A DNA stretch of 58,619 bases, from assembly GCA_028749475.1 (NCBI GenBank), contig JAQVWN010000011.1:1-58619 (forward strand), given 5' to 3'. The notes under the pieces were generated by a model. That model saw nothing but the letters and a program-made list of their open reading frames with translations, did not search any database and was not told where the DNA came from. Origin of the DNA: Thomasclavelia sp. (GTDB lineage: Bacteria; Bacillota_I; Bacilli_A; Erysipelotrichales; Coprobacillaceae). A program made the translations under genes and the position numbers. Positions 1 to 58,619 of this stretch are shown one piece after another (position 1 is the stretch's first letter; each line of letters starts with the position of its first letter).

Positions 1-124
1 TATATATTATTACAATAATAAACGTCCTGCTTGTGCATTAAATTATAAAACCCCTGTGCAATATAGAATTGAACAAGGGTTCTATTGATTCTTTTTTGTG
101 TCTACTTTGAGTTGACAACTGCAA
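1..124 (+). mobile_element. right end of an IS3-family insertion sequence (partial)
   Basis: The first 124 bases look like the 3' end of an IS3-type element. They hold a transposase C-terminus (2-88), followed by a short AT-rich stretch and a candidate terminal inverted repeat at about 97-123, reading TGTCTACTTTGAGTTGACA at its core. The other end lies outside the window, so the repeat cannot be paired. The family call rests on the protein tail; the exact outer boundary is a guess. Confidence 0.5.
2..88 (+). CDS. IS3-family transposase (OrfB/DDE), C-terminal fragment
   Basis: Frame 2 is open from the window edge to a TGA at 86-88 and encodes a tail with the pattern YNNKRP..ALNYKTPVQYR. This is the characteristic end of the rve/DDE domain of IS3-family OrfB transposases (usually YNxxRxHxxLxxxTPxxY). 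Only about 28 residues are visible, so the catalytic DDE residues and the integrity of the gene cannot be judged. The neighbouring chromosomal gene is convergent with it. Confidence 0.65.
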   Translation: MYYYNNKRPACALNYKTPVQYRIEQGFY

Positions 125-151
125 AATAGAAAATATAGTTCCTTTTTGTTT

Positions 152-1096
152 TTAAATAACTAAGAAAGCTACATAACACATTACTACACTTAATAAGCTA
201 AATATCTTTAAATATTTATTATCAAATTTAACTGCTAGGTACATAAACGTTGTTCCTACTAGACCAGAGATTAATAAGATAACTGTCTTAGGATCAGTAA
301 AGTCATATATACCACCTTTTACATAAAGAATATCAACAACAGCCATTATTCCTAAATTAAAGATATTACTACCAACAATATTACCAATAGCAATATCATA
401 CTTTTTCTTCTTTACTAATGCAATGGAAGAAGTAACTTCTGGTAGCGATGTCGCAATTCCCATAAAAATGGCTCCAGCAATTCCTTTACCCAAATTAAGT
501 TTAATAGAAATATCATCAGTAACATATGAAATAATGATACTAAGAGCAATAATTCCAATACTGACAATTATAAAACGAACAACAATATCTTTTAAACTTA
601 ATGAAGTATCTTCAAATTCTTCATCTACTGAGCCATCTTCAGAAGCTAAATGTTTAAAACTCACAATATAACATCCAATAATAATAATCGAAGTTATACT
701 AACAGTTATAACATCAATATTTAAAAAACCTAACATGTTACCAACAATAGCGATGTAGCAAACTATAATCGAAAAAATAACTACATTATGACTACGAGAA
801 ACAGAGTAGTTAGAAAATTCCTTAAAAGATATCAATAAAAGAATTGCTAGCATGGTTAGATTAAATAAATCACTGCCTAGAATATTTCCTATACAAAGTC
901 CAGGTTCATTTAGCATTAACGTCGACGAAATACTAGTAAATAGCTCTGGTAAGGAAGTTACAGCTGAAAGCATAATCCCACCAATGAATGCTCCCGACAA
1001 AGAAGTTTTTCGATCAATTAAATCCACATAATCCGCTGCTTTAATTGATAATAATGTTACACCACATGCAACGCATAAATACAATACATAAATCAT
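152..1096 (-). CDS. CaCA-family cation antiporter (YrbG-like), under a Mn2+ riboswitch
   Basis: This is an integral membrane cation exchanger of the Ca2+/cation antiporter superfamily. It is about 314 residues long and almost wholly hydrophobic, with the two inverted alpha-repeats of the family: one around residues 35-80 (SAVTSLPELFTS, GNILGSDLFNL) and one around 207-250 (GIATSLPEVTSS, GNIVGSNIFNL). The acidic residues in the two SLPE motifs are the expected ion ligands. A charged loop near residues 153-168 separates the halves. The start at 1096 was chosen because AGGAGG lies just upstream; the longer reading frame (to 1144) runs into the riboswitch terminator. The yybP-ykoY element upstream suggests Mn2+ as a physiological substrate or signal, although the family is mostly annotated as Na+/Ca2+ exchange. 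The substrate is inferred, not proven. Confidence 0.85.
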   Translation of the reverse strand: MIYVLYLCVACGVTLLSIKAADYVDLIDRKTSLSGAFIGGIMLSAVTSLPELFTSISSTLMLNEPGLCIGNILGSDLFNLTMLAILLLISFKEFSNYSVSRSHNVVIFSIIVCYIAIVGNMLGFLNIDVITVSITSIIIIGCYIVSFKHLASEDGSVDEEFEDTSLSLKDIVVRFIIVSIGIIALSIIISYVTDDISIKLNLGKGIAGAIFMGIATSLPEVTSSIALVKKKKYDIAIGNIVGSNIFNLGIMAVVDILYVKGGIYDFTDPKTVILLISGLVGTTFMYLAVKFDNKYLKIFSLLSVVMCYVAFLVI

Positions 1097-1118
1097 TTCA
1101 TTTCCTCCTAAGATTGTA

Positions 1119-1152
1119 ATTAAAAACCGCGCTTGCATTTGCAAACACGGTT
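1119..1152 (-). terminator. riboswitch-linked intrinsic terminator
   Basis: The minus-strand transcript has a 12-bp stem, AACCGTGTTTGC paired to GCAAGCGCGGTT (with G-U pairs), a 4-nt loop and a run of five U. It lies between the yybP-ykoY aptamer and the antiporter ribosome-binding site, where a transcriptional riboswitch expression platform is expected. A separate perfect 11-bp hairpin (1161-1189) lies between aptamer and terminator and may take part in switching. Confidence 0.8.
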
Positions 1153-1187
1153 AAAGACACCATGTGCAAATAACAAACATTTGCACA

Positions 1188-1274
1188 TGAGTCTCATTAT
1201 TTAAGATATGCCAGGCATTTATTATCTGCCAGGATGTTGACATACCACGCTTATAGCGCCAATTACTCCCTCAA
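1188..1274 (-). promoter_or_regulatory. yybP-ykoY manganese riboswitch aptamer
   Basis: The minus strand shows the conserved order of the yybP-ykoY motif: a GGGAGTA block near 1264-1270, GTCAACATC near 1233-1241, a GGCA/TGCC hairpin, and GAGAC closing next to CTCA at 1188-1191. CTCA pairs with TGAG (1270-1273) as P1. GGTATG and CATATC form an inner helix. This family is established as a Mn2+ sensor that usually turns genes on. I matched it from memory of the consensus; a covariance-model search was not possible here. Confidence 0.8.
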
Positions 1275-1330
1275 GTAGAGTTAGAATAACACATCTAATT
1301 ATAACTTGTCTAGTCTTTTTTTACTGTATT

Positions 1331-3178
1331 TTATTCTTGAGCAAATTGAGATTGATATAAGTTAGCATAGAAACCATTTTTAGCCATTAATGATTCATGA
1401 TTTCCAATTTCAATTATATCTCCTTTATCCATTACTATAATTGTATTAGCTTCTCTAATTGTTGAAAGTCGATGAGCAATAACAAATGAAGTTCTTCCTT
1501 CCATCAAAGAATCCATTCCTTTTTGAATTAAGACTTCAGTTCTTGTATCAACTGAAGAAGTAGCTTCATCTAAGATAAGAATCTTAGGATCTTTTAGAAA
1601 TGCTCTAGCAATAGTTAATAATTGTTTTTGTCCAGAAGAAATGTTTGAACTCTCTTCGTTAATGATTGTTTGATAACCATCTTCTAAAGTATTAACGAAG
1701 TGATCAACATATGCCATATCACAAGCATCTTGCAATTCTTTGTCTGTTGCTTGTAAATTACCATACTTTAAGTTTTCTTCAATTGTTCCATTGAATAACC
1801 ATGTATCTTGAAGAACCATACCAAACATATTTCTTAAATCATGACGAGTCATATCTTTGATATCATGTCCGTCAATTAATATTTGACCCTTATTCAATTC
1901 ATAGAATCTCATTAACAACTTAACAATTGTTGTTTTACCAGCCCCTGTTGGTCCTACGATAGCAACTGTTTGACCAGCATGGACATGCATATTGAAATCA
2001 TTAATAATGATTTTATCAGGATCATAACCAAAGTTTACTTCATCAAAAGTAACTGCTCCTTGAAGTTTAGATACTTCTTCTGAAGTTAATTTTGGTGTTT
2101 CATCTTCAATTTCTTCAGCTTCTAAATAAGCAAATACCCTTTCACTAGCTGCAGCTACACTTTGAAGTTGATTCATAGTTTGAGCAAGTTGAGCGATTGG
2201 TTGGTTAAATTGTCTTACATATTGGACGAATGCTTGGATATCACCAATAGTAATTCCATTAGCCCCAGAAAGAAGTCCTCCAACAATACAAACCCCAACA
2301 TAACCTAAATTACCAACAAATTGAGAAATAGGCATCATAAGTCCAGATAATGATTGAGAACGCCATGCAGCGTTATATAAATCGTTATTATACTTTTCAA
2401 ATTCTTCAACTGATTTTTCTTCATCATTAAATGCTTTAACAACATTATGAGCACCATACATTTCTTCAATATGACCGTTAACATCACCCAAAGAGTTTTG
2501 TTGCTTCTCAAAGTGTTTTTGAGATTTTTTAGTAACCATTGTTATAAAAATCATACTAACTGGTAATACTAAGAAAGCAATAATTGTCATTTGCCATGAA
2601 ATTGTTAACATCATAATAAATATTCCAATTACGGTACAACTTGATGTAATAATTTGCGACAATGATTGATTTAATGATTGAGCAATTGTATCAATATCGT
2701 TTGTAACAATTGATAATGTATCTCCACTAGAGTGTTTATCAAAATATTTAAGAGGTAATCGATCAGTCTTTTGAGAAATAGATTTTCTTAAATCATAAGC
2801 TACTTTTTGAGAAATTCCACTCGTAATAAATCCTTGAATATAACTAAATAAAGATGATACTAAATAGAAACAAACAAGAATAATACAAATCATTCCAATA
2901 TAGGAAAAATCAATTCCACCAGTTCCTCTAACTTTAGCCATTATCCCGACTGACAACTTATCAGTCGCTTTAGCTAGAATCTTTGGCCCTAAAATTGTAA
3001 AGATTGTTGAACCAGCTGCAAATATCATTACAACTACTAATTTAAAATAGTAAGGTTTTAAATATCTAATTAATTTTTTAAGTGTTCCTTTAAAATCTTT
3101 TGCTTTTTCGACAGACATGTTTGGTCCATGTCCCATTCCCCGACGTTGGGGTTTTCTAGAAGTTTTTTGCTTATCCAT
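1331..3178 (-). CDS. ABC exporter half-transporter with the catalytic ATPase site (BmrD/LmrC-type)
   Basis: A 615-residue membrane-domain plus ATPase fusion, the second gene of a marR-ABC-ABC operon. About six membrane segments fill residues 40-330. The ATPase has Walker A GPTGAGKTT (409-417), Q-loop VLQD, signature NISSGQKQ (512-519), Walker B ILILDE with Glu538, and switch His569. The signature deviates from LSGGQ, which complements the degenerate Walker B and H-loop of the partner at 3171-5399. This is the pattern of heterodimeric type IV exporters with one dead site (BmrCD, TM287/288, LmrCD). The start at 3178 has AGGAGG nine bases upstream and overlaps the partner's stop by 8 nt; the longer frame to 3232 has no such site. 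The substrate is unknown; drugs or lipids are typical. Confidence 0.9.
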   Translation of the reverse strand: MDKQKTSRKPQRRGMGHGPNMSVEKAKDFKGTLKKLIRYLKPYYFKLVVVMIFAAGSTIFTILGPKILAKATDKLSVGIMAKVRGTGGIDFSYIGMICIILVCFYLVSSLFSYIQGFITSGISQKVAYDLRKSISQKTDRLPLKYFDKHSSGDTLSIVTNDIDTIAQSLNQSLSQIITSSCTVIGIFIMMLTISWQMTIIAFLVLPVSMIFITMVTKKSQKHFEKQQNSLGDVNGHIEEMYGAHNVVKAFNDEEKSVEEFEKYNNDLYNAAWRSQSLSGLMMPISQFVGNLGYVGVCIVGGLLSGANGITIGDIQAFVQYVRQFNQPIAQLAQTMNQLQSVAAASERVFAYLEAEEIEDETPKLTSEEVSKLQGAVTFDEVNFGYDPDKIIINDFNMHVHAGQTVAIVGPTGAGKTTIVKLLMRFYELNKGQILIDGHDIKDMTRHDLRNMFGMVLQDTWLFNGTIEENLKYGNLQATDKELQDACDMAYVDHFVNTLEDGYQTIINEESSNISSGQKQLLTIARAFLKDPKILILDEATSSVDTRTEVLIQKGMDSLMEGRTSFVIAHRLSTIREANTIIVMDKGDIIEIGNHESLMAKNGFYANLYQSQFAQE

Positions 3179-5399
3179 TTGCAAGTTCCTCCTTTGAAAG
3201 TTGTGATAAAGCAATTTCTTTATATATTTCACATTTATTCATTAATTCATCATGTGTTCCTTTACCAACAATCTTTCCTTCATTTAATACTATTATTTGA
3301 TCAGCATCCATAATAGAAGCAATTCTTTGACCAACTATTAATATTGTATTCTTAGTCTTTTGAGACATTTTCTTAAGTTCATGTCTTAGCGTAGCATCAG
3401 TCTTAAAATCAAGAGCTGAGAAACTATCATCAAATATTAATACTTCTGGATTACGAGCAATAGCTCTAGCTATTGCTAAACGTTGTTTTTGTCCACCCGA
3501 GAAGTTTGATCCACCTTGAGCAACAGTTGTTTCTAAACCACTTTCTTTAGAATCAACGAATTCTTTTGCTTGTGATACTGCAATTACTTCATTTAACTCT
3601 TCATCAGTTGCATCATTGGTCCCAAACATTAAATTAGACTTTATTGTTCCACCAATAAGGTTGGCTTTTTGAGGAACAATCCCAAGTTTTTCTCTTAAAT
3701 CATGTTGAGTAACATCTTTAATATTCACCCCATCTAAAACAATCTCTCCTGAGGTTGCTTCATAAAAACGAGGAATTAAGTTGATTAATGTTGATTTACC
3801 AGAACCAGTAGAACCAATAAAGGCAGTTGTTTTACCAGGCATGGCTGTAAAATTAATATTTTCTAAAACTGGTTCTTTCGCTCCAGGATATGAAAAACTA
3901 ACATTTTTGAACTCTAATAATCCTTTTTTACTTTCATCGAAAGCTTTTGGAGAAGCAGGATCTATAATCTTAGGCTCTGTAGATAATACTTCATAGATTC
4001 TTTTTGCAGCAACGCTACCTCTAGGAAGCATTATAGCAATCATGGCAATCATTAAAAATGACATTACTATTTGCATAATATATTGTAAAAAGGCCATCAT
4101 TTGTCCAATTTGGATGTTTCCTAGATCTACTTGTTTAGCTCCATAATAAATAATTACTAAGGTAGTGGCATTCATTATAAACATCATAATCGGCATTAAT
4201 ACAGCCATCGCTCTATTAACGAATAGGTTTACTTTAGTTAAGTTATCATTAGCTTCATCAAATTTTTCTTCACTATGTTTTTCATTACCAAATGCTCTAA
4301 TTACTAAAGTACCTGACAAGTTTTCCCGCATTCTTAAATTTAGTTTATCAACTAATGTTTGAATCTTAGTAAATTTTGGTATTACGATAATAAAGGCTAA
4401 TACCATTATTATTGCTATAATAAGTAGTACTACACCAATAATCCAAGTCATTTGATTAGCTTGATCAATAACTTTATAAAGAGCTCCAAATGCAAGAATT
4501 GGTGAGTAGATTACTATTCTAAGGAACATCATAACTACCATTTGAACTTGCGTGATATCATTTGTTGTTCTAGTAATTAATGAAGCCGTTGAAAATTTAG
4601 AAAATTCTTCATTAGAGAAACTTTCAACTTTTTTAAATACAGCACTTCTTAAATCCCTAGCTACTTTAGCAGCTGTTTTAGATGAAAAATAAGCAACCGA
4701 TATAGCACATAATGTACCACCTAGGGCAATTAAAAGCATTGTAATCCCATTCTTTATAATATAATCATTTTGAACTTGGCTAGTGTCTGCTCCAAGTTTT
4801 TTATATTCCGCTTTAACTCCGTTACCAGCAGCTATTTTAATCGTACTTTCACCCATAGTATCCATTTGTTTATCAACATTTTCTAACATCTTTAGACGTT
4901 GATTTTGAGGCATCATACTAATAGCCATAAATGGAGAAACACCTTCGGGTAGTTTAGAAAACATTTTCTTGTACTCTTTAGAATCAGTTTTCATTGAACT
5001 AATTGAAGTTACCATTAAAGTTGGTTTAATTAGCGTAGTTTCTAATTTATCTTTTTTTGATGAAGATATATCTTTTAAAACATATATCTCATTAGCATTA
5101 GCTTTAGGGAATTCTTCCTTAATATCTTTAGAAGCTTTACCTTTAGCTACTTCTTTATAAGAAGATTCAAATAATTTAACTTCATTATCATTCATGAATA
5201 GTTTTAAATTATTATAAGTATCAGCGGTATAAATTTTTGATACAGAAGAATCAAATCCTCCTGCTTGGATACCATTTGATACGATATTGCTCATATAATC
5301 AGGTAGTGATAATTCACTAGATGCTTGCCCAAGTAATAGTAGAGCACAACCAATAATCATTGGCCAGTATTTCAAAAAGTATTTTTTAATCTTCCACAT
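3171..5399 (-). CDS. ABC exporter half-transporter with a degenerate ATPase site
   Basis: A 742-residue partner of the downstream exporter half. It has an N-terminal membrane helix, then a large hydrophilic insert (about residues 35-210) that would lie outside the membrane, then further membrane segments and an ATPase domain. Walker A is GSTGSGKST (529-537) and the signature FSGGQ is canonical. The catalytic Walker B glutamate is replaced by Asp658 (LIFDDSFSALD), and the H-loop histidine by Gln691 (VGQRIAS). These changes identify it as the subunit whose Walker motifs build the degenerate site of a heterodimer. It starts inside the end of the marR gene (14-nt overlap) behind AGGAG, so translation is probably coupled. 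The function of the extracellular insert is unknown. Confidence 0.9.
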   Translation of the reverse strand: MWKIKKYFLKYWPMIIGCALLLLGQASSELSLPDYMSNIVSNGIQAGGFDSSVSKIYTADTYNNLKLFMNDNEVKLFESSYKEVAKGKASKDIKEEFPKANANEIYVLKDISSSKKDKLETTLIKPTLMVTSISSMKTDSKEYKKMFSKLPEGVSPFMAISMMPQNQRLKMLENVDKQMDTMGESTIKIAAGNGVKAEYKKLGADTSQVQNDYIIKNGITMLLIALGGTLCAISVAYFSSKTAAKVARDLRSAVFKKVESFSNEEFSKFSTASLITRTTNDITQVQMVVMMFLRIVIYSPILAFGALYKVIDQANQMTWIIGVVLLIIAIIMVLAFIIVIPKFTKIQTLVDKLNLRMRENLSGTLVIRAFGNEKHSEEKFDEANDNLTKVNLFVNRAMAVLMPIMMFIMNATTLVIIYYGAKQVDLGNIQIGQMMAFLQYIMQIVMSFLMIAMIAIMLPRGSVAAKRIYEVLSTEPKIIDPASPKAFDESKKGLLEFKNVSFSYPGAKEPVLENINFTAMPGKTTAFIGSTGSGKSTLINLIPRFYEATSGEIVLDGVNIKDVTQHDLREKLGIVPQKANLIGGTIKSNLMFGTNDATDEELNEVIAVSQAKEFVDSKESGLETTVAQGGSNFSGGQKQRLAIARAIARNPEVLIFDDSFSALDFKTDATLRHELKKMSQKTKNTILIVGQRIASIMDADQIIVLNEGKIVGKGTHDELMNKCEIYKEIALSQLSKEELANG

Positions 5400-5844
5400 A
5401 AGTATGCTCCTTTGTATAATTGTCGACGTTATCTTTAATTTTGTTTAGATAATTTATAAACTGTTCTTTATCTTCACTTGAAAATCCTTTAAAGATTGTT
5501 TCTTTAATAATTTTTTCTATCTCTTGATTTTTAGAAAAAATATCTTTAGATTTTTTAGTCGTAATTACAATAGTATTACGACGGTCATTTTTATCAACTT
5601 CTCTTTTAATATAACCATTCTGTTCTAGTTTATCTAAACGAACAGATAAACTAGCAGGTGTTATATGTAAAAACTTTGATAATTCTTTTTGATTAGAGAT
5701 ATCAAATTTTTCAATTGTAGCAATCGTAAAGAACTCATTAGTCGACATTCCTAGCTCATTAATAAAGGTTGTCATCATCATTCTAAGAGCTTTTTCTACA
5801 TCATGAAATACGCTTATTGATGGATTGCATTCTCCATTATGCAT
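5386..5844 (-). CDS. MarR-family transcriptional regulator of the ABC exporter
   Basis: This 152-residue protein has the MarR winged-helix layout. N-terminal dimerisation helices come first, then the HTH around residues 50-75 (NQKELSKFLHITPASLSVRLDKLEQNGYIKR), and a wing with the typical DKNDRRN segment, which touches DNA in this family. It is the first gene of an operon with two ABC exporter halves, a common arrangement for efflux control. A perfect palindrome overlapping its own promoter suggests that it represses the operon. The ligand that relieves repression cannot be read from the sequence. Confidence 0.9.
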   Translation of the reverse strand: MHNGECNPSISVFHDVEKALRMMMTTFINELGMSTNEFFTIATIEKFDISNQKELSKFLHITPASLSVRLDKLEQNGYIKREVDKNDRRNTIVITTKKSKDIFSKNQEIEKIIKETIFKGFSSEDKEQFINYLNKIKDNVDNYTKEHTYVED

Positions 5845-5874
5845 TTATAATCATCTCCTTAATAGTTAGTTGTC

Positions 5875-5922
5875 TAATCGTTAGAACACTAACGATTATA
5901 TACTTGTTATTATATTAGTCAA
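5875..5922 (-). promoter_or_regulatory. marR operon promoter with palindromic operator
   Basis: On the minus strand a -35 TTGACT (5917-5922) and -10 TATAAT (5895-5900) are separated by 16 bp. A perfect inverted repeat, TAATCGTTAG and CTAACGATTA with a 4-bp spacer (5875-5898), overlaps the -10 box and transcription start. A third partial copy of the half-site (GTTAGTTG) follows at about 5864-5872. The placement fits autorepression by the adjacent MarR protein; binding is inferred. Confidence 0.75.
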
Positions 5923-5923
5923 C

Positions 5924-5945
5924 AAAAAAAGACTATTTCTAGTCT
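5924..5945 (-). terminator. proBA terminator
   Basis: The end of the proA message forms GACTA-GAAA-TAGTC followed by seven U. The stem includes the proA stop codon. It separates proBA from the following marR operon on the same strand. Confidence 0.7.
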
Positions 5946-7177
5946 CTTATTTGTCCATTTCCATATATTAAATACTTAGTGCTAGTTATTTCTTGTAAAC
6001 CAAGAGGACCACGAGCATGAAGTTTTTGCGTAGAAATACCAACTTCGGCACCAAAGCCAAATTCTCCCCCATCGGTAAATCTTGTCGATGCATTAACATA
6101 CACACATGAAGAATCAAGTGAATCCATAAAGTATTTAGCAGTTTCTTGATTGCTTGTAATAATTGATTCTGAATGCTTTGTTGAATAATTATAAATATGT
6201 TCAATTGCTTGGTCGATGTTTTCTACGACCTTGATATTACAAATGTAATCATCGTATTCAGTAGCATAGTTTTTACTTGTAGCTATTTCACATTCTATAA
6301 TCTTTCTAGTAGCTTCATCACCATAGATTTTGACTTTATTATCAAAAGCTTCTTTTAACATTGGTAAGAATTCTTTGGCTACATCTTTATGAACTAAGAT
6401 TGTTTCAATCGCGTTACAAACACTAGGTCTTTGCATTTTAGCATTTACCGCTATTTTTAAAGCCATTTTTAAAGAAGCGTCTTTATCTACATATAAGTGA
6501 CAAATACCCGCTCCTGTCTCAATTACAGGCACTGTCGCATTACTTACTACATAATTAATTAAGTTACTGCTTCCTCGAGGTATGATGACATCTAAATATT
6601 TATTAGCTTTTATTATTTCATCACTGTCTTTATGAGATTTAGTAATTATTAAATTAACTGCATTTGCAGGTAAAATATCTTTAATAGCTTCGTTAATAAC
6701 TTTAACTAAAGCTTTGTTAGAATTAACTGCTTCTTTACCACCTTTTAAAACACAAACATTATTAGTCTTAATACATAAACTAGCTATATCAACAGTAACA
6801 TTAGGTCTAGATTCATAAATGACACCAATAGTTCCAATCGGAATTCTTATTTGTTTAATTATAAGGCCATTAGGTCTTTTAATTTCTCTTACTAATGTTC
6901 CAATCGGATCATCTAATTCAATAACTTTTAAAATATCATTAGACATACTTTCAATTCGATCTTTAGTTAAAAGTAAGCGATCTATCATTGCTTCTTTAAT
7001 TCCATTATCTTTAGCTAAAGCAATATCTTTACTATTTTCTTCTAAAATATAATCACAATTATCTTTTAAAGCATTGGAAATAGCTTTTAAGGCCTTAGCT
7101 TTATCTTCTTTAGAAACTTTTTGCATGTCACGACAAGCATATTTAGCATTCTTTAAAATAGTTTCAATTTCACTCAT
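5939..7177 (-). CDS. proA: gamma-glutamyl phosphate reductase
   Basis: Second step of proline biosynthesis: NADPH-dependent reduction of glutamyl-5-phosphate to the semialdehyde. The 412-residue length and aldehyde-dehydrogenase fold match ProA. The catalytic cysteine is Cys254 in QRPSVCNAIE. The NADPH-binding part contains IGVIYESRPNVTVD and LKGGKEA. The C-terminal FGFGAEVGISTQKLHARGP block is the ProA signature. It starts one base after the proB stop, so the two form an operon. No proC was seen in the window. Confidence 0.97.
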   Translation of the reverse strand: MSEIETILKNAKYACRDMQKVSKEDKAKALKAISNALKDNCDYILEENSKDIALAKDNGIKEAMIDRLLLTKDRIESMSNDILKVIELDDPIGTLVREIKRPNGLIIKQIRIPIGTIGVIYESRPNVTVDIASLCIKTNNVCVLKGGKEAVNSNKALVKVINEAIKDILPANAVNLIITKSHKDSDEIIKANKYLDVIIPRGSSNLINYVVSNATVPVIETGAGICHLYVDKDASLKMALKIAVNAKMQRPSVCNAIETILVHKDVAKEFLPMLKEAFDNKVKIYGDEATRKIIECEIATSKNYATEYDDYICNIKVVENIDQAIEHIYNYSTKHSESIITSNQETAKYFMDSLDSSCVYVNASTRFTDGGEFGFGAEVGISTQKLHARGPLGLQEITSTKYLIYGNGQIRD

Positions 7178-7178
7178 T

Positions 7179-8306
7179 TTAATTATCCTTTCTAAGAACT
7201 AAGTTATCTGCATGGATAACTTCATCATAATCTTTAAAGTGAAGAACATCTTCAATTTGACTAGTCTTTAAACCTTTAATTAACTCAACCTCACTAGAAG
7301 AATAATTAACTATTCCTCTTGCTAGTAAGTTATCATCTTTATCAACGATATCAACAATACTACCAGCCATAAATTTACCATCAACATCAATAATTCCTTT
7401 TGGAAGTAATGATGTATGTTTTTTCATTAAAGCATTTCTAGCTCCATCATCAATAATAACTTTACCTTTAGGTTTACTTCGATACATAATCCAATGGTCT
7501 CTACTAGAAAGAGTAATTCCGCTTTTACCATCAAAATAAGTTCCAACTTCTTTACCAGCAAGTAGATCTAAAAGAATATTTTGGTAAGACCCGTTAACGA
7601 TTGCCATATCACAACCATAATCATTAACAATTTTAGCTGCTCTAAGTTTAGTAACCATTCCTCCAGTACCAACATTATTATTTGAATCTTTGGCAAAACT
7701 TCTAATTTTACTTGTAATGCTTTTAACATTACTAATAAGTTTAGCATCTTTATTTGTATTTGGATTATCATCATATAACCCATCAATATCAGATACTAAA
7801 ATAAGTAAATCAGCATCTACGATAGGTACAATTAAACTAGCTAAAGTATCATTATCTCCTACTTTTATTTCCTCTACAGCTAGAGGATCATTTTCATTGA
7901 TAATTGGAACAACTCCATAGTCCATAATTGATTTAAGTGAATTAGCTAAATTCATAAGTCTTTTACGATTATCAAAATCATCATGAGTAAGAAGTATTTG
8001 AGCAACATTAATATGATATAACTTAAATAAATCTTCATATATTTGCATCAATCTAGCTTGTCCAATAGCTGCAAGAGCTTGTTTATCTGATAGTTTAGTT
8101 GGTTTACTATCTAAAGAAAGTTGAAGCATCCCGGCATTAATAGCCCCTGAAGATACAATAACGACATTAATTCCTTTTCTTTTTATTTTTACTATTTGGG
8201 ATATAAAAGTTAGTATTCTTTCATCAGAAAGGTTACCTTTACTATCACATAAAGAAGTAGAACCTATTTTTACTACTATATTTTTAATTTCTTTTAAATT
8301 TCTCAT
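7179..8306 (-). CDS. proB: glutamate 5-kinase with PUA domain
   Basis: First step of proline biosynthesis: ATP-dependent phosphorylation of glutamate to the unstable acyl phosphate that ProA reduces. The amino-acid-kinase domain covers about residues 8-255 (VVKIGSTSLCD, SSGAINAG, INENDPL, GTGGMVTKL). A C-terminal PUA domain (about 275-355) follows, as in most bacterial ProB, where the first domain carries proline feedback inhibition. GAGG lies seven bases before the ATG. It is the first gene of proBA, divergent from asnA across about 100 bp. Confidence 0.97.
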   Translation of the reverse strand: MRNLKEIKNIVVKIGSTSLCDSKGNLSDERILTFISQIVKIKRKGINVVIVSSGAINAGMLQLSLDSKPTKLSDKQALAAIGQARLMQIYEDLFKLYHINVAQILLTHDDFDNRKRLMNLANSLKSIMDYGVVPIINENDPLAVEEIKVGDNDTLASLIVPIVDADLLILVSDIDGLYDDNPNTNKDAKLISNVKSITSKIRSFAKDSNNNVGTGGMVTKLRAAKIVNDYGCDMAIVNGSYQNILLDLLAGKEVGTYFDGKSGITLSSRDHWIMYRSKPKGKVIIDDGARNALMKKHTSLLPKGIIDVDGKFMAGSIVDIVDKDDNLLARGIVNYSSSEVELIKGLKTSQIEDVLHFKDYDEVIHADNLVLRKDN

Positions 8307-8408
8307 CTTAATACCTCAACTCAATTTTCAATATTATAACATATAAGCCTTTTATTATGAAAATAATCATATATAATATTAAATAATTAATAAATGGGAG
8401 AAAATAAG

Positions 8409-9416
8409 ATGAATTTAATAATACCTAAAAACTATGATCCAGTATTATCACTTCGAGAAACACAAGAAGCTATTAAGTATATTCGTGATACTTTTCAAGT
8501 AGAGATTGGAAGAGCTCTTCATCTATCAAGAATATCCGCACCACTATTTGTCGAAAAGAATTCTGGATTAAATGATAACTTAAGCGGAGTTGAAAAACCC
8601 GTATCATTTAATATCATTGAACTAAGTGATGATCCTATTGAAGTAGTTCATTCACTAGCTAAATGGAAAAGAATGGCTCTAAAAAAATATGATTTTAAAA
8701 TGCATGAAGGTTTATATACTAATATGAACGCTATTAGAAAAGATGAACAAGTTGATAATCTTCATTCATATTATGTTGATCAATGGGACTGGGAAAAAAT
8801 TATTGCCAAAGATGAAAGATCAATCAAAACTCTTAAAACCTATGTTAAAAAGATCTTTAAAGTAATTAAACATATGGAACATGAAGTTTGGTATAAATAT
8901 CCAAAAGCTGTTAATAGATTACCTGATAATATCTTCTTTATTACATCTCAAGAACTTGAAGATAAATACCCTACTCTAACTCCTAAGGAAAGAGAAGACG
9001 CTATTTGTAAAGAAAAAGGTTGTGTTTTCATTATTGGAATTGGTCATAAACTTAAAAGTGGTCAAAAACATGATGGAAGAGCACCCGACTATGATGATTG
9101 GAATTTAAATGGCGATATTCTATTTTGGTATGAACCTTTAAATTGTGCATTAGAAATCTCTAGTATGGGAATTAGAGTTGATGAAGATTCATTAGTTGAA
9201 CAATGTAAATTAGAAGGCTGTGAAGATCGACTTACCCTTCCATACCATAAAAAGATTTTAAGTAAAGAATTACCATATACTATTGGTGGTGGAATTGGTC
9301 AATCTAGACTTTGTATGTTACTACTTAATAGAGCTCATGTTGGCGAAGTTCAAGCAAGTATTTGGCCTAAAGACATGATTGAAGAATGTGCAAAGCATAA
9401 TATTTATCTATTATAA
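8409..9416 (+). CDS. asnA: aspartate--ammonia ligase (asparagine synthetase A)
   Basis: Makes asparagine from aspartate, ammonia and ATP (AMP-forming). The protein is about 335 residues, the usual AsnA length, with the class II aminoacyl-tRNA-synthetase-like fold. Markers are YIRDTFQ at the N-terminus, [23 protein letters not shown], and the C-terminal [17 protein letters not shown]-site segment. The start at 8409 was preferred over 8394 because GGGAG lies seven to eight bases upstream of it. The gene stands alone and ends in a bidirectional terminator shared with purB. The ammonia-dependent enzyme fits a genome that also encodes GDH here. Confidence 0.97.
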
Positions 9417-9438
9417 AAAATAGTTATATTTTTTCGAT

Positions 9439-9470
9439 AAAAAAAGCAACTTATAAAAGTTGCTTTTTAT
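9439..9470. terminator. bidirectional terminator between asnA and purB
   Basis: AAGCAACTT and AAGTTGCTT form a stem flanked by A-run and T-run on opposite sides. It can therefore end both the plus-strand asnA transcript and the minus-strand purine operon. Confidence 0.8.
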
Positions 9471-10852
9471 TATTTTAATTCTTTTTTTGCTAATAATTTA
9501 GCTAGACCAATATAACTATCAGGAGTCATATTTATTAGAGTAGCTTTATCTTCATCAGATAAGATATCTAAACTATTAGTAAACTCATGAATAGCATCTT
9601 TAGAAATATTCTTACCTCTAGTAAGTTCTTTTAATTGATCATAAGCATCAGAAATACCATATTTTCTAAGCATTGTTTGAATAGGCTCAGCTAGTACTTC
9701 CCATTTTTCATTTAAATCATGTTCTAATTTATTTTTATTTACAACACATTTAGCTAAACCATTCATTGTTTCAGAGATAGCTTGGATAGAATATCCAAAA
9801 GCTAATCCTAAATTTCTTTGAGAAGAACTATCTGATAAGTCTCTTTGCATTCTAGATTTTGTAAGTTTATTTGATAAACCAACACAAATGTTACTAGACA
9901 TATCAATATTAGCTTCTGAATTTTCAAACCTAATTGGATTAACCTTATGAGGCATAGTTGAAGAACCAACTTCTCCTTTTACTGGAATTTGTTTAAAGTA
10001 TTCCATTGAAATATAAAGCCACATATCAACATCAAAATCTACTAACACATTATTGAAATGTCTTACTCCATCTAAGATATGAGCAGTATAATCATGAGAT
10101 TCAATTTGAGTAGTTAACGGATTGAATTCTAAACCTAAATATTCTTCAACAAATTTTTTAGCGTTTGCTTCCCAATCTTCATTAGGAAAAGCAGTTAAAA
10201 TTGCACTATAGTTTCCTGTAGCTCCATTAAATTTAGCTTTAATCTTAATACTTTCAATATTTTCAATAGATGAGAACATTCGATAAGCATATACTTTAAA
10301 TTCTTTACCAACAGTTGTTGGAGTTGCTGGTTGCCCATGAGTATGCGCAAGCATTGCATCATCATAATGTTTTAAGGCAAAATCATCAATATAACCAGCT
10401 ATTTCTTTAGCTCTTTGAAGCCAAACTTTAGATAATCCATTTTTAATCATTAAAGCATATGAAGTATTATTGATATCTTCTGAAGTACATCCAATATGAA
10501 TAAATGATTGTAAATAATCATAACCTAATTTCTTTACTTCATTATCTAAGTAGTATTCAACCGCTTTAACATCATGACGGGTTGTTTGTTCAATTTCTTT
10601 AATAGCTTTAAATGACTCATAATCAAAGTTATTTGCAATATCTTCAATTTTAGATAAGTTTGATTTATCAAACTTATCTAAAACATCAGTATGAATATTT
10701 TCAATTAAGAATTTTAACCATTGAACTTCTACAAAAACACGATATTTTACTAAACCATATTCACTAAAGTATTCACCAAGTGCATCTTTAACACTTGAAT
10801 AACGTCCATCTAATGGACAAAGAGTCAAACATTCAAATTCTTGTTTTTCCAT
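9470..10852 (-). CDS. purB: adenylosuccinate lyase
   Basis: Catalyses fumarate release from SAICAR and from adenylosuccinate. The length of 460 residues, the N-terminal CPLDGRYSSV and the SEYGLVKYRV segment resemble the E. coli-type enzyme (about 456 aa) more than the shorter B. subtilis type (about 430 aa). The fumarase/aspartase-superfamily signature GSSTMPHKVNP lies near residues 297-307. It is the last gene of the operon and overlaps the purL stop by one base (TAATG), indicating coupled translation. Confidence 0.96.
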   Translation of the reverse strand: MEKQEFECLTLCPLDGRYSSVKDALGEYFSEYGLVKYRVFVEVQWLKFLIENIHTDVLDKFDKSNLSKIEDIANNFDYESFKAIKEIEQTTRHDVKAVEYYLDNEVKKLGYDYLQSFIHIGCTSEDINNTSYALMIKNGLSKVWLQRAKEIAGYIDDFALKHYDDAMLAHTHGQPATPTTVGKEFKVYAYRMFSSIENIESIKIKAKFNGATGNYSAILTAFPNEDWEANAKKFVEEYLGLEFNPLTTQIESHDYTAHILDGVRHFNNVLVDFDVDMWLYISMEYFKQIPVKGEVGSSTMPHKVNPIRFENSEANIDMSSNICVGLSNKLTKSRMQRDLSDSSSQRNLGLAFGYSIQAISETMNGLAKCVVNKNKLEHDLNEKWEVLAEPIQTMLRKYGISDAYDQLKELTRGKNISKDAIHEFTNSLDILSDEDKATLINMTPDSYIGLAKLLAKKELK

Positions 10853-13800
10853 TATTTATCTCCTCTGAAATAAGCAACTCCGGCTTCAAAAATCTTTTGG
10901 TCCATTTCACCATAGACATTTTTAAATCTATTGTCACCTTGTCTTTCACTATGTCCCATCTTACCTAGTACTCTACCATCTTTTGATACAATACCTTCAA
11001 TACCATACATTGATCCATTAGGATTATATGGTGTTTGCATAGTTACTTTTCTATTTGGATCGACATATTGAGAGAATACTTGACCGTTATCAAATAAATC
11101 TTCAATTACATCTTTATCAGCTACAAATCTTCCTTCTCCATGAGAAATAGGAATTACATGAACATCACCAACATTTACATTCTTTAACCATGGTGATTTA
11201 ACACTTCCAATTCTTGTATCCACAAATTGAGATAAATGACGACCGATTGTATTAAATGTTAGAGTAGGATCATTTTTATTCATATCTCTAATTTTACCAT
11301 CTGGTAACAATCCAAGTTTAATTAAAGCTTGGAATCCATTACAAATACCAATCATAAGTCCATCTCTATTATCTAATAAATCATCAATAGCTGCTTTTAA
11401 CTTAGGGTTTCTAAGAACAGTAGCGATAAACTTACCAGAACCTTCTGGTTCATCACCAGCTGAGAAACCACCTGGTAACATAACGATATTAGCTTTTTTA
11501 ATAGCCGCTTCTAAATCATTAATAGAATCAGCTAACATCTTTTCAGTTTTATTTCTAATTAAGACAATTTCAACCTTAGCCCCTGCTCTTTCAAAAGCTC
11601 TTTTACTATCATATTCACAGTTAGTACCTGGGAATACTGGTATAACAACTAATGGATGTTCAACATAAACTTTTGGTTTAATAGTAGTTCTTTCTTTACA
11701 TTCAGCCACAATTAAATCTTTAGTTGGGGCTTTTTCTCTAGTTGGATATACATCTTCTAAGACTGATTTATTTAAAGCATAAGATTCTTTATTGGAAATA
11801 GATTCAGTTCCATAAGTGATAGTTTCACTTTCATTTAAAGTTCCTAGGACACGATAATTGTCAATTCCAACTAAATCATCTTCACCTTTAACTTCCACAA
11901 TGATATTTCCATAGTCTTTACGAACTAATGATTCAAGTGAATTATTAGTATCATAAACAAAACCTAAACCATTACCAAATACCATTTTACTTACTGCTTC
12001 AATTACTCCACCATCTTTAACAGTATAGGCACTAGCAATCTTTTCTTCTTTAATAAGTTTCATGATTGCATCATATTGTTTTTTAAGATGATCAAAGTCA
12101 TAAATATCAAATTTATCTTTATTAACAATAACTTCAACTAAGAAATGACCAGGAGCCTTAGCTTCAGGAGTCATTACATCTTTAACATCTAAACTAGTAA
12201 TAGCGAAAGATACAAGAGTTGGTGGAACATCTAAGTCTTCAAAAGAACCAGACATAGAGTCTTTACCACCAATAGATGGTAAACATAATTCTTTTTGAGC
12301 ACGATATGCTCCAAGTAAAGCAGCTAGTGGTTTACCCCATCTAGTTGGATTATCTAATAATTTTTCAAAATATTCTTGGAATGAGAATCGAACTGTATGA
12401 TAATCTCCTCCCATTGCCACTATTTTAGCAACAGATTCAACAATTGCATAGATGGCACCATGATATGGAGACCATTTTGATATTAATGGATTATATCCAT
12501 AAGCCATAATACTAGCAGTTGTATTGTCATAACCAAGAGTTGGAATTAAAGCGGCCATCCCTTCAGTTTCAGTATGGTATGTTCTACCACCAAATGGAGA
12601 TAAAACTGTATTATTACCAATTGAAGAATCAAATCTTTCGATTAATCCTTTTTGGCTAGCTACTGAAAGTCTAGTCATTACTTCTTTGGTTGTATCAACA
12701 AAATTCTTTTGTTTAACTTCTTTTAAAGGTGATTTATCAAAATTAGGAAGTTCTATTTTAATATCTTGGTAACGTTTTGCTCCTGCAGCATCTAAGAATT
12801 CACGAGAAATATTAACTATTTCTTGTCCCATGAAACTCATAACAAGACGATTGGTATCAGTTACAGTTGCAACTTCTACAACTTCTAAGTTTTCTAAAGC
12901 ACATTGTTCTTTAATATAAGAAGCATCTTCTTTATTAATAACAATTGCCATTCTTTCTTGTGATTCACTAATAGCAAGTTCTGTACCAGTTAATCCTTCA
13001 TATTTCTTTAAAACAGCATCTAAATTAATATTTAATCCTTCAGCTAGTTCACCAACTGCTACGCATACTCCTCCAGCTCCAAAGTCATTACATCTAACAA
13101 CTTTTTTAGAAACTTCTTCATTTCTAAATAATCTTTGGATTTTACGTTCTTCAATTGGATTACCTTTTTGAACTTCAGCTCCAGCAGTTTCAATTGATTT
13201 AACATCATGTTTTTTAGAAGAACCTGTAGCTCCTCCAATTCCATCACGTCCAGTACGTCCACCAATTAGTAAGACGATTTGTCCTGTTTGAGGAATTAAT
13301 CTTTTAACTTGTTCTTTAGGGGCAGCAGCCACTACAGCTCCAAGTTCCATTCTTTTAGCTACATAACCATCATCATATATTTCATGAACATATCCAGTAG
13401 CAAGACCGATTTGGTTACCATATGAACTAAATCCATGAGCAGATTCTTGACATAGTTTTCTTTGAGGAAGTTTACCTTCAAGAGTTTGGCTTAAAGGTTT
13501 ACGAGGATCTCCAGCCCCAGTAATACGCATTGATTGATAAATATAAGCACGTCCAGAAAGTGGGTCACGAATTGCTCCACCTAAACATGTTGCAGCTCCC
13601 CCAAATGGTTCTATTTCAGTTGGGTGGTTATGTGTTTCGTTTTTAAACATTAATAACCAATCTTCATCACCATGATCTGTATGAACTTTGATTTCAATTG
13701 AACAAGCATTGATTTCTTCAGATACTTCCATATCATCTAAATATCCTGCTTTACGTAATTCTTTCATTGAGATTGTAGCTAAATCCATAAGAGTAAGTGG

Positions 13801-14613
13801 GCGTTTTGTATCAACTCCATATACCATATGACGACTTGTTTTATAATCTTCAATATCTTTTTCTAATATTTCTTTAAATGCACCAGATTCAATATCAACA
13901 TCAGTAATTATTGTTGCAAATGTTGTATGACGACAATGATCAGACCAATAAGTATCTAATACTTTTAATTCTGTTTCAGTTGGATTACGATGTTCTTCAT
14001 TTTTGAAGTAATCTTGTGAAACTTTTAAATCTTCATAAGACATTGCCATTCCATTTTTATTTAAATAATCTTTTAAACCATTTTCATCTAAATCATTAAA
14101 TCCTTCAATTACTGGTACTGACTTAATTTCTACCTTAACATCAGTTAAATCTGTAGGTTTATCTAAAGATGCAACACGACTATCTACGGGGTTAATAAGG
14201 AAATGTTCAATTTCTTTAATAGTTTTCTTTTCTTCACCATTAAATGAAACAACATAATATGTTGCACATTTAACTCTAGTAGATGTATTACCAGTTAAAA
14301 TGGCAAAACATTGTTCGCATGAATCAGCTCTTTGATCATATTGACCAGGAAGATATTCAATAGCAATGATTTTTTCATTATCATTAATTGGGAATTCTTC
14401 GTTATACACATCATCTACCATAGGTTCTGATAGAATAGTATTTATACCTTGTTTTAAAACATCATCTAAAACACCTTGGACATCATAACGATGTACTATT
14501 CGAAGACTTTTGATATCTAATTTTAGTTGTTCAACTAAATTATGTTTAATTTCATTAGCTTCAGTTGCATATTCTTTTCTTTTCTCTACATAGATTCTTC
14601 TAACTTTATCCAT
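10852..14613 (-). CDS. purL: phosphoribosylformylglycinamidine synthase, single-chain (PurSLQ fusion)
   Basis: ATP- and glutamine-dependent amidation of FGAR to FGAM. About 1253 residues form one chain that joins the N-terminal PurS-like part, two ATP-grasp-like PurM-type halves (HNHPTEIEPFGGAATCLGG; LPSIGGKDSMSG) and a C-terminal glutaminase (FPGTNCEYDS, nucleophile Cys in GICNGFQALI, then SHGEGRF). This Clostridia-type arrangement replaces separate PurS, PurQ and PurL. The start at 14613 has a GGGGGA ribosome site; an in-frame ATG at 14628 overlaps the purD stop and has no site of its own. Confidence 0.96.
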   Translation of the reverse strand: MDKVRRIYVEKRKEYATEANEIKHNLVEQLKLDIKSLRIVHRYDVQGVLDDVLKQGINTILSEPMVDDVYNEEFPINDNEKIIAIEYLPGQYDQRADSCEQCFAILTGNTSTRVKCATYYVVSFNGEEKKTIKEIEHFLINPVDSRVASLDKPTDLTDVKVEIKSVPVIEGFNDLDENGLKDYLNKNGMAMSYEDLKVSQDYFKNEEHRNPTETELKVLDTYWSDHCRHTTFATIITDVDIESGAFKEILEKDIEDYKTSRHMVYGVDTKRPLTLMDLATISMKELRKAGYLDDMEVSEEINACSIEIKVHTDHGDEDWLLMFKNETHNHPTEIEPFGGAATCLGGAIRDPLSGRAYIYQSMRITGAGDPRKPLSQTLEGKLPQRKLCQESAHGFSSYGNQIGLATGYVHEIYDDGYVAKRMELGAVVAAAPKEQVKRLIPQTGQIVLLIGGRTGRDGIGGATGSSKKHDVKSIETAGAEVQKGNPIEERKIQRLFRNEEVSKKVVRCNDFGAGGVCVAVGELAEGLNINLDAVLKKYEGLTGTELAISESQERMAIVINKEDASYIKEQCALENLEVVEVATVTDTNRLVMSFMGQEIVNISREFLDAAGAKRYQDIKIELPNFDKSPLKEVKQKNFVDTTKEVMTRLSVASQKGLIERFDSSIGNNTVLSPFGGRTYHTETEGMAALIPTLGYDNTTASIMAYGYNPLISKWSPYHGAIYAIVESVAKIVAMGGDYHTVRFSFQEYFEKLLDNPTRWGKPLAALLGAYRAQKELCLPSIGGKDSMSGSFEDLDVPPTLVSFAITSLDVKDVMTPEAKAPGHFLVEVIVNKDKFDIYDFDHLKKQYDAIMKLIKEEKIASAYTVKDGGVIEAVSKMVFGNGLGFVYDTNNSLESLVRKDYGNIIVEVKGEDDLVGIDNYRVLGTLNESETITYGTESISNKESYALNKSVLEDVYPTREKAPTKDLIVAECKERTTIKPKVYVEHPLVVIPVFPGTNCEYDSKRAFERAGAKVEIVLIRNKTEKMLADSINDLEAAIKKANIVMLPGGFSAGDEPEGSGKFIATVLRNPKLKAAIDDLLDNRDGLMIGICNGFQALIKLGLLPDGKIRDMNKNDPTLTFNTIGRHLSQFVDTRIGSVKSPWLKNVNVGDVHVIPISHGEGRFVADKDVIEDLFDNGQVFSQYVDPNRKVTMQTPYNPNGSMYGIEGIVSKDGRVLGKMGHSERQGDNRFKNVYGEMDQKIFEAGVAYFRGDK

Positions 14614-14627
14614 TTTAATATCCCCCA

Positions 14628-15878
14628 TTATTTTCCAATATCTTTACGATAATACATACCATCAAAGTGAATGATATTTGTGCATTCATAAACCTTTTTT
14701 AAAGCTTCATCCAATGTATTTGAACAAGCACATATATTAAGTACACGTCCTCCATTAGTAACTAACTTGCCATCCTTTAAAGCTGTACCTGCTTGAAATA
14801 CAACAATATCATCAGGACAATTTTCTATTCCAGTAATTTCAACACCTTTTTTATAACTTCCAGGATATCCACCACTAGCTAGAACTAAACAAGCCACTTG
14901 TTTAGTTGACCACTTAACGTCAACATCTTTAAGGTTTCTATTAGCACATGCATACATTATATCAAATAAATCACTATCTAGTCTTAGTAAAATTGATTGA
15001 GTTTCAGGATCACCAAAACGAACATTAAATTCTAATACTTTAGCTTTCCCATTTTCAATCATTAAACCAATAAATACAACTCCACGATAATCCATATTAT
15101 CAGCTTTAATTCCATTCATAAATGGAACTAAGATATCATCATTAATAGTTTTATCCATACCCTCAGGCATAAATGGATTTGGAGATACAGTTCCCATACC
15201 ACCAGTATTTGGACCTTTATTACCATCAAATATTTGTTTATGATCTTTAGCAGTAACCATTGGGACAATAGTATTTCCATCAGTAAAGCAAAGTAATGAA
15301 CATTCAAAACCAGTTAAGAATTCTTCTAACACTACTTTACTTCCAGCACCATCTAAAGAACCATCAATCATCATTTCTTTTAGTGTTTTAATAGCATCAT
15401 CTTTATTATCTACTATTACTACCCCTTTACCAGCTGCTAGACCATCAGCCTTAATAACTAAAGGATAACTAAAAGAATCTATTTCCTTTACTGCTTCATC
15501 ATAAGAGTTTACTTCTTTATAAGCAGCTGTAGGAATATTATGTTTAATCATAAAGTCTTTAGAAAAAGCTTTAGATCCTTCTAATGTAGCAGCTTTCTTT
15601 TTGGGACCAAAAGCAGCAATGCCTTCTTTTGCAAGATCATCAGATAAGCCATTAACTAAAGGAACTTCTGGACCAATAACTACTAAGTCAATCTTATTAT
15701 CTTTAGCAAAGGTAACAATCATTTTATTGTCTTCAACACTACCATCGATACATTTTCCAATAGTAGCCATTCCAGGATTACCTGGAATGAAGAACATTTC
15801 ATCAACTTTACTACTTTGATTTAGTTTATAAGCGATAGCGTGTTCTCTTCCCCCACTACCTATTACTAGTACTTTCAT
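14628..15878 (-). CDS. purD: phosphoribosylamine--glycine ligase (GARS)
   Basis: Joins glycine to phosphoribosylamine using ATP. The 416-residue ATP-grasp protein opens with MKVLVIGSGGREHAIAYKL, the PurD signature. It contains KADGLAAGKGVVI (ATP-grasp lysine region), GGMGTVSPNPFMP and FNVRFGDPETQ, the metal-binding end of the grasp domain. It sits 17 bases after purH in the purine operon. Its substrate phosphoribosylamine would come from PurF, which is not encoded in this window. Confidence 0.97.
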   Translation of the reverse strand: MKVLVIGSGGREHAIAYKLNQSSKVDEMFFIPGNPGMATIGKCIDGSVEDNKMIVTFAKDNKIDLVVIGPEVPLVNGLSDDLAKEGIAAFGPKKKAATLEGSKAFSKDFMIKHNIPTAAYKEVNSYDEAVKEIDSFSYPLVIKADGLAAGKGVVIVDNKDDAIKTLKEMMIDGSLDGAGSKVVLEEFLTGFECSLLCFTDGNTIVPMVTAKDHKQIFDGNKGPNTGGMGTVSPNPFMPEGMDKTINDDILVPFMNGIKADNMDYRGVVFIGLMIENGKAKVLEFNVRFGDPETQSILLRLDSDLFDIMYACANRNLKDVDVKWSTKQVACLVLASGGYPGSYKKGVEITGIENCPDDIVVFQAGTALKDGKLVTNGGRVLNICACSNTLDEALKKVYECTNIIHFDGMYYRKDIGK

Positions 15879-15895
15879 TTATTATTACCTTTCTA

Positions 15896-17419
15896 TTAAT
15901 GTCTAAATTGACGATATCCACTAAATACCATTGGTACATTATGTTCATTACATAAATCTATACTATCTTGATCATGAATTGATCCACCTGGTTGAACAAT
16001 AGAAGTAATTCCAGCTTCAATAGCAACCTTAGCAGTATCATTAAATGGGAAGAAAGCATCGCTTGCAAGACAAGCTCCTGTAAAGTCTTTATCAGGATTA
16101 TTTCTAATAGCATTTTCTAAAGCCCATACTCTTGATGTTTGTCCACCACCAATAGCAAGGGTAGCTCCATCTTTAACAACACAAACCGCATTTGATTTTA
16201 CATATTTAACTACTTTCATACCAAATTCCATATCAGATAATTGTTGTTTTGTAGGCTTTGCATCAGTAACAACTTTCATTTCATCAATCATCTTAGTGTT
16301 TAAGTCTTGAACTAAAGCTTTACCTTCTAAATACTTAATATCATATTTAGCTTCTCTAGCATCTAAATTCTTTAGTTTAAGAACACGAATATTTTTCTTT
16401 TTACAAAGGATTTCTAAAGCATCATCATCATAGTCAGGAGCAGCCACTATTTCCAAGAAGATTTCATGCATCTTCTCAGCAGTTGCTTTATCTACTTTAT
16501 AGTTAACAGCTACTATTCCACCATAAATAGATTGAGGATCTCCTTCATAAGCTTTCATATATGATTCATATCCAGTACTACCAATAGCTACTCCACAAGG
16601 AGTTGAGTGTTTAATAGCTGCCGTAACAATTTGATCACCGAATTCTCTTACACAAGCTACAGCTCCATATAAATCATTAACATTATTAAATGAAATTTCT
16701 TTACCATGAAGTTGATCATAATCAAGTAAACTATGTCCAACAAAAGTATCTTCATAAGTGCTAGCTCTTTGTTGTGAGTTTTCACCATATCTTAAATGAT
16801 CAGTTTTCTTTAATGAAATATTTAATGTATCAGGGAAATCTTCTCCAACTTGTCCTGCAAAATAACGAGAAATTACAGCATCATAACTTCCTGTTAAAGA
16901 GAATGCTTTATAAGCAAGATTTAAACGATAATCAAAGTCTGTTTTATCTTCTTTAATAGCGTTTAAGACATCATCATAATCTTTAGGATCAGTAACAATT
17001 AAAACATCTTTAAAGTTTTTAGCTGCTGATCTAATCATTGAAGGTCCACCAATATCGATATTTTCAATCATATCAGCCATTGGTTTATTATCTCTTAAAG
17101 CTTTTTCAAACTCATATAAATTTACACATACTAAATCAATCGGTTCAATTCCATGTTCTTTAATTGTAGCAACATGTTTTGGATCATCTCTTTTAAAAAG
17201 TAATCCACCATGAACTTTAGGGTGAAGAGTTTTAACTCTTCCATCTAACATTTCAGGAAAACCAGTTACTGTATCAATAGAAATACAATCAACTCCAGCT
17301 TCTTGAAGTTTTGACATTGTTCCACCTGTTGAAACAATTTCAAAACCTAAATCTTTTAAGCCTTTAACAAAATCAACAATACCTTCTTTATTAGTTACAC
17401 TTATTAGCGCTCTTTTCAT
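15896..17419 (-). CDS. purH: bifunctional AICAR transformylase / IMP cyclohydrolase
   Basis: Last two steps to IMP. The N-terminal MGS-like IMP cyclohydrolase domain occupies about residues 1-150 (FEIVSTGGTMSKL, GFPEMLDGRVKTLHPKVHGG). The AICAR transformylase domain follows (RYGENSQQRAS, KHSTPCGVAIG, GGGQTSRV) up to the C-terminal SIHDQDSIDLCNEH and YRQFRH. The length of 507 is typical. It uses 10-formyl-THF, the cofactor made by Fhs at the head of the operon; when this is scarce, AICAR (ZMP) builds up and would be sensed by the ZTP riboswitch. Its ATG overlaps the purN stop (ATGA). Confidence 0.97.
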   Translation of the reverse strand: MKRALISVTNKEGIVDFVKGLKDLGFEIVSTGGTMSKLQEAGVDCISIDTVTGFPEMLDGRVKTLHPKVHGGLLFKRDDPKHVATIKEHGIEPIDLVCVNLYEFEKALRDNKPMADMIENIDIGGPSMIRSAAKNFKDVLIVTDPKDYDDVLNAIKEDKTDFDYRLNLAYKAFSLTGSYDAVISRYFAGQVGEDFPDTLNISLKKTDHLRYGENSQQRASTYEDTFVGHSLLDYDQLHGKEISFNNVNDLYGAVACVREFGDQIVTAAIKHSTPCGVAIGSTGYESYMKAYEGDPQSIYGGIVAVNYKVDKATAEKMHEIFLEIVAAPDYDDDALEILCKKKNIRVLKLKNLDAREAKYDIKYLEGKALVQDLNTKMIDEMKVVTDAKPTKQQLSDMEFGMKVVKYVKSNAVCVVKDGATLAIGGGQTSRVWALENAIRNNPDKDFTGACLASDAFFPFNDTAKVAIEAGITSIVQPGGSIHDQDSIDLCNEHNVPMVFSGYRQFRH

Positions 17420-18012
17420 CGTTCAATCTTTACCTTTCCATTTATTATTTTTATTTTATTATCACAAAATAAACCTACTGCTTCAGGTAATATTTTATGT
17501 TCTATTTTTAGAACTCTTTGTTGGATATCTTCTGGTGTATCCAAGTCTGAAATATCACAGGCTCTTTGAATTATGATTGGTCCGCCATCCACTTCACTAG
17601 ATACAAAATGAACAGTCGCACCTGAAACCTTTACTCCTCTTTTTAACACTTCTTCATGAACATGGATTCCATAAAATCCAGGGCCACAAAAAGAAGGAAT
17701 TAAAGAAGGATGAATATTAATAATTTTATTTTTATAAGCATCAATAAATTCATCAGTTAAAATAGCTAAGTAACCAGCTAAAACAACTAAATCAATATTT
17801 CTTTCTTTTAACATCTTAATTATTAATTCATCATTCTTTTTTACGACAGCTGTTTCAATTCCATTATCTTTAGCTCTAGTAAGACCATAAGCCTTATTAC
17901 GATTTGAAATAACTAAAGATATTTCACCATTAATTTCATTATTATTTACAGCATCAATTATTGATTGAAGGTCAGTTCCCCCACCGGAAACTAAGACTGC
18001 AATTTTTAGCAT
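17416..18012 (-). CDS. purN: phosphoribosylglycinamide formyltransferase
   Basis: Transfers the formyl group of 10-formyl-THF to GAR. The 198-residue protein has the N-terminal [13 protein letters not shown] phosphate loop, [10 protein letters not shown], the [11 protein letters not shown] active-site stretch with the catalytic histidine, and the conserved [13 protein letters not shown] block holding the catalytic aspartate. It overlaps purM by 7 nt and purH by 4 nt, so the three are probably coupled in translation. Confidence 0.96.
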
Positions 18013-19031
18013 AATTCAGCACTCTTTTCGCCGTTTTTAATTTCACCAACTACATATCCATGATCATCAGTTTTACTAATAGCATCTAATGTTTTATCAA
18101 CATCAGCCTTGTCAACAGCAATAATCATTCCAAGTCCCATATTAAATGTTGCATACATCATTTTTTCTTCAATATTTCCTTCTTTTTGAATTAAATCAAA
18201 AATTGGAGGAATTGGATAACTATCTTTTTTAATTACAGCTTTAACTCCATCAGGAAGCATTCTAGGAACGTTTTCATAGAAACCTCCACCAGTAATATGA
18301 GAACATCCTTTAATTGTAACTCCACTACTAGTAATGCTTTGTAAAGCTTTAACATAAATTCTTGTTGGTTCAATTAATGCTTCCCCTAATGTTTTACCAA
18401 GAGAATCATAATATTTATTTAAGTTTTCTTTAGTGATATCAAAGACACTTCTTACTAAAGAAAAACCATTGGAATGAACACCACTAGAAGCAATACCAAT
18501 TAAGACATCTCCTTCTTTAATGTTTTCACCAGTAATAATATCTTTTTTATCAACTACTCCTACAGCAAATCCAGCAAGATCATAATCATTTTCAGGCATT
18601 AATCCTGGGTGTTCAGCAGTTTCTCCACCGACAAGAGCACAACCAGATTGTTTACAACCTTCAGCTACTCCACTAACGATAGTAGCAATCTTTTCAGGAT
18701 AGTTTTTACCACAAGCAATATAATCTAAGAAGAATAATGGTTCTCCTCCAGAACAAACAATATCATTAACACACATAGCTACGGCATCAATTCCAATTGT
18801 GTCATGTTTATCCATTTCGAAAGCTAGTTTAACTTTTGTTCCACATCCATCAGTACCTGAAAGTAAAACAGGTTCTTCCATATTTTTAATGCTTGATAAA
18901 TCAAAAGCACCTGCAAATCCGCCTAAACCTCCAAGTACTTCTGGGCGCATAGTTTCTTTGACATGTTTTTTCATTAATTCAACAGATTTATATCCTGCTT
19001 CAATATCGACTCCAGCTTTTTTATAGTCCAT
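18006..19031 (-). CDS. purM: phosphoribosylformylglycinamidine cyclo-ligase (AIR synthetase)
   Basis: Cyclises FGAM to AIR with ATP. At 341 residues it has the normal PurM length, with [14 protein letters not shown] at the start, [12 protein letters not shown], the [13 protein letters not shown] block and the [16 protein letters not shown] motif of the C-terminal half. The spacing to purC is 11 bp with a good ribosome site. No truncation or odd residues were seen. Confidence 0.97.
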
Positions 19032-19042
19032 TACTATTCTCC

Positions 19043-19747
19043 TTATTTATTTTGCATTCTAGCAAGTACAGCTTTATATGTTTCAATTAAATCACCAATA
19101 TCTTGTCTAAATACATCTTTGTCATATTTTTGATTAGTATCTACATCCCATAAACGACAACTATCAGGTGAGATTTCATCAGCAAGTAAGATTTCTCCAT
19201 CTTTTGTTTTACCAAATTCAATTTTGAAATCAACTAATTTTAAATTTAAAGATAAGAAGAATTCTTTTAATAATTCATTAATCTTTAATGTTTCTTGTTT
19301 AATGAAATTATATTCATCTCTAGTACAAAGTCCTAAAGCAACTGCGTGATCTTCATTAATTAATGGATCACCATATTCATCATTTTTATAACTGATTTCA
19401 AAGATAGGTTCTTTTAAAACAATTCCTTCTTTAGCACCTAATCTTTTACAGAATGAACCAGTAGTAATATTTCTTACAATTACTTCTAATGGAAAGATAT
19501 CCACTTTCTTAACTAGGATATCAGTTTCATTTAATTTTTTAATCATATGAGTTTTAATTCCAGCTTCTTCAAGCATATCGAAGATAATGCATGAAATGGT
19601 ATTATTTAAAACTCCTTTTCCTTTAAATTGATCATGTTTAGCTCCATTACCAGCTGTTGCATCATCTTTATAATGAATTAGATATTCATCTTCCTTTTCA
19701 GTACTAAATACTTGTTTTGCTTTTCCTTCGTATAATTTTTCAGACAT
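19043..19747 (-). CDS. purC: SAICAR synthetase
   Basis: Joins aspartate to CAIR with ATP. The 234-residue sequence contains [12 protein letters not shown] at the N-terminus (ATP site), [19 protein letters not shown], and [14 protein letters not shown] near the C-terminus, which are the family signatures. It is the third gene of the operon, 11 bp after purE and 11 bp before purM. Confidence 0.97.
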
Positions 19748-19758
19748 TTTTTTCTCTC

Positions 19759-20247
19759 CTATTGATATTTATTTATTACTTCATCATTTGCTTTCGATGC
19801 ATCTTGTTCCATTTGTTTACGATAAGCTTGTAGTTTTGTTTTAATTTCAGGATGTTTTATTCCGATAATTTCTAATGCTAAATAAGCAGCATTTTTACTT
19901 CCATTAATAGCTACAGTTGCAACTGGGATACCAGAAGGCATTTGAACTATTGAAAGCAAAGCATCCATTCCATCTAAATTACTACCAGCTATTGGCACTC
20001 CAATTACAGGTAGAGTAGTTTGACTAGCAACTACTCCTGGAAGTGCTGCTGCCATACCAGCAGCTGTAATAATTACTTCAGTTCCATCATTTTCAGTTTC
20101 TTGAATAAAATCACTTAAAGCTTTATGAGCACGATGAGCTGATAAACATCTAACACTTACTTCCACACCATACTCTTTTAAAATACTTATTGCGGGTTCT
20201 ACTTTGCTTAAATCACTAGTTGAACCCATGATAATTGCAGTTTTCAT
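19759..20247 (-). CDS. purE: AIR carboxylase / N5-CAIR mutase
   Basis: Forms CAIR. The 162-residue protein has the PurE fold motifs GSTSDL, SAHRAH, GMAAALPGVVA, PVIGVPI and QMPSGIPVATVA. Class I enzymes normally act with PurK, and no purK is present here. The GSTSDL loop and SAHRAH (instead of the common SAHRTP) differ from the usual class I signature. The protein may therefore use AIR and CO2 directly, or purK may lie elsewhere; the sequence alone cannot decide. Confidence 0.94.
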   Translation of the reverse strand: MKTAIIMGSTSDLSKVEPAISILKEYGVEVSVRCLSAHRAHKALSDFIQETENDGTEVIITAAGMAAALPGVVASQTTLPVIGVPIAGSNLDGMDALLSIVQMPSGIPVATVAINGSKNAAYLALEIIGIKHPEIKTKLQAYRKQMEQDASKANDEVINKYQ

Positions 20248-20270
20248 TAATTAATCCTTTCTTTAACTAA

Positions 20271-21941
20271 TTAGAATAAACCAACTATAGTTCCATTTTC
20301 ATCAATATCCATTCCAACAGCTGCTGGTTTTTTAGGTAAACCAGGCATTCTCATAATGCTTCCAGCGATAGCTACTAAAAATCCTGATCCAGCATTAGGA
20401 ATTAAGTCATTGATATGAACTGTAAATCCTTCTGGTCTTCCAAGAAGAGTTGGATCATCAGATAGTGAATACTGAGTTTTAGCGACACAAATTGGTAAAT
20501 TATCTAAACCTTGGTCTGTAAATCTTTTGATTTTATTAGCAACTTTTTTATCATAAGTGATTCCATCACCACCATAGATTTCTTTAACGATAGTTGTTAT
20601 TTTATTTTCGATTGTGTCATTTTTATCATAGATAGGTTTAAAGTTAGCTTCTTTGGTATCTAGGATTTCAAGCAATTTATTTGCTAGTTCAATACCACCA
20701 TCAGCTCCTTTTTCCCATACTTTACTAATTGCGACATCTGCTCCGGTATTTTTAACACATTCATTTAATACTTCTAATTCTTTATCAGTATCAGTTGGGA
20801 ATGCATTAATAGCAACAATACAAGGAACATTAAATTTATGTATATTTTCGATATGTTTTTCTAAGTTTGTAAGACCTTTTTTAAGAGCCTCGATGTTTTC
20901 AACAGCTAAATCTTTCTTATTAACTCCTCCATGCATCTTTAACGCTCTTACAGTAGCTACAATTACTGTAGCTTGTGGTTGAAGAGAAGCTTGAGTACAT
21001 TTGATGTCAAAGAATTTTTCAGCTCCTAAATCAGCACCGAATCCTGCTTCCGTAATTGCATAGTCACCAAGTTTCATTGCTAGGTTAGTTGCCATAACTG
21101 AATTACAACCATGAGCAATATTGGCAAACGGACCACCATGAACAAATACTGGTGTATTGTCTAAAGTTTGGACAAGATTTGGTTTAATAGCATCTTTTAA
21201 TAATAAAGTAACAGCTCCAGTAGCCCCAATATCATCAACAGTTACTGGTTTAAAATCACTAGTGTAAGCAACAATCATTCTAGCTGCTCTCTTCTTTAAA
21301 TCATTAAGAGAAGTTGCTAGACATAAAATTCCCATAACTTCACTAGCCACTGAAATATCAAAACCATCTTCTCTTGGTACACCATTTGTTCTACCACCAA
21401 GTCCAATAACAATATTTCTTAAAGCTCGATCATTTAAATCAACACATCTTTTCCAAACAATTCTTCTTGTATCAATATCTAGAGGATTACCTTGTTGAAT
21501 TGAATTATCAAGCATTGCAGCTATTAAGTTATTAGCTGTTGTAATAGCATGAATATCACCAGTAAAATGAAGATTAATATCTTCCATTGGTACTACTTGA
21601 GCATATCCTCCTCCAGCAGCTCCACCTTTGATACCAAAACATGGTCCAAGGGAAGGTTCACGCATTGCAACAACACTCTTTTTACCTAGTTTGTTTAAGG
21701 CTTGTGATAAACCAATCATTGTAGTAGTTTTTCCTTCACCAGCTGGTGTTGGATTAATAGCTGTTACAAGAATCAATTTACCATCAGGTTTGTTTTGCAA
21801 TTTTTGAATTGTTTCTAAAGATATTTTAGCCTTATATTTACCATATAATTCTAAATCATCTTCATCTAAACCTAAGTCGTTAGCAATTTCTTTAATTGGC
21901 TTCATTGAAGCATTTTGTGCGATTTCTACATCTGTTAACAT
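20271..21941 (-). CDS. fhs: formate--tetrahydrofolate ligase
   Basis: Makes 10-formyl-THF from formate, THF and ATP, supplying both PurN and PurH downstream. The length of 556 is typical. Motifs include [16 protein letters not shown] (P-loop) near residue 60, [23 protein letters not shown], and [14 protein letters not shown]. It is the first gene of the purine operon and lies directly behind a ZTP riboswitch. This links expression to ZMP/ZTP, the alarmones of 10-formyl-folate shortage. Confidence 0.97.
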
Positions 21942-22056
21942 ATCTTATTATCCTTTCTTTTTTTTCGTCTATAAAGACGCTTTAATTATAATACAGCCCT
22001 TTAATTCAAACAATTAAAAGAACATGGATAAGTGATATTTTTTTAGTTATTTAACT

Positions 22057-22082
22057 AAAAAGAGCCCACTCATCTAGACTCT
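22057..22082 (-). terminator. ZTP riboswitch terminator
   Basis: Immediately 3' of the aptamer the transcript has AGAGUC paired with GGCUCU (one G-U) followed by four to five U. It lies between the aptamer and fhs and is the likely expression platform. A second AU-only hairpin follows at about 22040-22058. Confidence 0.65.
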
Positions 22083-22150
22083 TGCCCAGACGGTCGACTC
22101 ATTATGATTATACTCCCTGTGGTCATTTCCACTTCCGTCAGTTGTATAAC
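22083..22150 (-). promoter_or_regulatory. ZMP/ZTP riboswitch (pfl motif)
   Basis: The minus strand carries the pfl hallmarks in order: GACGG (about 22135-22139), a GTGG/CCAC hairpin, AGGGAG, and the conserved CCGTCTGGGCA (about 22083-22093), whose CCGTC pairs with GACGG. The established ligand is ZMP/ZTP, and fhs and pur genes are its classical targets. Another short hairpin (AACCTACTT/AAGTAGTT) precedes it. Recognised by eye, not by a covariance model. Confidence 0.88.
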
Positions 22151-22197
22151 TACTTGCATAATACCAAAGTAGGTTATTAAATACAAGTTATTATACC

Positions 22198-23238
22198 CTA
22201 AAAACTATATTGTTTTATCTTTTGTAAAATTCTATCACCTTGGGTTCCTGTTTGGATTGTCGGTTGGTAATTATTAGTAGAAGTAGTACTAGAAATCTTG
22301 CATGGAATTATGTTTACAGAGTGACTATCTTCCTTAGAATTTTTAAAGTTATAAGTAAGTTGATAAATCATGGAATCTTGATCACTAGGATTACGATTTC
22401 CTCCAAAACAGAAATTACCTAAAGAATATACTATCTCTTTTCCATTATATGTTTCAGTTCCTTGAACAACATGCGGATGAGAACCAATTACTGCATCTAC
22501 CCCATTATCTATACAAAAATGGGCAAGTTCTCTTTGATCATTATTAGCGCTATATTCTCTTTCTATTCCCCAATGAAAATAGATAAAAATCAAATCAGTC
22601 TTTGATTCATTTTTCATTTTATCAATAGCAGCTTTAATAGTGGCTTTACCACTATCGGTATTCATAGTATCTATACTTCGATATCCTAAAAACCCACATT
22701 TGATTCCTTTAATTTCTTGAACATGAGTTGTTTCATAACCAAAATAAGAAACCCCATTATCATCTAAAGTTTTTTTAGTATCACTTAATCCTTGATCATA
22801 ATAATCTTCTGAATGATTGTTAGCATAGCTAACACATTCAATATTACCAGCAGTTAAAATCTTGGCATAATCTAACTTTCCACTAAATGGAAAGGTCTTT
22901 ATAACATGACTAGTCGCGGTTGTAAGAGGCCCTTCTAGATTAACTACTGTATAATCATCATTCTTAAATGTCTCAGCAACATTTCTAAAGAAATATGAAC
23001 TATCTCCATTTTGATTTTGATACATTTCGTTAAATGATTGAGAATATGCTTGACCAGCATAATTACCTAAAGTGCAATCTCCAGCAAAAGAGATTGTAAT
23101 TGAATCATTGATTTTTTGAACTGTTTCTTCTTTTTTTGTTGATGATTTAGTATCTTTTTTCTCTTTAGTAGAACTGTTATTACTACAGCCAACTAAACAT
23201 AATGATATGATGCTAAAAAACAAGATTATCTTTTTCAT
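22198..23238 (-). CDS. CapA-like lipoprotein (PGA_cap metallophosphatase family)
   Basis: A secreted lipoprotein: the N-terminus is a short signal peptide ending in LVGC, so Cys18 would be lipidated. The rest is the PGA_cap domain related to CapA/PgsA of poly-gamma-glutamate systems. It shows SFAGDCTLGNYAG, VVNLEGPLT, CVSYANNHSEDY, YFHWGIEREY and VIGSHPHVVQG, which together provide the metal-binding residues of the calcineurin-like fold. There is no capB/capC nearby, so a role in a PGA capsule is not supported here; the substrate is unknown. The pentapeptide-repeat gene lies 16 bp upstream on the same strand. Confidence 0.88.
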   Translation of the reverse strand: MKKIILFFSIISLCLVGCSNNSSTKEKKDTKSSTKKEETVQKINDSITISFAGDCTLGNYAGQAYSQSFNEMYQNQNGDSSYFFRNVAETFKNDDYTVVNLEGPLTTATSHVIKTFPFSGKLDYAKILTAGNIECVSYANNHSEDYYDQGLSDTKKTLDDNGVSYFGYETTHVQEIKGIKCGFLGYRSIDTMNTDSGKATIKAAIDKMKNESKTDLIFIYFHWGIEREYSANNDQRELAHFCIDNGVDAVIGSHPHVVQGTETYNGKEIVYSLGNFCFGGNRNPSDQDSMIYQLTYNFKNSKEDSHSVNIIPCKISSTTSTNNYQPTIQTGTQGDRILQKIKQYSF

Positions 23239-23254
23239 TTTTCCCCTCCATAAA

Positions 23255-23881
23255 TTAAATTACTTCCACTTTTAATAATGAGATTAATTGAGTAGACTGA
23301 TATGAATTGATTTTTATTCCCCTAATACTATTTAAATCAATACTAATTCCATCAATGATACTTGTACTAAAATCTACATTATTTAAATTTACCTCTAGAA
23401 ATTCACTAGAAGTAAAATCATCTTTATCAAAACTAATATTTTTAATATCAGTTTGAACAAATGAACTTTCCCTAAGTAATGAATTATTAATCGCTACTAA
23501 AGATAGTTTGGCTCTAGAAAAATTAACATAATTCATTAGTGAATTATCAAATACACATTCATTTATCGATGAAGTATCAAAATTAACGCCCATTAACTTA
23601 CAATCATTAAACCTAACTCTTTTAAATGTAGAATCGCTTAAATCTAAATTACTTAAATCACATTTATTAAAGATTACATCAATGAAATAACAAGACTTAA
23701 ATATTGATTTTGAAAAATCAACATTTTCAAAGACACATTCATCTATTCTAATATCATTAATTGAAACATTAATCTTTTGAGATTGAATAGTTGAACAGGT
23801 AAGTAAAGAATCATTAAATTGAGAATGTAAATCGGTAATTAGAGTTAACTCATTTTTTATTTTAGGTTTACTTATTTGCAT
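23255..23881 (-). CDS. pentapeptide-repeat protein
   Basis: This 208-residue protein is built from A(D/N)LXX-like pentapeptides from about residue 45 to 190 (for example CDLSNLDLSDSTFKRVRFNDCKLMGVNFD, quoted here as a pattern only), which fold into a right-handed quadrilateral beta-helix. The repeats are imprecise, with many N/S-F pairs. The ATG at 23881 has no clear Shine-Dalgarno sequence, so the start is uncertain. Some family members protect gyrase (Qnr-like), but nothing here points to that. It is probably co-transcribed with the CapA-like gene. Function unknown. Confidence 0.8.
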   Translation of the reverse strand: MQISKPKIKNELTLITDLHSQFNDSLLTCSTIQSQKINVSINDIRIDECVFENVDFSKSIFKSCYFIDVIFNKCDLSNLDLSDSTFKRVRFNDCKLMGVNFDTSSINECVFDNSLMNYVNFSRAKLSLVAINNSLLRESSFVQTDIKNISFDKDDFTSSEFLEVNLNNVDFSTSIIDGISIDLNSIRGIKINSYQSTQLISLLKVEVI

Positions 23882-23985
23882 ATCATTATTCTAACATAAA
23901 TTTTATTTATTATAACTTTTATATATTATTAAATATCATCAAAATAACTCTTGTATCTCAGTCCCCTTAAAACCCTAGGAATTAA

Positions 23986-24014
23986 TTGACAATTAGGCCT
24001 CATTCTTCTATAAT
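23986..24014 (+). promoter_or_regulatory. consensus promoter of the NifU-like/GGGtGRT operon
   Basis: A perfect -35 TTGACA (23986-23991) and perfect -10 TATAAT (24009-24014) are separated by 17 bp. This is the strongest sigma-A-type promoter noticed in the window and predicts a 5' leader of about 90 nt before the ATG at 24115. Confidence 0.85.
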
Positions 24015-24020
24015 TTCATC

Positions 24021-24100
24021 AGGTGATTTCCTTCACCTATAAGTATGAAATATAGATATTTCATTACTTCAGTGTTAGTAATCATTAAATAATTGAAAGG
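24021..24100 (+). other. structured 5' leader with three small hairpins
   Basis: Downstream of the promoter three short inverted repeats follow one another: AGGTGA/TCACCT (about 24022-24039), TGAAATA/TATTTCA (about 24046-24063), and ATTACT/AGTAAT (about 24065-24084). They end just before the AGGAG at about 24099. They do not match a riboswitch class I know. Their role in mRNA stability or control is open. Confidence 0.5.
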
Positions 24101-24114
24101 AGAATTTTTACTAC

Positions 24115-24807
24115 ATGATTTATTCAAAAGAAGTAGAAAACATGTGCACTGTAACTCAAGGTGCTCATCATGGATGTGCTCCAATTCCTGAAGAAGGAAA
24201 ATGGGTATATTCAAAACAAATCTCAGATATTTCTGGATTAACACATGGTATTGGTTGGTGTGCTCCTCAACAAGGTGCATGTAAACTATCACTTAACGTT
24301 AAAGAAGGTATTATCGAAGAAGCATTAATTGAAACTATTGGGTGTTCAGGAATGACTCACTCTGCTGCTATGGCATCAGAAGCATTAGTTGGACGTACAT
24401 TATTAGAAGCATTAAATACTGACTTAGTATGTGATGCAATCAACACTGCTATGAGAGAACTATTCTTACAAATCGTTTACGGACGTACTCAATCAGCTTT
24501 CTCTGAAGGTGGATTAGTTGTAGGTGCTGGACTTGAAGACTTAGGTAAAGGTCTTAGAAGTATGACTGGTACTGCTTATTCAACTAATTTAAAAGGTCCT
24601 CGTTACTTAGAATTAACTGAAGGTTATATCACTAGAAACGCTTTAGACGAAAATGGTGAAATCATCGGTTATGAATTTGTTAATTTAGGTCGTATGATGG
24701 AAATGATTAAACAAGGAAAAGATGCTAATGAAGCAATGGAAGCTGCTAAAGGAACTTATGGTAGATTCGATGAAGCTGCAAAATACATCGATCCAAGAAA
24801 GGAATAG
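24115..24807 (+). CDS. IscU/NifU-like scaffold protein paired with GGGtGRT protein
   Basis: This 230-residue protein contains an IscU/NifU N-terminal-like fold from about residue 50. Cys56, Cys77 and Cys106 lie where the three Fe-S-assembly cysteines are expected, within GACKLSLNV, TIGCSGMTHSAA and DLVCDAINTA. The GRTLLEAL helix corresponds to the GKTLDEA helix of IscU. Extra cysteines (11, 21, 49) and a C-terminal extension set it apart from true IscU, and no cysteine desulfurase lies nearby. AGGAG is 12 bases upstream of the ATG, a little far. The GGGtGRT gene follows after 12 bp, a pairing known in anaerobic Firmicutes. Its job is not established. Confidence 0.85.
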   Translation: MIYSKEVENMCTVTQGAHHGCAPIPEEGKWVYSKQISDISGLTHGIGWCAPQQGACKLSLNVKEGIIEEALIETIGCSGMTHSAAMASEALVGRTLLEALNTDLVCDAINTAMRELFLQIVYGRTQSAFSEGGLVVGAGLEDLGKGLRSMTGTAYSTNLKGPRYLELTEGYITRNALDENGEIIGYEFVNLGRMMEMIKQGKDANEAMEAAKGTYGRFDEAAKYIDPRKE

Positions 24808-24819
24808 GAGGACACAATA

Positions 24820-25824
24820 ATGGCAGAAATTACATTCGAAGGTTATGAAAGAAGAATTAAACAAATTAATGAAGCCTTAGGTAAATTTGGAATTAGTTCT
24901 ATCGAAGAAGCAAAAGCTATTTGTGATGAAAAAGGTATTAACGTTTATGATATCGTTAAATCTACACAACCTATTTGTTTCGAAAATGCTTGTTGGGCAT
25001 ACACTGTTGGTGCTGCAATGGCAATTAAAAATGGAGATGTTAAAGCAGTAGATGCTGCTAAGACAATTGGTGTTGGTTTACAATCATTCTGTATTCCAGG
25101 ATCTGTTGCTGATGATCGTAAAGTAGGACTTGGACATGGTAACTTAGGAAGTATGTTACTTCATGAAGATACTCAATGTTTCGCATTCCTTGCTGGACAT
25201 GAATCATTTGCAGCTGCTGAAGGTGCAATTAAAATTGCTGAAAAAGCAAACAAAGTAAGAAAACAACCTTTAAGAGTTATCTTAAATGGTTTAGGAAAAG
25301 ATGCTGCAAAAATCATCTCAAGAATTAATGGTTTCACTTATGTAGAAACTCAATTTGATTATTTCACTGGAGAAGTTAAAGAAGTATCTAAGACTGCTTA
25401 TAGTAAAGGTGATCGTGCAAAAGTTAACTGTTATGGTTCTGATGATGTACGTGAAGGTGTTGCTATTATGCATAAAGAAGGTGTAGATGTATCAATCACT
25501 GGTAACTCTACTAACCCTACTCGTTTCCAACACCCAGTTGCTGGAACATATAAAAAAGAATGTATTGAACAAGGTAAGAAATACTTCTCAGTTGCATCTG
25601 GTGGTGGAACTGGACGTACTTTACACCCTGACAATATGGGTGCTGGACCTGCTTCATATGGTATGACTGATACAATGGGTCGTATGCATAGTGATGCTCA
25701 ATTCGCTGGAAGTTCATCAGTTCCTGCTCACGTAGAAATGATGGGACTTATCGGTATGGGTAACAACCCAATGGTTGGAGCAACTGTTGCAGTAGCTGTA
25801 GCTGTTGAAGAAGCTAGCAAATAA
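24820..25824 (+). CDS. GGGtGRT-family protein (conserved, function unknown)
   Basis: A 334-residue protein bearing the name-giving motif GGGTGRT at residues 261-267, followed by LHPDNMGAGPASYGMTDTMGRMHSDAQFAGSS-like conserved sequence rich in Gly, His and Met. Other conserved-looking blocks are FENACWAYTVGAAMAIK and GLGHGNLGSMLLHEDTQCFAFLAGHESF. No enzyme family is recognisable to me. It shares an operon with the NifU-like scaffold and ends in its own strong terminator. The strong promoter and the use of preferred codons suggest high expression (inference). Confidence 0.88.
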   Translation: MAEITFEGYERRIKQINEALGKFGISSIEEAKAICDEKGINVYDIVKSTQPICFENACWAYTVGAAMAIKNGDVKAVDAAKTIGVGLQSFCIPGSVADDRKVGLGHGNLGSMLLHEDTQCFAFLAGHESFAAAEGAIKIAEKANKVRKQPLRVILNGLGKDAAKIISRINGFTYVETQFDYFTGEVKEVSKTAYSKGDRAKVNCYGSDDVREGVAIMHKEGVDVSITGNSTNPTRFQHPVAGTYKKECIEQGKKYFSVASGGGTGRTLHPDNMGAGPASYGMTDTMGRMHSDAQFAGSSSVPAHVEMMGLIGMGNNPMVGATVAVAVAVEEASK

Positions 25825-25837
25825 TTATAGATACCGT

Positions 25838-25865
25838 TTAAAAACCGCAAATATGCGGTTTTTTA
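25838..25865 (+). terminator. terminator after the GGGtGRT gene
   Basis: AAACCGCA and TGCGGTTT form a GC-rich stem with a short loop, followed by six T on the plus strand. Confidence 0.85.
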
Positions 25866-25872
25866 TTATCCA

Positions 25873-25903
25873 ATAAAAAAAGATAAGTTATTTTAACTTA
25901 TCT
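25873..25903 (-). terminator. terminator at the end of the rpiR-like gene
   Basis: The minus strand forms GATAAGTTA-AAA-TAACTTATC followed by seven U. The stem contains the last codons and stop of the RpiR-like gene. It faces the GGGtGRT terminator, insulating convergent genes. Confidence 0.75.
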
Positions 25904-26670
25904 ATTAATGAGTATTCTTGAGCAATTAATCCGGCAATGAATTGCAGTTGATATGGATGACTTGTTTGATCTTGTAAAGAATCAAAAGAAATCACTTTAT
26001 TAATAAAAGGAAGAATTTCTTTCTTTCCACTAGAAATAAACCATATGGTAGGTTTATTAAGTCTTTTGGTTAGGGATCTTAAATCTTGATAATCAAAATA
26101 AGAACCTGTATATGACAAAATGATTACTAGATCATTTTCACTAGCATTAGTTATATAATCAATTTGTTGTGGATAAGAGATATTGGTATAAACTTGTTTG
26201 CCAAGCATAAGTAAATCTCCTTGAAGATTTATTGCCACAGCCCCCGCTTTTAATAATCCAAAGATAGCAACTCTTTGATACTTTTTAATATCTTGACATA
26301 AATCATTAATTTTATTCATATCAATAGAACTAGTAACCATATCTATACTACTTTTAACTTTATCACAATAATCTAACATTCTTTCCTTGGAATTAGAAGA
26401 ATTAGAGTCATCTTGATAATATAGTTTAGTAGATACTAAAAGTTCTCTAAGTTCCACAAAATCTCTTAAACCAATTTCTTTACAAAAACGTGAAATAGAA
26501 CTTACTGCCACATTACATTCTTTAGCAATTTCTTTAATACCCATATTTTGAACTTTATCAAGATTGTTTAGAATATAAGTAGCAATCTGACTATTAGTTG
26601 AATCTTTTCTTTCACTAGCAATAGTACTTAAAAATACAACTGGTAACTTGTCATATATCACTATAATCAC
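25888..26670 (-). CDS. RpiR/MurR-family regulator (HTH + SIS domain)
   Basis: A 260-residue regulator. The N-terminal RpiR-type HTH spans about residues 25-85 (MGIKEIAKECNVAVSSISRFCKEIGL), and the SIS sugar-phosphate-binding domain about 115-250 (VAIFGLLKAG, LVIILSYTGS). The SIS loop lacks some of the usual Ser/Thr ligands (GLLKAGAVA), so its effector may be unusual. The first codon is GTG (26670), with another in-frame GTG at 26661; neither has a strong ribosome site, so the start is uncertain. It is the last gene after two DJ-1/PfpI genes and probably shares their transcript. Confidence 0.88.
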   Translation of the reverse strand: MIIVIYDKLPVVFLSTIASERKDSTNSQIATYILNNLDKVQNMGIKEIAKECNVAVSSISRFCKEIGLRDFVELRELLVSTKLYYQDDSNSSNSKERMLDYCDKVKSSIDMVTSSIDMNKINDLCQDIKKYQRVAIFGLLKAGAVAINLQGDLLMLGKQVYTNISYPQQIDYITNASENDLVIILSYTGSYFDYQDLRSLTKRLNKPTIWFISSGKKEILPFINKVISFDSLQDQTSHPYQLQFIAGLIAQEYSLIDKLK

Positions 26671-26681
26671 TCTCTTTCTAG

Positions 26682-27233
26682 CTATTTACCTCTAGAAAAA
26701 TTATATAATAGTTTCTCTTTCATTTCATCTACATTTTGGCCTAATGCTTCAATTATCTTAAAGGCAAATGGATATGGTGTTGCTGGTCCTTGACTAGTAA
26801 TGATATTTTGATCTAAAACTGCAACATCATTAACGAAAATACCACCAATTAGTTTTTTATCATAACCAGTATAACCAGTTACTTTTTTACCTTCAATTAC
26901 TTTAGCATCAGATAACACTACTGTTCCTGAACACATCGCAGCTAAATATTTATTTTCTTTATTAAACAATCGAACTAATTTAATAACCTCAGGATTATTT
27001 CTTAAATTATCCCCTCCTGGTCTTCCACCAGGTAAAACTAAAACGTCAAAGTCTTTAATACTATCGTTAAAGATTTGATCAGCTTTAATATAAATATTAT
27101 GCATGCCTTTTACAAATTCATCTTCAAAAGAAAATGTTTTACATTCAATATTTGCTCTTCTTAGTAAATCTACAATTGTAAGAGTTTCACTTTCTTCAAA
27201 CCCTTCTGCCATTAACACTGCAACTTTAGCCAT
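26682..27233 (-). CDS. DJ-1/PfpI family protein, copy 2
   Basis: A 183-residue single-domain DJ-1 superfamily protein (YajL/ThiJ group). The conserved Glu lies in AEGFEESETLTIVD and the nucleophile-elbow Cys in LAAMCSGTVVL. LPGGRPGG and SQGPATPYPFAFKI are typical family blocks. It begins exactly after the stop of its tandem paralog (TAAATG). Members act as protein/nucleotide deglycases, glyoxalases or stress chaperones; which one applies here cannot be told. Neighbouring RpiR and sugar-related genes hint at carbonyl or sugar-damage handling (inference). Confidence 0.9.
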   Translation of the reverse strand: MAKVAVLMAEGFEESETLTIVDLLRRANIECKTFSFEDEFVKGMHNIYIKADQIFNDSIKDFDVLVLPGGRPGGDNLRNNPEVIKLVRLFNKENKYLAAMCSGTVVLSDAKVIEGKKVTGYTGYDKKLIGGIFVNDVAVLDQNIITSQGPATPYPFAFKIIEALGQNVDEMKEKLLYNFSRGK

Positions 27234-27794
27234 TTAATTTTCCTCCTTTACATCGAATGCATTGAAATAAACCATTCTATTTTTAACTGTTAATGAATCT
27301 CCACCTAAAACATCTACTAGTTTATATGCAAAGGCATATGCCGTAGCAGGACCACGACTAGTAATGATATTTCCATCCTTAACAACGATATCCTCTAAAT
27401 AATTACCTTGTTTTATTTTCTTATCGTAACCAACGTAGGCTGTATAATTTTTATTCACTAATAAATTAGCTTTTTCTAGTACTATCGGTGCTGCACACAT
27501 GGCACAGATATATTTATTTTGATTATTCATAATTTGAAGATTATTTATTAATTCATCATTATTTAATAGATTAGTTGCTCCAGGGTATCCGCCTGGTAAA
27601 ATAACCATATCATAATTAGTGATAGCATCATCTAATACTTTATCACAAGTAATGGTAATACCATGTCCTCCTTCTACTGTTTTACTAAAGCCAACAAGAT
27701 CACATTCTAAGTTGGCACGACGAATAATATCAACTATTGTAAGAGTTTCACCCTCTTCAAAACCAGGTGCTACAATAACGGCACTTTTTTTCAT
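27234..27794 (-). CDS. DJ-1/PfpI family protein, copy 1
   Basis: Tandem paralog of the next gene, about 186 residues. It has APGFEEGETLTIVDIIRRANL with the conserved Glu, ICAMCAAPIVL with the reactive Cys, LPGGYPGATNL and SRGPATAYAFAYKL. The residues around the Cys differ between copies (CAAP here, CSGT in the other), so the two may have diverged in substrate. The start at 27794 was chosen over 27800 because AGGAGG then has an 8-base spacing instead of 2. Confidence 0.9.
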   Translation of the reverse strand: MKKSAVIVAPGFEEGETLTIVDIIRRANLECDLVGFSKTVEGGHGITITCDKVLDDAITNYDMVILPGGYPGATNLLNNDELINNLQIMNNQNKYICAMCAAPIVLEKANLLVNKNYTAYVGYDKKIKQGNYLEDIVVKDGNIITSRGPATAYAFAYKLVDVLGGDSLTVKNRMVYFNAFDVKEEN

Positions 27795-27875
27795 TTTCAT
27801 TACCTCCTCTTTCTTCTACCTATAATGTAATCCTATTATTTTAATCAAACAATGTATTTCCAAAAACTGGAAATA

Positions 27876-27911
27876 CGTAAAAAAAAGCTATGTAGCTTGG
27901 CTACATAACTT
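27876..27911 (-). terminator. terminator after EIIB-ROK gene 1
   Basis: The minus strand shows an 11- to 12-bp stem, AGTTATGTAGC and GCTACATAGCT (one G-U), a 3-nt loop and eight U. It directly follows the stop at 27912 and separates the fusion gene from the DJ-1 genes. Confidence 0.85.
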
Positions 27912-29306
27912 TTACTTTTTAAGATATTCCACACATAACTTAGTTATTCCACTAAGCATATAATTACTGACATCCTTAAGAAAATAAAACTCAGGTAAAT
28001 AATCTTCATCAATAAAAGAAGATAAAGCAGTTTTTACTTCATTCATATCTGGAGTCATTTGAGAAGAAATGGCGACAGCTTCAGGACCAACAGTTACAAT
28101 TGATGGCAGTAAAGCTTTGGTTACTAACTCAAGATTGCCTTTTTCACTTAAAGCTAACTTTTCAATATCATCAGATAATTGCATTCTTCGAAGATAATAT
28201 CTTATTTCTCCAGCTATTCCATTTTTACCTCTTACTATTTTACCATTAATGATTATTCCTTGTCCCCCTACTCCATAGCCAAATGGTTGAGAATGATAAA
28301 TAATATTTTGATATTCAGGATGTTCCAATGAGAAGCCCATAACCGCTGCGTTAGCGTTATTGTAAGCAAATACTTTAATATGATATTTATCTTCAAAGGC
28401 TTCCTTTAAATCCACTATTTCTTCAGTATCAGATTCCATCAATAATTTATTATCTTTAACAATTCCTGGGGTTGCAATTCCGATTACATCAATATGTTTA
28501 TGTTTTAATAAAACGATGTCAATAATATCATATAAGTCATAAATACTAGTAGTTGATTTTATAATTTGATTACAATCAATAACTTCACATTTATCATATA
28601 ATCGATAGTATATCTTAGTGGAATTTCTCCCCATCCAAACAACAATTGATAAGATTCTATTATCGTACTGAGCACAGTGTACAAAGTTATCTTCTTGAAC
28701 TTCATTTTTAGAGTTATTAAACTTTTCTAACTCATCTTTGACATAATTGATGGTTGTTAGCGCATCATATGAAGCAAAAGCGGCAGTTGGAATTTGAAGG
28801 ACTAATTTATCAGGAATAGTATCTTGCAAACGTTTTAACATGTATCTTATCTGTGGTGCAATTAAAATAACATCATAGTTTTCAACATCTTGATAAATAC
28901 TTTGATAACTAACGGCATCAAAGTGGTAATCTAAACCTAGCATTTCTATTGTTGAATTAAGTTGTTCAGCAAACATAGAAGTAGTAAGTCCAGCAGAACA
29001 TGAAAGTAATACCCGAGTAGTTTTTTTATTTTTTAAACCAATTAATGATTGAACCATTTCATCATATAATTCTTTACAATGATCTTCATCATTTAATTCA
29101 AAATGTAAATAAAATACCGAAGAATTATCTTTGTATGCTGTAATTGAAAATTCCACAATCGTTTGATTTTCTATACTAGTAAAATTAATACTAGCCTCAC
29201 CATATTCTGTCTTTAGTTTAATTACATCATCACTTTCATTAACAATTTCATATTCTTCATTTTTATGACTTCTAATCCATTCTTTAAAATCAAAATTATT
29301 ATCCAT
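27912..29306 (-). CDS. three-part protein: unknown N-domain + PTS EIIB (Lac/Cel type) + degenerate ROK, paralog 1
   Basis: About 464 residues. Residues 1-92 are an unrecognised domain shared with the paralog at 32814-34205 (common pattern E[FY]G.ASI.F and FYLHF). Residues 97-198 are a lactose/cellobiose-type PTS EIIB: the phosphocysteine loop VLLSCSAGLTTS has Cys103, and DVILIAPQIRYMLK matches the family core. Residues 216-464 are ROK-like (IGIATPGIV, ANAAVMGF, GVGGQGIIINGKIVRG, AGEI). The ATP-phosphate DxGGT loop, the catalytic Asp (NDAN is NNAN, Asn317) and the CxCGxxGC zinc motif are missing. It is probably a sensor or regulator, not a kinase. The start at 29306 has AGAGG at good spacing. 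No EIIC or EIIA is encoded nearby. Confidence 0.85.
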   Translation of the reverse strand: MDNNFDFKEWIRSHKNEEYEIVNESDDVIKLKTEYGEASINFTSIENQTIVEFSITAYKDNSSVFYLHFELNDEDHCKELYDEMVQSLIGLKNKKTTRVLLSCSAGLTTSMFAEQLNSTIEMLGLDYHFDAVSYQSIYQDVENYDVILIAPQIRYMLKRLQDTIPDKLVLQIPTAAFASYDALTTINYVKDELEKFNNSKNEVQEDNFVHCAQYDNRILSIVVWMGRNSTKIYYRLYDKCEVIDCNQIIKSTTSIYDLYDIIDIVLLKHKHIDVIGIATPGIVKDNKLLMESDTEEIVDLKEAFEDKYHIKVFAYNNANAAVMGFSLEHPEYQNIIYHSQPFGYGVGGQGIIINGKIVRGKNGIAGEIRYYLRRMQLSDDIEKLALSEKGNLELVTKALLPSIVTVGPEAVAISSQMTPDMNEVKTALSSFIDEDYLPEFYFLKDVSNYMLSGITKLCVEYLKK

Positions 29307-29360
29307 ATTCATCCTCTTTTCTATGATGAGCTTATACTTAAACTTTAAACCATTAAAGTA

Positions 29361-29388
29361 AAAAATACTAGATTAGATCTAGTATTTC
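29361..29388 (-). terminator. terminator of the oxidoreductase operon
   Basis: A perfect 11-bp stem AAATACTAGAT/ATCTAGTATTT with a 3-nt loop and trailing U follows the stop of the YhhX-like gene. This separates it from EIIB-ROK gene 1, which therefore likely has its own promoter. Confidence 0.8.
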
Positions 29389-30413
29389 TATTTTAAGTTT
29401 TTAATACCTTCTTCTAAAATTTGCATTTGTAGCAATGTTTGAGAAGGAGTAATTGTTGGTTCTTTGCCATTGATAATAACTTGATAAATATCATCATATA
29501 CTCTTCCATAATCACCATTTGTAGAAACTACTTTTTCTTCATGATAATTATTATTTTCATCATAATATGTTAGTGTTCCATATTGTTCAGGTGTATCAAC
29601 CCCAAAGTCCTTATGATCAATTGGTAAATAAAACTTTTTTAAATCTGTTTCTTGTAAGTCTTTATAGTAGTGCTCAAACATTCCTTTTTTACCATAGACT
29701 ACAAAACTAGGACGACTTTTAATTCTAAAATATGAAGATTTTACTGATACTTTTAATTTATTGTAGTAAAGATCTAAATCAAAATAATCATTCATTCGAC
29801 CTTCACCTAGAAGTTGTCTAACATCATAATGAATACTATCCGGTTTACCAAAATAACTAATTACTTGGTCTAAAGTATGACAACCATGTCCATATAAATA
29901 AGAGTGATATGGATTAAACTCAGTAATTGATTCTGGTATTTCTGGACGATAATAATCAAAGTGCATTTCCAGTTCTAATAAATCACCTAATTTACCTGAT
30001 TCAATTACTTTTTGAACCGTTAAAAAGTCGGAATCAAATCTTCTATTTTGATAAGCTTGAATTAGAAGATTTTTACTTTTAGCTAAATCAAATAATTCTT
30101 TGGCTTCTTTATAAGTATCCATAAAAGGTTTTTCACATAAACAATTTTTATTATGTTCTAAAACCATTTTAGAAAATTCATAATGTTTTACCGGTGTAGT
30201 TACTACAACTAAATCTATTTGAGGATCGTTTAATAACTCATCAATATTGGTTGTATATTTAACATCTTCTATTTCTTTCCACTTATCATGTTTAATTGTA
30301 CGATTATAAATAGTTTTTACTTTAATATTATCTCTAGTTAATACAAATGGTAAATGATATCTATTTGTAGATTTACCATTTCCAATAAAACCTATTGTCA
30401 TTACTTTTGCCAT
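29388..30413 (-). CDS. Gfo/Idh/MocA oxidoreductase, YhhX-like
   Basis: An NAD(P)-dependent sugar or cyclitol oxidoreductase of about 341 residues. The Rossmann start IGFIGNGKSTNRYHLPFVL, the CEKPF motif with the catalytic Lys, YQNRRFDSDFLT and HFDYYRPE closely resemble E. coli YhhX as I remember it. The true start at 30413 is set by AGGAG upstream; the longer frame to 30440 lies inside the preceding gene. It ends a three-gene unit (UPF0303, Gfo 1, this gene). The substrate is unknown even for YhhX; a role in sugar, inositol or amino-sugar oxidation is inference. Confidence 0.88.
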   Translation of the reverse strand: MAKVMTIGFIGNGKSTNRYHLPFVLTRDNIKVKTIYNRTIKHDKWKEIEDVKYTTNIDELLNDPQIDLVVVTTPVKHYEFSKMVLEHNKNCLCEKPFMDTYKEAKELFDLAKSKNLLIQAYQNRRFDSDFLTVQKVIESGKLGDLLELEMHFDYYRPEIPESITEFNPYHSYLYGHGCHTLDQVISYFGKPDSIHYDVRQLLGEGRMNDYFDLDLYYNKLKVSVKSSYFRIKSRPSFVVYGKKGMFEHYYKDLQETDLKKFYLPIDHKDFGVDTPEQYGTLTYYDENNNYHEEKVVSTNGDYGRVYDDIYQVIINGKEPTITPSQTLLQMQILEEGIKNLK

Positions 30414-30423
30414 ATTTTTTCTC

Positions 30424-31404
30424 CTATTTATCATTATCAAATATTACATTTACTTGTTTACGAGCAGTTTCCATAACTTTAGAAACGATTAAACTATTAT
30501 CCAACATTTTATTAGCAGTTATAAAATCCAATTCATTAATAATTCGATTGAATTCAATAAATTCGTAATATAAACGATGTTTAGGATCTTCAACTTTAAT
30601 TGTTTCTTTATCACCCTTATTACTACTTACTTCGTATTCGACAGATTGAGACATTGGAGTTGTAATTTTAATAAAACCTTCATCTCCTTGAATAGTATTA
30701 ACTACTGGTGCCTGACAGTCTTTAGCTCCAATACACACGGCTTTAAATGTTCCATAATCTAAAGTTAAAATTCCACTAGTATCAATTCCTTTTTCGATGT
30801 TTGCTTCATAGTTTACTTCTTTGGGTTGACCAAATAAATTAACCACTGTTGAAAGGTTATAAACATTAATATCCATTAATGCTCCACCTGCTTTATGATA
30901 ATCAAACACTGGTAAGATTTGTCCTTGTTTAAAAGCATTATATCTAGATGAATATTGAGAATAATTCATTGAAACAATCTTGATTTTACCAACTTTACCA
31001 ATATCTTTTTGAATTCCTTTAAAAACTGGTATGTAAGGAATATTCATAGCTTCTAAGATAATTTTATTTTGTTTTTTAGCAATAGTTATTAAATCTTTTA
31101 ATTCTTTTGAGTTTGCAGTTATTGGCTTTTCAATAATTACATGTTTACCTTTAAGTAAAGCTTTTTTAGCAAATGAATAATGTAAGAAATTAGGTAAAGC
31201 CACATAAATAGTATCAACATCACTATCTAATAGTTCATCATAATCTAAAGTGTAGCCACTTATCTTATGTTTACTGATCATTTCTTTAGCTAAATCGATT
31301 GTACTTTCTGTTGCTAGAATAGTAGCATCTTCAATACCTAAAATATCAAAAGTGTTCATTAAGTCTTGAACAATCATTCCGGTTCCTAATATTCCAAGTT
31401 TCAT
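30424..31404 (-). CDS. Gfo/Idh/MocA oxidoreductase
   Basis: A 326-residue dinucleotide-dependent oxidoreductase. The N-terminal Rossmann fold has LGILGTGMIVQDL, and the catalytic EKP motif appears in VIIEKPITAN. A C-terminal GFO_IDH_MocA domain follows (GGALMDINVYNLSTVVNLFG). It is only distantly similar to the YhhX-like enzyme encoded next, so the pair are not recent duplicates. Its ATG overlaps the stop of the UPF0303 gene by four bases. Two consecutive dehydrogenases suggest a short oxidation/reduction route on a sugar, but no isomerase, aldolase or permease accompanies them. Confidence 0.88.
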   Translation of the reverse strand: MKLGILGTGMIVQDLMNTFDILGIEDATILATESTIDLAKEMISKHKISGYTLDYDELLDSDVDTIYVALPNFLHYSFAKKALLKGKHVIIEKPITANSKELKDLITIAKKQNKIILEAMNIPYIPVFKGIQKDIGKVGKIKIVSMNYSQYSSRYNAFKQGQILPVFDYHKAGGALMDINVYNLSTVVNLFGQPKEVNYEANIEKGIDTSGILTLDYGTFKAVCIGAKDCQAPVVNTIQGDEGFIKITTPMSQSVEYEVSSNKGDKETIKVEDPKHRLYYEFIEFNRIINELDFITANKMLDNSLIVSKVMETARKQVNVIFDNDK

Positions 31405-31826
31405 TTAAATTCCCTCATCTTTCTAAGTGCTTTTATTATTAACTCATGATCCTTATCATGTTCTAATCCTGATATACAAAATACTCCTTTTACTTCGCTA
31501 TTTTCTATTAAAGGAAAACCTCCTCCACATATTACATATTTATCATCATTTTCTAATTCTTGATAGTCCTTAGAATTTTCAAAAACATAATATGAACTAT
31601 GGTTAGTTTTTAAAACTGTGTTCTCTTTTCTATTTAACCATTCTTCACCATTTTTATCATCCATTAAGTATTGAAAGACAATATCTTTATTGTAGGTTAC
31701 TCTAATACGAACATTTTTTAACTTTTCTTCTTTAATTATTTCTAAAACATTCATTCCAAATTCTAAAGCTTGATGATGTTGAAATGATTTAAAAGTAAAA
31801 TGCTTTTCTAATTGTAAAGTATTCAT
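31401..31826 (-). CDS. UPF0303 / heme-degrading-domain (HbpS-GlcG fold) protein
   Basis: A 141-residue protein resembling the UPF0303 family (Haem_degrading fold): F....A..FG segments near the N-terminus, VRIRVTYNKDIVFQYLMDDKNGEEWLNRK in the middle, and GGGFPLIENSEVKGVFCISGLEHDKDHELI at the end. Despite the Pfam name, heme degradation is not shown for this subgroup. Family members often sit beside sugar oxidoreductases. It is the first gene of the three-gene unit, with AGGAG upstream. Confidence 0.8.
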   Translation of the reverse strand: MNTLQLEKHFTFKSFQHHQALEFGMNVLEIIKEEKLKNVRIRVTYNKDIVFQYLMDDKNGEEWLNRKENTVLKTNHSSYYVFENSKDYQELENDDKYVICGGGFPLIENSEVKGVFCISGLEHDKDHELIIKALRKMREFK

Positions 31827-31935
31827 AGTTATCTCCTTTATGATTTAATTCTAACATAAGAATTATTTGATAAAAGTTTAAAAGATAAATATGGAAAAAA
31901 AGTAAAAAGAAAAGAAATAAAAGAAGAATAATATC

Positions 31936-32781
31936 TTACTTTTTTTCCTTTTCTAGTTTATCGATATATCTTTTTCTTTGATTATTTATCTTATAATTCT
32001 TAGAAAAGAGTAAAGCGTAAATAGTATTTAAAATATATTCAAAGACAAATTGAGAATAGAAAGTAGCTATTTTACTATCATGTTCTTTGTCACTTATAAG
32101 TAATGTATAATCACTGTATTTAGATATTACTGAATTATCATTAGCGGTTATACTAACAATTTTTGTACCATTGTTTTTTAATAATGAAGTACATTTATCA
32201 AATACATTTTTACCCTTATAACTAATGAATAAAGCTAAATCATTACTAGTAGTATTGATACTATTAGCGATAGCTTCCCCATTTTCATTGGCATTTATAA
32301 TATAAATGTTAAGTTTAGTTAGTTTATTAATAAAAGCTTTAACAGTAATAGAAGTGTCTCCGGTGGCATAAATAAATACTCTACTTGCTTCACTTATTTC
32401 ATTGACAATCTTCTCTAATTTATTAACATCTAGATTACTTAAAACTACATCTATGCTTTCTTTATATAATGAAGCCATATTTTTTACTATTTCATTAGTA
32501 TTTTGTAGATCATAAAAAGGCGATGAAAAATCAATTGTTTCATTTAGATATTTCTTAGATTCTAATTCTTTAATCATTTCTATTTTAAAGTCTTTATAAC
32601 CTTTAAAGCCTAGTTTTTGACAAAGTCTAATAATTGTTCCATTAGATGTGTATGTCTTAGACGCTAGTAGCGTAATAGTCATATTAGTAAATTCAGATTG
32701 ATTATTAATAATATAATTAATTATCTCTTGTTCACCTTTAGAATAAGTATTTAATTGTTTGGTCATTTTTTCAATTAACAT
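31936..32781 (-). CDS. RpiR/MurR-family regulator (HTH + SIS domain), second copy in the island
   Basis: A 281-residue protein. The HTH_6 domain lies at about 1-75 (NMTITLLASKTYTSNGTIIRLCQKLGFKGYKDFK). The SIS domain at about 125-250 keeps the serine/threonine-rich sugar-phosphate loop (IYATGDTSITVKAF; ISYKGKNVFD). It follows EIIB-ROK gene 2 by 32 bp and precedes the UPF0303/Gfo unit, so it is well placed to control the island. It is not closely similar to the RpiR at 25888-26670. GAGG lies upstream of the ATG. Confidence 0.9.
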   Translation of the reverse strand: MLIEKMTKQLNTYSKGEQEIINYIINNQSEFTNMTITLLASKTYTSNGTIIRLCQKLGFKGYKDFKIEMIKELESKKYLNETIDFSSPFYDLQNTNEIVKNMASLYKESIDVVLSNLDVNKLEKIVNEISEASRVFIYATGDTSITVKAFINKLTKLNIYIINANENGEAIANSINTTSNDLALFISYKGKNVFDKCTSLLKNNGTKIVSITANDNSVISKYSDYTLLISDKEHDSKIATFYSQFVFEYILNTIYALLFSKNYKINNQRKRYIDKLEKEKK

Positions 32782-32813
32782 TTACTTTCCTCTTTTAAAT
32801 TATATCATAGAAC

Positions 32814-34205
32814 TTATTGATCTTGAGCACAGAGAATTAATTGACCTGGTAAAGTATAACTATCTAGTCTTTCTTCAATTCTTATTTCTGGAATATACTT
32901 TTGTGGAATATTTTTTTCAACATTTACAACTAAACTACTTAAAGATTCTTTTGAAAGTAAAGAATCAAAAACAACTATTAGTTCAGGTGCTAAGGTAACA
33001 GATAAATTAGTAATTATATTACTAACTAACTCAACCATTCCTTCAGGAGTCTTATTTAAAACTAAAGGATGATTAGAAATATTAAGTGACATATATTGAA
33101 CTTCTCCTGCCAGTGATTTATTTCCTCGATGAAGACGACCATCAATAATGTTTCCTACACCACCATAATTATTAATTGGTTGAAAGTATACACAGATATT
33201 CTTATATTTATCTTGTGTTGCATAATAACCAACAGCTGCCGTATTTACATCATTACAAACAATCACTTTTCTATCTTTATACTTATTTCGAGCAGAGGTT
33301 AATAGATTTGTTGAACTTAGTCCATGAACATCGGCATAATCAACATATCCATCAACTATTATTCCTGGAATAGATATGCCAATTGATTCTACCTTTGGTT
33401 CAATTAATAATACTGTGTCAATGATATCAAAGATGTCACTAACATCTAATTGATATTTTATGATTTCGCTATCTAAAACTATCTTATTATTTTTATCGTA
33501 CACTCGATATAAAGCATGAATTCTTCCAGAATTACGAATTATTGATAAAACAAATATTTTATTATGTTCGGGCATTTCATTTTTTATTTCGATTGGTTTA
33601 TTTTGTTGGGATATTTTTTCATTTTGTTTAAGAACGGATTCTTTTTCCATTATTCTAATCATCGCGGCAACATCATATGTAGCAAATACTTTAGTAGGAA
33701 TTTCTAATACTCTTTTATCTTTAAATAAATTGGTTATCCGTTTACTTTCATAGGCTATTTGAGGAACTAACATAACTAAGTCATATTTTTCGATTTCATT
33801 ATATAAATTTAAATATGACGTTGCTTGAATATCATAATCTAGTTTTAAAAGTTTTAAAGCTTCTCTCACTCTTCCAGCAAAATAAGAAGTAGTAAGACCA
33901 CCAGTACAACATAAAAGAACTTTAAAGACAACTTTTTTGCTTAAGTGATTATAAGCATCCATTAATTCTTTGTACAGTTTTTTAGCATGAGAAAACGTTT
34001 TATATTGGAAATGAAGGTAAAATTCATTTTCTTTGGTTTTGGCATTTGTGACAATAAACTCGATAATATCAAGATTATTAAATGTAATACTGGCATAACC
34101 AAATTCATTTACAATATTAATTTCGGTTGGAGAAACATTTACTTTAGATTTTGGATATTCATTAGATAATATCCAACTATAAAATTCCTGAACATTAGCT
34201 TCCAT
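32814..34205 (-). CDS. three-part protein: unknown N-domain + PTS EIIB + ROK-like, paralog 2
   Basis: A 463-residue protein with the same architecture as the one at 27912-29306. The shared N-domain is 1-90 (EFGYASITF, FYLHF). The EIIB domain is about 95-190, with VLLCCTGGLTTS (phosphocysteine most likely Cys100) and YDLVMLVPQIAYESKR. The ROK-like domain is about 215-463. The catalytic Asp is kept here (CNDVN, Asp319), unlike in paralog 1, but the DxGGT phosphate loop and the CxCGxxGC zinc motif are absent. The two copies share the domain plan but are clearly diverged. It heads a probable unit with the RpiR regulator. Sugar-dependent phosphotransfer signalling is inferred from domains only. 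Confidence 0.85.
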   Translation of the reverse strand: MEANVQEFYSWILSNEYPKSKVNVSPTEINIVNEFGYASITFNNLDIIEFIVTNAKTKENEFYLHFQYKTFSHAKKLYKELMDAYNHLSKKVVFKVLLCCTGGLTTSYFAGRVREALKLLKLDYDIQATSYLNLYNEIEKYDLVMLVPQIAYESKRITNLFKDKRVLEIPTKVFATYDVAAMIRIMEKESVLKQNEKISQQNKPIEIKNEMPEHNKIFVLSIIRNSGRIHALYRVYDKNNKIVLDSEIIKYQLDVSDIFDIIDTVLLIEPKVESIGISIPGIIVDGYVDYADVHGLSSTNLLTSARNKYKDRKVIVCNDVNTAAVGYYATQDKYKNICVYFQPINNYGGVGNIIDGRLHRGNKSLAGEVQYMSLNISNHPLVLNKTPEGMVELVSNIITNLSVTLAPELIVVFDSLLSKESLSSLVVNVEKNIPQKYIPEIRIEERLDSYTLPGQLILCAQDQ

Positions 34206-34269
34206 ATTTATACCTCTATTTAATTATACATTTTTATTTTAATTGATTTGGATATTTTCAGTTTTAGAA

Positions 34270-34303
34270 ATTAAAATCTCATATCAATAAGATATGAGAT
34301 TAA
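34270..34303 (-). terminator. terminator after the SDR/pckA unit
   Basis: A perfect 10-bp stem ATCTCATATC/GATATGAGAT, 5-nt loop and trailing U on the minus strand, three bases past the SDR stop. Confidence 0.75.
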
Positions 34304-34305
34304 AA

Positions 34306-35076
34306 TTATCTATTAATAATAGTTCCGGCAATCATTCTAAGAATAGTTTTAGGAAGAACTCTTGCAAAGAAACTAACTACGTAAGCAATAAAACTAGTAT
34401 ACTTTAATACTGTCCCCTTCATTAAGGCTTTATACCCTACCTTCGCAACATTTTCTGGTTCTTGTGGCTTTAAGAATTTAAACATTCCCTTTCCAATTAA
34501 ATCAGCACTTGTTTCAAAGTTAGTATTAACTGGTCCCGGGCAAAGGGCACAAACTGTAATATTTGTGTCTTTAAGTTCATATGAAAGTGCTTGAGAAAAA
34601 GAACTCACAAAAGCTTTAGAGGCATAATAGGTAGCCATATAAGGTCCTGGAATAGTTGCAGCAATTGAAGAGATGTTTAAAACATAACCTTTATCAAGAT
34701 CTTTCATATCATTAATAAAGTAATATGTTAAATTCATTAAAGTTTTAATATTCACTTCAATTAATTGATTTTGTTTATCAATATCACTAGAAATGAAATC
34801 TCTAGCATAACCAAATCCAGCATTGTTTATTAAAACATTTATTTCTAATTCATTATCTAAACAGTATTCATAAATTTCTTTGGCTGAATCAGGTAAAGAT
34901 AAATCTTTGCTAATCACAATAATATCAATCATATATTCTTTTTCTAATTCAGTTTTAATACTATTTAGTCTTTCTAAGTTTCTTGCAATAAGGATTAAGT
35001 TATGGCCCGCACTTGCAAAACGATAAGCAAGTGCTTTACCAATTCCACTACTAGCACCAGTAATAAGTGTATACAT
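34306..35076 (-). CDS. short-chain dehydrogenase/reductase (DltE-like)
   Basis: A 256-residue classical SDR. The cofactor loop is TGASSGIGKALA near the start, followed by NNAGFG and the catalytic Ser in NISSIAATIPG with YYASKAF holding the YxxxK pair. The C-terminal stretch is hydrophobic (AYVVSFFARVLP), as in SDRs close to membranes. Nine bases separate it from the pckA stop, so it is probably co-transcribed. The substrate is not predictable. Confidence 0.9.
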   Translation of the reverse strand: MYTLITGASSGIGKALAYRFASAGHNLILIARNLERLNSIKTELEKEYMIDIIVISKDLSLPDSAKEIYEYCLDNELEINVLINNAGFGYARDFISSDIDKQNQLIEVNIKTLMNLTYYFINDMKDLDKGYVLNISSIAATIPGPYMATYYASKAFVSSFSQALSYELKDTNITVCALCPGPVNTNFETSADLIGKGMFKFLKPQEPENVAKVGYKALMKGTVLKYTSFIAYVVSFFARVLPKTILRMIAGTIINR

Positions 35077-35085
35077 AATTTTCTC

Positions 35086-36687
35086 CTAACTATCTTTTTT
35101 AGACTTAGGCCCTGCTTTTTTAATTATATTAGCGTCTTTCATTTTAGAATATTTACTATCAAAGTTATGCTCAAATAGAATAGCTAATTCATTTCTTTGA
35201 AACTTATAAGCATCTTTATCTTGCCATGAATTTTGAGGGTTAAGTATTTCTGATGGTATTCCACGACATTCAGTCGGAATATCTAAATTCAAAACATCAT
35301 CATGAACATATTTTACCTCATCTAAGAAACCACTTAAAGCCGCACTAACCATTGCTCTAGTATATTCAAGGGCAATACGTTTACCAACTCCAAATTGGCC
35401 ACCTTGCCATCCAGTATTTACTAAAAATACATTTGAATGGTGTTTATCAATTTTTTCTCCTAACATTTTAGCATAGATTAAAGGATTCATCGGTAAGAAT
35501 GGTTCCCCAAAACATGCTGAGAATGTTGGTTGAGGTTTAGTAATTCCTCTTTCAGTACCCGGTATTTTAGAAGTAAAACCAGTAATATAATGATACATCG
35601 CTGCTTCTTTAGAAAGTCTACTTATTGGTGGTAATACTCCGAAAGCATCAGCAGTTAAGAAAATTATATTATTTGGATTACGACCAATTCCAGGTATTTG
35701 CGAATTGTTGATAAAATATGTTGGATAAGCAACCCTCGTATTACTAGTTAAACTATCATCAAAGTAATCAGGTGCTCTATTATATTTATTAACAACTACA
35801 TTTTCTAAAACAGAGCCAAATTTAATGGCGTTATAAATATCAGCTTCTTTATATGGATCTAAGTTAATACATTTTGCATAACATCCACCTTCAAAGTTAA
35901 AGATACCATAATCTGACCAACCATGTTCATCATCTCCAATAAGTTTTCTTGTTGGATCAGCAGAAATAGTTGTTTTACCAGTTCCAGAAAGTCCGAAGAA
36001 TATGGCTGTATTTCCAGTACGAGGATTTAAGTTAGAACTACAATGCATAGGTAAAACATCTTCCTTAGTCATTAAATAGTTCATAACTGAAAAGATACTC
36101 TTTTTAATTTCTCCAGAATATTTAGTACCGGCAATTAAAACAGTTCGATCTTCAAAATTAACAATTATAGCGGCTTCAGAATGAGTACCATCTATTTCCG
36201 GTACACATTTAAAACCAGGAGCAACAATAATATTAAAATCAGGCTCTCCATAAATCTCTAATTCTTCTTTTGATGGTCTAATCAATAATTGATGAATAAA
36301 TAGATTTTGAGAAGCTAATTCATTAATTACTCTAAATTTCTTAGTGTAATGAACATCAGCTCCAGCAAATCCATCAAAAATATATATATCTTTGTGATTT
36401 AAATACTTAGTCATTTTTTCTTTTAATTTAAAATATTTATCTTCATCGATAGGTTTATTTACTTTTCCCCAGTTAATATCATCATGAATAGCTTTTGTAT
36501 CAACTATAAACTTATCATCTGGACTTCTTCCAGTATATTTTCCAGTTTCAATTACTAAGGCACCTGTTTCACTTAGTTTTCCTTCATTTCTTTTTAAAGC
36601 CGCTTCGACAAGTAAAACAGCACTTAAATTACGATAGACATTAGTTGGTGAAGTAATACCTATATTTTCTATTCCATATTTGTTCAT
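35086..36687 (-). CDS. pckA: phosphoenolpyruvate carboxykinase (ATP)
   Basis: Interconverts oxaloacetate plus ATP with PEP, CO2 and ADP; gluconeogenic, or anaplerotic in some anaerobes. The length of 533 is typical for the ATP-type enzyme. It has the kinase-1a loop GLSGTGKTT near residue 235, metal and substrate residues in LIGDDEHGWSD, and FLTADAFGVLPPI. ATG at 36687 has AGGAG upstream. A cre-like box overlaps the -35 of its promoter, suggesting repression on good sugars. Confidence 0.97.
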   Translation of the reverse strand: MNKYGIENIGITSPTNVYRNLSAVLLVEAALKRNEGKLSETGALVIETGKYTGRSPDDKFIVDTKAIHDDINWGKVNKPIDEDKYFKLKEKMTKYLNHKDIYIFDGFAGADVHYTKKFRVINELASQNLFIHQLLIRPSKEELEIYGEPDFNIIVAPGFKCVPEIDGTHSEAAIIVNFEDRTVLIAGTKYSGEIKKSIFSVMNYLMTKEDVLPMHCSSNLNPRTGNTAIFFGLSGTGKTTISADPTRKLIGDDEHGWSDYGIFNFEGGCYAKCINLDPYKEADIYNAIKFGSVLENVVVNKYNRAPDYFDDSLTSNTRVAYPTYFINNSQIPGIGRNPNNIIFLTADAFGVLPPISRLSKEAAMYHYITGFTSKIPGTERGITKPQPTFSACFGEPFLPMNPLIYAKMLGEKIDKHHSNVFLVNTGWQGGQFGVGKRIALEYTRAMVSAALSGFLDEVKYVHDDVLNLDIPTECRGIPSEILNPQNSWQDKDAYKFQRNELAILFEHNFDSKYSKMKDANIIKKAGPKSKKDS

Positions 36688-36708
36688 ATTTATCTCCTTA
36701 TTTATTCT

Positions 36709-36745
36709 ATTTTATCTTATTCTATATTTAATGTAAATGCTTACA
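36709..36745 (-). promoter_or_regulatory. pckA promoter with cre-like (CcpA) operator
   Basis: On the minus strand -35 TTTACA (36732-36737) and -10 TAAAAT (36709-36714) are 17 bp apart. The near-palindrome TGTAAATGCTTACA (36732-36745, written on plus) matches the cre consensus TGWAARCGYTWNCW at 13 of 14 positions and covers the -35 box. CcpA control is inferred. Confidence 0.65.
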
Positions 36746-36811
36746 TTTTTTCACATTACTTTAAAATAAATAAAAATAATGATATATTAGTATATATAGG
36801 GAGGTATTAAT

Positions 36812-37165
36812 ATGGATAAAAAAAATATTAATAACAAAGCATTAGAATCATTACATCATTATTTTAAAAATGCAGTTGACGTTCACAAAGGAGAAGGAAC
36901 TAAAACTCCATTAACTAAAGAACAAATTACCAATGAAGTTAAACAACAAGTTAATGCAGAAGAAGAAATGCTAAAACAACGTTTAGCTAGTGTTCAAGAA
37001 TTAAAAGAAAACATTGACGAAAAAGTAGAAAATGAGTATTCAAAAATCTGGGGTGCTAAAAAAGATACTCCTGAATATCATAAACCTACAGTTGATGAAT
37101 TCCAAAAACAACTTCAACAACGTGAAGATGAAATCATTGCTGCTGTAAAAGCTCAACTTAAATAA
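36812..37165 (+). CDS. small charged helical protein of unknown function
   Basis: A 117-residue protein with a strong GGGAGG ribosome site seven to eight bases before the ATG and its own terminator, so it is a real gene. It is very rich in Lys, Glu and Gln and predicted largely helical. Segments such as NEVKQQVNAEEEMLKQRLASVQELKENIDEKVENEY could form a coiled coil. It has no signal peptide, membrane segment or cysteine. I recognise no family. It is monocistronic on the plus strand between divergent pckA and the convergent CDF gene. Confidence 0.75.
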   Translation: MDKKNINNKALESLHHYFKNAVDVHKGEGTKTPLTKEQITNEVKQQVNAEEEMLKQRLASVQELKENIDEKVENEYSKIWGAKKDTPEYHKPTVDEFQKQLQQREDEIIAAVKAQLK

Positions 37166-37172
37166 ACAAGAT

Positions 37173-37204
37173 AAAAGACATTTCATATAACGAAATGTCT
37201 TTTA
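37173..37204. terminator. bidirectional terminator
   Basis: A perfect 12-bp stem AAAAGACATTTC/GAAATGTCTTTT with a 7-nt loop lies between the convergent 117-residue gene and the CDF gene, overlapping the CDF stop codon. Confidence 0.8.
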
Positions 37205-38368
37205 TATATAATTATGATCAATTTGAATTACTGTAAAGTAATTTGGATTGATTTTTTTTAGTTCTTTATCAACTTTATCTTTTAATTGTTGATGATTAGT
37301 AGTATCCCCTGCTGGAATTAATATGTCAAAAATAATATTTGCATGAGTTGGTCCTGCTACCATTCTAAAATCATGAATAGAATAATTACTGTTTATATTT
37401 TTAACAATAATATCTACTTTTTCTTTTAATTCAAAAGCCCTCTTATCTTTAGTATCGATTGGATCCATATGAACAGTAGTAATAATATGATATTTTTCAT
37501 GAATATCTCTTTCGATTAAATCCATTGCATCATGGATTACATAAACATCTTGATTACCATCAACTTCAATATGTAAAGTTAAAAATCTTCGACCTGGTCC
37601 ATAGTCATGCATGATTAAATCATGAATTCCAAGCACCATATCATTTGTTCTAACTTCTTTAACAATGCTATCGATTAGTTCTTTATCTGGAGCTTTACCT
37701 AGTAAAGGATCAGATACGTCTTTTAAGACGTCTATTCCGGCCTTTAAGACAAATATTGATACTACACAACCAAATATTCCATCAACGGGTAAATCTGTGT
37801 ATAGTGAAAGAATTAAGGCTAGTAAAGAAAAGGATGTAGTAATAACATCATTGATACTATCAGTAGCTGCAGCTTTTAGTGTAGATGAATTAATCTTATT
37901 ACCGATAATTTTATTAAAATGAGCCATAAAGAATTTAACTAAAATAGAGAATATTAAGATAATTACGGCAATAGTACTAAATATTACTTTTGAAGGATAG
38001 ATTACTTTCAAAACAGAATCTTTTAAAGATTGAAAACCAACAAGTAGTATTAAGAAAGCAATTACCATTCCTGCAATGTATTCCATTCTGCCATGGCCAT
38101 AAGGATGATCTTCATCAGCGTGTTTATTGGCCATTCTAAAGCCAAACAAACAGGCAATATTACTTCCACAATCAGATAAGTTATTTAGTCCATCTGCTTG
38201 AATAGCGATAGAATTACTAATTATCCCTATACTTATTTTAAAGATTACTAAGATACCATTTAAGATAATAGATATAATAGAAGTAAAAACCCCATAGTCT
38301 TCTCTTACTTTAGGGTTCTTTATATCTTCATTATCTTTAATAAATTTTTTGATTAAAAAATTAATCAT
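37202..38368 (-). CDS. cation diffusion facilitator (CDF) efflux transporter
   Basis: A 388-residue CDF protein with about six membrane segments in residues 30-210 and a cytoplasmic C-terminal ferredoxin-like domain. The metal site is recognisable: NNLSDCGSN in TM2 (NxxxD type, here with Asn-Asp) and DSINDVITT in TM5. DHPYGHGRMEY is the conserved loop. Such DxxxD-poor patterns occur in Mn/Fe/Zn-type CDFs, so the metal cannot be set. Its ATG overlaps the stop of the RepA_N-like gene by one base. Confidence 0.9.
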   Translation of the reverse strand: MINFLIKKFIKDNEDIKNPKVREDYGVFTSIISIILNGILVIFKISIGIISNSIAIQADGLNNLSDCGSNIACLFGFRMANKHADEDHPYGHGRMEYIAGMVIAFLILLVGFQSLKDSVLKVIYPSKVIFSTIAVIILIFSILVKFFMAHFNKIIGNKINSSTLKAAATDSINDVITTSFSLLALILSLYTDLPVDGIFGCVVSIFVLKAGIDVLKDVSDPLLGKAPDKELIDSIVKEVRTNDMVLGIHDLIMHDYGPGRRFLTLHIEVDGNQDVYVIHDAMDLIERDIHEKYHIITTVHMDPIDTKDKRAFELKEKVDIIVKNINSNYSIHDFRMVAGPTHANIIFDILIPAGDTTNHQQLKDKVDKELKKINPNYFTVIQIDHNYI

Positions 38369-38703
38369 TATAAATCACCAAAATAAATGTTTTTACTTTC
38401 TATTTCAATTAAGTCAGCTTTATTTAATTCATCAATATAACCATTCATTTTAGCTTGATCAACTTCTTTATTAGCTAAATCTTTTAAAGCTTCAACACTT
38501 GATGGATTATCGGTTTTTATAAAAGCTTTTCCTTCTTTATCATAAGAAGGTTTTTTAATTAAAGTATTTAATAAAGCACAATAAGCAAATTTTACTTCTA
38601 CTCTTAAATTTTTATACTTACCACTCTCAAATAATGATTTAGGTAAATAGTACCCCTTTTCATTACTTAATTCTTTAACATCTTTTTTTTCATATCTTTT
38701 CAT
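38368..38703 (-). CDS. standalone RepA_N-like domain protein
   Basis: A 111-residue protein resembling the N-terminal DNA-binding domain of plasmid replication initiator A (RepA_N): YYLPKSLFESGKYKNLRVEVKFAYCALLN, then KAFIKTDNPSSVEALKDLANKEVD and a short winged end. Full RepA proteins are about 300 residues; here the second half is missing and the frame closes naturally into the CDF gene. It is therefore either a domesticated domain or a small regulator. AGGAG lies nine bases before the ATG. No plasmid genes are near. The family match is by eye. Confidence 0.6.
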   Translation of the reverse strand: MKRYEKKDVKELSNEKGYYLPKSLFESGKYKNLRVEVKFAYCALLNTLIKKPSYDKEGKAFIKTDNPSSVEALKDLANKEVDQAKMNGYIDELNKADLIEIESKNIYFGDL

Positions 38704-38748
38704 CTTTTATCTCCTTAACTAACTAGATACCTTATTATAACATATTTA

Positions 38749-39540
38749 TTACATTACATCTTTAACTAGTTTAGTAAACGTTGTTACATCATCAAATCCA
38801 ATCTTGATCAATTCTTTTTTGACATCAATTACATGCTCGCCTACTCGATCGCTAGTATGAGAATCACTACCTATTGTAATAATTCTCCCTCCAAGATTAT
38901 AGTATCTTTGAACTTGATTAAAATTAGGAAAGCCATTTACTCCTAGTGTTTTATATCCTGAAGTATTAACTTCGATTCCTTTGCCTTTACTAATTAAGGT
39001 TCTAAATATTTCATCAATTATATTTTGATATTTACTATGGTCTACAAGTTTATTTGGATAAGGTCCATATCGACAAATATAATCCATATGACCTAAGACA
39101 TTAAAACAATCAAATTCTTGAACACACTTTAATGTTTCTTCAAAAAATTGTTTATGGGCTTGTTCTTTTGTTTTATTTTTAAAGTATTCACCATAATAAA
39201 ATTCCGTATGATTAATAACATGAATAGATCCAATTACAAAGTCAAAATCATTAGAATTAATGAAATTATTAATTTCATCGATATGATCTAAATCTAAACC
39301 AATCTCAATTCCCCATATAATTTTAATTTGATCTTTATATTCTTCTTTTAACTTTAGTATTTCATCTTTATAAGATTCAATATCAACATTAAATGAATCG
39401 ATAGGATAGTCATAGTCTTGATGATCAGTAAAGCATATTTCATCCAGACCCATTTCTAGAGCTTGTTTAATATGTTCTTTAGGACTTGCCGTACTATCTG
39501 AAGAGTATTTAGTGTGTAAATGATAATCAATGCTACGCAT
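38749..39540 (-). CDS. hisJ: histidinol-phosphatase, PHP family
   Basis: Removes phosphate from histidinol phosphate. The 263-residue PHP-domain protein has YHLHTKYSSDS at the start, FTDHQDY, GIEIGLDLDH, GSIHVI, LGHMDYI and GSDSHTSDRVG, which together form the trinuclear metal site. This is the HisJ/HisK type of Gram-positives, distinct from the HAD-type HisB-N. It is the last gene of the his operon and shares one base with the hisIE stop, supporting the role. Confidence 0.88.
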   Translation of the reverse strand: MRSIDYHLHTKYSSDSTASPKEHIKQALEMGLDEICFTDHQDYDYPIDSFNVDIESYKDEILKLKEEYKDQIKIIWGIEIGLDLDHIDEINNFINSNDFDFVIGSIHVINHTEFYYGEYFKNKTKEQAHKQFFEETLKCVQEFDCFNVLGHMDYICRYGPYPNKLVDHSKYQNIIDEIFRTLISKGKGIEVNTSGYKTLGVNGFPNFNQVQRYYNLGGRIITIGSDSHTSDRVGEHVIDVKKELIKIGFDDVTTFTKLVKDVM

Positions 39541-40178
39541 TAAATCTCGCCTCTAGTATGGAAATCTTTCTTATTACCTGTTATTTTATGACGGGCTTTA
39601 AGTTTGTTTTCAATATCTTCTAAAGAAACATCTTGATCATTCATTAGGACAAACAAGTGATATAAAAGATCACTAATTTCTCCAACAAGTTCATCTTTAT
39701 TATCATTTTTACTAGCAATAATAGTTTCACTAGCTTCTTCTCCTACTTTTTTACATATTTTATCAGTACCTTCATTTAGTAAATAGTTAGTATATGATTT
39801 TTCTTTAGGATTTATTTTACGATCTTTAATCAGATTTTCTAATTCATGGAAGATATCAACACTATCATAAGGAATTATTTCATTAAAGAAACATGAATAA
39901 GCTCCAGTATGACAAGCTGCTCCAGTTTGTTTGACTAGAATAAGTAAAGTATCACTATCACAATCCAAATACATTCCTTTTATATCTTGATAGTGACCAG
40001 ATTCTTCTCCTTTATGCCATAATTTATTTCGACTACGAGAATAAAATACAGTTTGATTGATTTCTAACATTTTGTCATATGATTCTTCATTAACATATGC
40101 CAACATAAGAACTTGTCTTGTTTGATAATCTTGAACTATTGCTGGAATTAATTCCATTTTTTTAAAATCTGGTCTCAT
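39540..40178 (-). CDS. hisI: bifunctional PR-AMP cyclohydrolase / PR-ATP pyrophosphatase
   Basis: HisIE fusion of 212 residues. The cyclohydrolase part (1-105) has [27 protein letters not shown] and the [12 protein letters not shown] zinc cysteines. The pyrophosphatase part (about 115-200) has [13 protein letters not shown] and [17 protein letters not shown]. It catalyses steps 2 and 3 of histidine synthesis. Its start overlaps the hisF stop by four bases. Confidence 0.96.
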
Positions 40179-40942
40179 TTTGTTCTCCTAACATTTATTC
40201 CATTTTCTTCTAATTCTTTTCTAACATCTGTCACAGTGGCTTCATTAAAATGAAACAATGAAGCTACTAAAGCAGCATCACAGTTTGTTTTCTTAAAGAC
40301 ATCAACAATATCTTGAATACTTCCACATCCTCCACTAGCAATAACTGGAATATTAACTGTATCACATACTGCATTAATCATCTCAATATCATATCCAGCT
40401 TTAGTCCCATCAGCATCCATACTAGTAAGAAGTATTTCTCCTGCTCCAAGTTTTTCAGCCTTCTTAACCCATTCAATCAAATCTAAACCGGTGTTTTCTC
40501 TTCCACCTTTAACATAGACGTCATAGCCTGGTTTATCAACTCTTTTTTTAGCATCAACAGCTAAAACAACACATTGAACTCCAAACTCATCACTAGCTTC
40601 TTTGATTAAATCAGGATTATTGATAGCAGCGCTATTAACCGATACTTTATCAGCCCCACTAGCTAGAATCATTCTAAAATCATCTATCGTTCTTATTCCA
40701 CCACCAACAGCAAGAGGTATAGATAATTCACTAGCTCCTCTTTTAATTAAGTCGGAAATAATATCTCGATTTTCATAGCTTGCTGTAATATCTAAGAATA
40801 CAACTTCATCAGCACATTGTTCATCATATTTTTTAGCAAGTTCAATTGGATCACCAACATCCTTTAAACCAACAAAATTAATTCCTTTAACAACTTTTCC
40901 GTTTTTGATATCTAAACAAGGTATTATCCTTTTGGTAAGCAT
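40175..40942 (-). CDS. hisF: imidazole glycerol phosphate synthase, cyclase subunit
   Basis: A 255-residue (beta/alpha)8 barrel. The catalytic Asp11 lies in [16 protein letters not shown] and the second Asp in [20 protein letters not shown] and VIASGGCGS are the phosphate-binding loops. It works with HisH, encoded two genes upstream. It overlaps the hisA end by 19 nt, with AGGAGG inside hisA. Confidence 0.97.
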
Positions 40943-41649
40943 GATATTACCTCCTCTATATTAACTCTTCCTTCATAATAAGCTTTTCCGACTATACAAC
41001 CATAATAATTTTGTCGAGATGCTTTTAATATGTCAGTTTGATCTTTAACACCACCACTAACTACAATATTTACCTCAGAGTTACGGGCGATTTCTTGATA
41101 CATTTCAAAGCTAGGTCCACTAAGGGTTCCATCTTTACTAATATCGGTAGCTACAATATGTTTAACACCCATCTTAGTTAGCTCTTTTATAAAATCTAGA
41201 TAGTTTACATTACTAGTTTCTAACCATCCAGAAGTAGATACCATTTTATTCTTTACATCTACCCCTACGACAATCTTTTCACTCCCATATTTATTTAAAG
41301 CTTCTTTTAAGAATTCTTTATCTTTAATAGCGGCAGTACCTAGAATAACTCGGTCTAGTTTTAAAGTATCAAGATATAAAGAAACAGTTTCCATATTTCT
41401 AATTCCACCGCCTAGTTCTACTTTCATATTAGTAGATTCTTTAATCTTTTTTATGGCGTTTAAATTAGCAGTAGTACCATCTTTAGCTCCATCTAAATCA
41501 ACAACATGTAGTAGTTTAGCACCCATCTTTTCAAAAGATTTAGCTAATTCTTCTGGATGAGAAGAATATACAGTTTTTTTATTATAATCACCTTTATAAA
41601 GACGAACAGCTTCTCCGCCTTGCAAATCAATTGCTGGAATAACTAACAT
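40924..41649 (-). CDS. hisA: ProFAR isomerase
   Basis: A 241-residue HisA barrel. [15 protein letters not shown] holds the first catalytic Asp, [12 protein letters not shown] and [10 protein letters not shown] the substrate loops, and [12 protein letters not shown] the second Asp. It converts ProFAR to PRFAR, the substrate of HisHF. Start and stop overlap both neighbours (7 nt with hisH, 19 nt with hisF). Confidence 0.97.
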
Positions 41650-42254
41650 TTTTCTACTATCTCCTTAAAAGCTCTTAATATATTTCTTCCGACACTTCCA
41701 CTTTTTTCTGGATGGAACTGACAACCATAAACATTATCTTTAGCGGCTAAAGCTGTTATTTTATGATTCCCATAATCAGTGTAAGCTACAAGTTCATCGT
41801 CATTAATAACAGCTTCATAACTATGAACAAAGTAAACATCTTGGTTTTCTTTGATATATTTTAATATTTCGTTATTATGATTAATATGTAACTGATTCCA
41901 TCCCATATGTGGAATCTTTTCATCAACTTTCATATAAGAAACGTGCCCTTTCAAAAATCCAAGGCCATCAACTTCTTCTATTTCATATCCTTTTTCAAAA
42001 AGAATTTGCATACCGAGGCATATTCCCATTATCGGTACTCCAGCCTCTTTTCTTTCTTTTAAGATATCGATTAAATCAAATTCTTTTAGATTTTTCATAG
42101 CCACTGGAAAGGTACCTACCCCAGGTAAAACAATTCCCTTAGCTTTCCTGATAATTTCTTTATCTCTCGATACAATTGTATCAACACCAATTCTTTTGAA
42201 AGCATTAGTGACACTAAATAAGTTTCCAACATTATAATCAATAATAACAATCAT
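41643..42254 (-). CDS. hisH: imidazole glycerol phosphate synthase, glutaminase subunit
   Basis: A 203-residue class I glutamine amidotransferase: DYNVGNLFSV at the N-terminus, oxyanion strand VLPGVGTFP, nucleophile Cys in GICLGMQILFEKG, and catalytic His/Glu in CQFHPEKSGSVG. It feeds ammonia to HisF. The hisB stop lies 11 bp upstream. Confidence 0.97.
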   Translation of the reverse strand: MIVIIDYNVGNLFSVTNAFKRIGVDTIVSRDKEIIRKAKGIVLPGVGTFPVAMKNLKEFDLIDILKERKEAGVPIMGICLGMQILFEKGYEIEEVDGLGFLKGHVSYMKVDEKIPHMGWNQLHINHNNEILKYIKENQDVYFVHSYEAVINDDELVAYTDYGNHKITALAAKDNVYGCQFHPEKSGSVGRNILRAFKEIVEKC

Positions 42255-42265
42255 AATAATTCCCC

Positions 42266-42853
42266 CTATAATACCCCTTTTGAAGATACTACTTTATCTT
42301 TATTTTTTTCATCAATAGTGACTGCTTCTTTTAAAGCTCGACCTAATGATTTAAACATTGCTTCAATTATGTGGTGAACATTTTCACCATATAATTCATT
42401 GATATGAAGAGTAATTAAAGCATTATTTGCAAACGCTCTGAAGAATTCTTCCGTCATTTCAGTTTCGTAATTCCCTAATTGCACTTTAGGAATATCAGAA
42501 TTGAATACTAGATAGGGTCTTCCACTAATATCTAGATCACACATTACTAAGGTCTCATCCATCGGGATAGTAAAAGAGCCATAACGAGTAATGCCCTTCT
42601 TATCTCCAATAGCTTCGTTAAAAGCTTGTCCTAAAACAATTCCTAAATCTTCAACACTGTGATGAGAATCTACATTGATATCCCCATTACATTTAACTTT
42701 TAAATCAAAATTAGAATGAAAAGCTAGTAGTGTTAACATATGATCAATAAACCCTATGCCAGTATCAATATCAGCTTTACCATTACCATCTAGATTTAAT
42801 TCTAACTCTATTTTAGTTTCTTTGGTATTTCTTTTGATTGAAGCATTTCTCAT
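42266..42853 (-). CDS. hisB: imidazoleglycerol-phosphate dehydratase
   Basis: A 195-residue monofunctional HisB dehydratase. Metal-binding histidine motifs are GFIDHMLTLLAFHSNFDL, DSHHSVEDLGIVLG and ENVHHIIEAMFKSLGRAL. The HAD phosphatase domain of the enteric HisB fusion is absent, consistent with the separate PHP phosphatase at the end of the operon. Confidence 0.97.
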   Translation of the reverse strand: MRNASIKRNTKETKIELELNLDGNGKADIDTGIGFIDHMLTLLAFHSNFDLKVKCNGDINVDSHHSVEDLGIVLGQAFNEAIGDKKGITRYGSFTIPMDETLVMCDLDISGRPYLVFNSDIPKVQLGNYETEMTEEFFRAFANNALITLHINELYGENVHHIIEAMFKSLGRALKEAVTIDEKNKDKVVSSKGVL

Positions 42854-42855
42854 AA

Positions 42856-44154
42856 TTATTCCTCCTCAAATCTAACGGCAATACTATTAGCGTGAGCATC
42901 TAAACCTTCACTTTTTGCAAAAGTTTGGACATCATCTTTAAATGTACTAAGTACTTCCTTTGGATAATAACTATAACTAGAATATTTTACATAATCGTAT
43001 ACTCCAAGAGCTGAATAAAACTTAGCAGTACCACCAGTTGGTAATACATGGTTAGTTCCACTCATGTAATCTCCTAAAGGCTCTGGGGTATACTCACCTA
43101 AAAATATTGAACCAGCATTCTTTATTTTAGGTAAATTGTTTACTGGATTAGCCGTTAAAACTTCTAAGTGTTCAGGAGCTAAGTAGTTAGATACTTCAAA
43201 AGCTTCATCAATATCTTTTACAATGATTGCTCCACCATAATTTTTAAGTGATTCTTTAATTATTTCTGTTCTTGATAAATACTTTAATTGCCTGTTTAAT
43301 TCTTCATTAACTCTTTCTACTAAAGAAGTAGAAGTTGTTACTAGCATAGCACTAGCTAACTTGTCATGTTCAGCTTGACTCATTAAATCAGCGGCAATAT
43401 ATTTTGGATTAGCATTTTCATCTGCAACAATTAAAACTTCACTAGGTCCAGCTACCATATCAATATCTACGACCCCATATGATAGTTTTTTGGCTGTAGC
43501 GACGTAAATATTACCTGGTCCTACAATTTTATCAGCTTTTTTAATTGTCTTTGTACCATTAGCTATTGCGGCGATACCTTGAGCTCCACCAAACTTATAA
43601 ATAGTATTAACTCCGGCTACTTTGGCAGCTGCAATAATTACAGGATTAACTTTTCCATCAGCCTTAACAGGAGTAATAATTACTAAATCTTTTACACCGG
43701 CTAGTTTAGCTGGGATAGCGTTCATTAAAACAGTAGATGGATAAGCTGCTGTTCCCCCTGGAACATATAAAGCTACTCTTTCAATAGGACGAACCATTTG
43801 TCCCATCATAACTCCATTATCTTTATATAATGACCATGACTTATCTACTTGATGTTGATGGAAATCAGTTATTTGAGATTTTGTTCTTTCTAAGATTCGA
43901 ATATAATCTTTATCTACTTTCTTCAAAGCCTCTTCTTTTTCACTTTCTGAGACAATTAAATCACTTTCATCTTTGATATCGTATCCATCAAATTTTTTAC
44001 AATATTCAAATAAAGCTTGATTATCATTAGTTACAATATCATCTATAATTTTTGTGACCGCATTATTTACTTCTTTATTTATTTCTTCTTTACGATTATT
44101 TAATTTAAGAGCAATATCTGATAAATCGCCATTATACTTAATTGTTTTAAGCAT
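42856..44154 (-). CDS. hisD: histidinol dehydrogenase
   Basis: NAD-dependent, zinc-containing enzyme for the last two oxidations to histidine; about 432 residues, usual length. [20 protein letters not shown], the [13 protein letters not shown] core, [15 protein letters not shown] (zinc Gln/His and general base) and LAPEHLEV are present. The start at 44154 was preferred over a GTG at 44163, because AGGTG then lies six to seven bases upstream. It overlaps hisG by 8 nt. Confidence 0.96.
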
Positions 44155-44779
44155 TGTTTTCACCTACTTCTTTTAATTTGTTTACAATATCTATTATTTC
44201 ATCTTTTTTAAATTTAAAACTTACTTTGTTAACTACCATTCTTGTTGAAATATCACTAATTTTCTCAATTACTTTTAAGCCATTGGCTTTAAGAGTTGAT
44301 CCTGTTTCAACAATATCTACTATGGCATCACTAATGCCAGTTACTGGTCCAAGTTCAACTGATCCTTCTAGTTTGATTATTTCGACATCTTCTTGTTTAG
44401 ATGCAAAATATTTTTTAGCTACATTAGTATATTTCGAAGCAATTCTTTTTCTTCTATTAAATACTTTGGTTTCGTATTCTGGATAAGCTGCTACTGCAAA
44501 GTAACATTTACCAATATTTAAATCATATAACTCATAATAATCATCATAATCTAAATCATCTAAAGTATCTTTTCCAACAAAACCAACATCAACAATTCCA
44601 TGTTCTATGAATGTCATTACATCATTAGGCTTTCCAAAGATCATTGAGATACCATCTTTAGTTTCAATTAATAATTCTCGATCTTTATTTAGAATTGGAT
44701 CCATGTCATATCCAGCTTGTTCTAAAAGCTTACAAACTTGTCTTTCAATCCGGCCTTTGGTAATAGCTATTTTAATCAT
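44147..44779 (-). CDS. hisG: ATP phosphoribosyltransferase, short form
   Basis: First step: ATP plus PRPP. The protein is about 210 residues, the short form lacking the C-terminal regulatory domain, which needs HisZ as activator. [23 protein letters not shown] and the PRPP loop [27 protein letters not shown] are clear. The start at 44779 (ATG, behind GAGGAAG) is preferred over an in-frame GTG at 44791. It overlaps the hisZ end by 8 nt. Confidence 0.96.
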
Positions 44780-45743
44780 GGTCTTCCTCACTTTCTAAAG
44801 CATCTAAAATTCTATTCATATTAAAACTAAATCCAATAGCCCCTTTATTACATTCAAATCGAGGTAAGATATCATCATATCGACCTCCTGAAAGTATTGG
44901 AGAAGCGCTATGACTAGAATATCCTCTAATCATAAGTCCAGTATAATATTTCATTGAAGGAACCATTCCTAAATCAAATAAAATATTTTCTCTATTCTTT
45001 AAAGAATTATAGGATTCTTTTATTTCATTTAATGAATCGATTAATTCTTGATCGTTTAAATCATTTATTGTTTCATCTAACATTTCGATTGAACCTAATA
45101 ATGTTGGAAGTTTTATAAGTAATTTAGTTAATTTTTTATCAAAATTAGCTTTTAATACAAGTTTTTCCATTTCTGAAATATTTCTAAATGAAAGAATATT
45201 AGTTATTTCATTCTTATAATCTCCTACTAACTCAATTAAACGGTTAAAGAATCGAGCAGATCCAAGTTCTATTATTACATTATCTAATTTTAACTTTGGT
45301 AACGCTTCTTCAATAATTCTAAGGCATTCATTGTCGCCTTCTTTAGAAGTGTTTCCCATTAGTTCAATTCCACATTGATAGAACTCACTAGAACGTCCTT
45401 TATGCATTCTTTCCTTGCGGTAAACAGTTCCAAAATAAGAAAATCTCTTTTCTTCATTCTTATATGAATTTGCATATAATCTAGCTAACGGAATTGTATA
45501 ATCAACCCGCATTGCTACGTTTTTACTTTCATGATTAATATATTGGAACATTCTATCTCGGTCTAAACCAATATCTAGTTGATCATATAAATCAACATAT
45601 TCAAATGAAGGCATTAGCACTTCATTACAATTATGATTTTTAAAGATATTTCTTAAATCATTTTCAATTTCTCTAAAAGTATCTACATTATTAATAATCG
45701 CGTCCATACTTTCTTCTGGTATTAAGTATTTGAATTCTTCCAT
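44772..45743 (-). CDS. hisZ: ATP phosphoribosyltransferase regulatory subunit
   Basis: A HisRS-like protein without aminoacylation function that forms the hetero-octamer with short HisG. At 323 residues it is shorter than true HisRS and lacks the anticodon-binding domain. Class II motif 2 is seen in [12 protein letters not shown], with [15 protein letters not shown] following. A C-terminal [11 protein letters not shown] motif is present. It is the first structural gene behind the His attenuator, with AGGAG eight bases before the ATG. Confidence 0.95.
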
Positions 45744-45760
45744 ATTTATATTCTCCTATT

Positions 45761-45857
45761 AAAAAGGCGAGTCCTAATGACTCGCCTTAAGATATGTCAT
45801 TAGATACAACCAAATGTCTACTATAAAACGGGTTGTATCACGCATGATAAAACCCTA
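45761..45857 (-). promoter_or_regulatory. his operon transcription attenuator
   Basis: Downstream of the leader peptide the transcript can form alternative helices. A:B is GGGTTTTATC with GATACAACCC (45846-45855 with 45830-45839). B:C is GATACAACC with GGTTGTATC (45803-45811). D:E is CTAATGAC with GTCATTAG (45796-45803 with 45774-45781). The terminator E:F is AAGGCGAGTC with GACTCGCCTT, then five U (45761-45788). B:C and D:E are perfect. D:E and E:F exclude one another, as do A:B and B:C. A ribosome paused on the His codons would cover A and favour antitermination. Folding is by eye. Confidence 0.85.
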
Positions 45858-45905
45858 AGCTCTCCAATGATGATGATGAAATTGTGTTTTAATCAATGCG
45901 TTCAT
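45855..45905 (-). CDS. hisL: his operon leader peptide with four consecutive His codons
   Basis: A 16-residue reading frame, MNALIKTQFHHHHWRA, too short for automated gene calling. Four CAT codons in a row lie just before the stop. GAGG stands seven bases upstream of the ATG. It sits 110 bases ahead of hisZ, and mutually exclusive RNA hairpins and a terminator lie between them. Together these are the hallmarks of leader-peptide attenuation as in enteric hisL; the peptide sequence itself differs from the enteric one. Confidence 0.9.
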   Translation of the reverse strand: MNALIKTQFHHHHWRA

Positions 45906-46053
45906 CTCTATACCTCTTTATTGAATGTATAATATCATAAACCAAGAATAAATAAAAGAGGGTTTAAAGTTTTTTATCAAATGATAATAAATTATTATTT
46001 AATTGCTAGTTTATTATTAAATATGGTAAATTATTAATTAGGAGGAAGATATA

Positions 46054-47397
46054 ATGGATTATATTACAAAAGTATTTGAGCAGTTAAAAGAAAAGAATTC
46101 TGATCAACCAGAATTCTTACAAGCAGTTCAAGAAGTTTTTGAATCATTAAGACCTGTCATTGAAGCACACCCTGAATATGAAGATATGGCAATTCTTGAA
46201 AGATTAACTGAACCAGAAAGGACTTTAATGTTTAAAGTACCTTGGAGTGATGATAATGGAAAAGTACAAGTTAACCGTGGTTATCGTGTTCAATTTTCAA
46301 GTGCAATTGGACCTTATAAAGGTGGTTTAAGATTACATCCTTCAGTTAATTTAGGTATTATTAAATTCTTAGGGTTTGAACAAATCTTTAAGAATTCACT
46401 TACAACATTACCTATCGGTGGTGGTAAAGGTGGTTCTGATTTTGACCCTCAAGGTAAATCTGATGCTGAAATCATGAGATTCTGTCAAAGTTTTATGAGC
46501 GAACTTTATCGTCATATTGGACCTGATGTTGATGTTCCAGCTGGAGATATCGGAACTGGTGCTAGAGAAATTGGTTATATGTATGGTCAATATCGTCGTA
46601 TTAGAGGAGCATTTGAAAATGGCGTTCTTACTGGTAAGCCTCTATCTTATGGTGGAAGTTTAATCCGTCCTGAAGCTACTGGTTACGGTGCTTGTTATTA
46701 TGGTAATGAAGTATTAAAACATTTCAATGATTCTTATAAAGGAAAAACTATTGCTTGTTCAGGTTATGGAAACGTAGCTTGGGGAGTATGTAAAAAAGCT
46801 ACTGAACTAGGTGCTAAAGTTGTATCTATTTCAGGAAGAGATGGATATGTTTATGATCCTAATGGAATTAACACAGAAGAAAAATTCAACTTCTTAGTTG
46901 ATATCAGAAGTAAAAATGATGTTCATTTAAAAGATTATGCTGATAAATTCGGTTGTGAATTCCATGCAAAAGAAAAACCATGGGGACTTAAAGTAGATAT
47001 GGCTTTCCCATGTGCTACTCAAAATGAAATTGGAATTGAAGAAGCTAAAAAATTAGTAGCTAATGGTGTTAAGTACATTATTGAAGGTGCTAACATGCCT
47101 ACTACTATTGAAGCTATGGAATACTTTACTTCTAATGGTGGTACTCTTGGACCTGCTAAAGCAGCTAATGCTGGTGGAGTTGCAGTATCTGCCTTAGAAA
47201 TGGCTCAAAACTCTATGAGATATTCATGGACAGCTAAAGAAGTTGATGATAAACTTCATCAAATCATGATTGATATTCATAATAATTCAATGGATGCAGC
47301 TAAACGTTATAATTTAGGCTATGACTTAATTAAAGGTGCAAATATTGCTGGATTTGAAAAAGTTGTTGATGCAATGATTTCTCAAGGGATTTACTAA
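46054..47397 (+). CDS. gdhA: glutamate dehydrogenase, NADP-type hexameric
   Basis: Aminates 2-oxoglutarate to glutamate (reversible). The length of 447 and the sequence match family I GDH (GdhA): YKGGLRLHPSVN with the substrate lysine, LPIGGGKGGSDFDP with the catalytic lysine, PAGDIGTGAREIGY, and the Rossmann loop SGYGNVAWG. GVAVSALEMAQNS lies near the C-terminus. GDFD-type coenzyme preference cannot be settled by eye; NADP is typical for this subgroup. AGGAGG precedes the ATG by nine bases. Single gene with a strong terminator. Confidence 0.97.
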   Translation: MDYITKVFEQLKEKNSDQPEFLQAVQEVFESLRPVIEAHPEYEDMAILERLTEPERTLMFKVPWSDDNGKVQVNRGYRVQFSSAIGPYKGGLRLHPSVNLGIIKFLGFEQIFKNSLTTLPIGGGKGGSDFDPQGKSDAEIMRFCQSFMSELYRHIGPDVDVPAGDIGTGAREIGYMYGQYRRIRGAFENGVLTGKPLSYGGSLIRPEATGYGACYYGNEVLKHFNDSYKGKTIACSGYGNVAWGVCKKATELGAKVVSISGRDGYVYDPNGINTEEKFNFLVDIRSKNDVHLKDYADKFGCEFHAKEKPWGLKVDMAFPCATQNEIGIEEAKKLVANGVKYIIEGANMPTTIEAMEYFTSNGGTLGPAKAANAGGVAVSALEMAQNSMRYSWTAKEVDDKLHQIMIDIHNNSMDAAKRYNLGYDLIKGANIAGFEKVVDAMISQGIY

Positions 47398-47403
47398 TAA
47401 TAT

Positions 47404-47437
47404 AACCTAGTTCATTAATGGACTAGGTTTTTTTTAT
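47404..47437 (+). terminator. gdhA terminator
   Basis: AACCTAGT and ACTAGGTT form a stem closed by a small inner CATTAATG hairpin, followed by eight T. Confidence 0.9.
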
Positions 47438-47446
47438 TGATAAATA

Positions 47447-47487
47447 TAAAAGCATGATACCTAGTTGATTGGTATCATGCTTTTTTA
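47447..47487. terminator. bidirectional terminator between gdhA and the giant surface-protein gene
   Basis: A perfect 11-bp stem AGCATGATACC/GGTATCATGCT with a 9-nt loop, T-run on the plus side and a shorter run on the minus side. It would end the minus-strand giant gene. Confidence 0.75.
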
Positions 47488-47490
47488 ATG

Positions 47491-50400
47491 TTATAATTCT
47501 TCTTTTTTCTTTTTTAAAGCTAAGATTGAAATAATTAACATTGAAATTAACATTCCATATACATTATACATTACATTAACATCATCACCTGTTTTAGGTT
47601 TATTGTTTACACCATTATTAGGAGTAACAATAGGTGTTGATGGTATAGCTGTAGGAGTTAAAATAACAGATATTGTTATTTGTGTTCCTTCTAATGTTGT
47701 AATAGTAATGCTAAATTTACCACCTTGATTATTTGCAATAGCTTCATTTATTTTAGCAAGTTGAGTTGCATCAACTGATAAAGCCTCAACAGGTAATAAC
47801 TTACCATCCTTATCATAAGCTTGGACTTTACCAAGATTAATGATATCTGTTGGACTTAAAGATCCATCACTATCATTATGATAGATGTCATTACCACCAA
47901 TAGTTTCATTAGTACTCTTATCAGTAATTACGTTTTCTCTTAAAGTTACATTAATTGTAATTGTAGAGCCTAAGGCAGTAGTAAATGTAAGTGGATAACT
48001 CTTATCAATGACTTTATTCTTTATTGCATCATTGATGACTTCTAATTGATCACTATCAACAGTAACTGTTGATAAATCAATAGGATTTCCATCTTTATCC
48101 AAAACAACTAAATTAGATAATTTTTTAGCATCCTCATTAGAAATACTTCCATCACTAATACTATAAATAAAGTCTTTAGCCTCAATATTTTCTTTATTCC
48201 AAACAGCCTTTAAAGCAATATTCTCAGCAGGTAATTTAGAAACATCAGTTACTGTTATTACATTTCCTTTTGAGTCAGTGTATTCCCATCCACCAAAATA
48301 ATAACCATCTTTAGTCGGATTAGTTGGGAATCCTGTTGATTGATTAATCAATGAATCATAGTCAGCAGTTATATCTAAACTATCGATAGTAGATGCCTCT
48401 TTAGAGCCATTACTATCAAATGTGATATGATATTGATTTACTGTCCATACAGCAATTAGAGTTATTTCTGGTTTATCATTTGGATCTAAATCACTAAATA
48501 CATCAGAGTTAGTTACATCAACTAAAGCACGTGTATTTGTATCTTGTACCCATTTAGAGAATGTATAACCAGTCTTTATTGGATTAGTTGTAGGAAGTAA
48601 ATTTGTATCAGTCCATTTTACTCCGGTTTTATCAGAAATTGCAGTTCCACCAGTCGTATCATAATGAACGATATAATTATCTTTTTCAACCCACTTAGCA
48701 GTTAGAGTAACTTCATCAACAGAATCATCAGTAACTAAATCTGAATATTTAGTTGAGCTAGTTACTTTGGAATTGTCAACATACCAACCATCGAAAGTAT
48801 AACCTTTTCTAGTAGGTGCTGTTGGTAATAATGATGCATCACTAAAGTGAACTGTTTTATCTTCTGGATTTGTTGATCCAGTGTAACCCAAATCATAATG
48901 AACTGTGTAATCATTTTGAGTCCAATTAGCCTCTAATACAACATCACTAGCTGGCATTGTAAACTTACCATCAGAAATTGTAACTGTAGTTGGAGTTTTA
49001 ATTGTCCATCCTGTAAATGTCCATCCTTCTCTTGTTGGTACATCAGATGAAACTATAATTACATCTTTTATATGATTATTTGTAGTTTGAGTTGGTACAT
49101 CACTTGAATCATCAGCTTTAGGCGCTTCATAAGTTACTTTATAATCAACTGGAGTCCATTTACCAGTTAATGTTGTTTCACTGACAGAATCATCAGTAAC
49201 TAAATCAGAATATTTAGTTGTACTAGTTACCTTAGTGTTGTCAACATACCAACCATCAAATGTATAACCTTCTCTAGTAGGTGCTGTAGGTAATAATGAT
49301 GCATCACTAAAGTGAACTGTTTTGTCTTCTGGATTTGTTGATCCAGTGTAACCCAAATCATAATGAACTGTGTAATCATTTTGAGTCCAATTAGCCTCTA
49401 ATACAACATCACTAGCTGGCATTGTAAACTTACCATCAGAAATTGTAACTGTAGTTGGAGTTTTAATTGTCCATCCTGTAAATGTCCATCCTTCTCTTGT
49501 TGGTACATCAGATGAAACTATAATTACATCTTTTATATGATTATTTGTAGTTTGAGTTGGTACATCACTTGAATCATCAGCTTTAGGCGCTTCATAAGTT
49601 ACTTTATAATCAACTGGAGTCCATTTACCAGTTAATGTTGTTTCACTAACAGAATCATCAGTAACTAAATCAGAATATTTAGTTGTACTAGTTACCTTAG
49701 TGTTATCAACATACCAACCATCGAAAGTATAACCTTCTCTTGTAGGTGCTGTTGGTAACAATGATGTATCACTAAAGTGAACTGTTTTGTCTTCTGGATT
49801 TGTTGATCCTGTGTAACCTAAATCATAATGAACTGTGTAATCATTTTGTGTCCAATTTGCCTCTAATACAACATCACTAGCTGGCATTGTAAACTTACCA
49901 TCAGAAATTGTAACTGTAGTTGGAGTTTTAATTGTCCATCCTGTAAATGTCCATCCTTCTCTTGTTGGTACATCAGATGAAACTGTAATTACATCTTTTA
50001 TATGATTATTTGTAGTTTGAGTTGGTACATCACTTGAATCATCAGCTTTAGGCGCTTCATAAGTTACTTTATAATCAACTGGAGTCCATTTACCAGTTAA
50101 TGTTGTTTCACTTACAGAATCATCAGTAACTAAATCTGAGTATTTAGTTGAGCTAGTTACCTTAGTGTTATCAACATACCAACCATCGAAAGTATAACCT
50201 TCTCTTGTAGGTGCTGTTGGTAACAATGATGTATCACTAAAGTGAACTGTTTTGTCTTCTGGATTTGTTGATCCTGTATAACCCAAATCATAATGAACTG
50301 TGTAATCATTTTGTGTCCATTGAGCTACCAAAGTAACAGAGGCAACTTGATCATTAGCTACTAAGTCTGAGTATTTAGTAGCATCAGTTATAGTAGTTGT

Positions 50401-53400
50401 TCCAAGTTTCCATCCATTAAATGTATATCCTTCTCTTGTAGGAGTAGTTGTTGGTAATAATGATGCATCACCAAAGTGAACACCAGTTTTATTAGCAATA
50501 GTGCTTCCACCAGCAGTGTTGTAAATTACAGTATATTCATTTTGAGTCCATTTAGCATAGATAGTCATATTCTCTGTAATTGGATCATCAAAATTATGTT
50601 CTGTTACAAATGTTGAATTATTATACCATCCTTCAAAAGTCCATCCAGTTTCAGTTGGATTAGTTGGGCTTGAAATAGTATCTTCATATTTTACAGTTTT
50701 GTTAGGGACTTGAGTTCCATGACCTTGCATATCATATGATAAAGTTACATCATCTCTTGAATAATATAATTTTATTACTAAAGAACCATTTGCAGTAATT
50801 GTTAAAGCTGTTGTACTAGCAGGAGTATATGAATTTTCATATGTTGTTTTTGAACTATCATATGTAAATCCATCATAACTGTTACTTATTACTTGAACAT
50901 CTCCTCCAGTTGTTCCAGTTAAATTAGCTGTTTCTTTTTTAGTGTAAGTATTAGCATTTAAATCTTGTAAATAATACTCAACTTTATAAGCCGTATCCGT
51001 ATTTGCTTGCCATATAGCATATAAATTAATAACATCTCCATCAGTACTAGTTAAATTCTTTACTTCTTTAGAATTAGTGTATTCTACGTTTCCAGTTGGT
51101 GTTGTTGACCAACCTTTAAATGTATAACCTAGTTTAGTAAATGTGTTTGTTGTTAAAGCTTGGTTTTCATCATATGTAAATTGTTGATTTTCCATTGCTC
51201 CAGTGCCACTATTTGCATTAAATTTAATAGTGTACTTGATAGGAGTAAAGTTAGCTTTATATGATGCTGTCTCATATAAACCAGTTGTTGTGTCCTTTTG
51301 AGGGACAAATGTAAGGTCAGTTGATACTTCAACACCTCCGACAGTCCAGTTTACAAATTTGTAACCAGTTTTTGCAGTTGCTGTTGAACCATTAGGTGCA
51401 CCAGTTAATACCCCTATTGTTTCAGAAGCCTTATCAACTGTTCCTTGAGCAGTATTATTACTTGCATAGTTGATTGTAACTTCATTTTCAGTCCATTTAG
51501 CATAAAGCGTTGTATCTTTGGTAATTAAAGTATCAAAATCAAATTTATTTTCACAAGTACTTTCTGTATACCATCCACCAAATGTATATCCTTTTTTAGT
51601 AGGATTAGCAGGCTTGTTAGATTTTTCACCATCATCTACAGTTTGTTTATCTGGTGTATCAGAATCAGCATCTTGGGTATTAAAATTAACATCCCATGTA
51701 ATTTTTTCATAATTAATTACATAACTTGTAGATTTTAAAAGTTTAGAAGTAACTATATTTCCGCTAACATAGTTTCCATGTCCATCGTCAGTTAATGTTA
51801 ATACTACACTACCTCCATCGTCTACTAACTCACTAGAAATAGTTGTTAAATTAGAATTATTGATAAGCGGAACATTCTTAACTGTTTTATCAGTTCCATT
51901 AGGCACTTGGAGAGTTATTGAACTAATCTTATAATGGTCCTTAGCTTGGAAACTAATAGATCCATTATACTCACCAACAAAGTTTTCATCCCACTCATAA
52001 TTACTTGTTGTCTTGTTTCCTACTTCGGTTGCCGGAGTGGTACCTTCTACAGTTTTAACATAGCCATTACCATCGGTAGATCCTGCTAAAAATGGAATAT
52101 GGGCAAATACTGGTTGAATAGTAGTATTACCAGTAATTTCTAAATCTTTGTAGTCAGTAATAACCCCTACTGTTGTAGTTTCATCAGGGTTCGTTATAGT
52201 GTAACGCCAACCAGTTTGTAAATAGTCTGGATTTATGCCAGATAAAGTTATATTTAAGGTAGGGTTTCCTTCAAACTCGACCTTCTCGCTATCCTTACCA
52301 TCATCTTTAACAAGAGTAGCTACATCTTCGCTAGGCGCTAAGAATGAAACATCATATTTTACTCGATTATAATAGTACTTAATAACTAAACTTCCATCGC
52401 CAGCAATATCTAGTTTAGTAGAAGTAGCTGATGTATTATCAGTTTGATAAGTTGTTTTATCATATTCAAATCCAGTAAATGTTTTCTTTGTACTTGTGGG
52501 CTCAGTATCAGTTGTACCTTGGGCATTTACACGAGCACTTGTATCTTCAGTATAAGTAGATGCATCTTTATCCTTTAAGTAATACTTAACAGTATAAGGT
52601 GTATCTTCATTAGCTTTAAATTTAGCTGTATAAGTTCCACCAGTATATAAACCATCTTCTTGACTTGGAACATATGTAGCATTTGTAGAAACTTGGTTTC
52701 CTTCAGAATCATACCAACCTAAGAAAGTATATCCAGCTTTAGTTGTTGCTTTAGAACCTTTTGGACTTCCAGTAACTGGTTTAACATTTTCTTCATCTAA
52801 AGAAACTGTTCCACCCTTACTTGGACTAGTTTCATATTTATATGTTACTGGATCATTTTCCGTCCATTTTGCATATAATGTCATATCTTTAGTGACACCA
52901 TCATTAAAATCATACTCATTAGTATAAGATTCTGATGTATACCAACCATTGAATGTGTAACCCTTTTTAGTAGGATTAGTTGGTTTAGTTACTTTGTCAT
53001 TTTCTTTAATATCGTTTTGAGATTCAACAGATGAACCACCTTTGCTATTAAAGTTCACATCATATAAAGCATTTCTATAAGCCATGTATAAATAACCTGC
53101 TCCCATAGATGTTGGACTAGTAGTTGCAGCATTATAAATCGATTTATCAGTTCCACTAAAATAGAATATTGAAACAGCACTGCATTGATCATTTAAAGTG
53201 GTATTAGCTTTTATAGTAGGTGCAACGACAGGTATTTCAATAGTAACCGTTCCACCTGGTTCCAATTTAGTCAACTTAACGGCCACATAGTTTGAAGTAC
53301 TATCATAACTAGAAGAACCGTTATTATTATAAAAATCAGCCGCATTAGTGGAAGCAATAGTTTGGGATGGAGATAGTGTCATATATTTAAATTCACTGTT

Positions 53401-56400
53401 TTGAATAGTTGAACCATGATTATCTAAGTTAGCTGCCCCATTAATTTTAAGATCAAATCCACTTTGTTGAGATAATGATGTTCCATCTCCAATTGGAATA
53501 AAGACATAATTATCATAAGCCGAAATATCAGCAGTTTCGACTGTGTTAGTCATACTGACTTTTATAGTTCCTGTCTCTCCAGAGCCAAATGTCACAATAT
53601 CCTTAGAGTCACCACTATAAGTATGATAATCACCCGTAGAATTTTTAACAGCCTCTGTTATAAATAGTTTAGGATCTTTGTGAATAGTAATTGTTGAATT
53701 ATCACATTTTACTGTGTTATTTAAATTATCTCCATTACCATCAGTAGCACCTAATCCAGCGATTTTAGTGCTAGCAAGTGAATTAGTATTACCATTCATA
53801 ACTTTAAAATTAATACCTGTTACAGCGTTAGTTGTAGTATTTGTATATGTTTGATTTGTTGAAGAATATGATATTTGAGACCATTTAATTACCTGGTCTA
53901 CTGCTAAAGCATCAACGTTAACATCAAAACTAACAAATGAATAATATCTTTTATATCCTGATGCATATTGACATGTTGCGAGTTGATTAGTGGCATCAAA
54001 AATATAAACAGTTCCTCCTTCTTGTTCAGTAAAACCAGCTTGAGCTAATTCATCCGAAGTTGCAGGTCGAGTAGTCTTTAAAGATGCCCCAATATTTTCA
54101 GTTTGAGTTACTGGGAATCCATTATTCTTTTGGAAAGTCCAATTTACACTTGAAGTATCTAATGATAATACATCTGGAAGAACCAATGCAAAACACATTT
54201 TACTATATGATTCACCAGTCATATTAAATCTAAGAGTAGCTTTTTTACCAGCGTAGACATCAACATTAGAAGCCCATCCACCTTCAACAGAACCAGTATT
54301 ACCGGTAAAGTTTCCTCTAGACATAACACTCATTGTAGATAATTGACCCCATTTAAATCCTTGTGTCTTATTAGAGATTTCTTTATTTATGCTCTCCTCT
54401 TCATTATCTTTTAAAGTTGAAAGAGTAGCTTTATGTTGTGATTTAGTTGCATATGGGTCAGCTGATTTAGGGACTCCAACTACCTTGGCGTAACCTGCAC
54501 CATTTGCATTACTCCACTTTGTATACTTAACACTAACACTAGCTATATTTTTGCCACTATCAGCATTTAAAATTGCATATTGGCCAGTAGGAGAATTAGT
54601 AATCTTCAACCTATCATTTGCATCATTTAAAACAACACTTCCAGTTGTAAATGGGAAGGCTTCTCCACTTTCCTTAGTCCAACTACCTGTACTTCCATCT
54701 GTATTAGTCCAAGATACTTCTTCAACTAAATTAGCAGAATCAGAAATTGTACCATTGTAAGGTAGAGGAAACCAAACTGTACTAACGAGATCATTAGTTG
54801 TATCACAATCTAAATCCCATTGGACTTTTCCGTCGGTTTCAGCACCACTAGTATTAACGTAAGCATATTTTGCTAGGTCTACACTATTTAAAGCATCACC
54901 AATATAATTGACATTTTTTCCATCTGAAGAATAACTTGTTATTTCAAATGGATTAGGTACTTTCCATCTAAATCCACTTTCGTTAGAAGTAGCTTTACTT
55001 ACCCATGATCCATCAACTTTTTGTAAAACTTCAAATGAATGATTTGAGTATTCACCACCAGGTGTACTAGAAACTGGTAGTCCTTTAATGTTATAGCCAT
55101 AATGACAAGCGTAACCAGAATCAATTATTTGATCCACTTCAACATAAGCTTTAGCAATTGATTTTCCTGAAGCAGCTTTATAAGTAATATAATTATTATT
55201 TGCTCCAGCTTGTGCCCATTGATAAGACTTAACTTCATAAGGAAGTTGTGTTCCACCATCTAAACTCCATTCTTCTTTAGTACCATCAGTATATTCAATA
55301 TATGTTTTAGTAATTGTTGAATTACCCTCAGTGATTGGTGGGACATAAATTTGAACCTCATCAACCTTATCTTGACTATCACAATTTACTTCGAATCTAA
55401 CAGGAGTATATGAACTTCCCCCATTATTTTGGTAATAAGTACTTGATAAAGTCACTTGTTCTTGTCCTTCATCATACGCTTCCCAATCAGCACTAGTATT
55501 AGTAAAGGCAGGGTTATAATCAGGCTCTTTAGTAAGAGTAGTTGTGATATTTTTTTCTCCAGCAACATTATGAGATATAGCGCTGATAGTTCCTTCATCA
55601 TCAACAGATAAAGTTTTCCATGTTATATCGCTGACAGTTGTTTTAACTTCATCACCAACATTAAACTTTGTATTTGAATAAAATACACTACCATTATAAA
55701 TGACCGTAGATCCACTATTTAAATAATATATATCGGAACCAGTATAAGTAACATTTGTTGAACAAGTTCCATCACCATTATCTATTTCTGTAGAATATGT
55801 GTAATTAGCAACTTTAGTAGGAGTTGCTCCTTTGGGATATGTTAATTTAAAACTTGGTTGATATATAGGTAAAAGAGTATCAGTTGAAACTTTCCCCCCT
55901 AAAGGTTCATCTTCAGAAACTTCAACTTTGACAGCTACTGCTTTGTTCACATATTTAGTAGTATCACCTGTTACAGTTGCAGTTGGTGCATTAGTAGTTG
56001 GGGCAACAATAATATTAGTAGATGAATCATCTTCTGTTGCTTGTCCATTATACATACCAGTCATTTTGATTGTTAATGGAGCTAATTGTTGATTTGAAGA
56101 ATAATCATATAATAATTCATCAGCTTCAAAAGTTAACGTAATACTACCACCACTAACTCCATTTACCATTGAATAATTAAGAGTTCCACTAAGTGCCCCA
56201 TTCAAATAATAATCTATTCCATCAGCACTAGGACGAGTATCTTGAATAAAAGAACTATTTGTTGTTTGTTCCCATGAATTAAGTTCAGTTGGAGTCATTG
56301 TTGCAGCGCTATATGATGTGTTTCCATTTCCAGTCGCACTAAAAGTAAACCCAGTTGCACTAACTAATCTTAATCCACGTGGAATAGATATTTCCACATT

Positions 56401-56715
56401 TCTATCAGTACAAGAACCATCACCACCAAAAGTAAATGTCGCAGTAATTAATCCATCAGTACTAATTGTGTAGTCACTGCCTAGTGAGTTATTAGTAATC
56501 TGAACTTCACCAGTCACAACATCCTTAGCAGCCCCGAGTACTTTTTTGCTATTCGAAGCACTAGATTCTTCATCAGTACCTTGAGTAGAATTAGTTGTAG
56601 CTTCGCTAGTTTGTTCGTCGTTATCGTCGGCAAAAACTAGGTTATTAGTTGTAATCATGCTAAAAACAACCAAAGCCACAAGGGCATTTTTTATAATCTT
56701 ATTTATTTTTTTCAT
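47491..56715 (-). CDS. giant sortase-anchored surface protein with InlB-type (Flg_new) repeats
   Basis: A protein of about 3074 residues. The N-terminus is a signal peptide (KKINKIIKNALVALVVFSMITTNNLVFA). An adhesin-like region without a family I recognise covers roughly residues 60-1240. Then come at least a dozen Listeria-Bacteroides/InlB B-repeats (pattern Y.V.F.....G........N.PT..GYTF.GWY......F.......LYAKW) mixed with MucBP-like YYLKD/YYYNR modules (about 1240-2760). The C-terminus is NKPKTGDDVN, a hydrophobic helix and KKKKEEL, a sorting signal whose motif is KPKTG instead of LPxTG. The start at 56715 has GGGGAAG upstream. Three near-identical 155-residue units are nested inside. Likely adhesion or host/mucus contact; no sortase gene is in the window. 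Confidence 0.9.
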   Translation of the reverse strand: MKKINKIIKNALVALVVFSMITTNNLVFADDNDEQTSEATTNSTQGTDEESSASNSKKVLGAAKDVVTGEVQITNNSLGSDYTISTDGLITATFTFGGDGSCTDRNVEISIPRGLRLVSATGFTFSATGNGNTSYSAATMTPTELNSWEQTTNSSFIQDTRPSADGIDYYLNGALSGTLNYSMVNGVSGGSITLTFEADELLYDYSSNQQLAPLTIKMTGMYNGQATEDDSSTNIIVAPTTNAPTATVTGDTTKYVNKAVAVKVEVSEDEPLGGKVSTDTLLPIYQPSFKLTYPKGATPTKVANYTYSTEIDNGDGTCSTNVTYTGSDIYYLNSGSTVIYNGSVFYSNTKFNVGDEVKTTVSDITWKTLSVDDEGTISAISHNVAGEKNITTTLTKEPDYNPAFTNTSADWEAYDEGQEQVTLSSTYYQNNGGSSYTPVRFEVNCDSQDKVDEVQIYVPPITEGNSTITKTYIEYTDGTKEEWSLDGGTQLPYEVKSYQWAQAGANNNYITYKAASGKSIAKAYVEVDQIIDSGYACHYGYNIKGLPVSSTPGGEYSNHSFEVLQKVDGSWVSKATSNESGFRWKVPNPFEITSYSSDGKNVNYIGDALNSVDLAKYAYVNTSGAETDGKVQWDLDCDTTNDLVSTVWFPLPYNGTISDSANLVEEVSWTNTDGSTGSWTKESGEAFPFTTGSVVLNDANDRLKITNSPTGQYAILNADSGKNIASVSVKYTKWSNANGAGYAKVVGVPKSADPYATKSQHKATLSTLKDNEEESINKEISNKTQGFKWGQLSTMSVMSRGNFTGNTGSVEGGWASNVDVYAGKKATLRFNMTGESYSKMCFALVLPDVLSLDTSSVNWTFQKNNGFPVTQTENIGASLKTTRPATSDELAQAGFTEQEGGTVYIFDATNQLATCQYASGYKRYYSFVSFDVNVDALAVDQVIKWSQISYSSTNQTYTNTTTNAVTGINFKVMNGNTNSLASTKIAGLGATDGNGDNLNNTVKCDNSTITIHKDPKLFITEAVKNSTGDYHTYSGDSKDIVTFGSGETGTIKVSMTNTVETADISAYDNYVFIPIGDGTSLSQQSGFDLKINGAANLDNHGSTIQNSEFKYMTLSPSQTIASTNAADFYNNNGSSSYDSTSNYVAVKLTKLEPGGTVTIEIPVVAPTIKANTTLNDQCSAVSIFYFSGTDKSIYNAATTSPTSMGAGYLYMAYRNALYDVNFNSKGGSSVESQNDIKENDKVTKPTNPTKKGYTFNGWYTSESYTNEYDFNDGVTKDMTLYAKWTENDPVTYKYETSPSKGGTVSLDEENVKPVTGSPKGSKATTKAGYTFLGWYDSEGNQVSTNATYVPSQEDGLYTGGTYTAKFKANEDTPYTVKYYLKDKDASTYTEDTSARVNAQGTTDTEPTSTKKTFTGFEYDKTTYQTDNTSATSTKLDIAGDGSLVIKYYYNRVKYDVSFLAPSEDVATLVKDDGKDSEKVEFEGNPTLNITLSGINPDYLQTGWRYTITNPDETTTVGVITDYKDLEITGNTTIQPVFAHIPFLAGSTDGNGYVKTVEGTTPATEVGNKTTSNYEWDENFVGEYNGSISFQAKDHYKISSITLQVPNGTDKTVKNVPLINNSNLTTISSELVDDGGSVVLTLTDDGHGNYVSGNIVTSKLLKSTSYVINYEKITWDVNFNTQDADSDTPDKQTVDDGEKSNKPANPTKKGYTFGGWYTESTCENKFDFDTLITKDTTLYAKWTENEVTINYASNNTAQGTVDKASETIGVLTGAPNGSTATAKTGYKFVNWTVGGVEVSTDLTFVPQKDTTTGLYETASYKANFTPIKYTIKFNANSGTGAMENQQFTYDENQALTTNTFTKLGYTFKGWSTTPTGNVEYTNSKEVKNLTSTDGDVINLYAIWQANTDTAYKVEYYLQDLNANTYTKKETANLTGTTGGDVQVISNSYDGFTYDSSKTTYENSYTPASTTALTITANGSLVIKLYYSRDDVTLSYDMQGHGTQVPNKTVKYEDTISSPTNPTETGWTFEGWYNNSTFVTEHNFDDPITENMTIYAKWTQNEYTVIYNTAGGSTIANKTGVHFGDASLLPTTTPTREGYTFNGWKLGTTTITDATKYSDLVANDQVASVTLVAQWTQNDYTVHYDLGYTGSTNPEDKTVHFSDTSLLPTAPTREGYTFDGWYVDNTKVTSSTKYSDLVTDDSVSETTLTGKWTPVDYKVTYEAPKADDSSDVPTQTTNNHIKDVITVSSDVPTREGWTFTGWTIKTPTTVTISDGKFTMPASDVVLEANWTQNDYTVHYDLGYTGSTNPEDKTVHFSDTSLLPTAPTREGYTFDGWYVDNTKVTSTTKYSDLVTDDSVSETTLTGKWTPVDYKVTYEAPKADDSSDVPTQTTNNHIKDVIIVSSDVPTREGWTFTGWTIKTPTTVTISDGKFTMPASDVVLEANWTQNDYTVHYDLGYTGSTNPEDKTVHFSDASLLPTAPTREGYTFDGWYVDNTKVTSTTKYSDLVTDDSVSETTLTGKWTPVDYKVTYEAPKADDSSDVPTQTTNNHIKDVIIVSSDVPTREGWTFTGWTIKTPTTVTISDGKFTMPASDVVLEANWTQNDYTVHYDLGYTGSTNPEDKTVHFSDASLLPTAPTRKGYTFDGWYVDNSKVTSSTKYSDLVTDDSVDEVTLTAKWVEKDNYIVHYDTTGGTAISDKTGVKWTDTNLLPTTNPIKTGYTFSKWVQDTNTRALVDVTNSDVFSDLDPNDKPEITLIAVWTVNQYHITFDSNGSKEASTIDSLDITADYDSLINQSTGFPTNPTKDGYYFGGWEYTDSKGNVITVTDVSKLPAENIALKAVWNKENIEAKDFIYSISDGSISNEDAKKLSNLVVLDKDGNPIDLSTVTVDSDQLEVINDAIKNKVIDKSYPLTFTTALGSTITINVTLRENVITDKSTNETIGGNDIYHNDSDGSLSPTDIINLGKVQAYDKDGKLLPVEALSVDATQLAKINEAIANNQGGKFSITITTLEGTQITISVILTPTAIPSTPIVTPNNGVNNKPKTGDDVNVMYNVYGMLISMLIISILALKKKKEEL
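48911..50305 (-). repeat. three tandem 465-bp repeats inside the giant surface-protein gene
   Basis: Equivalent points recur at 48911, 49376, 49841 and 50306, giving an exact period of 465 bp (155 codons). The copies are nearly identical in DNA, differing by scattered single bases. Each unit encodes two InlB-type repeats (one starting QNDYTVHYDLGYTG, one starting VDYKVTYEAPKAD). A further half unit, more diverged, continues to about 48685. Such identity suggests recent duplication or gene conversion and probable length variation between strains. Confidence 0.93.
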
Positions 56716-56830
56716 TTTTCTTCCCCTTTTACACACACTTCTAGATACTTAATTATATCACGAATGTATAGACAAATTCAAATCCAATAAGGAAGGAAAT
56801 GGGATAATTATACTTAATAATATTTTAAAC

Positions 56831-56861
56831 AAAAAAAGAATTAAGTTTAGCCTTAATTCTT
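56831..56861 (-). terminator. terminator after the small membrane protein gene
   Basis: AAGAATTAAG and CTTAATTCTT form a perfect stem on the minus strand with a 6-nt loop and seven U. Confidence 0.8.
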
Positions 56862-56864
56862 CAT

Positions 56865-57263
56865 CTACTTTTCAGTATTTATTTTGTTTTCTTGATATTT
56901 TTTGTACGTTTCTTCAAATTCATCATTAAAGGCATTGGCGTTAACTAAATATAATGTATATTCATGTGTAGTTTTGACATAAAACTTATGTTTAGAAATT
57001 AAATGATAATCAGTTATATCTTTAAATTCAATGAAGTCGGGTAGAATTCCCACATACATGAAATGATATATCATCATTGAATCGGGCATGATTCTTGCAT
57101 TATATTTTGTAAGGATCATTCCTAATAATATTATTAAGATAATTGAACCAATTATAAGTTTCGATCTTTGGCCATCTAATCCAAACAAAATCATTCCAAT
57201 AATTAGAAATATTGAAATAATACTAGTGAACACTAACATTCTAAGGTCTTTATATTTAAACAT
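56865..57263 (-). CDS. small membrane protein, unknown (two TM segments, PH-like tail)
   Basis: A 132-residue protein with two hydrophobic helices (about residues 9-27 and 35-53). A cytoplasmic part follows with alternating strands and an IEFKDITDYHLISKHKFYVKT pattern, reminiscent of bacterial PH-like (bPH/YcxB-like) domains. AGGAG lies eight bases before the ATG. It follows the tRNA operon terminator on the same strand and has its own terminator. No function can be assigned. Confidence 0.7.
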   Translation of the reverse strand: MFKYKDLRMLVFTSIISIFLIIGMILFGLDGQRSKLIIGSIILIILLGMILTKYNARIMPDSMMIYHFMYVGILPDFIEFKDITDYHLISKHKFYVKTTHEYTLYLVNANAFNDEFEETYKKYQENKINTEK

Positions 57264-57280
57264 AGCAATCTCCTATAATA

Positions 57281-57302
57281 AAAACGGACATTTACGTCCG
57301 TT
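57281..57302 (-). terminator. tRNA operon terminator
   Basis: ACGGAC and GTCCGT form a stem with a 6-nt loop, followed by four to five U on the minus strand, ten bases after the tRNA-Phe 3' end. Confidence 0.8.
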
Positions 57303-57311
57303 ATTTATAAA

Positions 57312-57387
<76 letters not shown>

Positions 57388-57392
57388 ACAAA

Positions 57393-57470
57393 TGGCGGTC
57401 TGGACGGGGCTCGAACCCGCGACCTCCGCCGTGACAGGGCGGCATTCTAAACCAACTGAACTACCAGACC
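57393..57470 (-). tRNA. tRNA-Asp(GTC)
   Basis: Anticodon loop CTGTCAC, acceptor GGTCTGG/CCAGACC, discriminator G and encoded CCA. Second to last of the operon. Confidence 0.95.
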
Positions 57471-57473
57471 ATT

Positions 57474-57550
<77 letters not shown>

Positions 57551-57576
57551 ATGTTAAAAACTATTTAAAAAATATA

Positions 57577-57669
57577 TGGCGGAGGTTGAGGGATTCGAAC
57601 CCCCGCGGGACTTGCATCCCCTGTCGGTTTTCAAGACCGATCCCTTCAGCCGGGCTTGGGTAAACCTCC
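57577..57669 (-). tRNA. tRNA-Ser(TGA)
   Basis: A 93-nt class II tRNA with a long variable arm. The anticodon loop is CTTGAAA, the acceptor GGAGGTT/AACCTCC with G73, and CCA is encoded. Confidence 0.94.
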
Positions 57670-57682
57670 GCTTAAATAAATT

Positions 57683-57759
57683 TGGTGGACCCTGTTGGAC
57701 TCGAACCAACGACCGATCGGTTATGAGCCGATAGCTCTAACCAACTGAGCTAAGGGTCC
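57683..57759 (-). tRNA. tRNA-Ile2(CAT, lysidine-modified type)
   Basis: The anticodon is CAT, but the body (GGACCCTTAGCTCAGTTGG..., acceptor GGACCCT/AGGGTCC) and the place between elongator Met and Ser match the Bacillota tRNA whose C34 is changed to lysidine by TilS to read AUA. The assignment to Ile rather than Met rests on similarity and gene order. Confidence 0.75.
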
Positions 57760-57790
57760 TGCTCTCGTGCCTGGGCACCGTTTTAAAACT

Positions 57791-57867
57791 TGGTAGCGGG
57801 AAAGGGATTTGAACCCCTGACACACCGGGTATGAACCGATTGCTCTAGCCAACTGAGCTATCCCGCC
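57791..57867 (-). tRNA. elongator tRNA-Met(CAT)
   Basis: Anticodon loop TTCATAC with the GGTTCATACCC context of elongator Met tRNAs. The acceptor starts G1-U72; CCA is encoded. Confidence 0.88.
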
Positions 57868-57909
57868 ATCTTTTAGACTAAAGTTGTCTTAATAATAATA
57901 ATAAATAAT

Positions 57910-57985
57910 TGGTGGAGCCTAGCGGGATCGAACCGCTGACCCCCTGCGTGCAAGGCAGGTGCTCTCCCAGCTGAGCTAAGGCCCC
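57910..57985 (-). tRNA. tRNA-Ala(TGC)
   Basis: Anticodon loop CTTGCAC. The acceptor GGGGCCT carries the G3-U70 identity pair (GGGGCCT against AGGCTCC). CCA is encoded. Confidence 0.94.
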
Positions 57986-57990
57986 AATAA

Positions 57991-58067
57991 TGGTCGGGAA
58001 GACAGGATTTGAACCTGCGACCCCCTGGTCCCAAACCAGGTGCACTACCAAGCTGTGCTACTTCCCG
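57991..58067 (-). tRNA. tRNA-Pro(TGG)
   Basis: Anticodon loop TTTGGGA, acceptor CGGGAAG/CTTCCCG, encoded CCA. Confidence 0.94.
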
Positions 58068-58090
58068 AATATTTATTTTAAAATTCCAAA

Positions 58091-58167
58091 TGGCGCGCTA
58101 GGCAGGAATCGAACCCACAACCTCTTGATCCGTAGTCAAGCACTCTATCCAGTTGAGCTACTAGCGC
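58091..58167 (-). tRNA. tRNA-Arg(ACG)
   Basis: Anticodon loop CTACGGA (A34 is normally edited to inosine by TadA), acceptor GCGCTAG/CTAGCGC, encoded CCA. Confidence 0.94.
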
Positions 58168-58238
58168 AAGTTTAGAACGCTTGTATATGATACCATTTAG
58201 GTAATTAAAATACAAGATAATATTTATTATTTTTAAGA

Positions 58239-58327
58239 TGGTGCCCAGGGCCGGAATCGAACCGGCATGGATTTTGAGGTCCGCAGGATTTTAAGTCCTG
58301 TGCGTCTACCAGTTTCGCCACCTGGGC
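58239..58327 (-). tRNA. tRNA-Leu(TAA)
   Basis: An 89-nt class II tRNA with a long variable arm. Anticodon loop CTTAAAA, acceptor GCCCAGG/CCTGGGC, encoded CCA. Confidence 0.94.
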
Positions 58328-58334
58328 AATCCAA

Positions 58335-58409
58335 TGGAGGTTCCAACCGGACTCGAACCGATGATAACAGAGTTGCAGTCTGTTGCCTTACCAACTTGGC
58401 CATGGAACC
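58335..58409 (-). tRNA. tRNA-Cys(GCA)
   Basis: Anticodon loop CTGCAAC, acceptor GGTTCCA/TGGAACC, U73 discriminator and encoded CCA. First gene of the operon. Confidence 0.94.
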
Positions 58410-58437
58410 TTATATACGCAGAAAACACTGCCTTTTC

Positions 58438-58466
58438 ATTATATGGGAATAAATAATACAATGCAA
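58438..58466 (-). promoter_or_regulatory. tRNA operon promoter
   Basis: On the minus strand TTGCAT (58461-58466) and TATAAT (58438-58443) are spaced by 17 bp and lie 29 bases upstream of tRNA-Cys. All 11 tRNAs follow without an internal terminator that I could see. Confidence 0.8.
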
Positions 58467-58497
58467 GAATTTTATACATTTTTTTAATTAGATAAAT

Positions 58498-58619
58498 TAT
58501 AATTTTAAGTGCAACACTAAATAAAAAGGTTCATGAGAATCTGATGATATAATGTAAGTGATGAAACAAACAGATATCAGGAGGAATCTCATGAACTATT
58601 ATCATATTAACATAAACGA
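58498..58619 (+). mobile_element. left end of a putative IS30-family element (truncated by window)
   Basis: The stretch ATAATTTTAAGTGCAACAC near 58500-58517 resembles the terminal repeats of Bacillota IS30-type elements. It is followed by an inverted repeat GTTCATGAGA (about 58531-58540) / TCTCATGAAC (about 58586-58595), a TATAAT-like box (58550-58555) and the start of an open frame. The other end is outside the window, so the call is tentative. Confidence 0.4.
58591..58619 (+). CDS. start of a probable IS30-type transposase (truncated)
   Basis: ATG at 58591 follows AGGAGG by six bases and opens a frame encoding MNYYHININ up to the window edge. This resembles IS30-family transposase starts (MxYxHLTxxER). 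Nine residues are too few for proof. A second in-frame ATG at 58561 lacks a ribosome site. Confidence 0.4.

Follow-up and report, generated by a model that had tools for sequence, protein, structure and literature searches.

A lactose/cellobiose-type EIIB domain joined to a degenerate ROK domain in Erysipelotrichales

Control of a ROK regulator by the phosphotransferase system (PTS) has so far been known as a meeting of separate proteins, the repressor Mlc and the membrane-bound EIIB-Glc. A 58,619-nucleotide contig of a Thomasclavelia species (JAQVWN010000011.1, positions 1 to 58,619; hereafter the window) encodes two proteins, A and B, in which an EIIB and a ROK domain seem to share one chain. 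This raises the questions of whether such an architecture is real, from what it descended, and what it might do. An initial annotation had viewed the pair as possible phosphotransfer sensors that frame a sugar-related island and could receive their phosphate from a distant PTS.

Two fused proteins and their island

The features on which the analysis rests are as follows.

27912..29312, minus strand: EIIB-ROK fusion A, subfamily A, 466 aa (Pfam, AF2, Foldseek)
29022..29312, minus strand: N-domain of A, residues 1-97; a helix, five strands and a second helix, with a conserved FYLHF; belongs to no known family
28707..29021, minus strand: EIIB domain of A, lactose/cellobiose type, residues 98-202; PTS_IIB 5e-10; PDB relatives 4mge, 2l2q, 1iib
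28998..29000, minus strand: predicted phosphocysteine C105 of A, in LLSCSAGLTTS; column invariant in A1
27915..28658, minus strand: degenerate ROK domain of A, residues 219-466; lacks DxGGT and the zinc motif; has Asn in place of the catalytic Asp
32814..34205, minus strand: EIIB-ROK fusion B, 463 aa (ORF call, Pfam, paralogue alignment)
33906..33908, minus strand: predicted phosphocysteine C100 of B, in LLCCTGGLTTS (sequence comparison)
32817..33557, minus strand: degenerate ROK domain of B, about residues 217-463; retains the catalytic Asp (ND); lacks DxGGT and the zinc motif
31936..32781, minus strand: RpiR regulator (HTH_6 + SIS; Pfam), 32 bp downstream of B
31401..31826, minus strand: HbpS-like (PF03928) protein (Pfam)
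30424..31404, minus strand: Gfo/Idh/MocA oxidoreductase (Pfam)
29388..30440, minus strand: Gfo/Idh/MocA oxidoreductase, PRK10206-related (Pfam and family match)
27883..27913, minus strand: terminator-like hairpin with a 14-bp stem and a T run, at the stop codon of A; predicted operon end
34275..34301, minus strand: terminator-like hairpin between an SDR gene and B; predicted upstream operon boundary

Pfam places PTS_IIB and ROK, each above its curated cut-off, on the same chain in A (residues 100-179, 5e-10, and 232-370, 8e-13) and in B (95-178, 1.5e-10, and 258-372, 2e-7). All three modules are visible in the AlphaFold (AF2) model of A (pLDDT 84.6), the C-terminal part of which resembles ROK kinases and repressors in Foldseek comparisons (best match 6jdc, TM 0.73 by target length). 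The domain searches and structure prediction that the initial annotation had called for thus bear out its reading of N-domain, EIIB and ROK in a single chain in both proteins. Their paralogy holds too, A and B being 32% identical over their full length. The start it had assigned to A, at 29306, is the third codon of the frame given here and is also a methionine. Pfam returned neither an HTH nor a PRD match for A or B.

The N-domain, modelled alone, folds with good confidence (AF2 pLDDT 89.6, pTM 0.80); it has no fold match at E<=0.001 among PDB and BFVD entries searched with Foldseek, and no curated Pfam match. It faintly resembles the immunity protein TriTu, below threshold in both Pfam (best 6e-4, 10 of 69 members) and Foldseek, where the match to 7zhm has a probability of 0.91 but an E of 0.5. 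That the N-domain might be a hidden DNA-binding domain was rejected, as the predicted fold, a helix, five strands and a helix, contains no HTH.

The EIIB domain retains an intact phosphocysteine loop in both proteins, as had been claimed, and each of the 77 relatives examined has the cysteine, at whole-protein identities down to about 30%; the surrounding TT loop is equally constant across the family. Possible phosphate donors are available in trans, as the notion of a distant PTS supposes, with 2 EIIA-lac, 2 HPr and 10 EIIC encoded elsewhere in the genome. The ROK domain is degenerate. The DxGGT phosphate (ATP) loop is missing from all 56 fused proteins compared, whereas most of the 21 other ROK proteins compared possess it, and the zinc motif CxCGxxGC is found in neither window protein, nor in some ordinary ROK proteins of the same genomes. 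The sugar pocket is kept, its Asn in 56/56 and its Glu in 55/56 of the fused proteins, and the catalytic Asp of the ND motif persists in 41/56, including B, and is Asn in 13/56, including A.

Between or beside A and B, Pfam identifies two RpiR, two Gfo/Idh/MocA, one HbpS-like and two DJ-1/PfpI genes, and no PTS permease (EIIC) among the ten island genes, in agreement with the island as first described. An operon running B-RpiR-HbpS-Gfo-Gfo-A with a terminator at either end is plausible in the window, and to this extent the proposed association of the pair with an RpiR/Gfo sugar pathway holds locally. It does not extend to the family. In a survey of 58 fused loci against 40 comparison regions, RpiR genes within 5 kb occurred at background (8/58 versus 6/40, p = 1.0), and a conserved RpiR partnership was rejected; Gfo1-type Gfo/Idh/MocA genes lay near 5/58 loci, two of them the window's own, versus 0/40, too few to call. 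A conserved PTS permease or GH1 neighbourhood was likewise discarded, with EIIC at 2/58 versus 7/40, below background, and GH1 at 5/58 versus 7/40. No partner stands consistently next to the fused genes, and most of the 58 loci lack an RpiR, HTH-ROK or PTS gene nearby. A plasmid or defence-system origin was considered and dropped, there being no plasmid match and no PADLOC match.

Distribution and descent of the fusion

We detected the fusion in 36 of 43 genomes belonging to the host family and, elsewhere in the order, in about 25 of 202; the samples searched beyond the order yielded no example. The EIIB-ROK architecture is real, old and widespread within one bacterial order, and it appears to have multiplied to several copies per genome.

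The closest relatives of the fusion are split, consisting of one gene for the N-domain and EIIB (N-EIIB) and another for a ROK protein with an HTH (HTH-ROK). In all seven such pairs the N-EIIB gene stands upstream of the HTH-ROK gene on the same strand, overlapping or abutting it, with gaps of -29 to +3. A winged HTH exceeded the Pfam cut-off in one of the four HTH-ROK proteins scanned (L048, HTH_24 8e-7), and some of these ROK relatives carry an STGGR-type ROK signature. In two genomes of another genus (L116, L118) 127 bp separate a fused gene from an HTH-ROK gene downstream of it. A shared operator upstream of the split pairs was sought and rejected, as they have no palindrome in common; a perfect cre-like TGTAAACG[TG]TTACA is present at two split loci (L051, L053) and at 0/40 fused genes.

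In trees of the ROK domain all fused proteins form one clade (99 SH-aLRT in a quick tree, 88/94 in a careful one), and the N-EIIB tree agrees (99). This clade lies within the HTH-ROK regulators, separated from the kinases with support of 100/100 in the careful tree and 98 in the quick tree. The ROK proteins of the split pairs are sister to the fused ones in the quick tree (95), a placement that the careful tree does not resolve. A single fused clade nested inside HTH-ROK regulators indicates that N-EIIB replaced the DNA-binding part of an HTH-ROK ancestor, probably in a single event. Neither the split pairs nor this exchange had been recognized in the initial annotation.

Possible roles of the fused proteins

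Ancestry among HTH-ROK regulators, loss of the ATP loop and retention of the sugar-pocket residues together argue for a ROK domain that is regulatory rather than catalytic, as was originally suspected. The reading we prefer, with a probability of roughly 0.5, is that the fusions are soluble PTS-responsive regulators that sense both PTS phosphorylation and a sugar and act through partner proteins rather than DNA. We infer phosphorylation, sugar binding, partners and output as follows. A lactose/cellobiose-type EIIA supplied in trans would phosphorylate the EIIB cysteine, so that the state of EIIB would report PEP and sugar-uptake status, and the ROK domain, having its sugar pocket and being unable to use ATP, would serve as a sugar receptor. 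The fusions would descend from a two-gene unit pairing N-EIIB with a transcription regulator of the HTH-ROK type; contact with N-EIIB presumably switched that repressor, much as unphosphorylated EIIB-Glc holds Mlc, and the fusion event would then have merged both genes and lost the DNA-binding domain. With that domain dropped, the fused form most probably acts through contacts with other proteins, either in mixed oligomers with a DNA-binding partner or PTS proteins or by titrating them. Candidate DNA-binding partners are the HTH-ROK protein in some genomes and possibly the neighbouring RpiR in the window. The absence of a partner gene that consistently adjoins the fused loci weighs against this reading.

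It is also conceivable, though unlikely, that the fused proteins have no transcriptional role and are a phosphate sink or competitor, binding or draining EIIA phosphate and tuning PTS transport upon binding of sugar by ROK. The solitary loci and conserved cysteine are consistent with this, and a soluble, permease-less EIIB could compete for EIIA; descent from a paired DNA-binding regulator, however, is left unexplained. Somewhat more doubtful is a scaffold whose ROK domain only dimerises and whose N-domain and EIIB bind a partner independently of phosphorylation, the cysteine being kept for the fold. The modelled N-domain is a small alpha-beta unit of a size usual for binding proteins, with a faint resemblance to TriTu, and would suit such a role, but the constancy of both the cysteine and its TT loop argues against it, as do the retained ROK sugar residues. 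Very improbable is a PEP-driven soluble sugar kinase, a permease-free PTS passing phosphate from EI through HPr, EIIA and EIIB to a cytosolic sugar in the ROK pocket, with Asp-less subfamily A proteins, such as A beside B, as non-catalytic sensor paralogues: direct transfer from EIIB~P would need neither ATP nor DxGGT, and the EIIB cysteine kept in every relative examined, the lost ATP loop beside a kept Asn and Glu, the scarcity of EIIC near fused loci and the Asp retained by most fused proteins, B among them, all fit, yet that Asp is Asn in A and its like, the closest relatives are HTH-ROK regulators, not kinases, and neither a dedicated EIIA nor a catabolic gene consistently adjoins.

Relation to known systems

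Literature searches, limited to open-licence papers, found no published account of an EIIB+ROK architecture, in keeping with its initial description as unfamiliar, and none of sugar regulation by such proteins in Erysipelotrichales. If the regulatory reading is correct, the fusion is a candidate to account for sugar regulation in these common gut bacteria and a soluble, tractable model for the readout of PTS phosphorylation by a sugar-binding domain.

Each module has known counterparts. In its fold, its APQ motif and its phosphocysteine loop CSxGLTTS the EIIB matches EIIB-Cel and EIIB-Chb of the lactose/cellobiose family; unlike these, it has no co-encoded EIIA or EIIC and is joined to an N-domain and ROK. 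With ROK sugar kinases the fusions share the fold and the sugar-site Asn and Glu, and in B also the Asp, whereas A and B lack DxGGT and the zinc motif and subfamily A has lost the Asp. The ROK repressors NagC, XylR, Lmo0178 and Mlc likewise have the ROK fold and sugar-pocket residues, and the split-pair relatives have an N-terminal winged HTH; in the fused form N-EIIB stands where the HTH would be, and the window proteins lack CxCGxxGC. MtlR-like PRD regulators also contain an EIIB-like domain as a phospho-sensor (PMC6148471), but the fusion has no PRD, EIIA or HTH, and its output domain is ROK.

The closest parallel comes from E. coli, where dephosphorylated EIICB-Glc (PtsG) binds the ROK repressor Mlc (PMC3901232); the Mlc/EIIB-Glc structure, 3bp8, is among the Foldseek matches of A. 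In both systems a ROK-fold regulator is associated with an EIIB, and signalling is expected to hinge on EIIB phosphorylation (PMC3901232; 3bp8). Here, unlike in E. coli, the EIIB is soluble, carries an extra N-domain and is encoded beside or fused to ROK, and the fused form, unlike Mlc, lacks an HTH. Since this EIIB is of the lactose/cellobiose type, not EIIB-Glc, the comparison is one of logic, not homology. One bacterial order appears to have built a similar link from another kind of EIIB, beginning with a pair of overlapping genes and arriving at a single chain without DNA binding, hard-wiring a connection that E. coli splits over Mlc and its glucose transporter.

Architecture and conserved residues of the fusion

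The EIIB-ROK architecture is real and conserved. In the window it occurs in two paralogues, A and B, which are 32% identical across their whole length.

EIIB-ROK fusion genes of the window
27912-29312, minus strand: A, EIIB-ROK fusion of 466 aa
32814-34205, minus strand: B, EIIB-ROK fusion of 463 aa

Each carries a PTS_IIB (lactose/cellobiose) and a ROK domain above the Pfam cut-off, preceded by a domain of about 95 residues (the N-domain) with no curated Pfam match. By sequence, the closest solved structures to the EIIB part are EIIB-Cel/EIIB-Chb, and the C-terminal part is closest to ROK proteins. Three modules are visible in an AlphaFold2 model of A built with 26 homologues (pLDDT 84.6, pTM 0.67), and Foldseek matches this model to ROK kinases, ROK repressors and the Mlc chain of the Mlc/EIIB crystal 3bp8. 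The proposal of the initial annotation that EIIB and ROK share one chain is thus confirmed by Pfam, AlphaFold2 and Foldseek. Residues 1-97 of A (29022-29312) bear a weak likeness to the TriTu immunity protein, sub-threshold in both Pfam and Foldseek, which perhaps reflects a shared protein-binding fold.

Every one of the 77 examined proteins containing the N-domain plus EIIB unit (N-EIIB), namely 57 fused, seven from split gene pairs and 13 solitary, has the phosphocysteine, as counted by a pattern search and, for three proteins missed by the pattern, by eye. No variation occurs among 26 fused proteins in the TT beside the Cys or in the PQ of the APQ motif, nor among 14 unfused ones in the Cys and PQ; such a never-changing phospho-acceptor is compatible with a working EIIB. 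In the ROK part, each of the 56 fused proteins compared has lost the DxGGT phosphate loop but retains the pocket Asn and the PG-turn Pro, and 55 of them also retain the AGE Glu; the catalytic Asp is Asp in 41 and Asn in 13, including A. A and B lack the zinc motif, which does occur in L227 (genome G036), an HTH-ROK regulator of ordinary type from the same family. The fusion fails as a ROK kinase on DxGGT and as a DNA-binding ROK repressor on the HTH; judged from these residues, a pocket for sugar combined with the loss of the ATP site would be compatible with a receptor.

Distribution and origin

At least one relative was found in all 43 Coprobacillaceae genomes searched, and the full fusion in 36 of them (our count from the match table), several with multiple copies. 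Of 202 genomes from elsewhere in the Erysipelotrichales, about 25 have a full-length match, and almost all of these belong to a single genus. Named relatives are one Thomasclavelia and one Massilimicrobiota MAG. Outside the order, no fusion was detected in samples of 395 class and 392 phylum genomes, which share many genomes, the latter spanning 155 genera. The N-domain alone is likewise order-confined in the class sample, save one weak match (G293, E 1e-5). A solitary N-EIIB protein is also encoded in the window's own genome (G000:C8:22474-23076; L060 7439-8080), beside which, on the opposite strand, lie an RpiR gene and a gene whose product resembles, by eye, a calcineurin-type phosphoesterase at its start.

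In seven family genomes (L048-L054) the same parts are divided between two genes. The first encodes an N-EIIB of about 200-230 aa; immediately downstream, on the same strand, lies a gene whose product begins with a winged HTH and carries a ROK domain among the closest to the fused ROKs, the same layout as NagC/XylR-type repressors. The gaps are -29 to +3; the pairs were retrieved since both halves matched, so that adjacency was selected and overlap, order and strand were not. HTH_24 scores 8e-7 in L048 and is below cut-off or absent in the other three HTH-ROKs scanned, and the ROK-repressor signature STGGRK follows the HTH in some.

All fused proteins form one clade in the ROK trees (99 SH-aLRT in a quick tree; 88/94 in a careful tree), placed inside a group of HTH-ROK regulators that is split from the kinases at 100/100 in the careful tree. 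Fused and split-pair ROKs come together in the quick tree (95), their branching order not being settled by the careful tree. The N-EIIB tree also has one fused clade (99), within which a broken fused gene (L055) falls. The simplest history is a single fusion in an N-EIIB/HTH-ROK operon, whose gene order was already right for it, with loss of the HTH. Three loci collinear with split pairs (L061, L062, L064) keep N-EIIB with no HTH-ROK gene beside it. Two split pairs (L051, L053) have perfect cre-like palindromes, TGTAAACG[TG]TTACA, 50-60 nt ahead of where N-EIIB starts, with no perfect match in 869 other upstream regions; they may bind CcpA or act as the HTH-ROK's operator.

Genomic setting

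Terminator-like hairpins flanking the A-B region
27913-27883, minus strand: directly after A
34301-34275, minus strand: between the SDR gene and B

Eight terminator-like hairpins were found in all, against 1.8 expected. Since these two flank the region and no minus-strand hairpin is listed between them, B-RpiR-HbpS-Gfo-Gfo-A may be one operon, in which B lies 32 bp upstream of the RpiR gene. The earlier view that the pair frames a unit thus holds here, as a candidate hairpin-bounded operon, and fails for the family as a whole: 8/58 fused loci have an RpiR gene within 5 kb, versus 6/40 comparison regions (p = 1.0, background level). The 40 comparison regions were taken from seven Coprobacillaceae genomes. 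EIIC, near 2/58 versus 7/40, is below background (p = 0.03). A similar RpiR-HbpS-Gfo set surrounds a B-type gene in another genome (G023, L067).

A sugar O-acetyltransferase of the maltose/galactoside type (Mac + Hexapep) is near 12/78 N-EIIB loci versus 0/40 comparison regions (p = 0.008, picked post hoc among non-independent loci). Its gene directly adjoins N-EIIB, EIIB-ROK or HTH-ROK genes, often with a 4 bp overlap, in several genera (L136-L139, L055, L065, L125, L143, L135), and the association is a lead.

Elsewhere in the window, 25888-27800 holds two DJ-1/PfpI genes in tandem and, on the same strand, an RpiR gene; G006 (L063) has a similar RpiR and DJ-1 pair at a distance of about 4 kb from two N-EIIB genes. 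A NifU-like protein (weak match) adjoins a GGGtGRT-family protein (PF14057) at 24115-25824. A cre-like site with one mismatch, TGTAAATGCTTACA (36732-36745), lies 45 nt upstream of a gene (35086-36687) that by eye resembles ATP-type PEP carboxykinase; such sites are no more numerous across the window than chance would give. A 3081-aa protein (47491-56736) contains divergent InlB B-repeats and 14 or more Listeria-Bacteroides repeats, and is probably located at the cell surface.

Proposed mechanism and known systems

We infer that the fusion works as a PTS phospho-sensor, for which the general PTS could supply the phosphate. The window's genome encodes two lac-type EIIA, ten EIIC and two HPr; the ten-gene island around A and B contains none of these genes. 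In two genomes of another genus (L116, L118), 127 bp separate a fused gene from an HTH-ROK gene downstream of it, and a PHP and a sugar O-acetyltransferase gene come after these, an arrangement that suggests mixed ROK oligomers.

No published description of the EIIB-ROK architecture was found in the open-licence literature. Regulators with their own EIIB-like domain are known, such as MtlR (PMC6148471), and the E. coli ROK repressor Mlc has no small-molecule inducer, being kept off DNA by unphosphorylated EIICB-Glc (PMC3901232). The split pair resembles this Mlc/EIIB arrangement but is built with another EIIB family. The fused protein would hold an Mlc/EIIB-like link inside one chain, released from DNA; the best reading of it is PTS-controlled ROK regulation in a new form.
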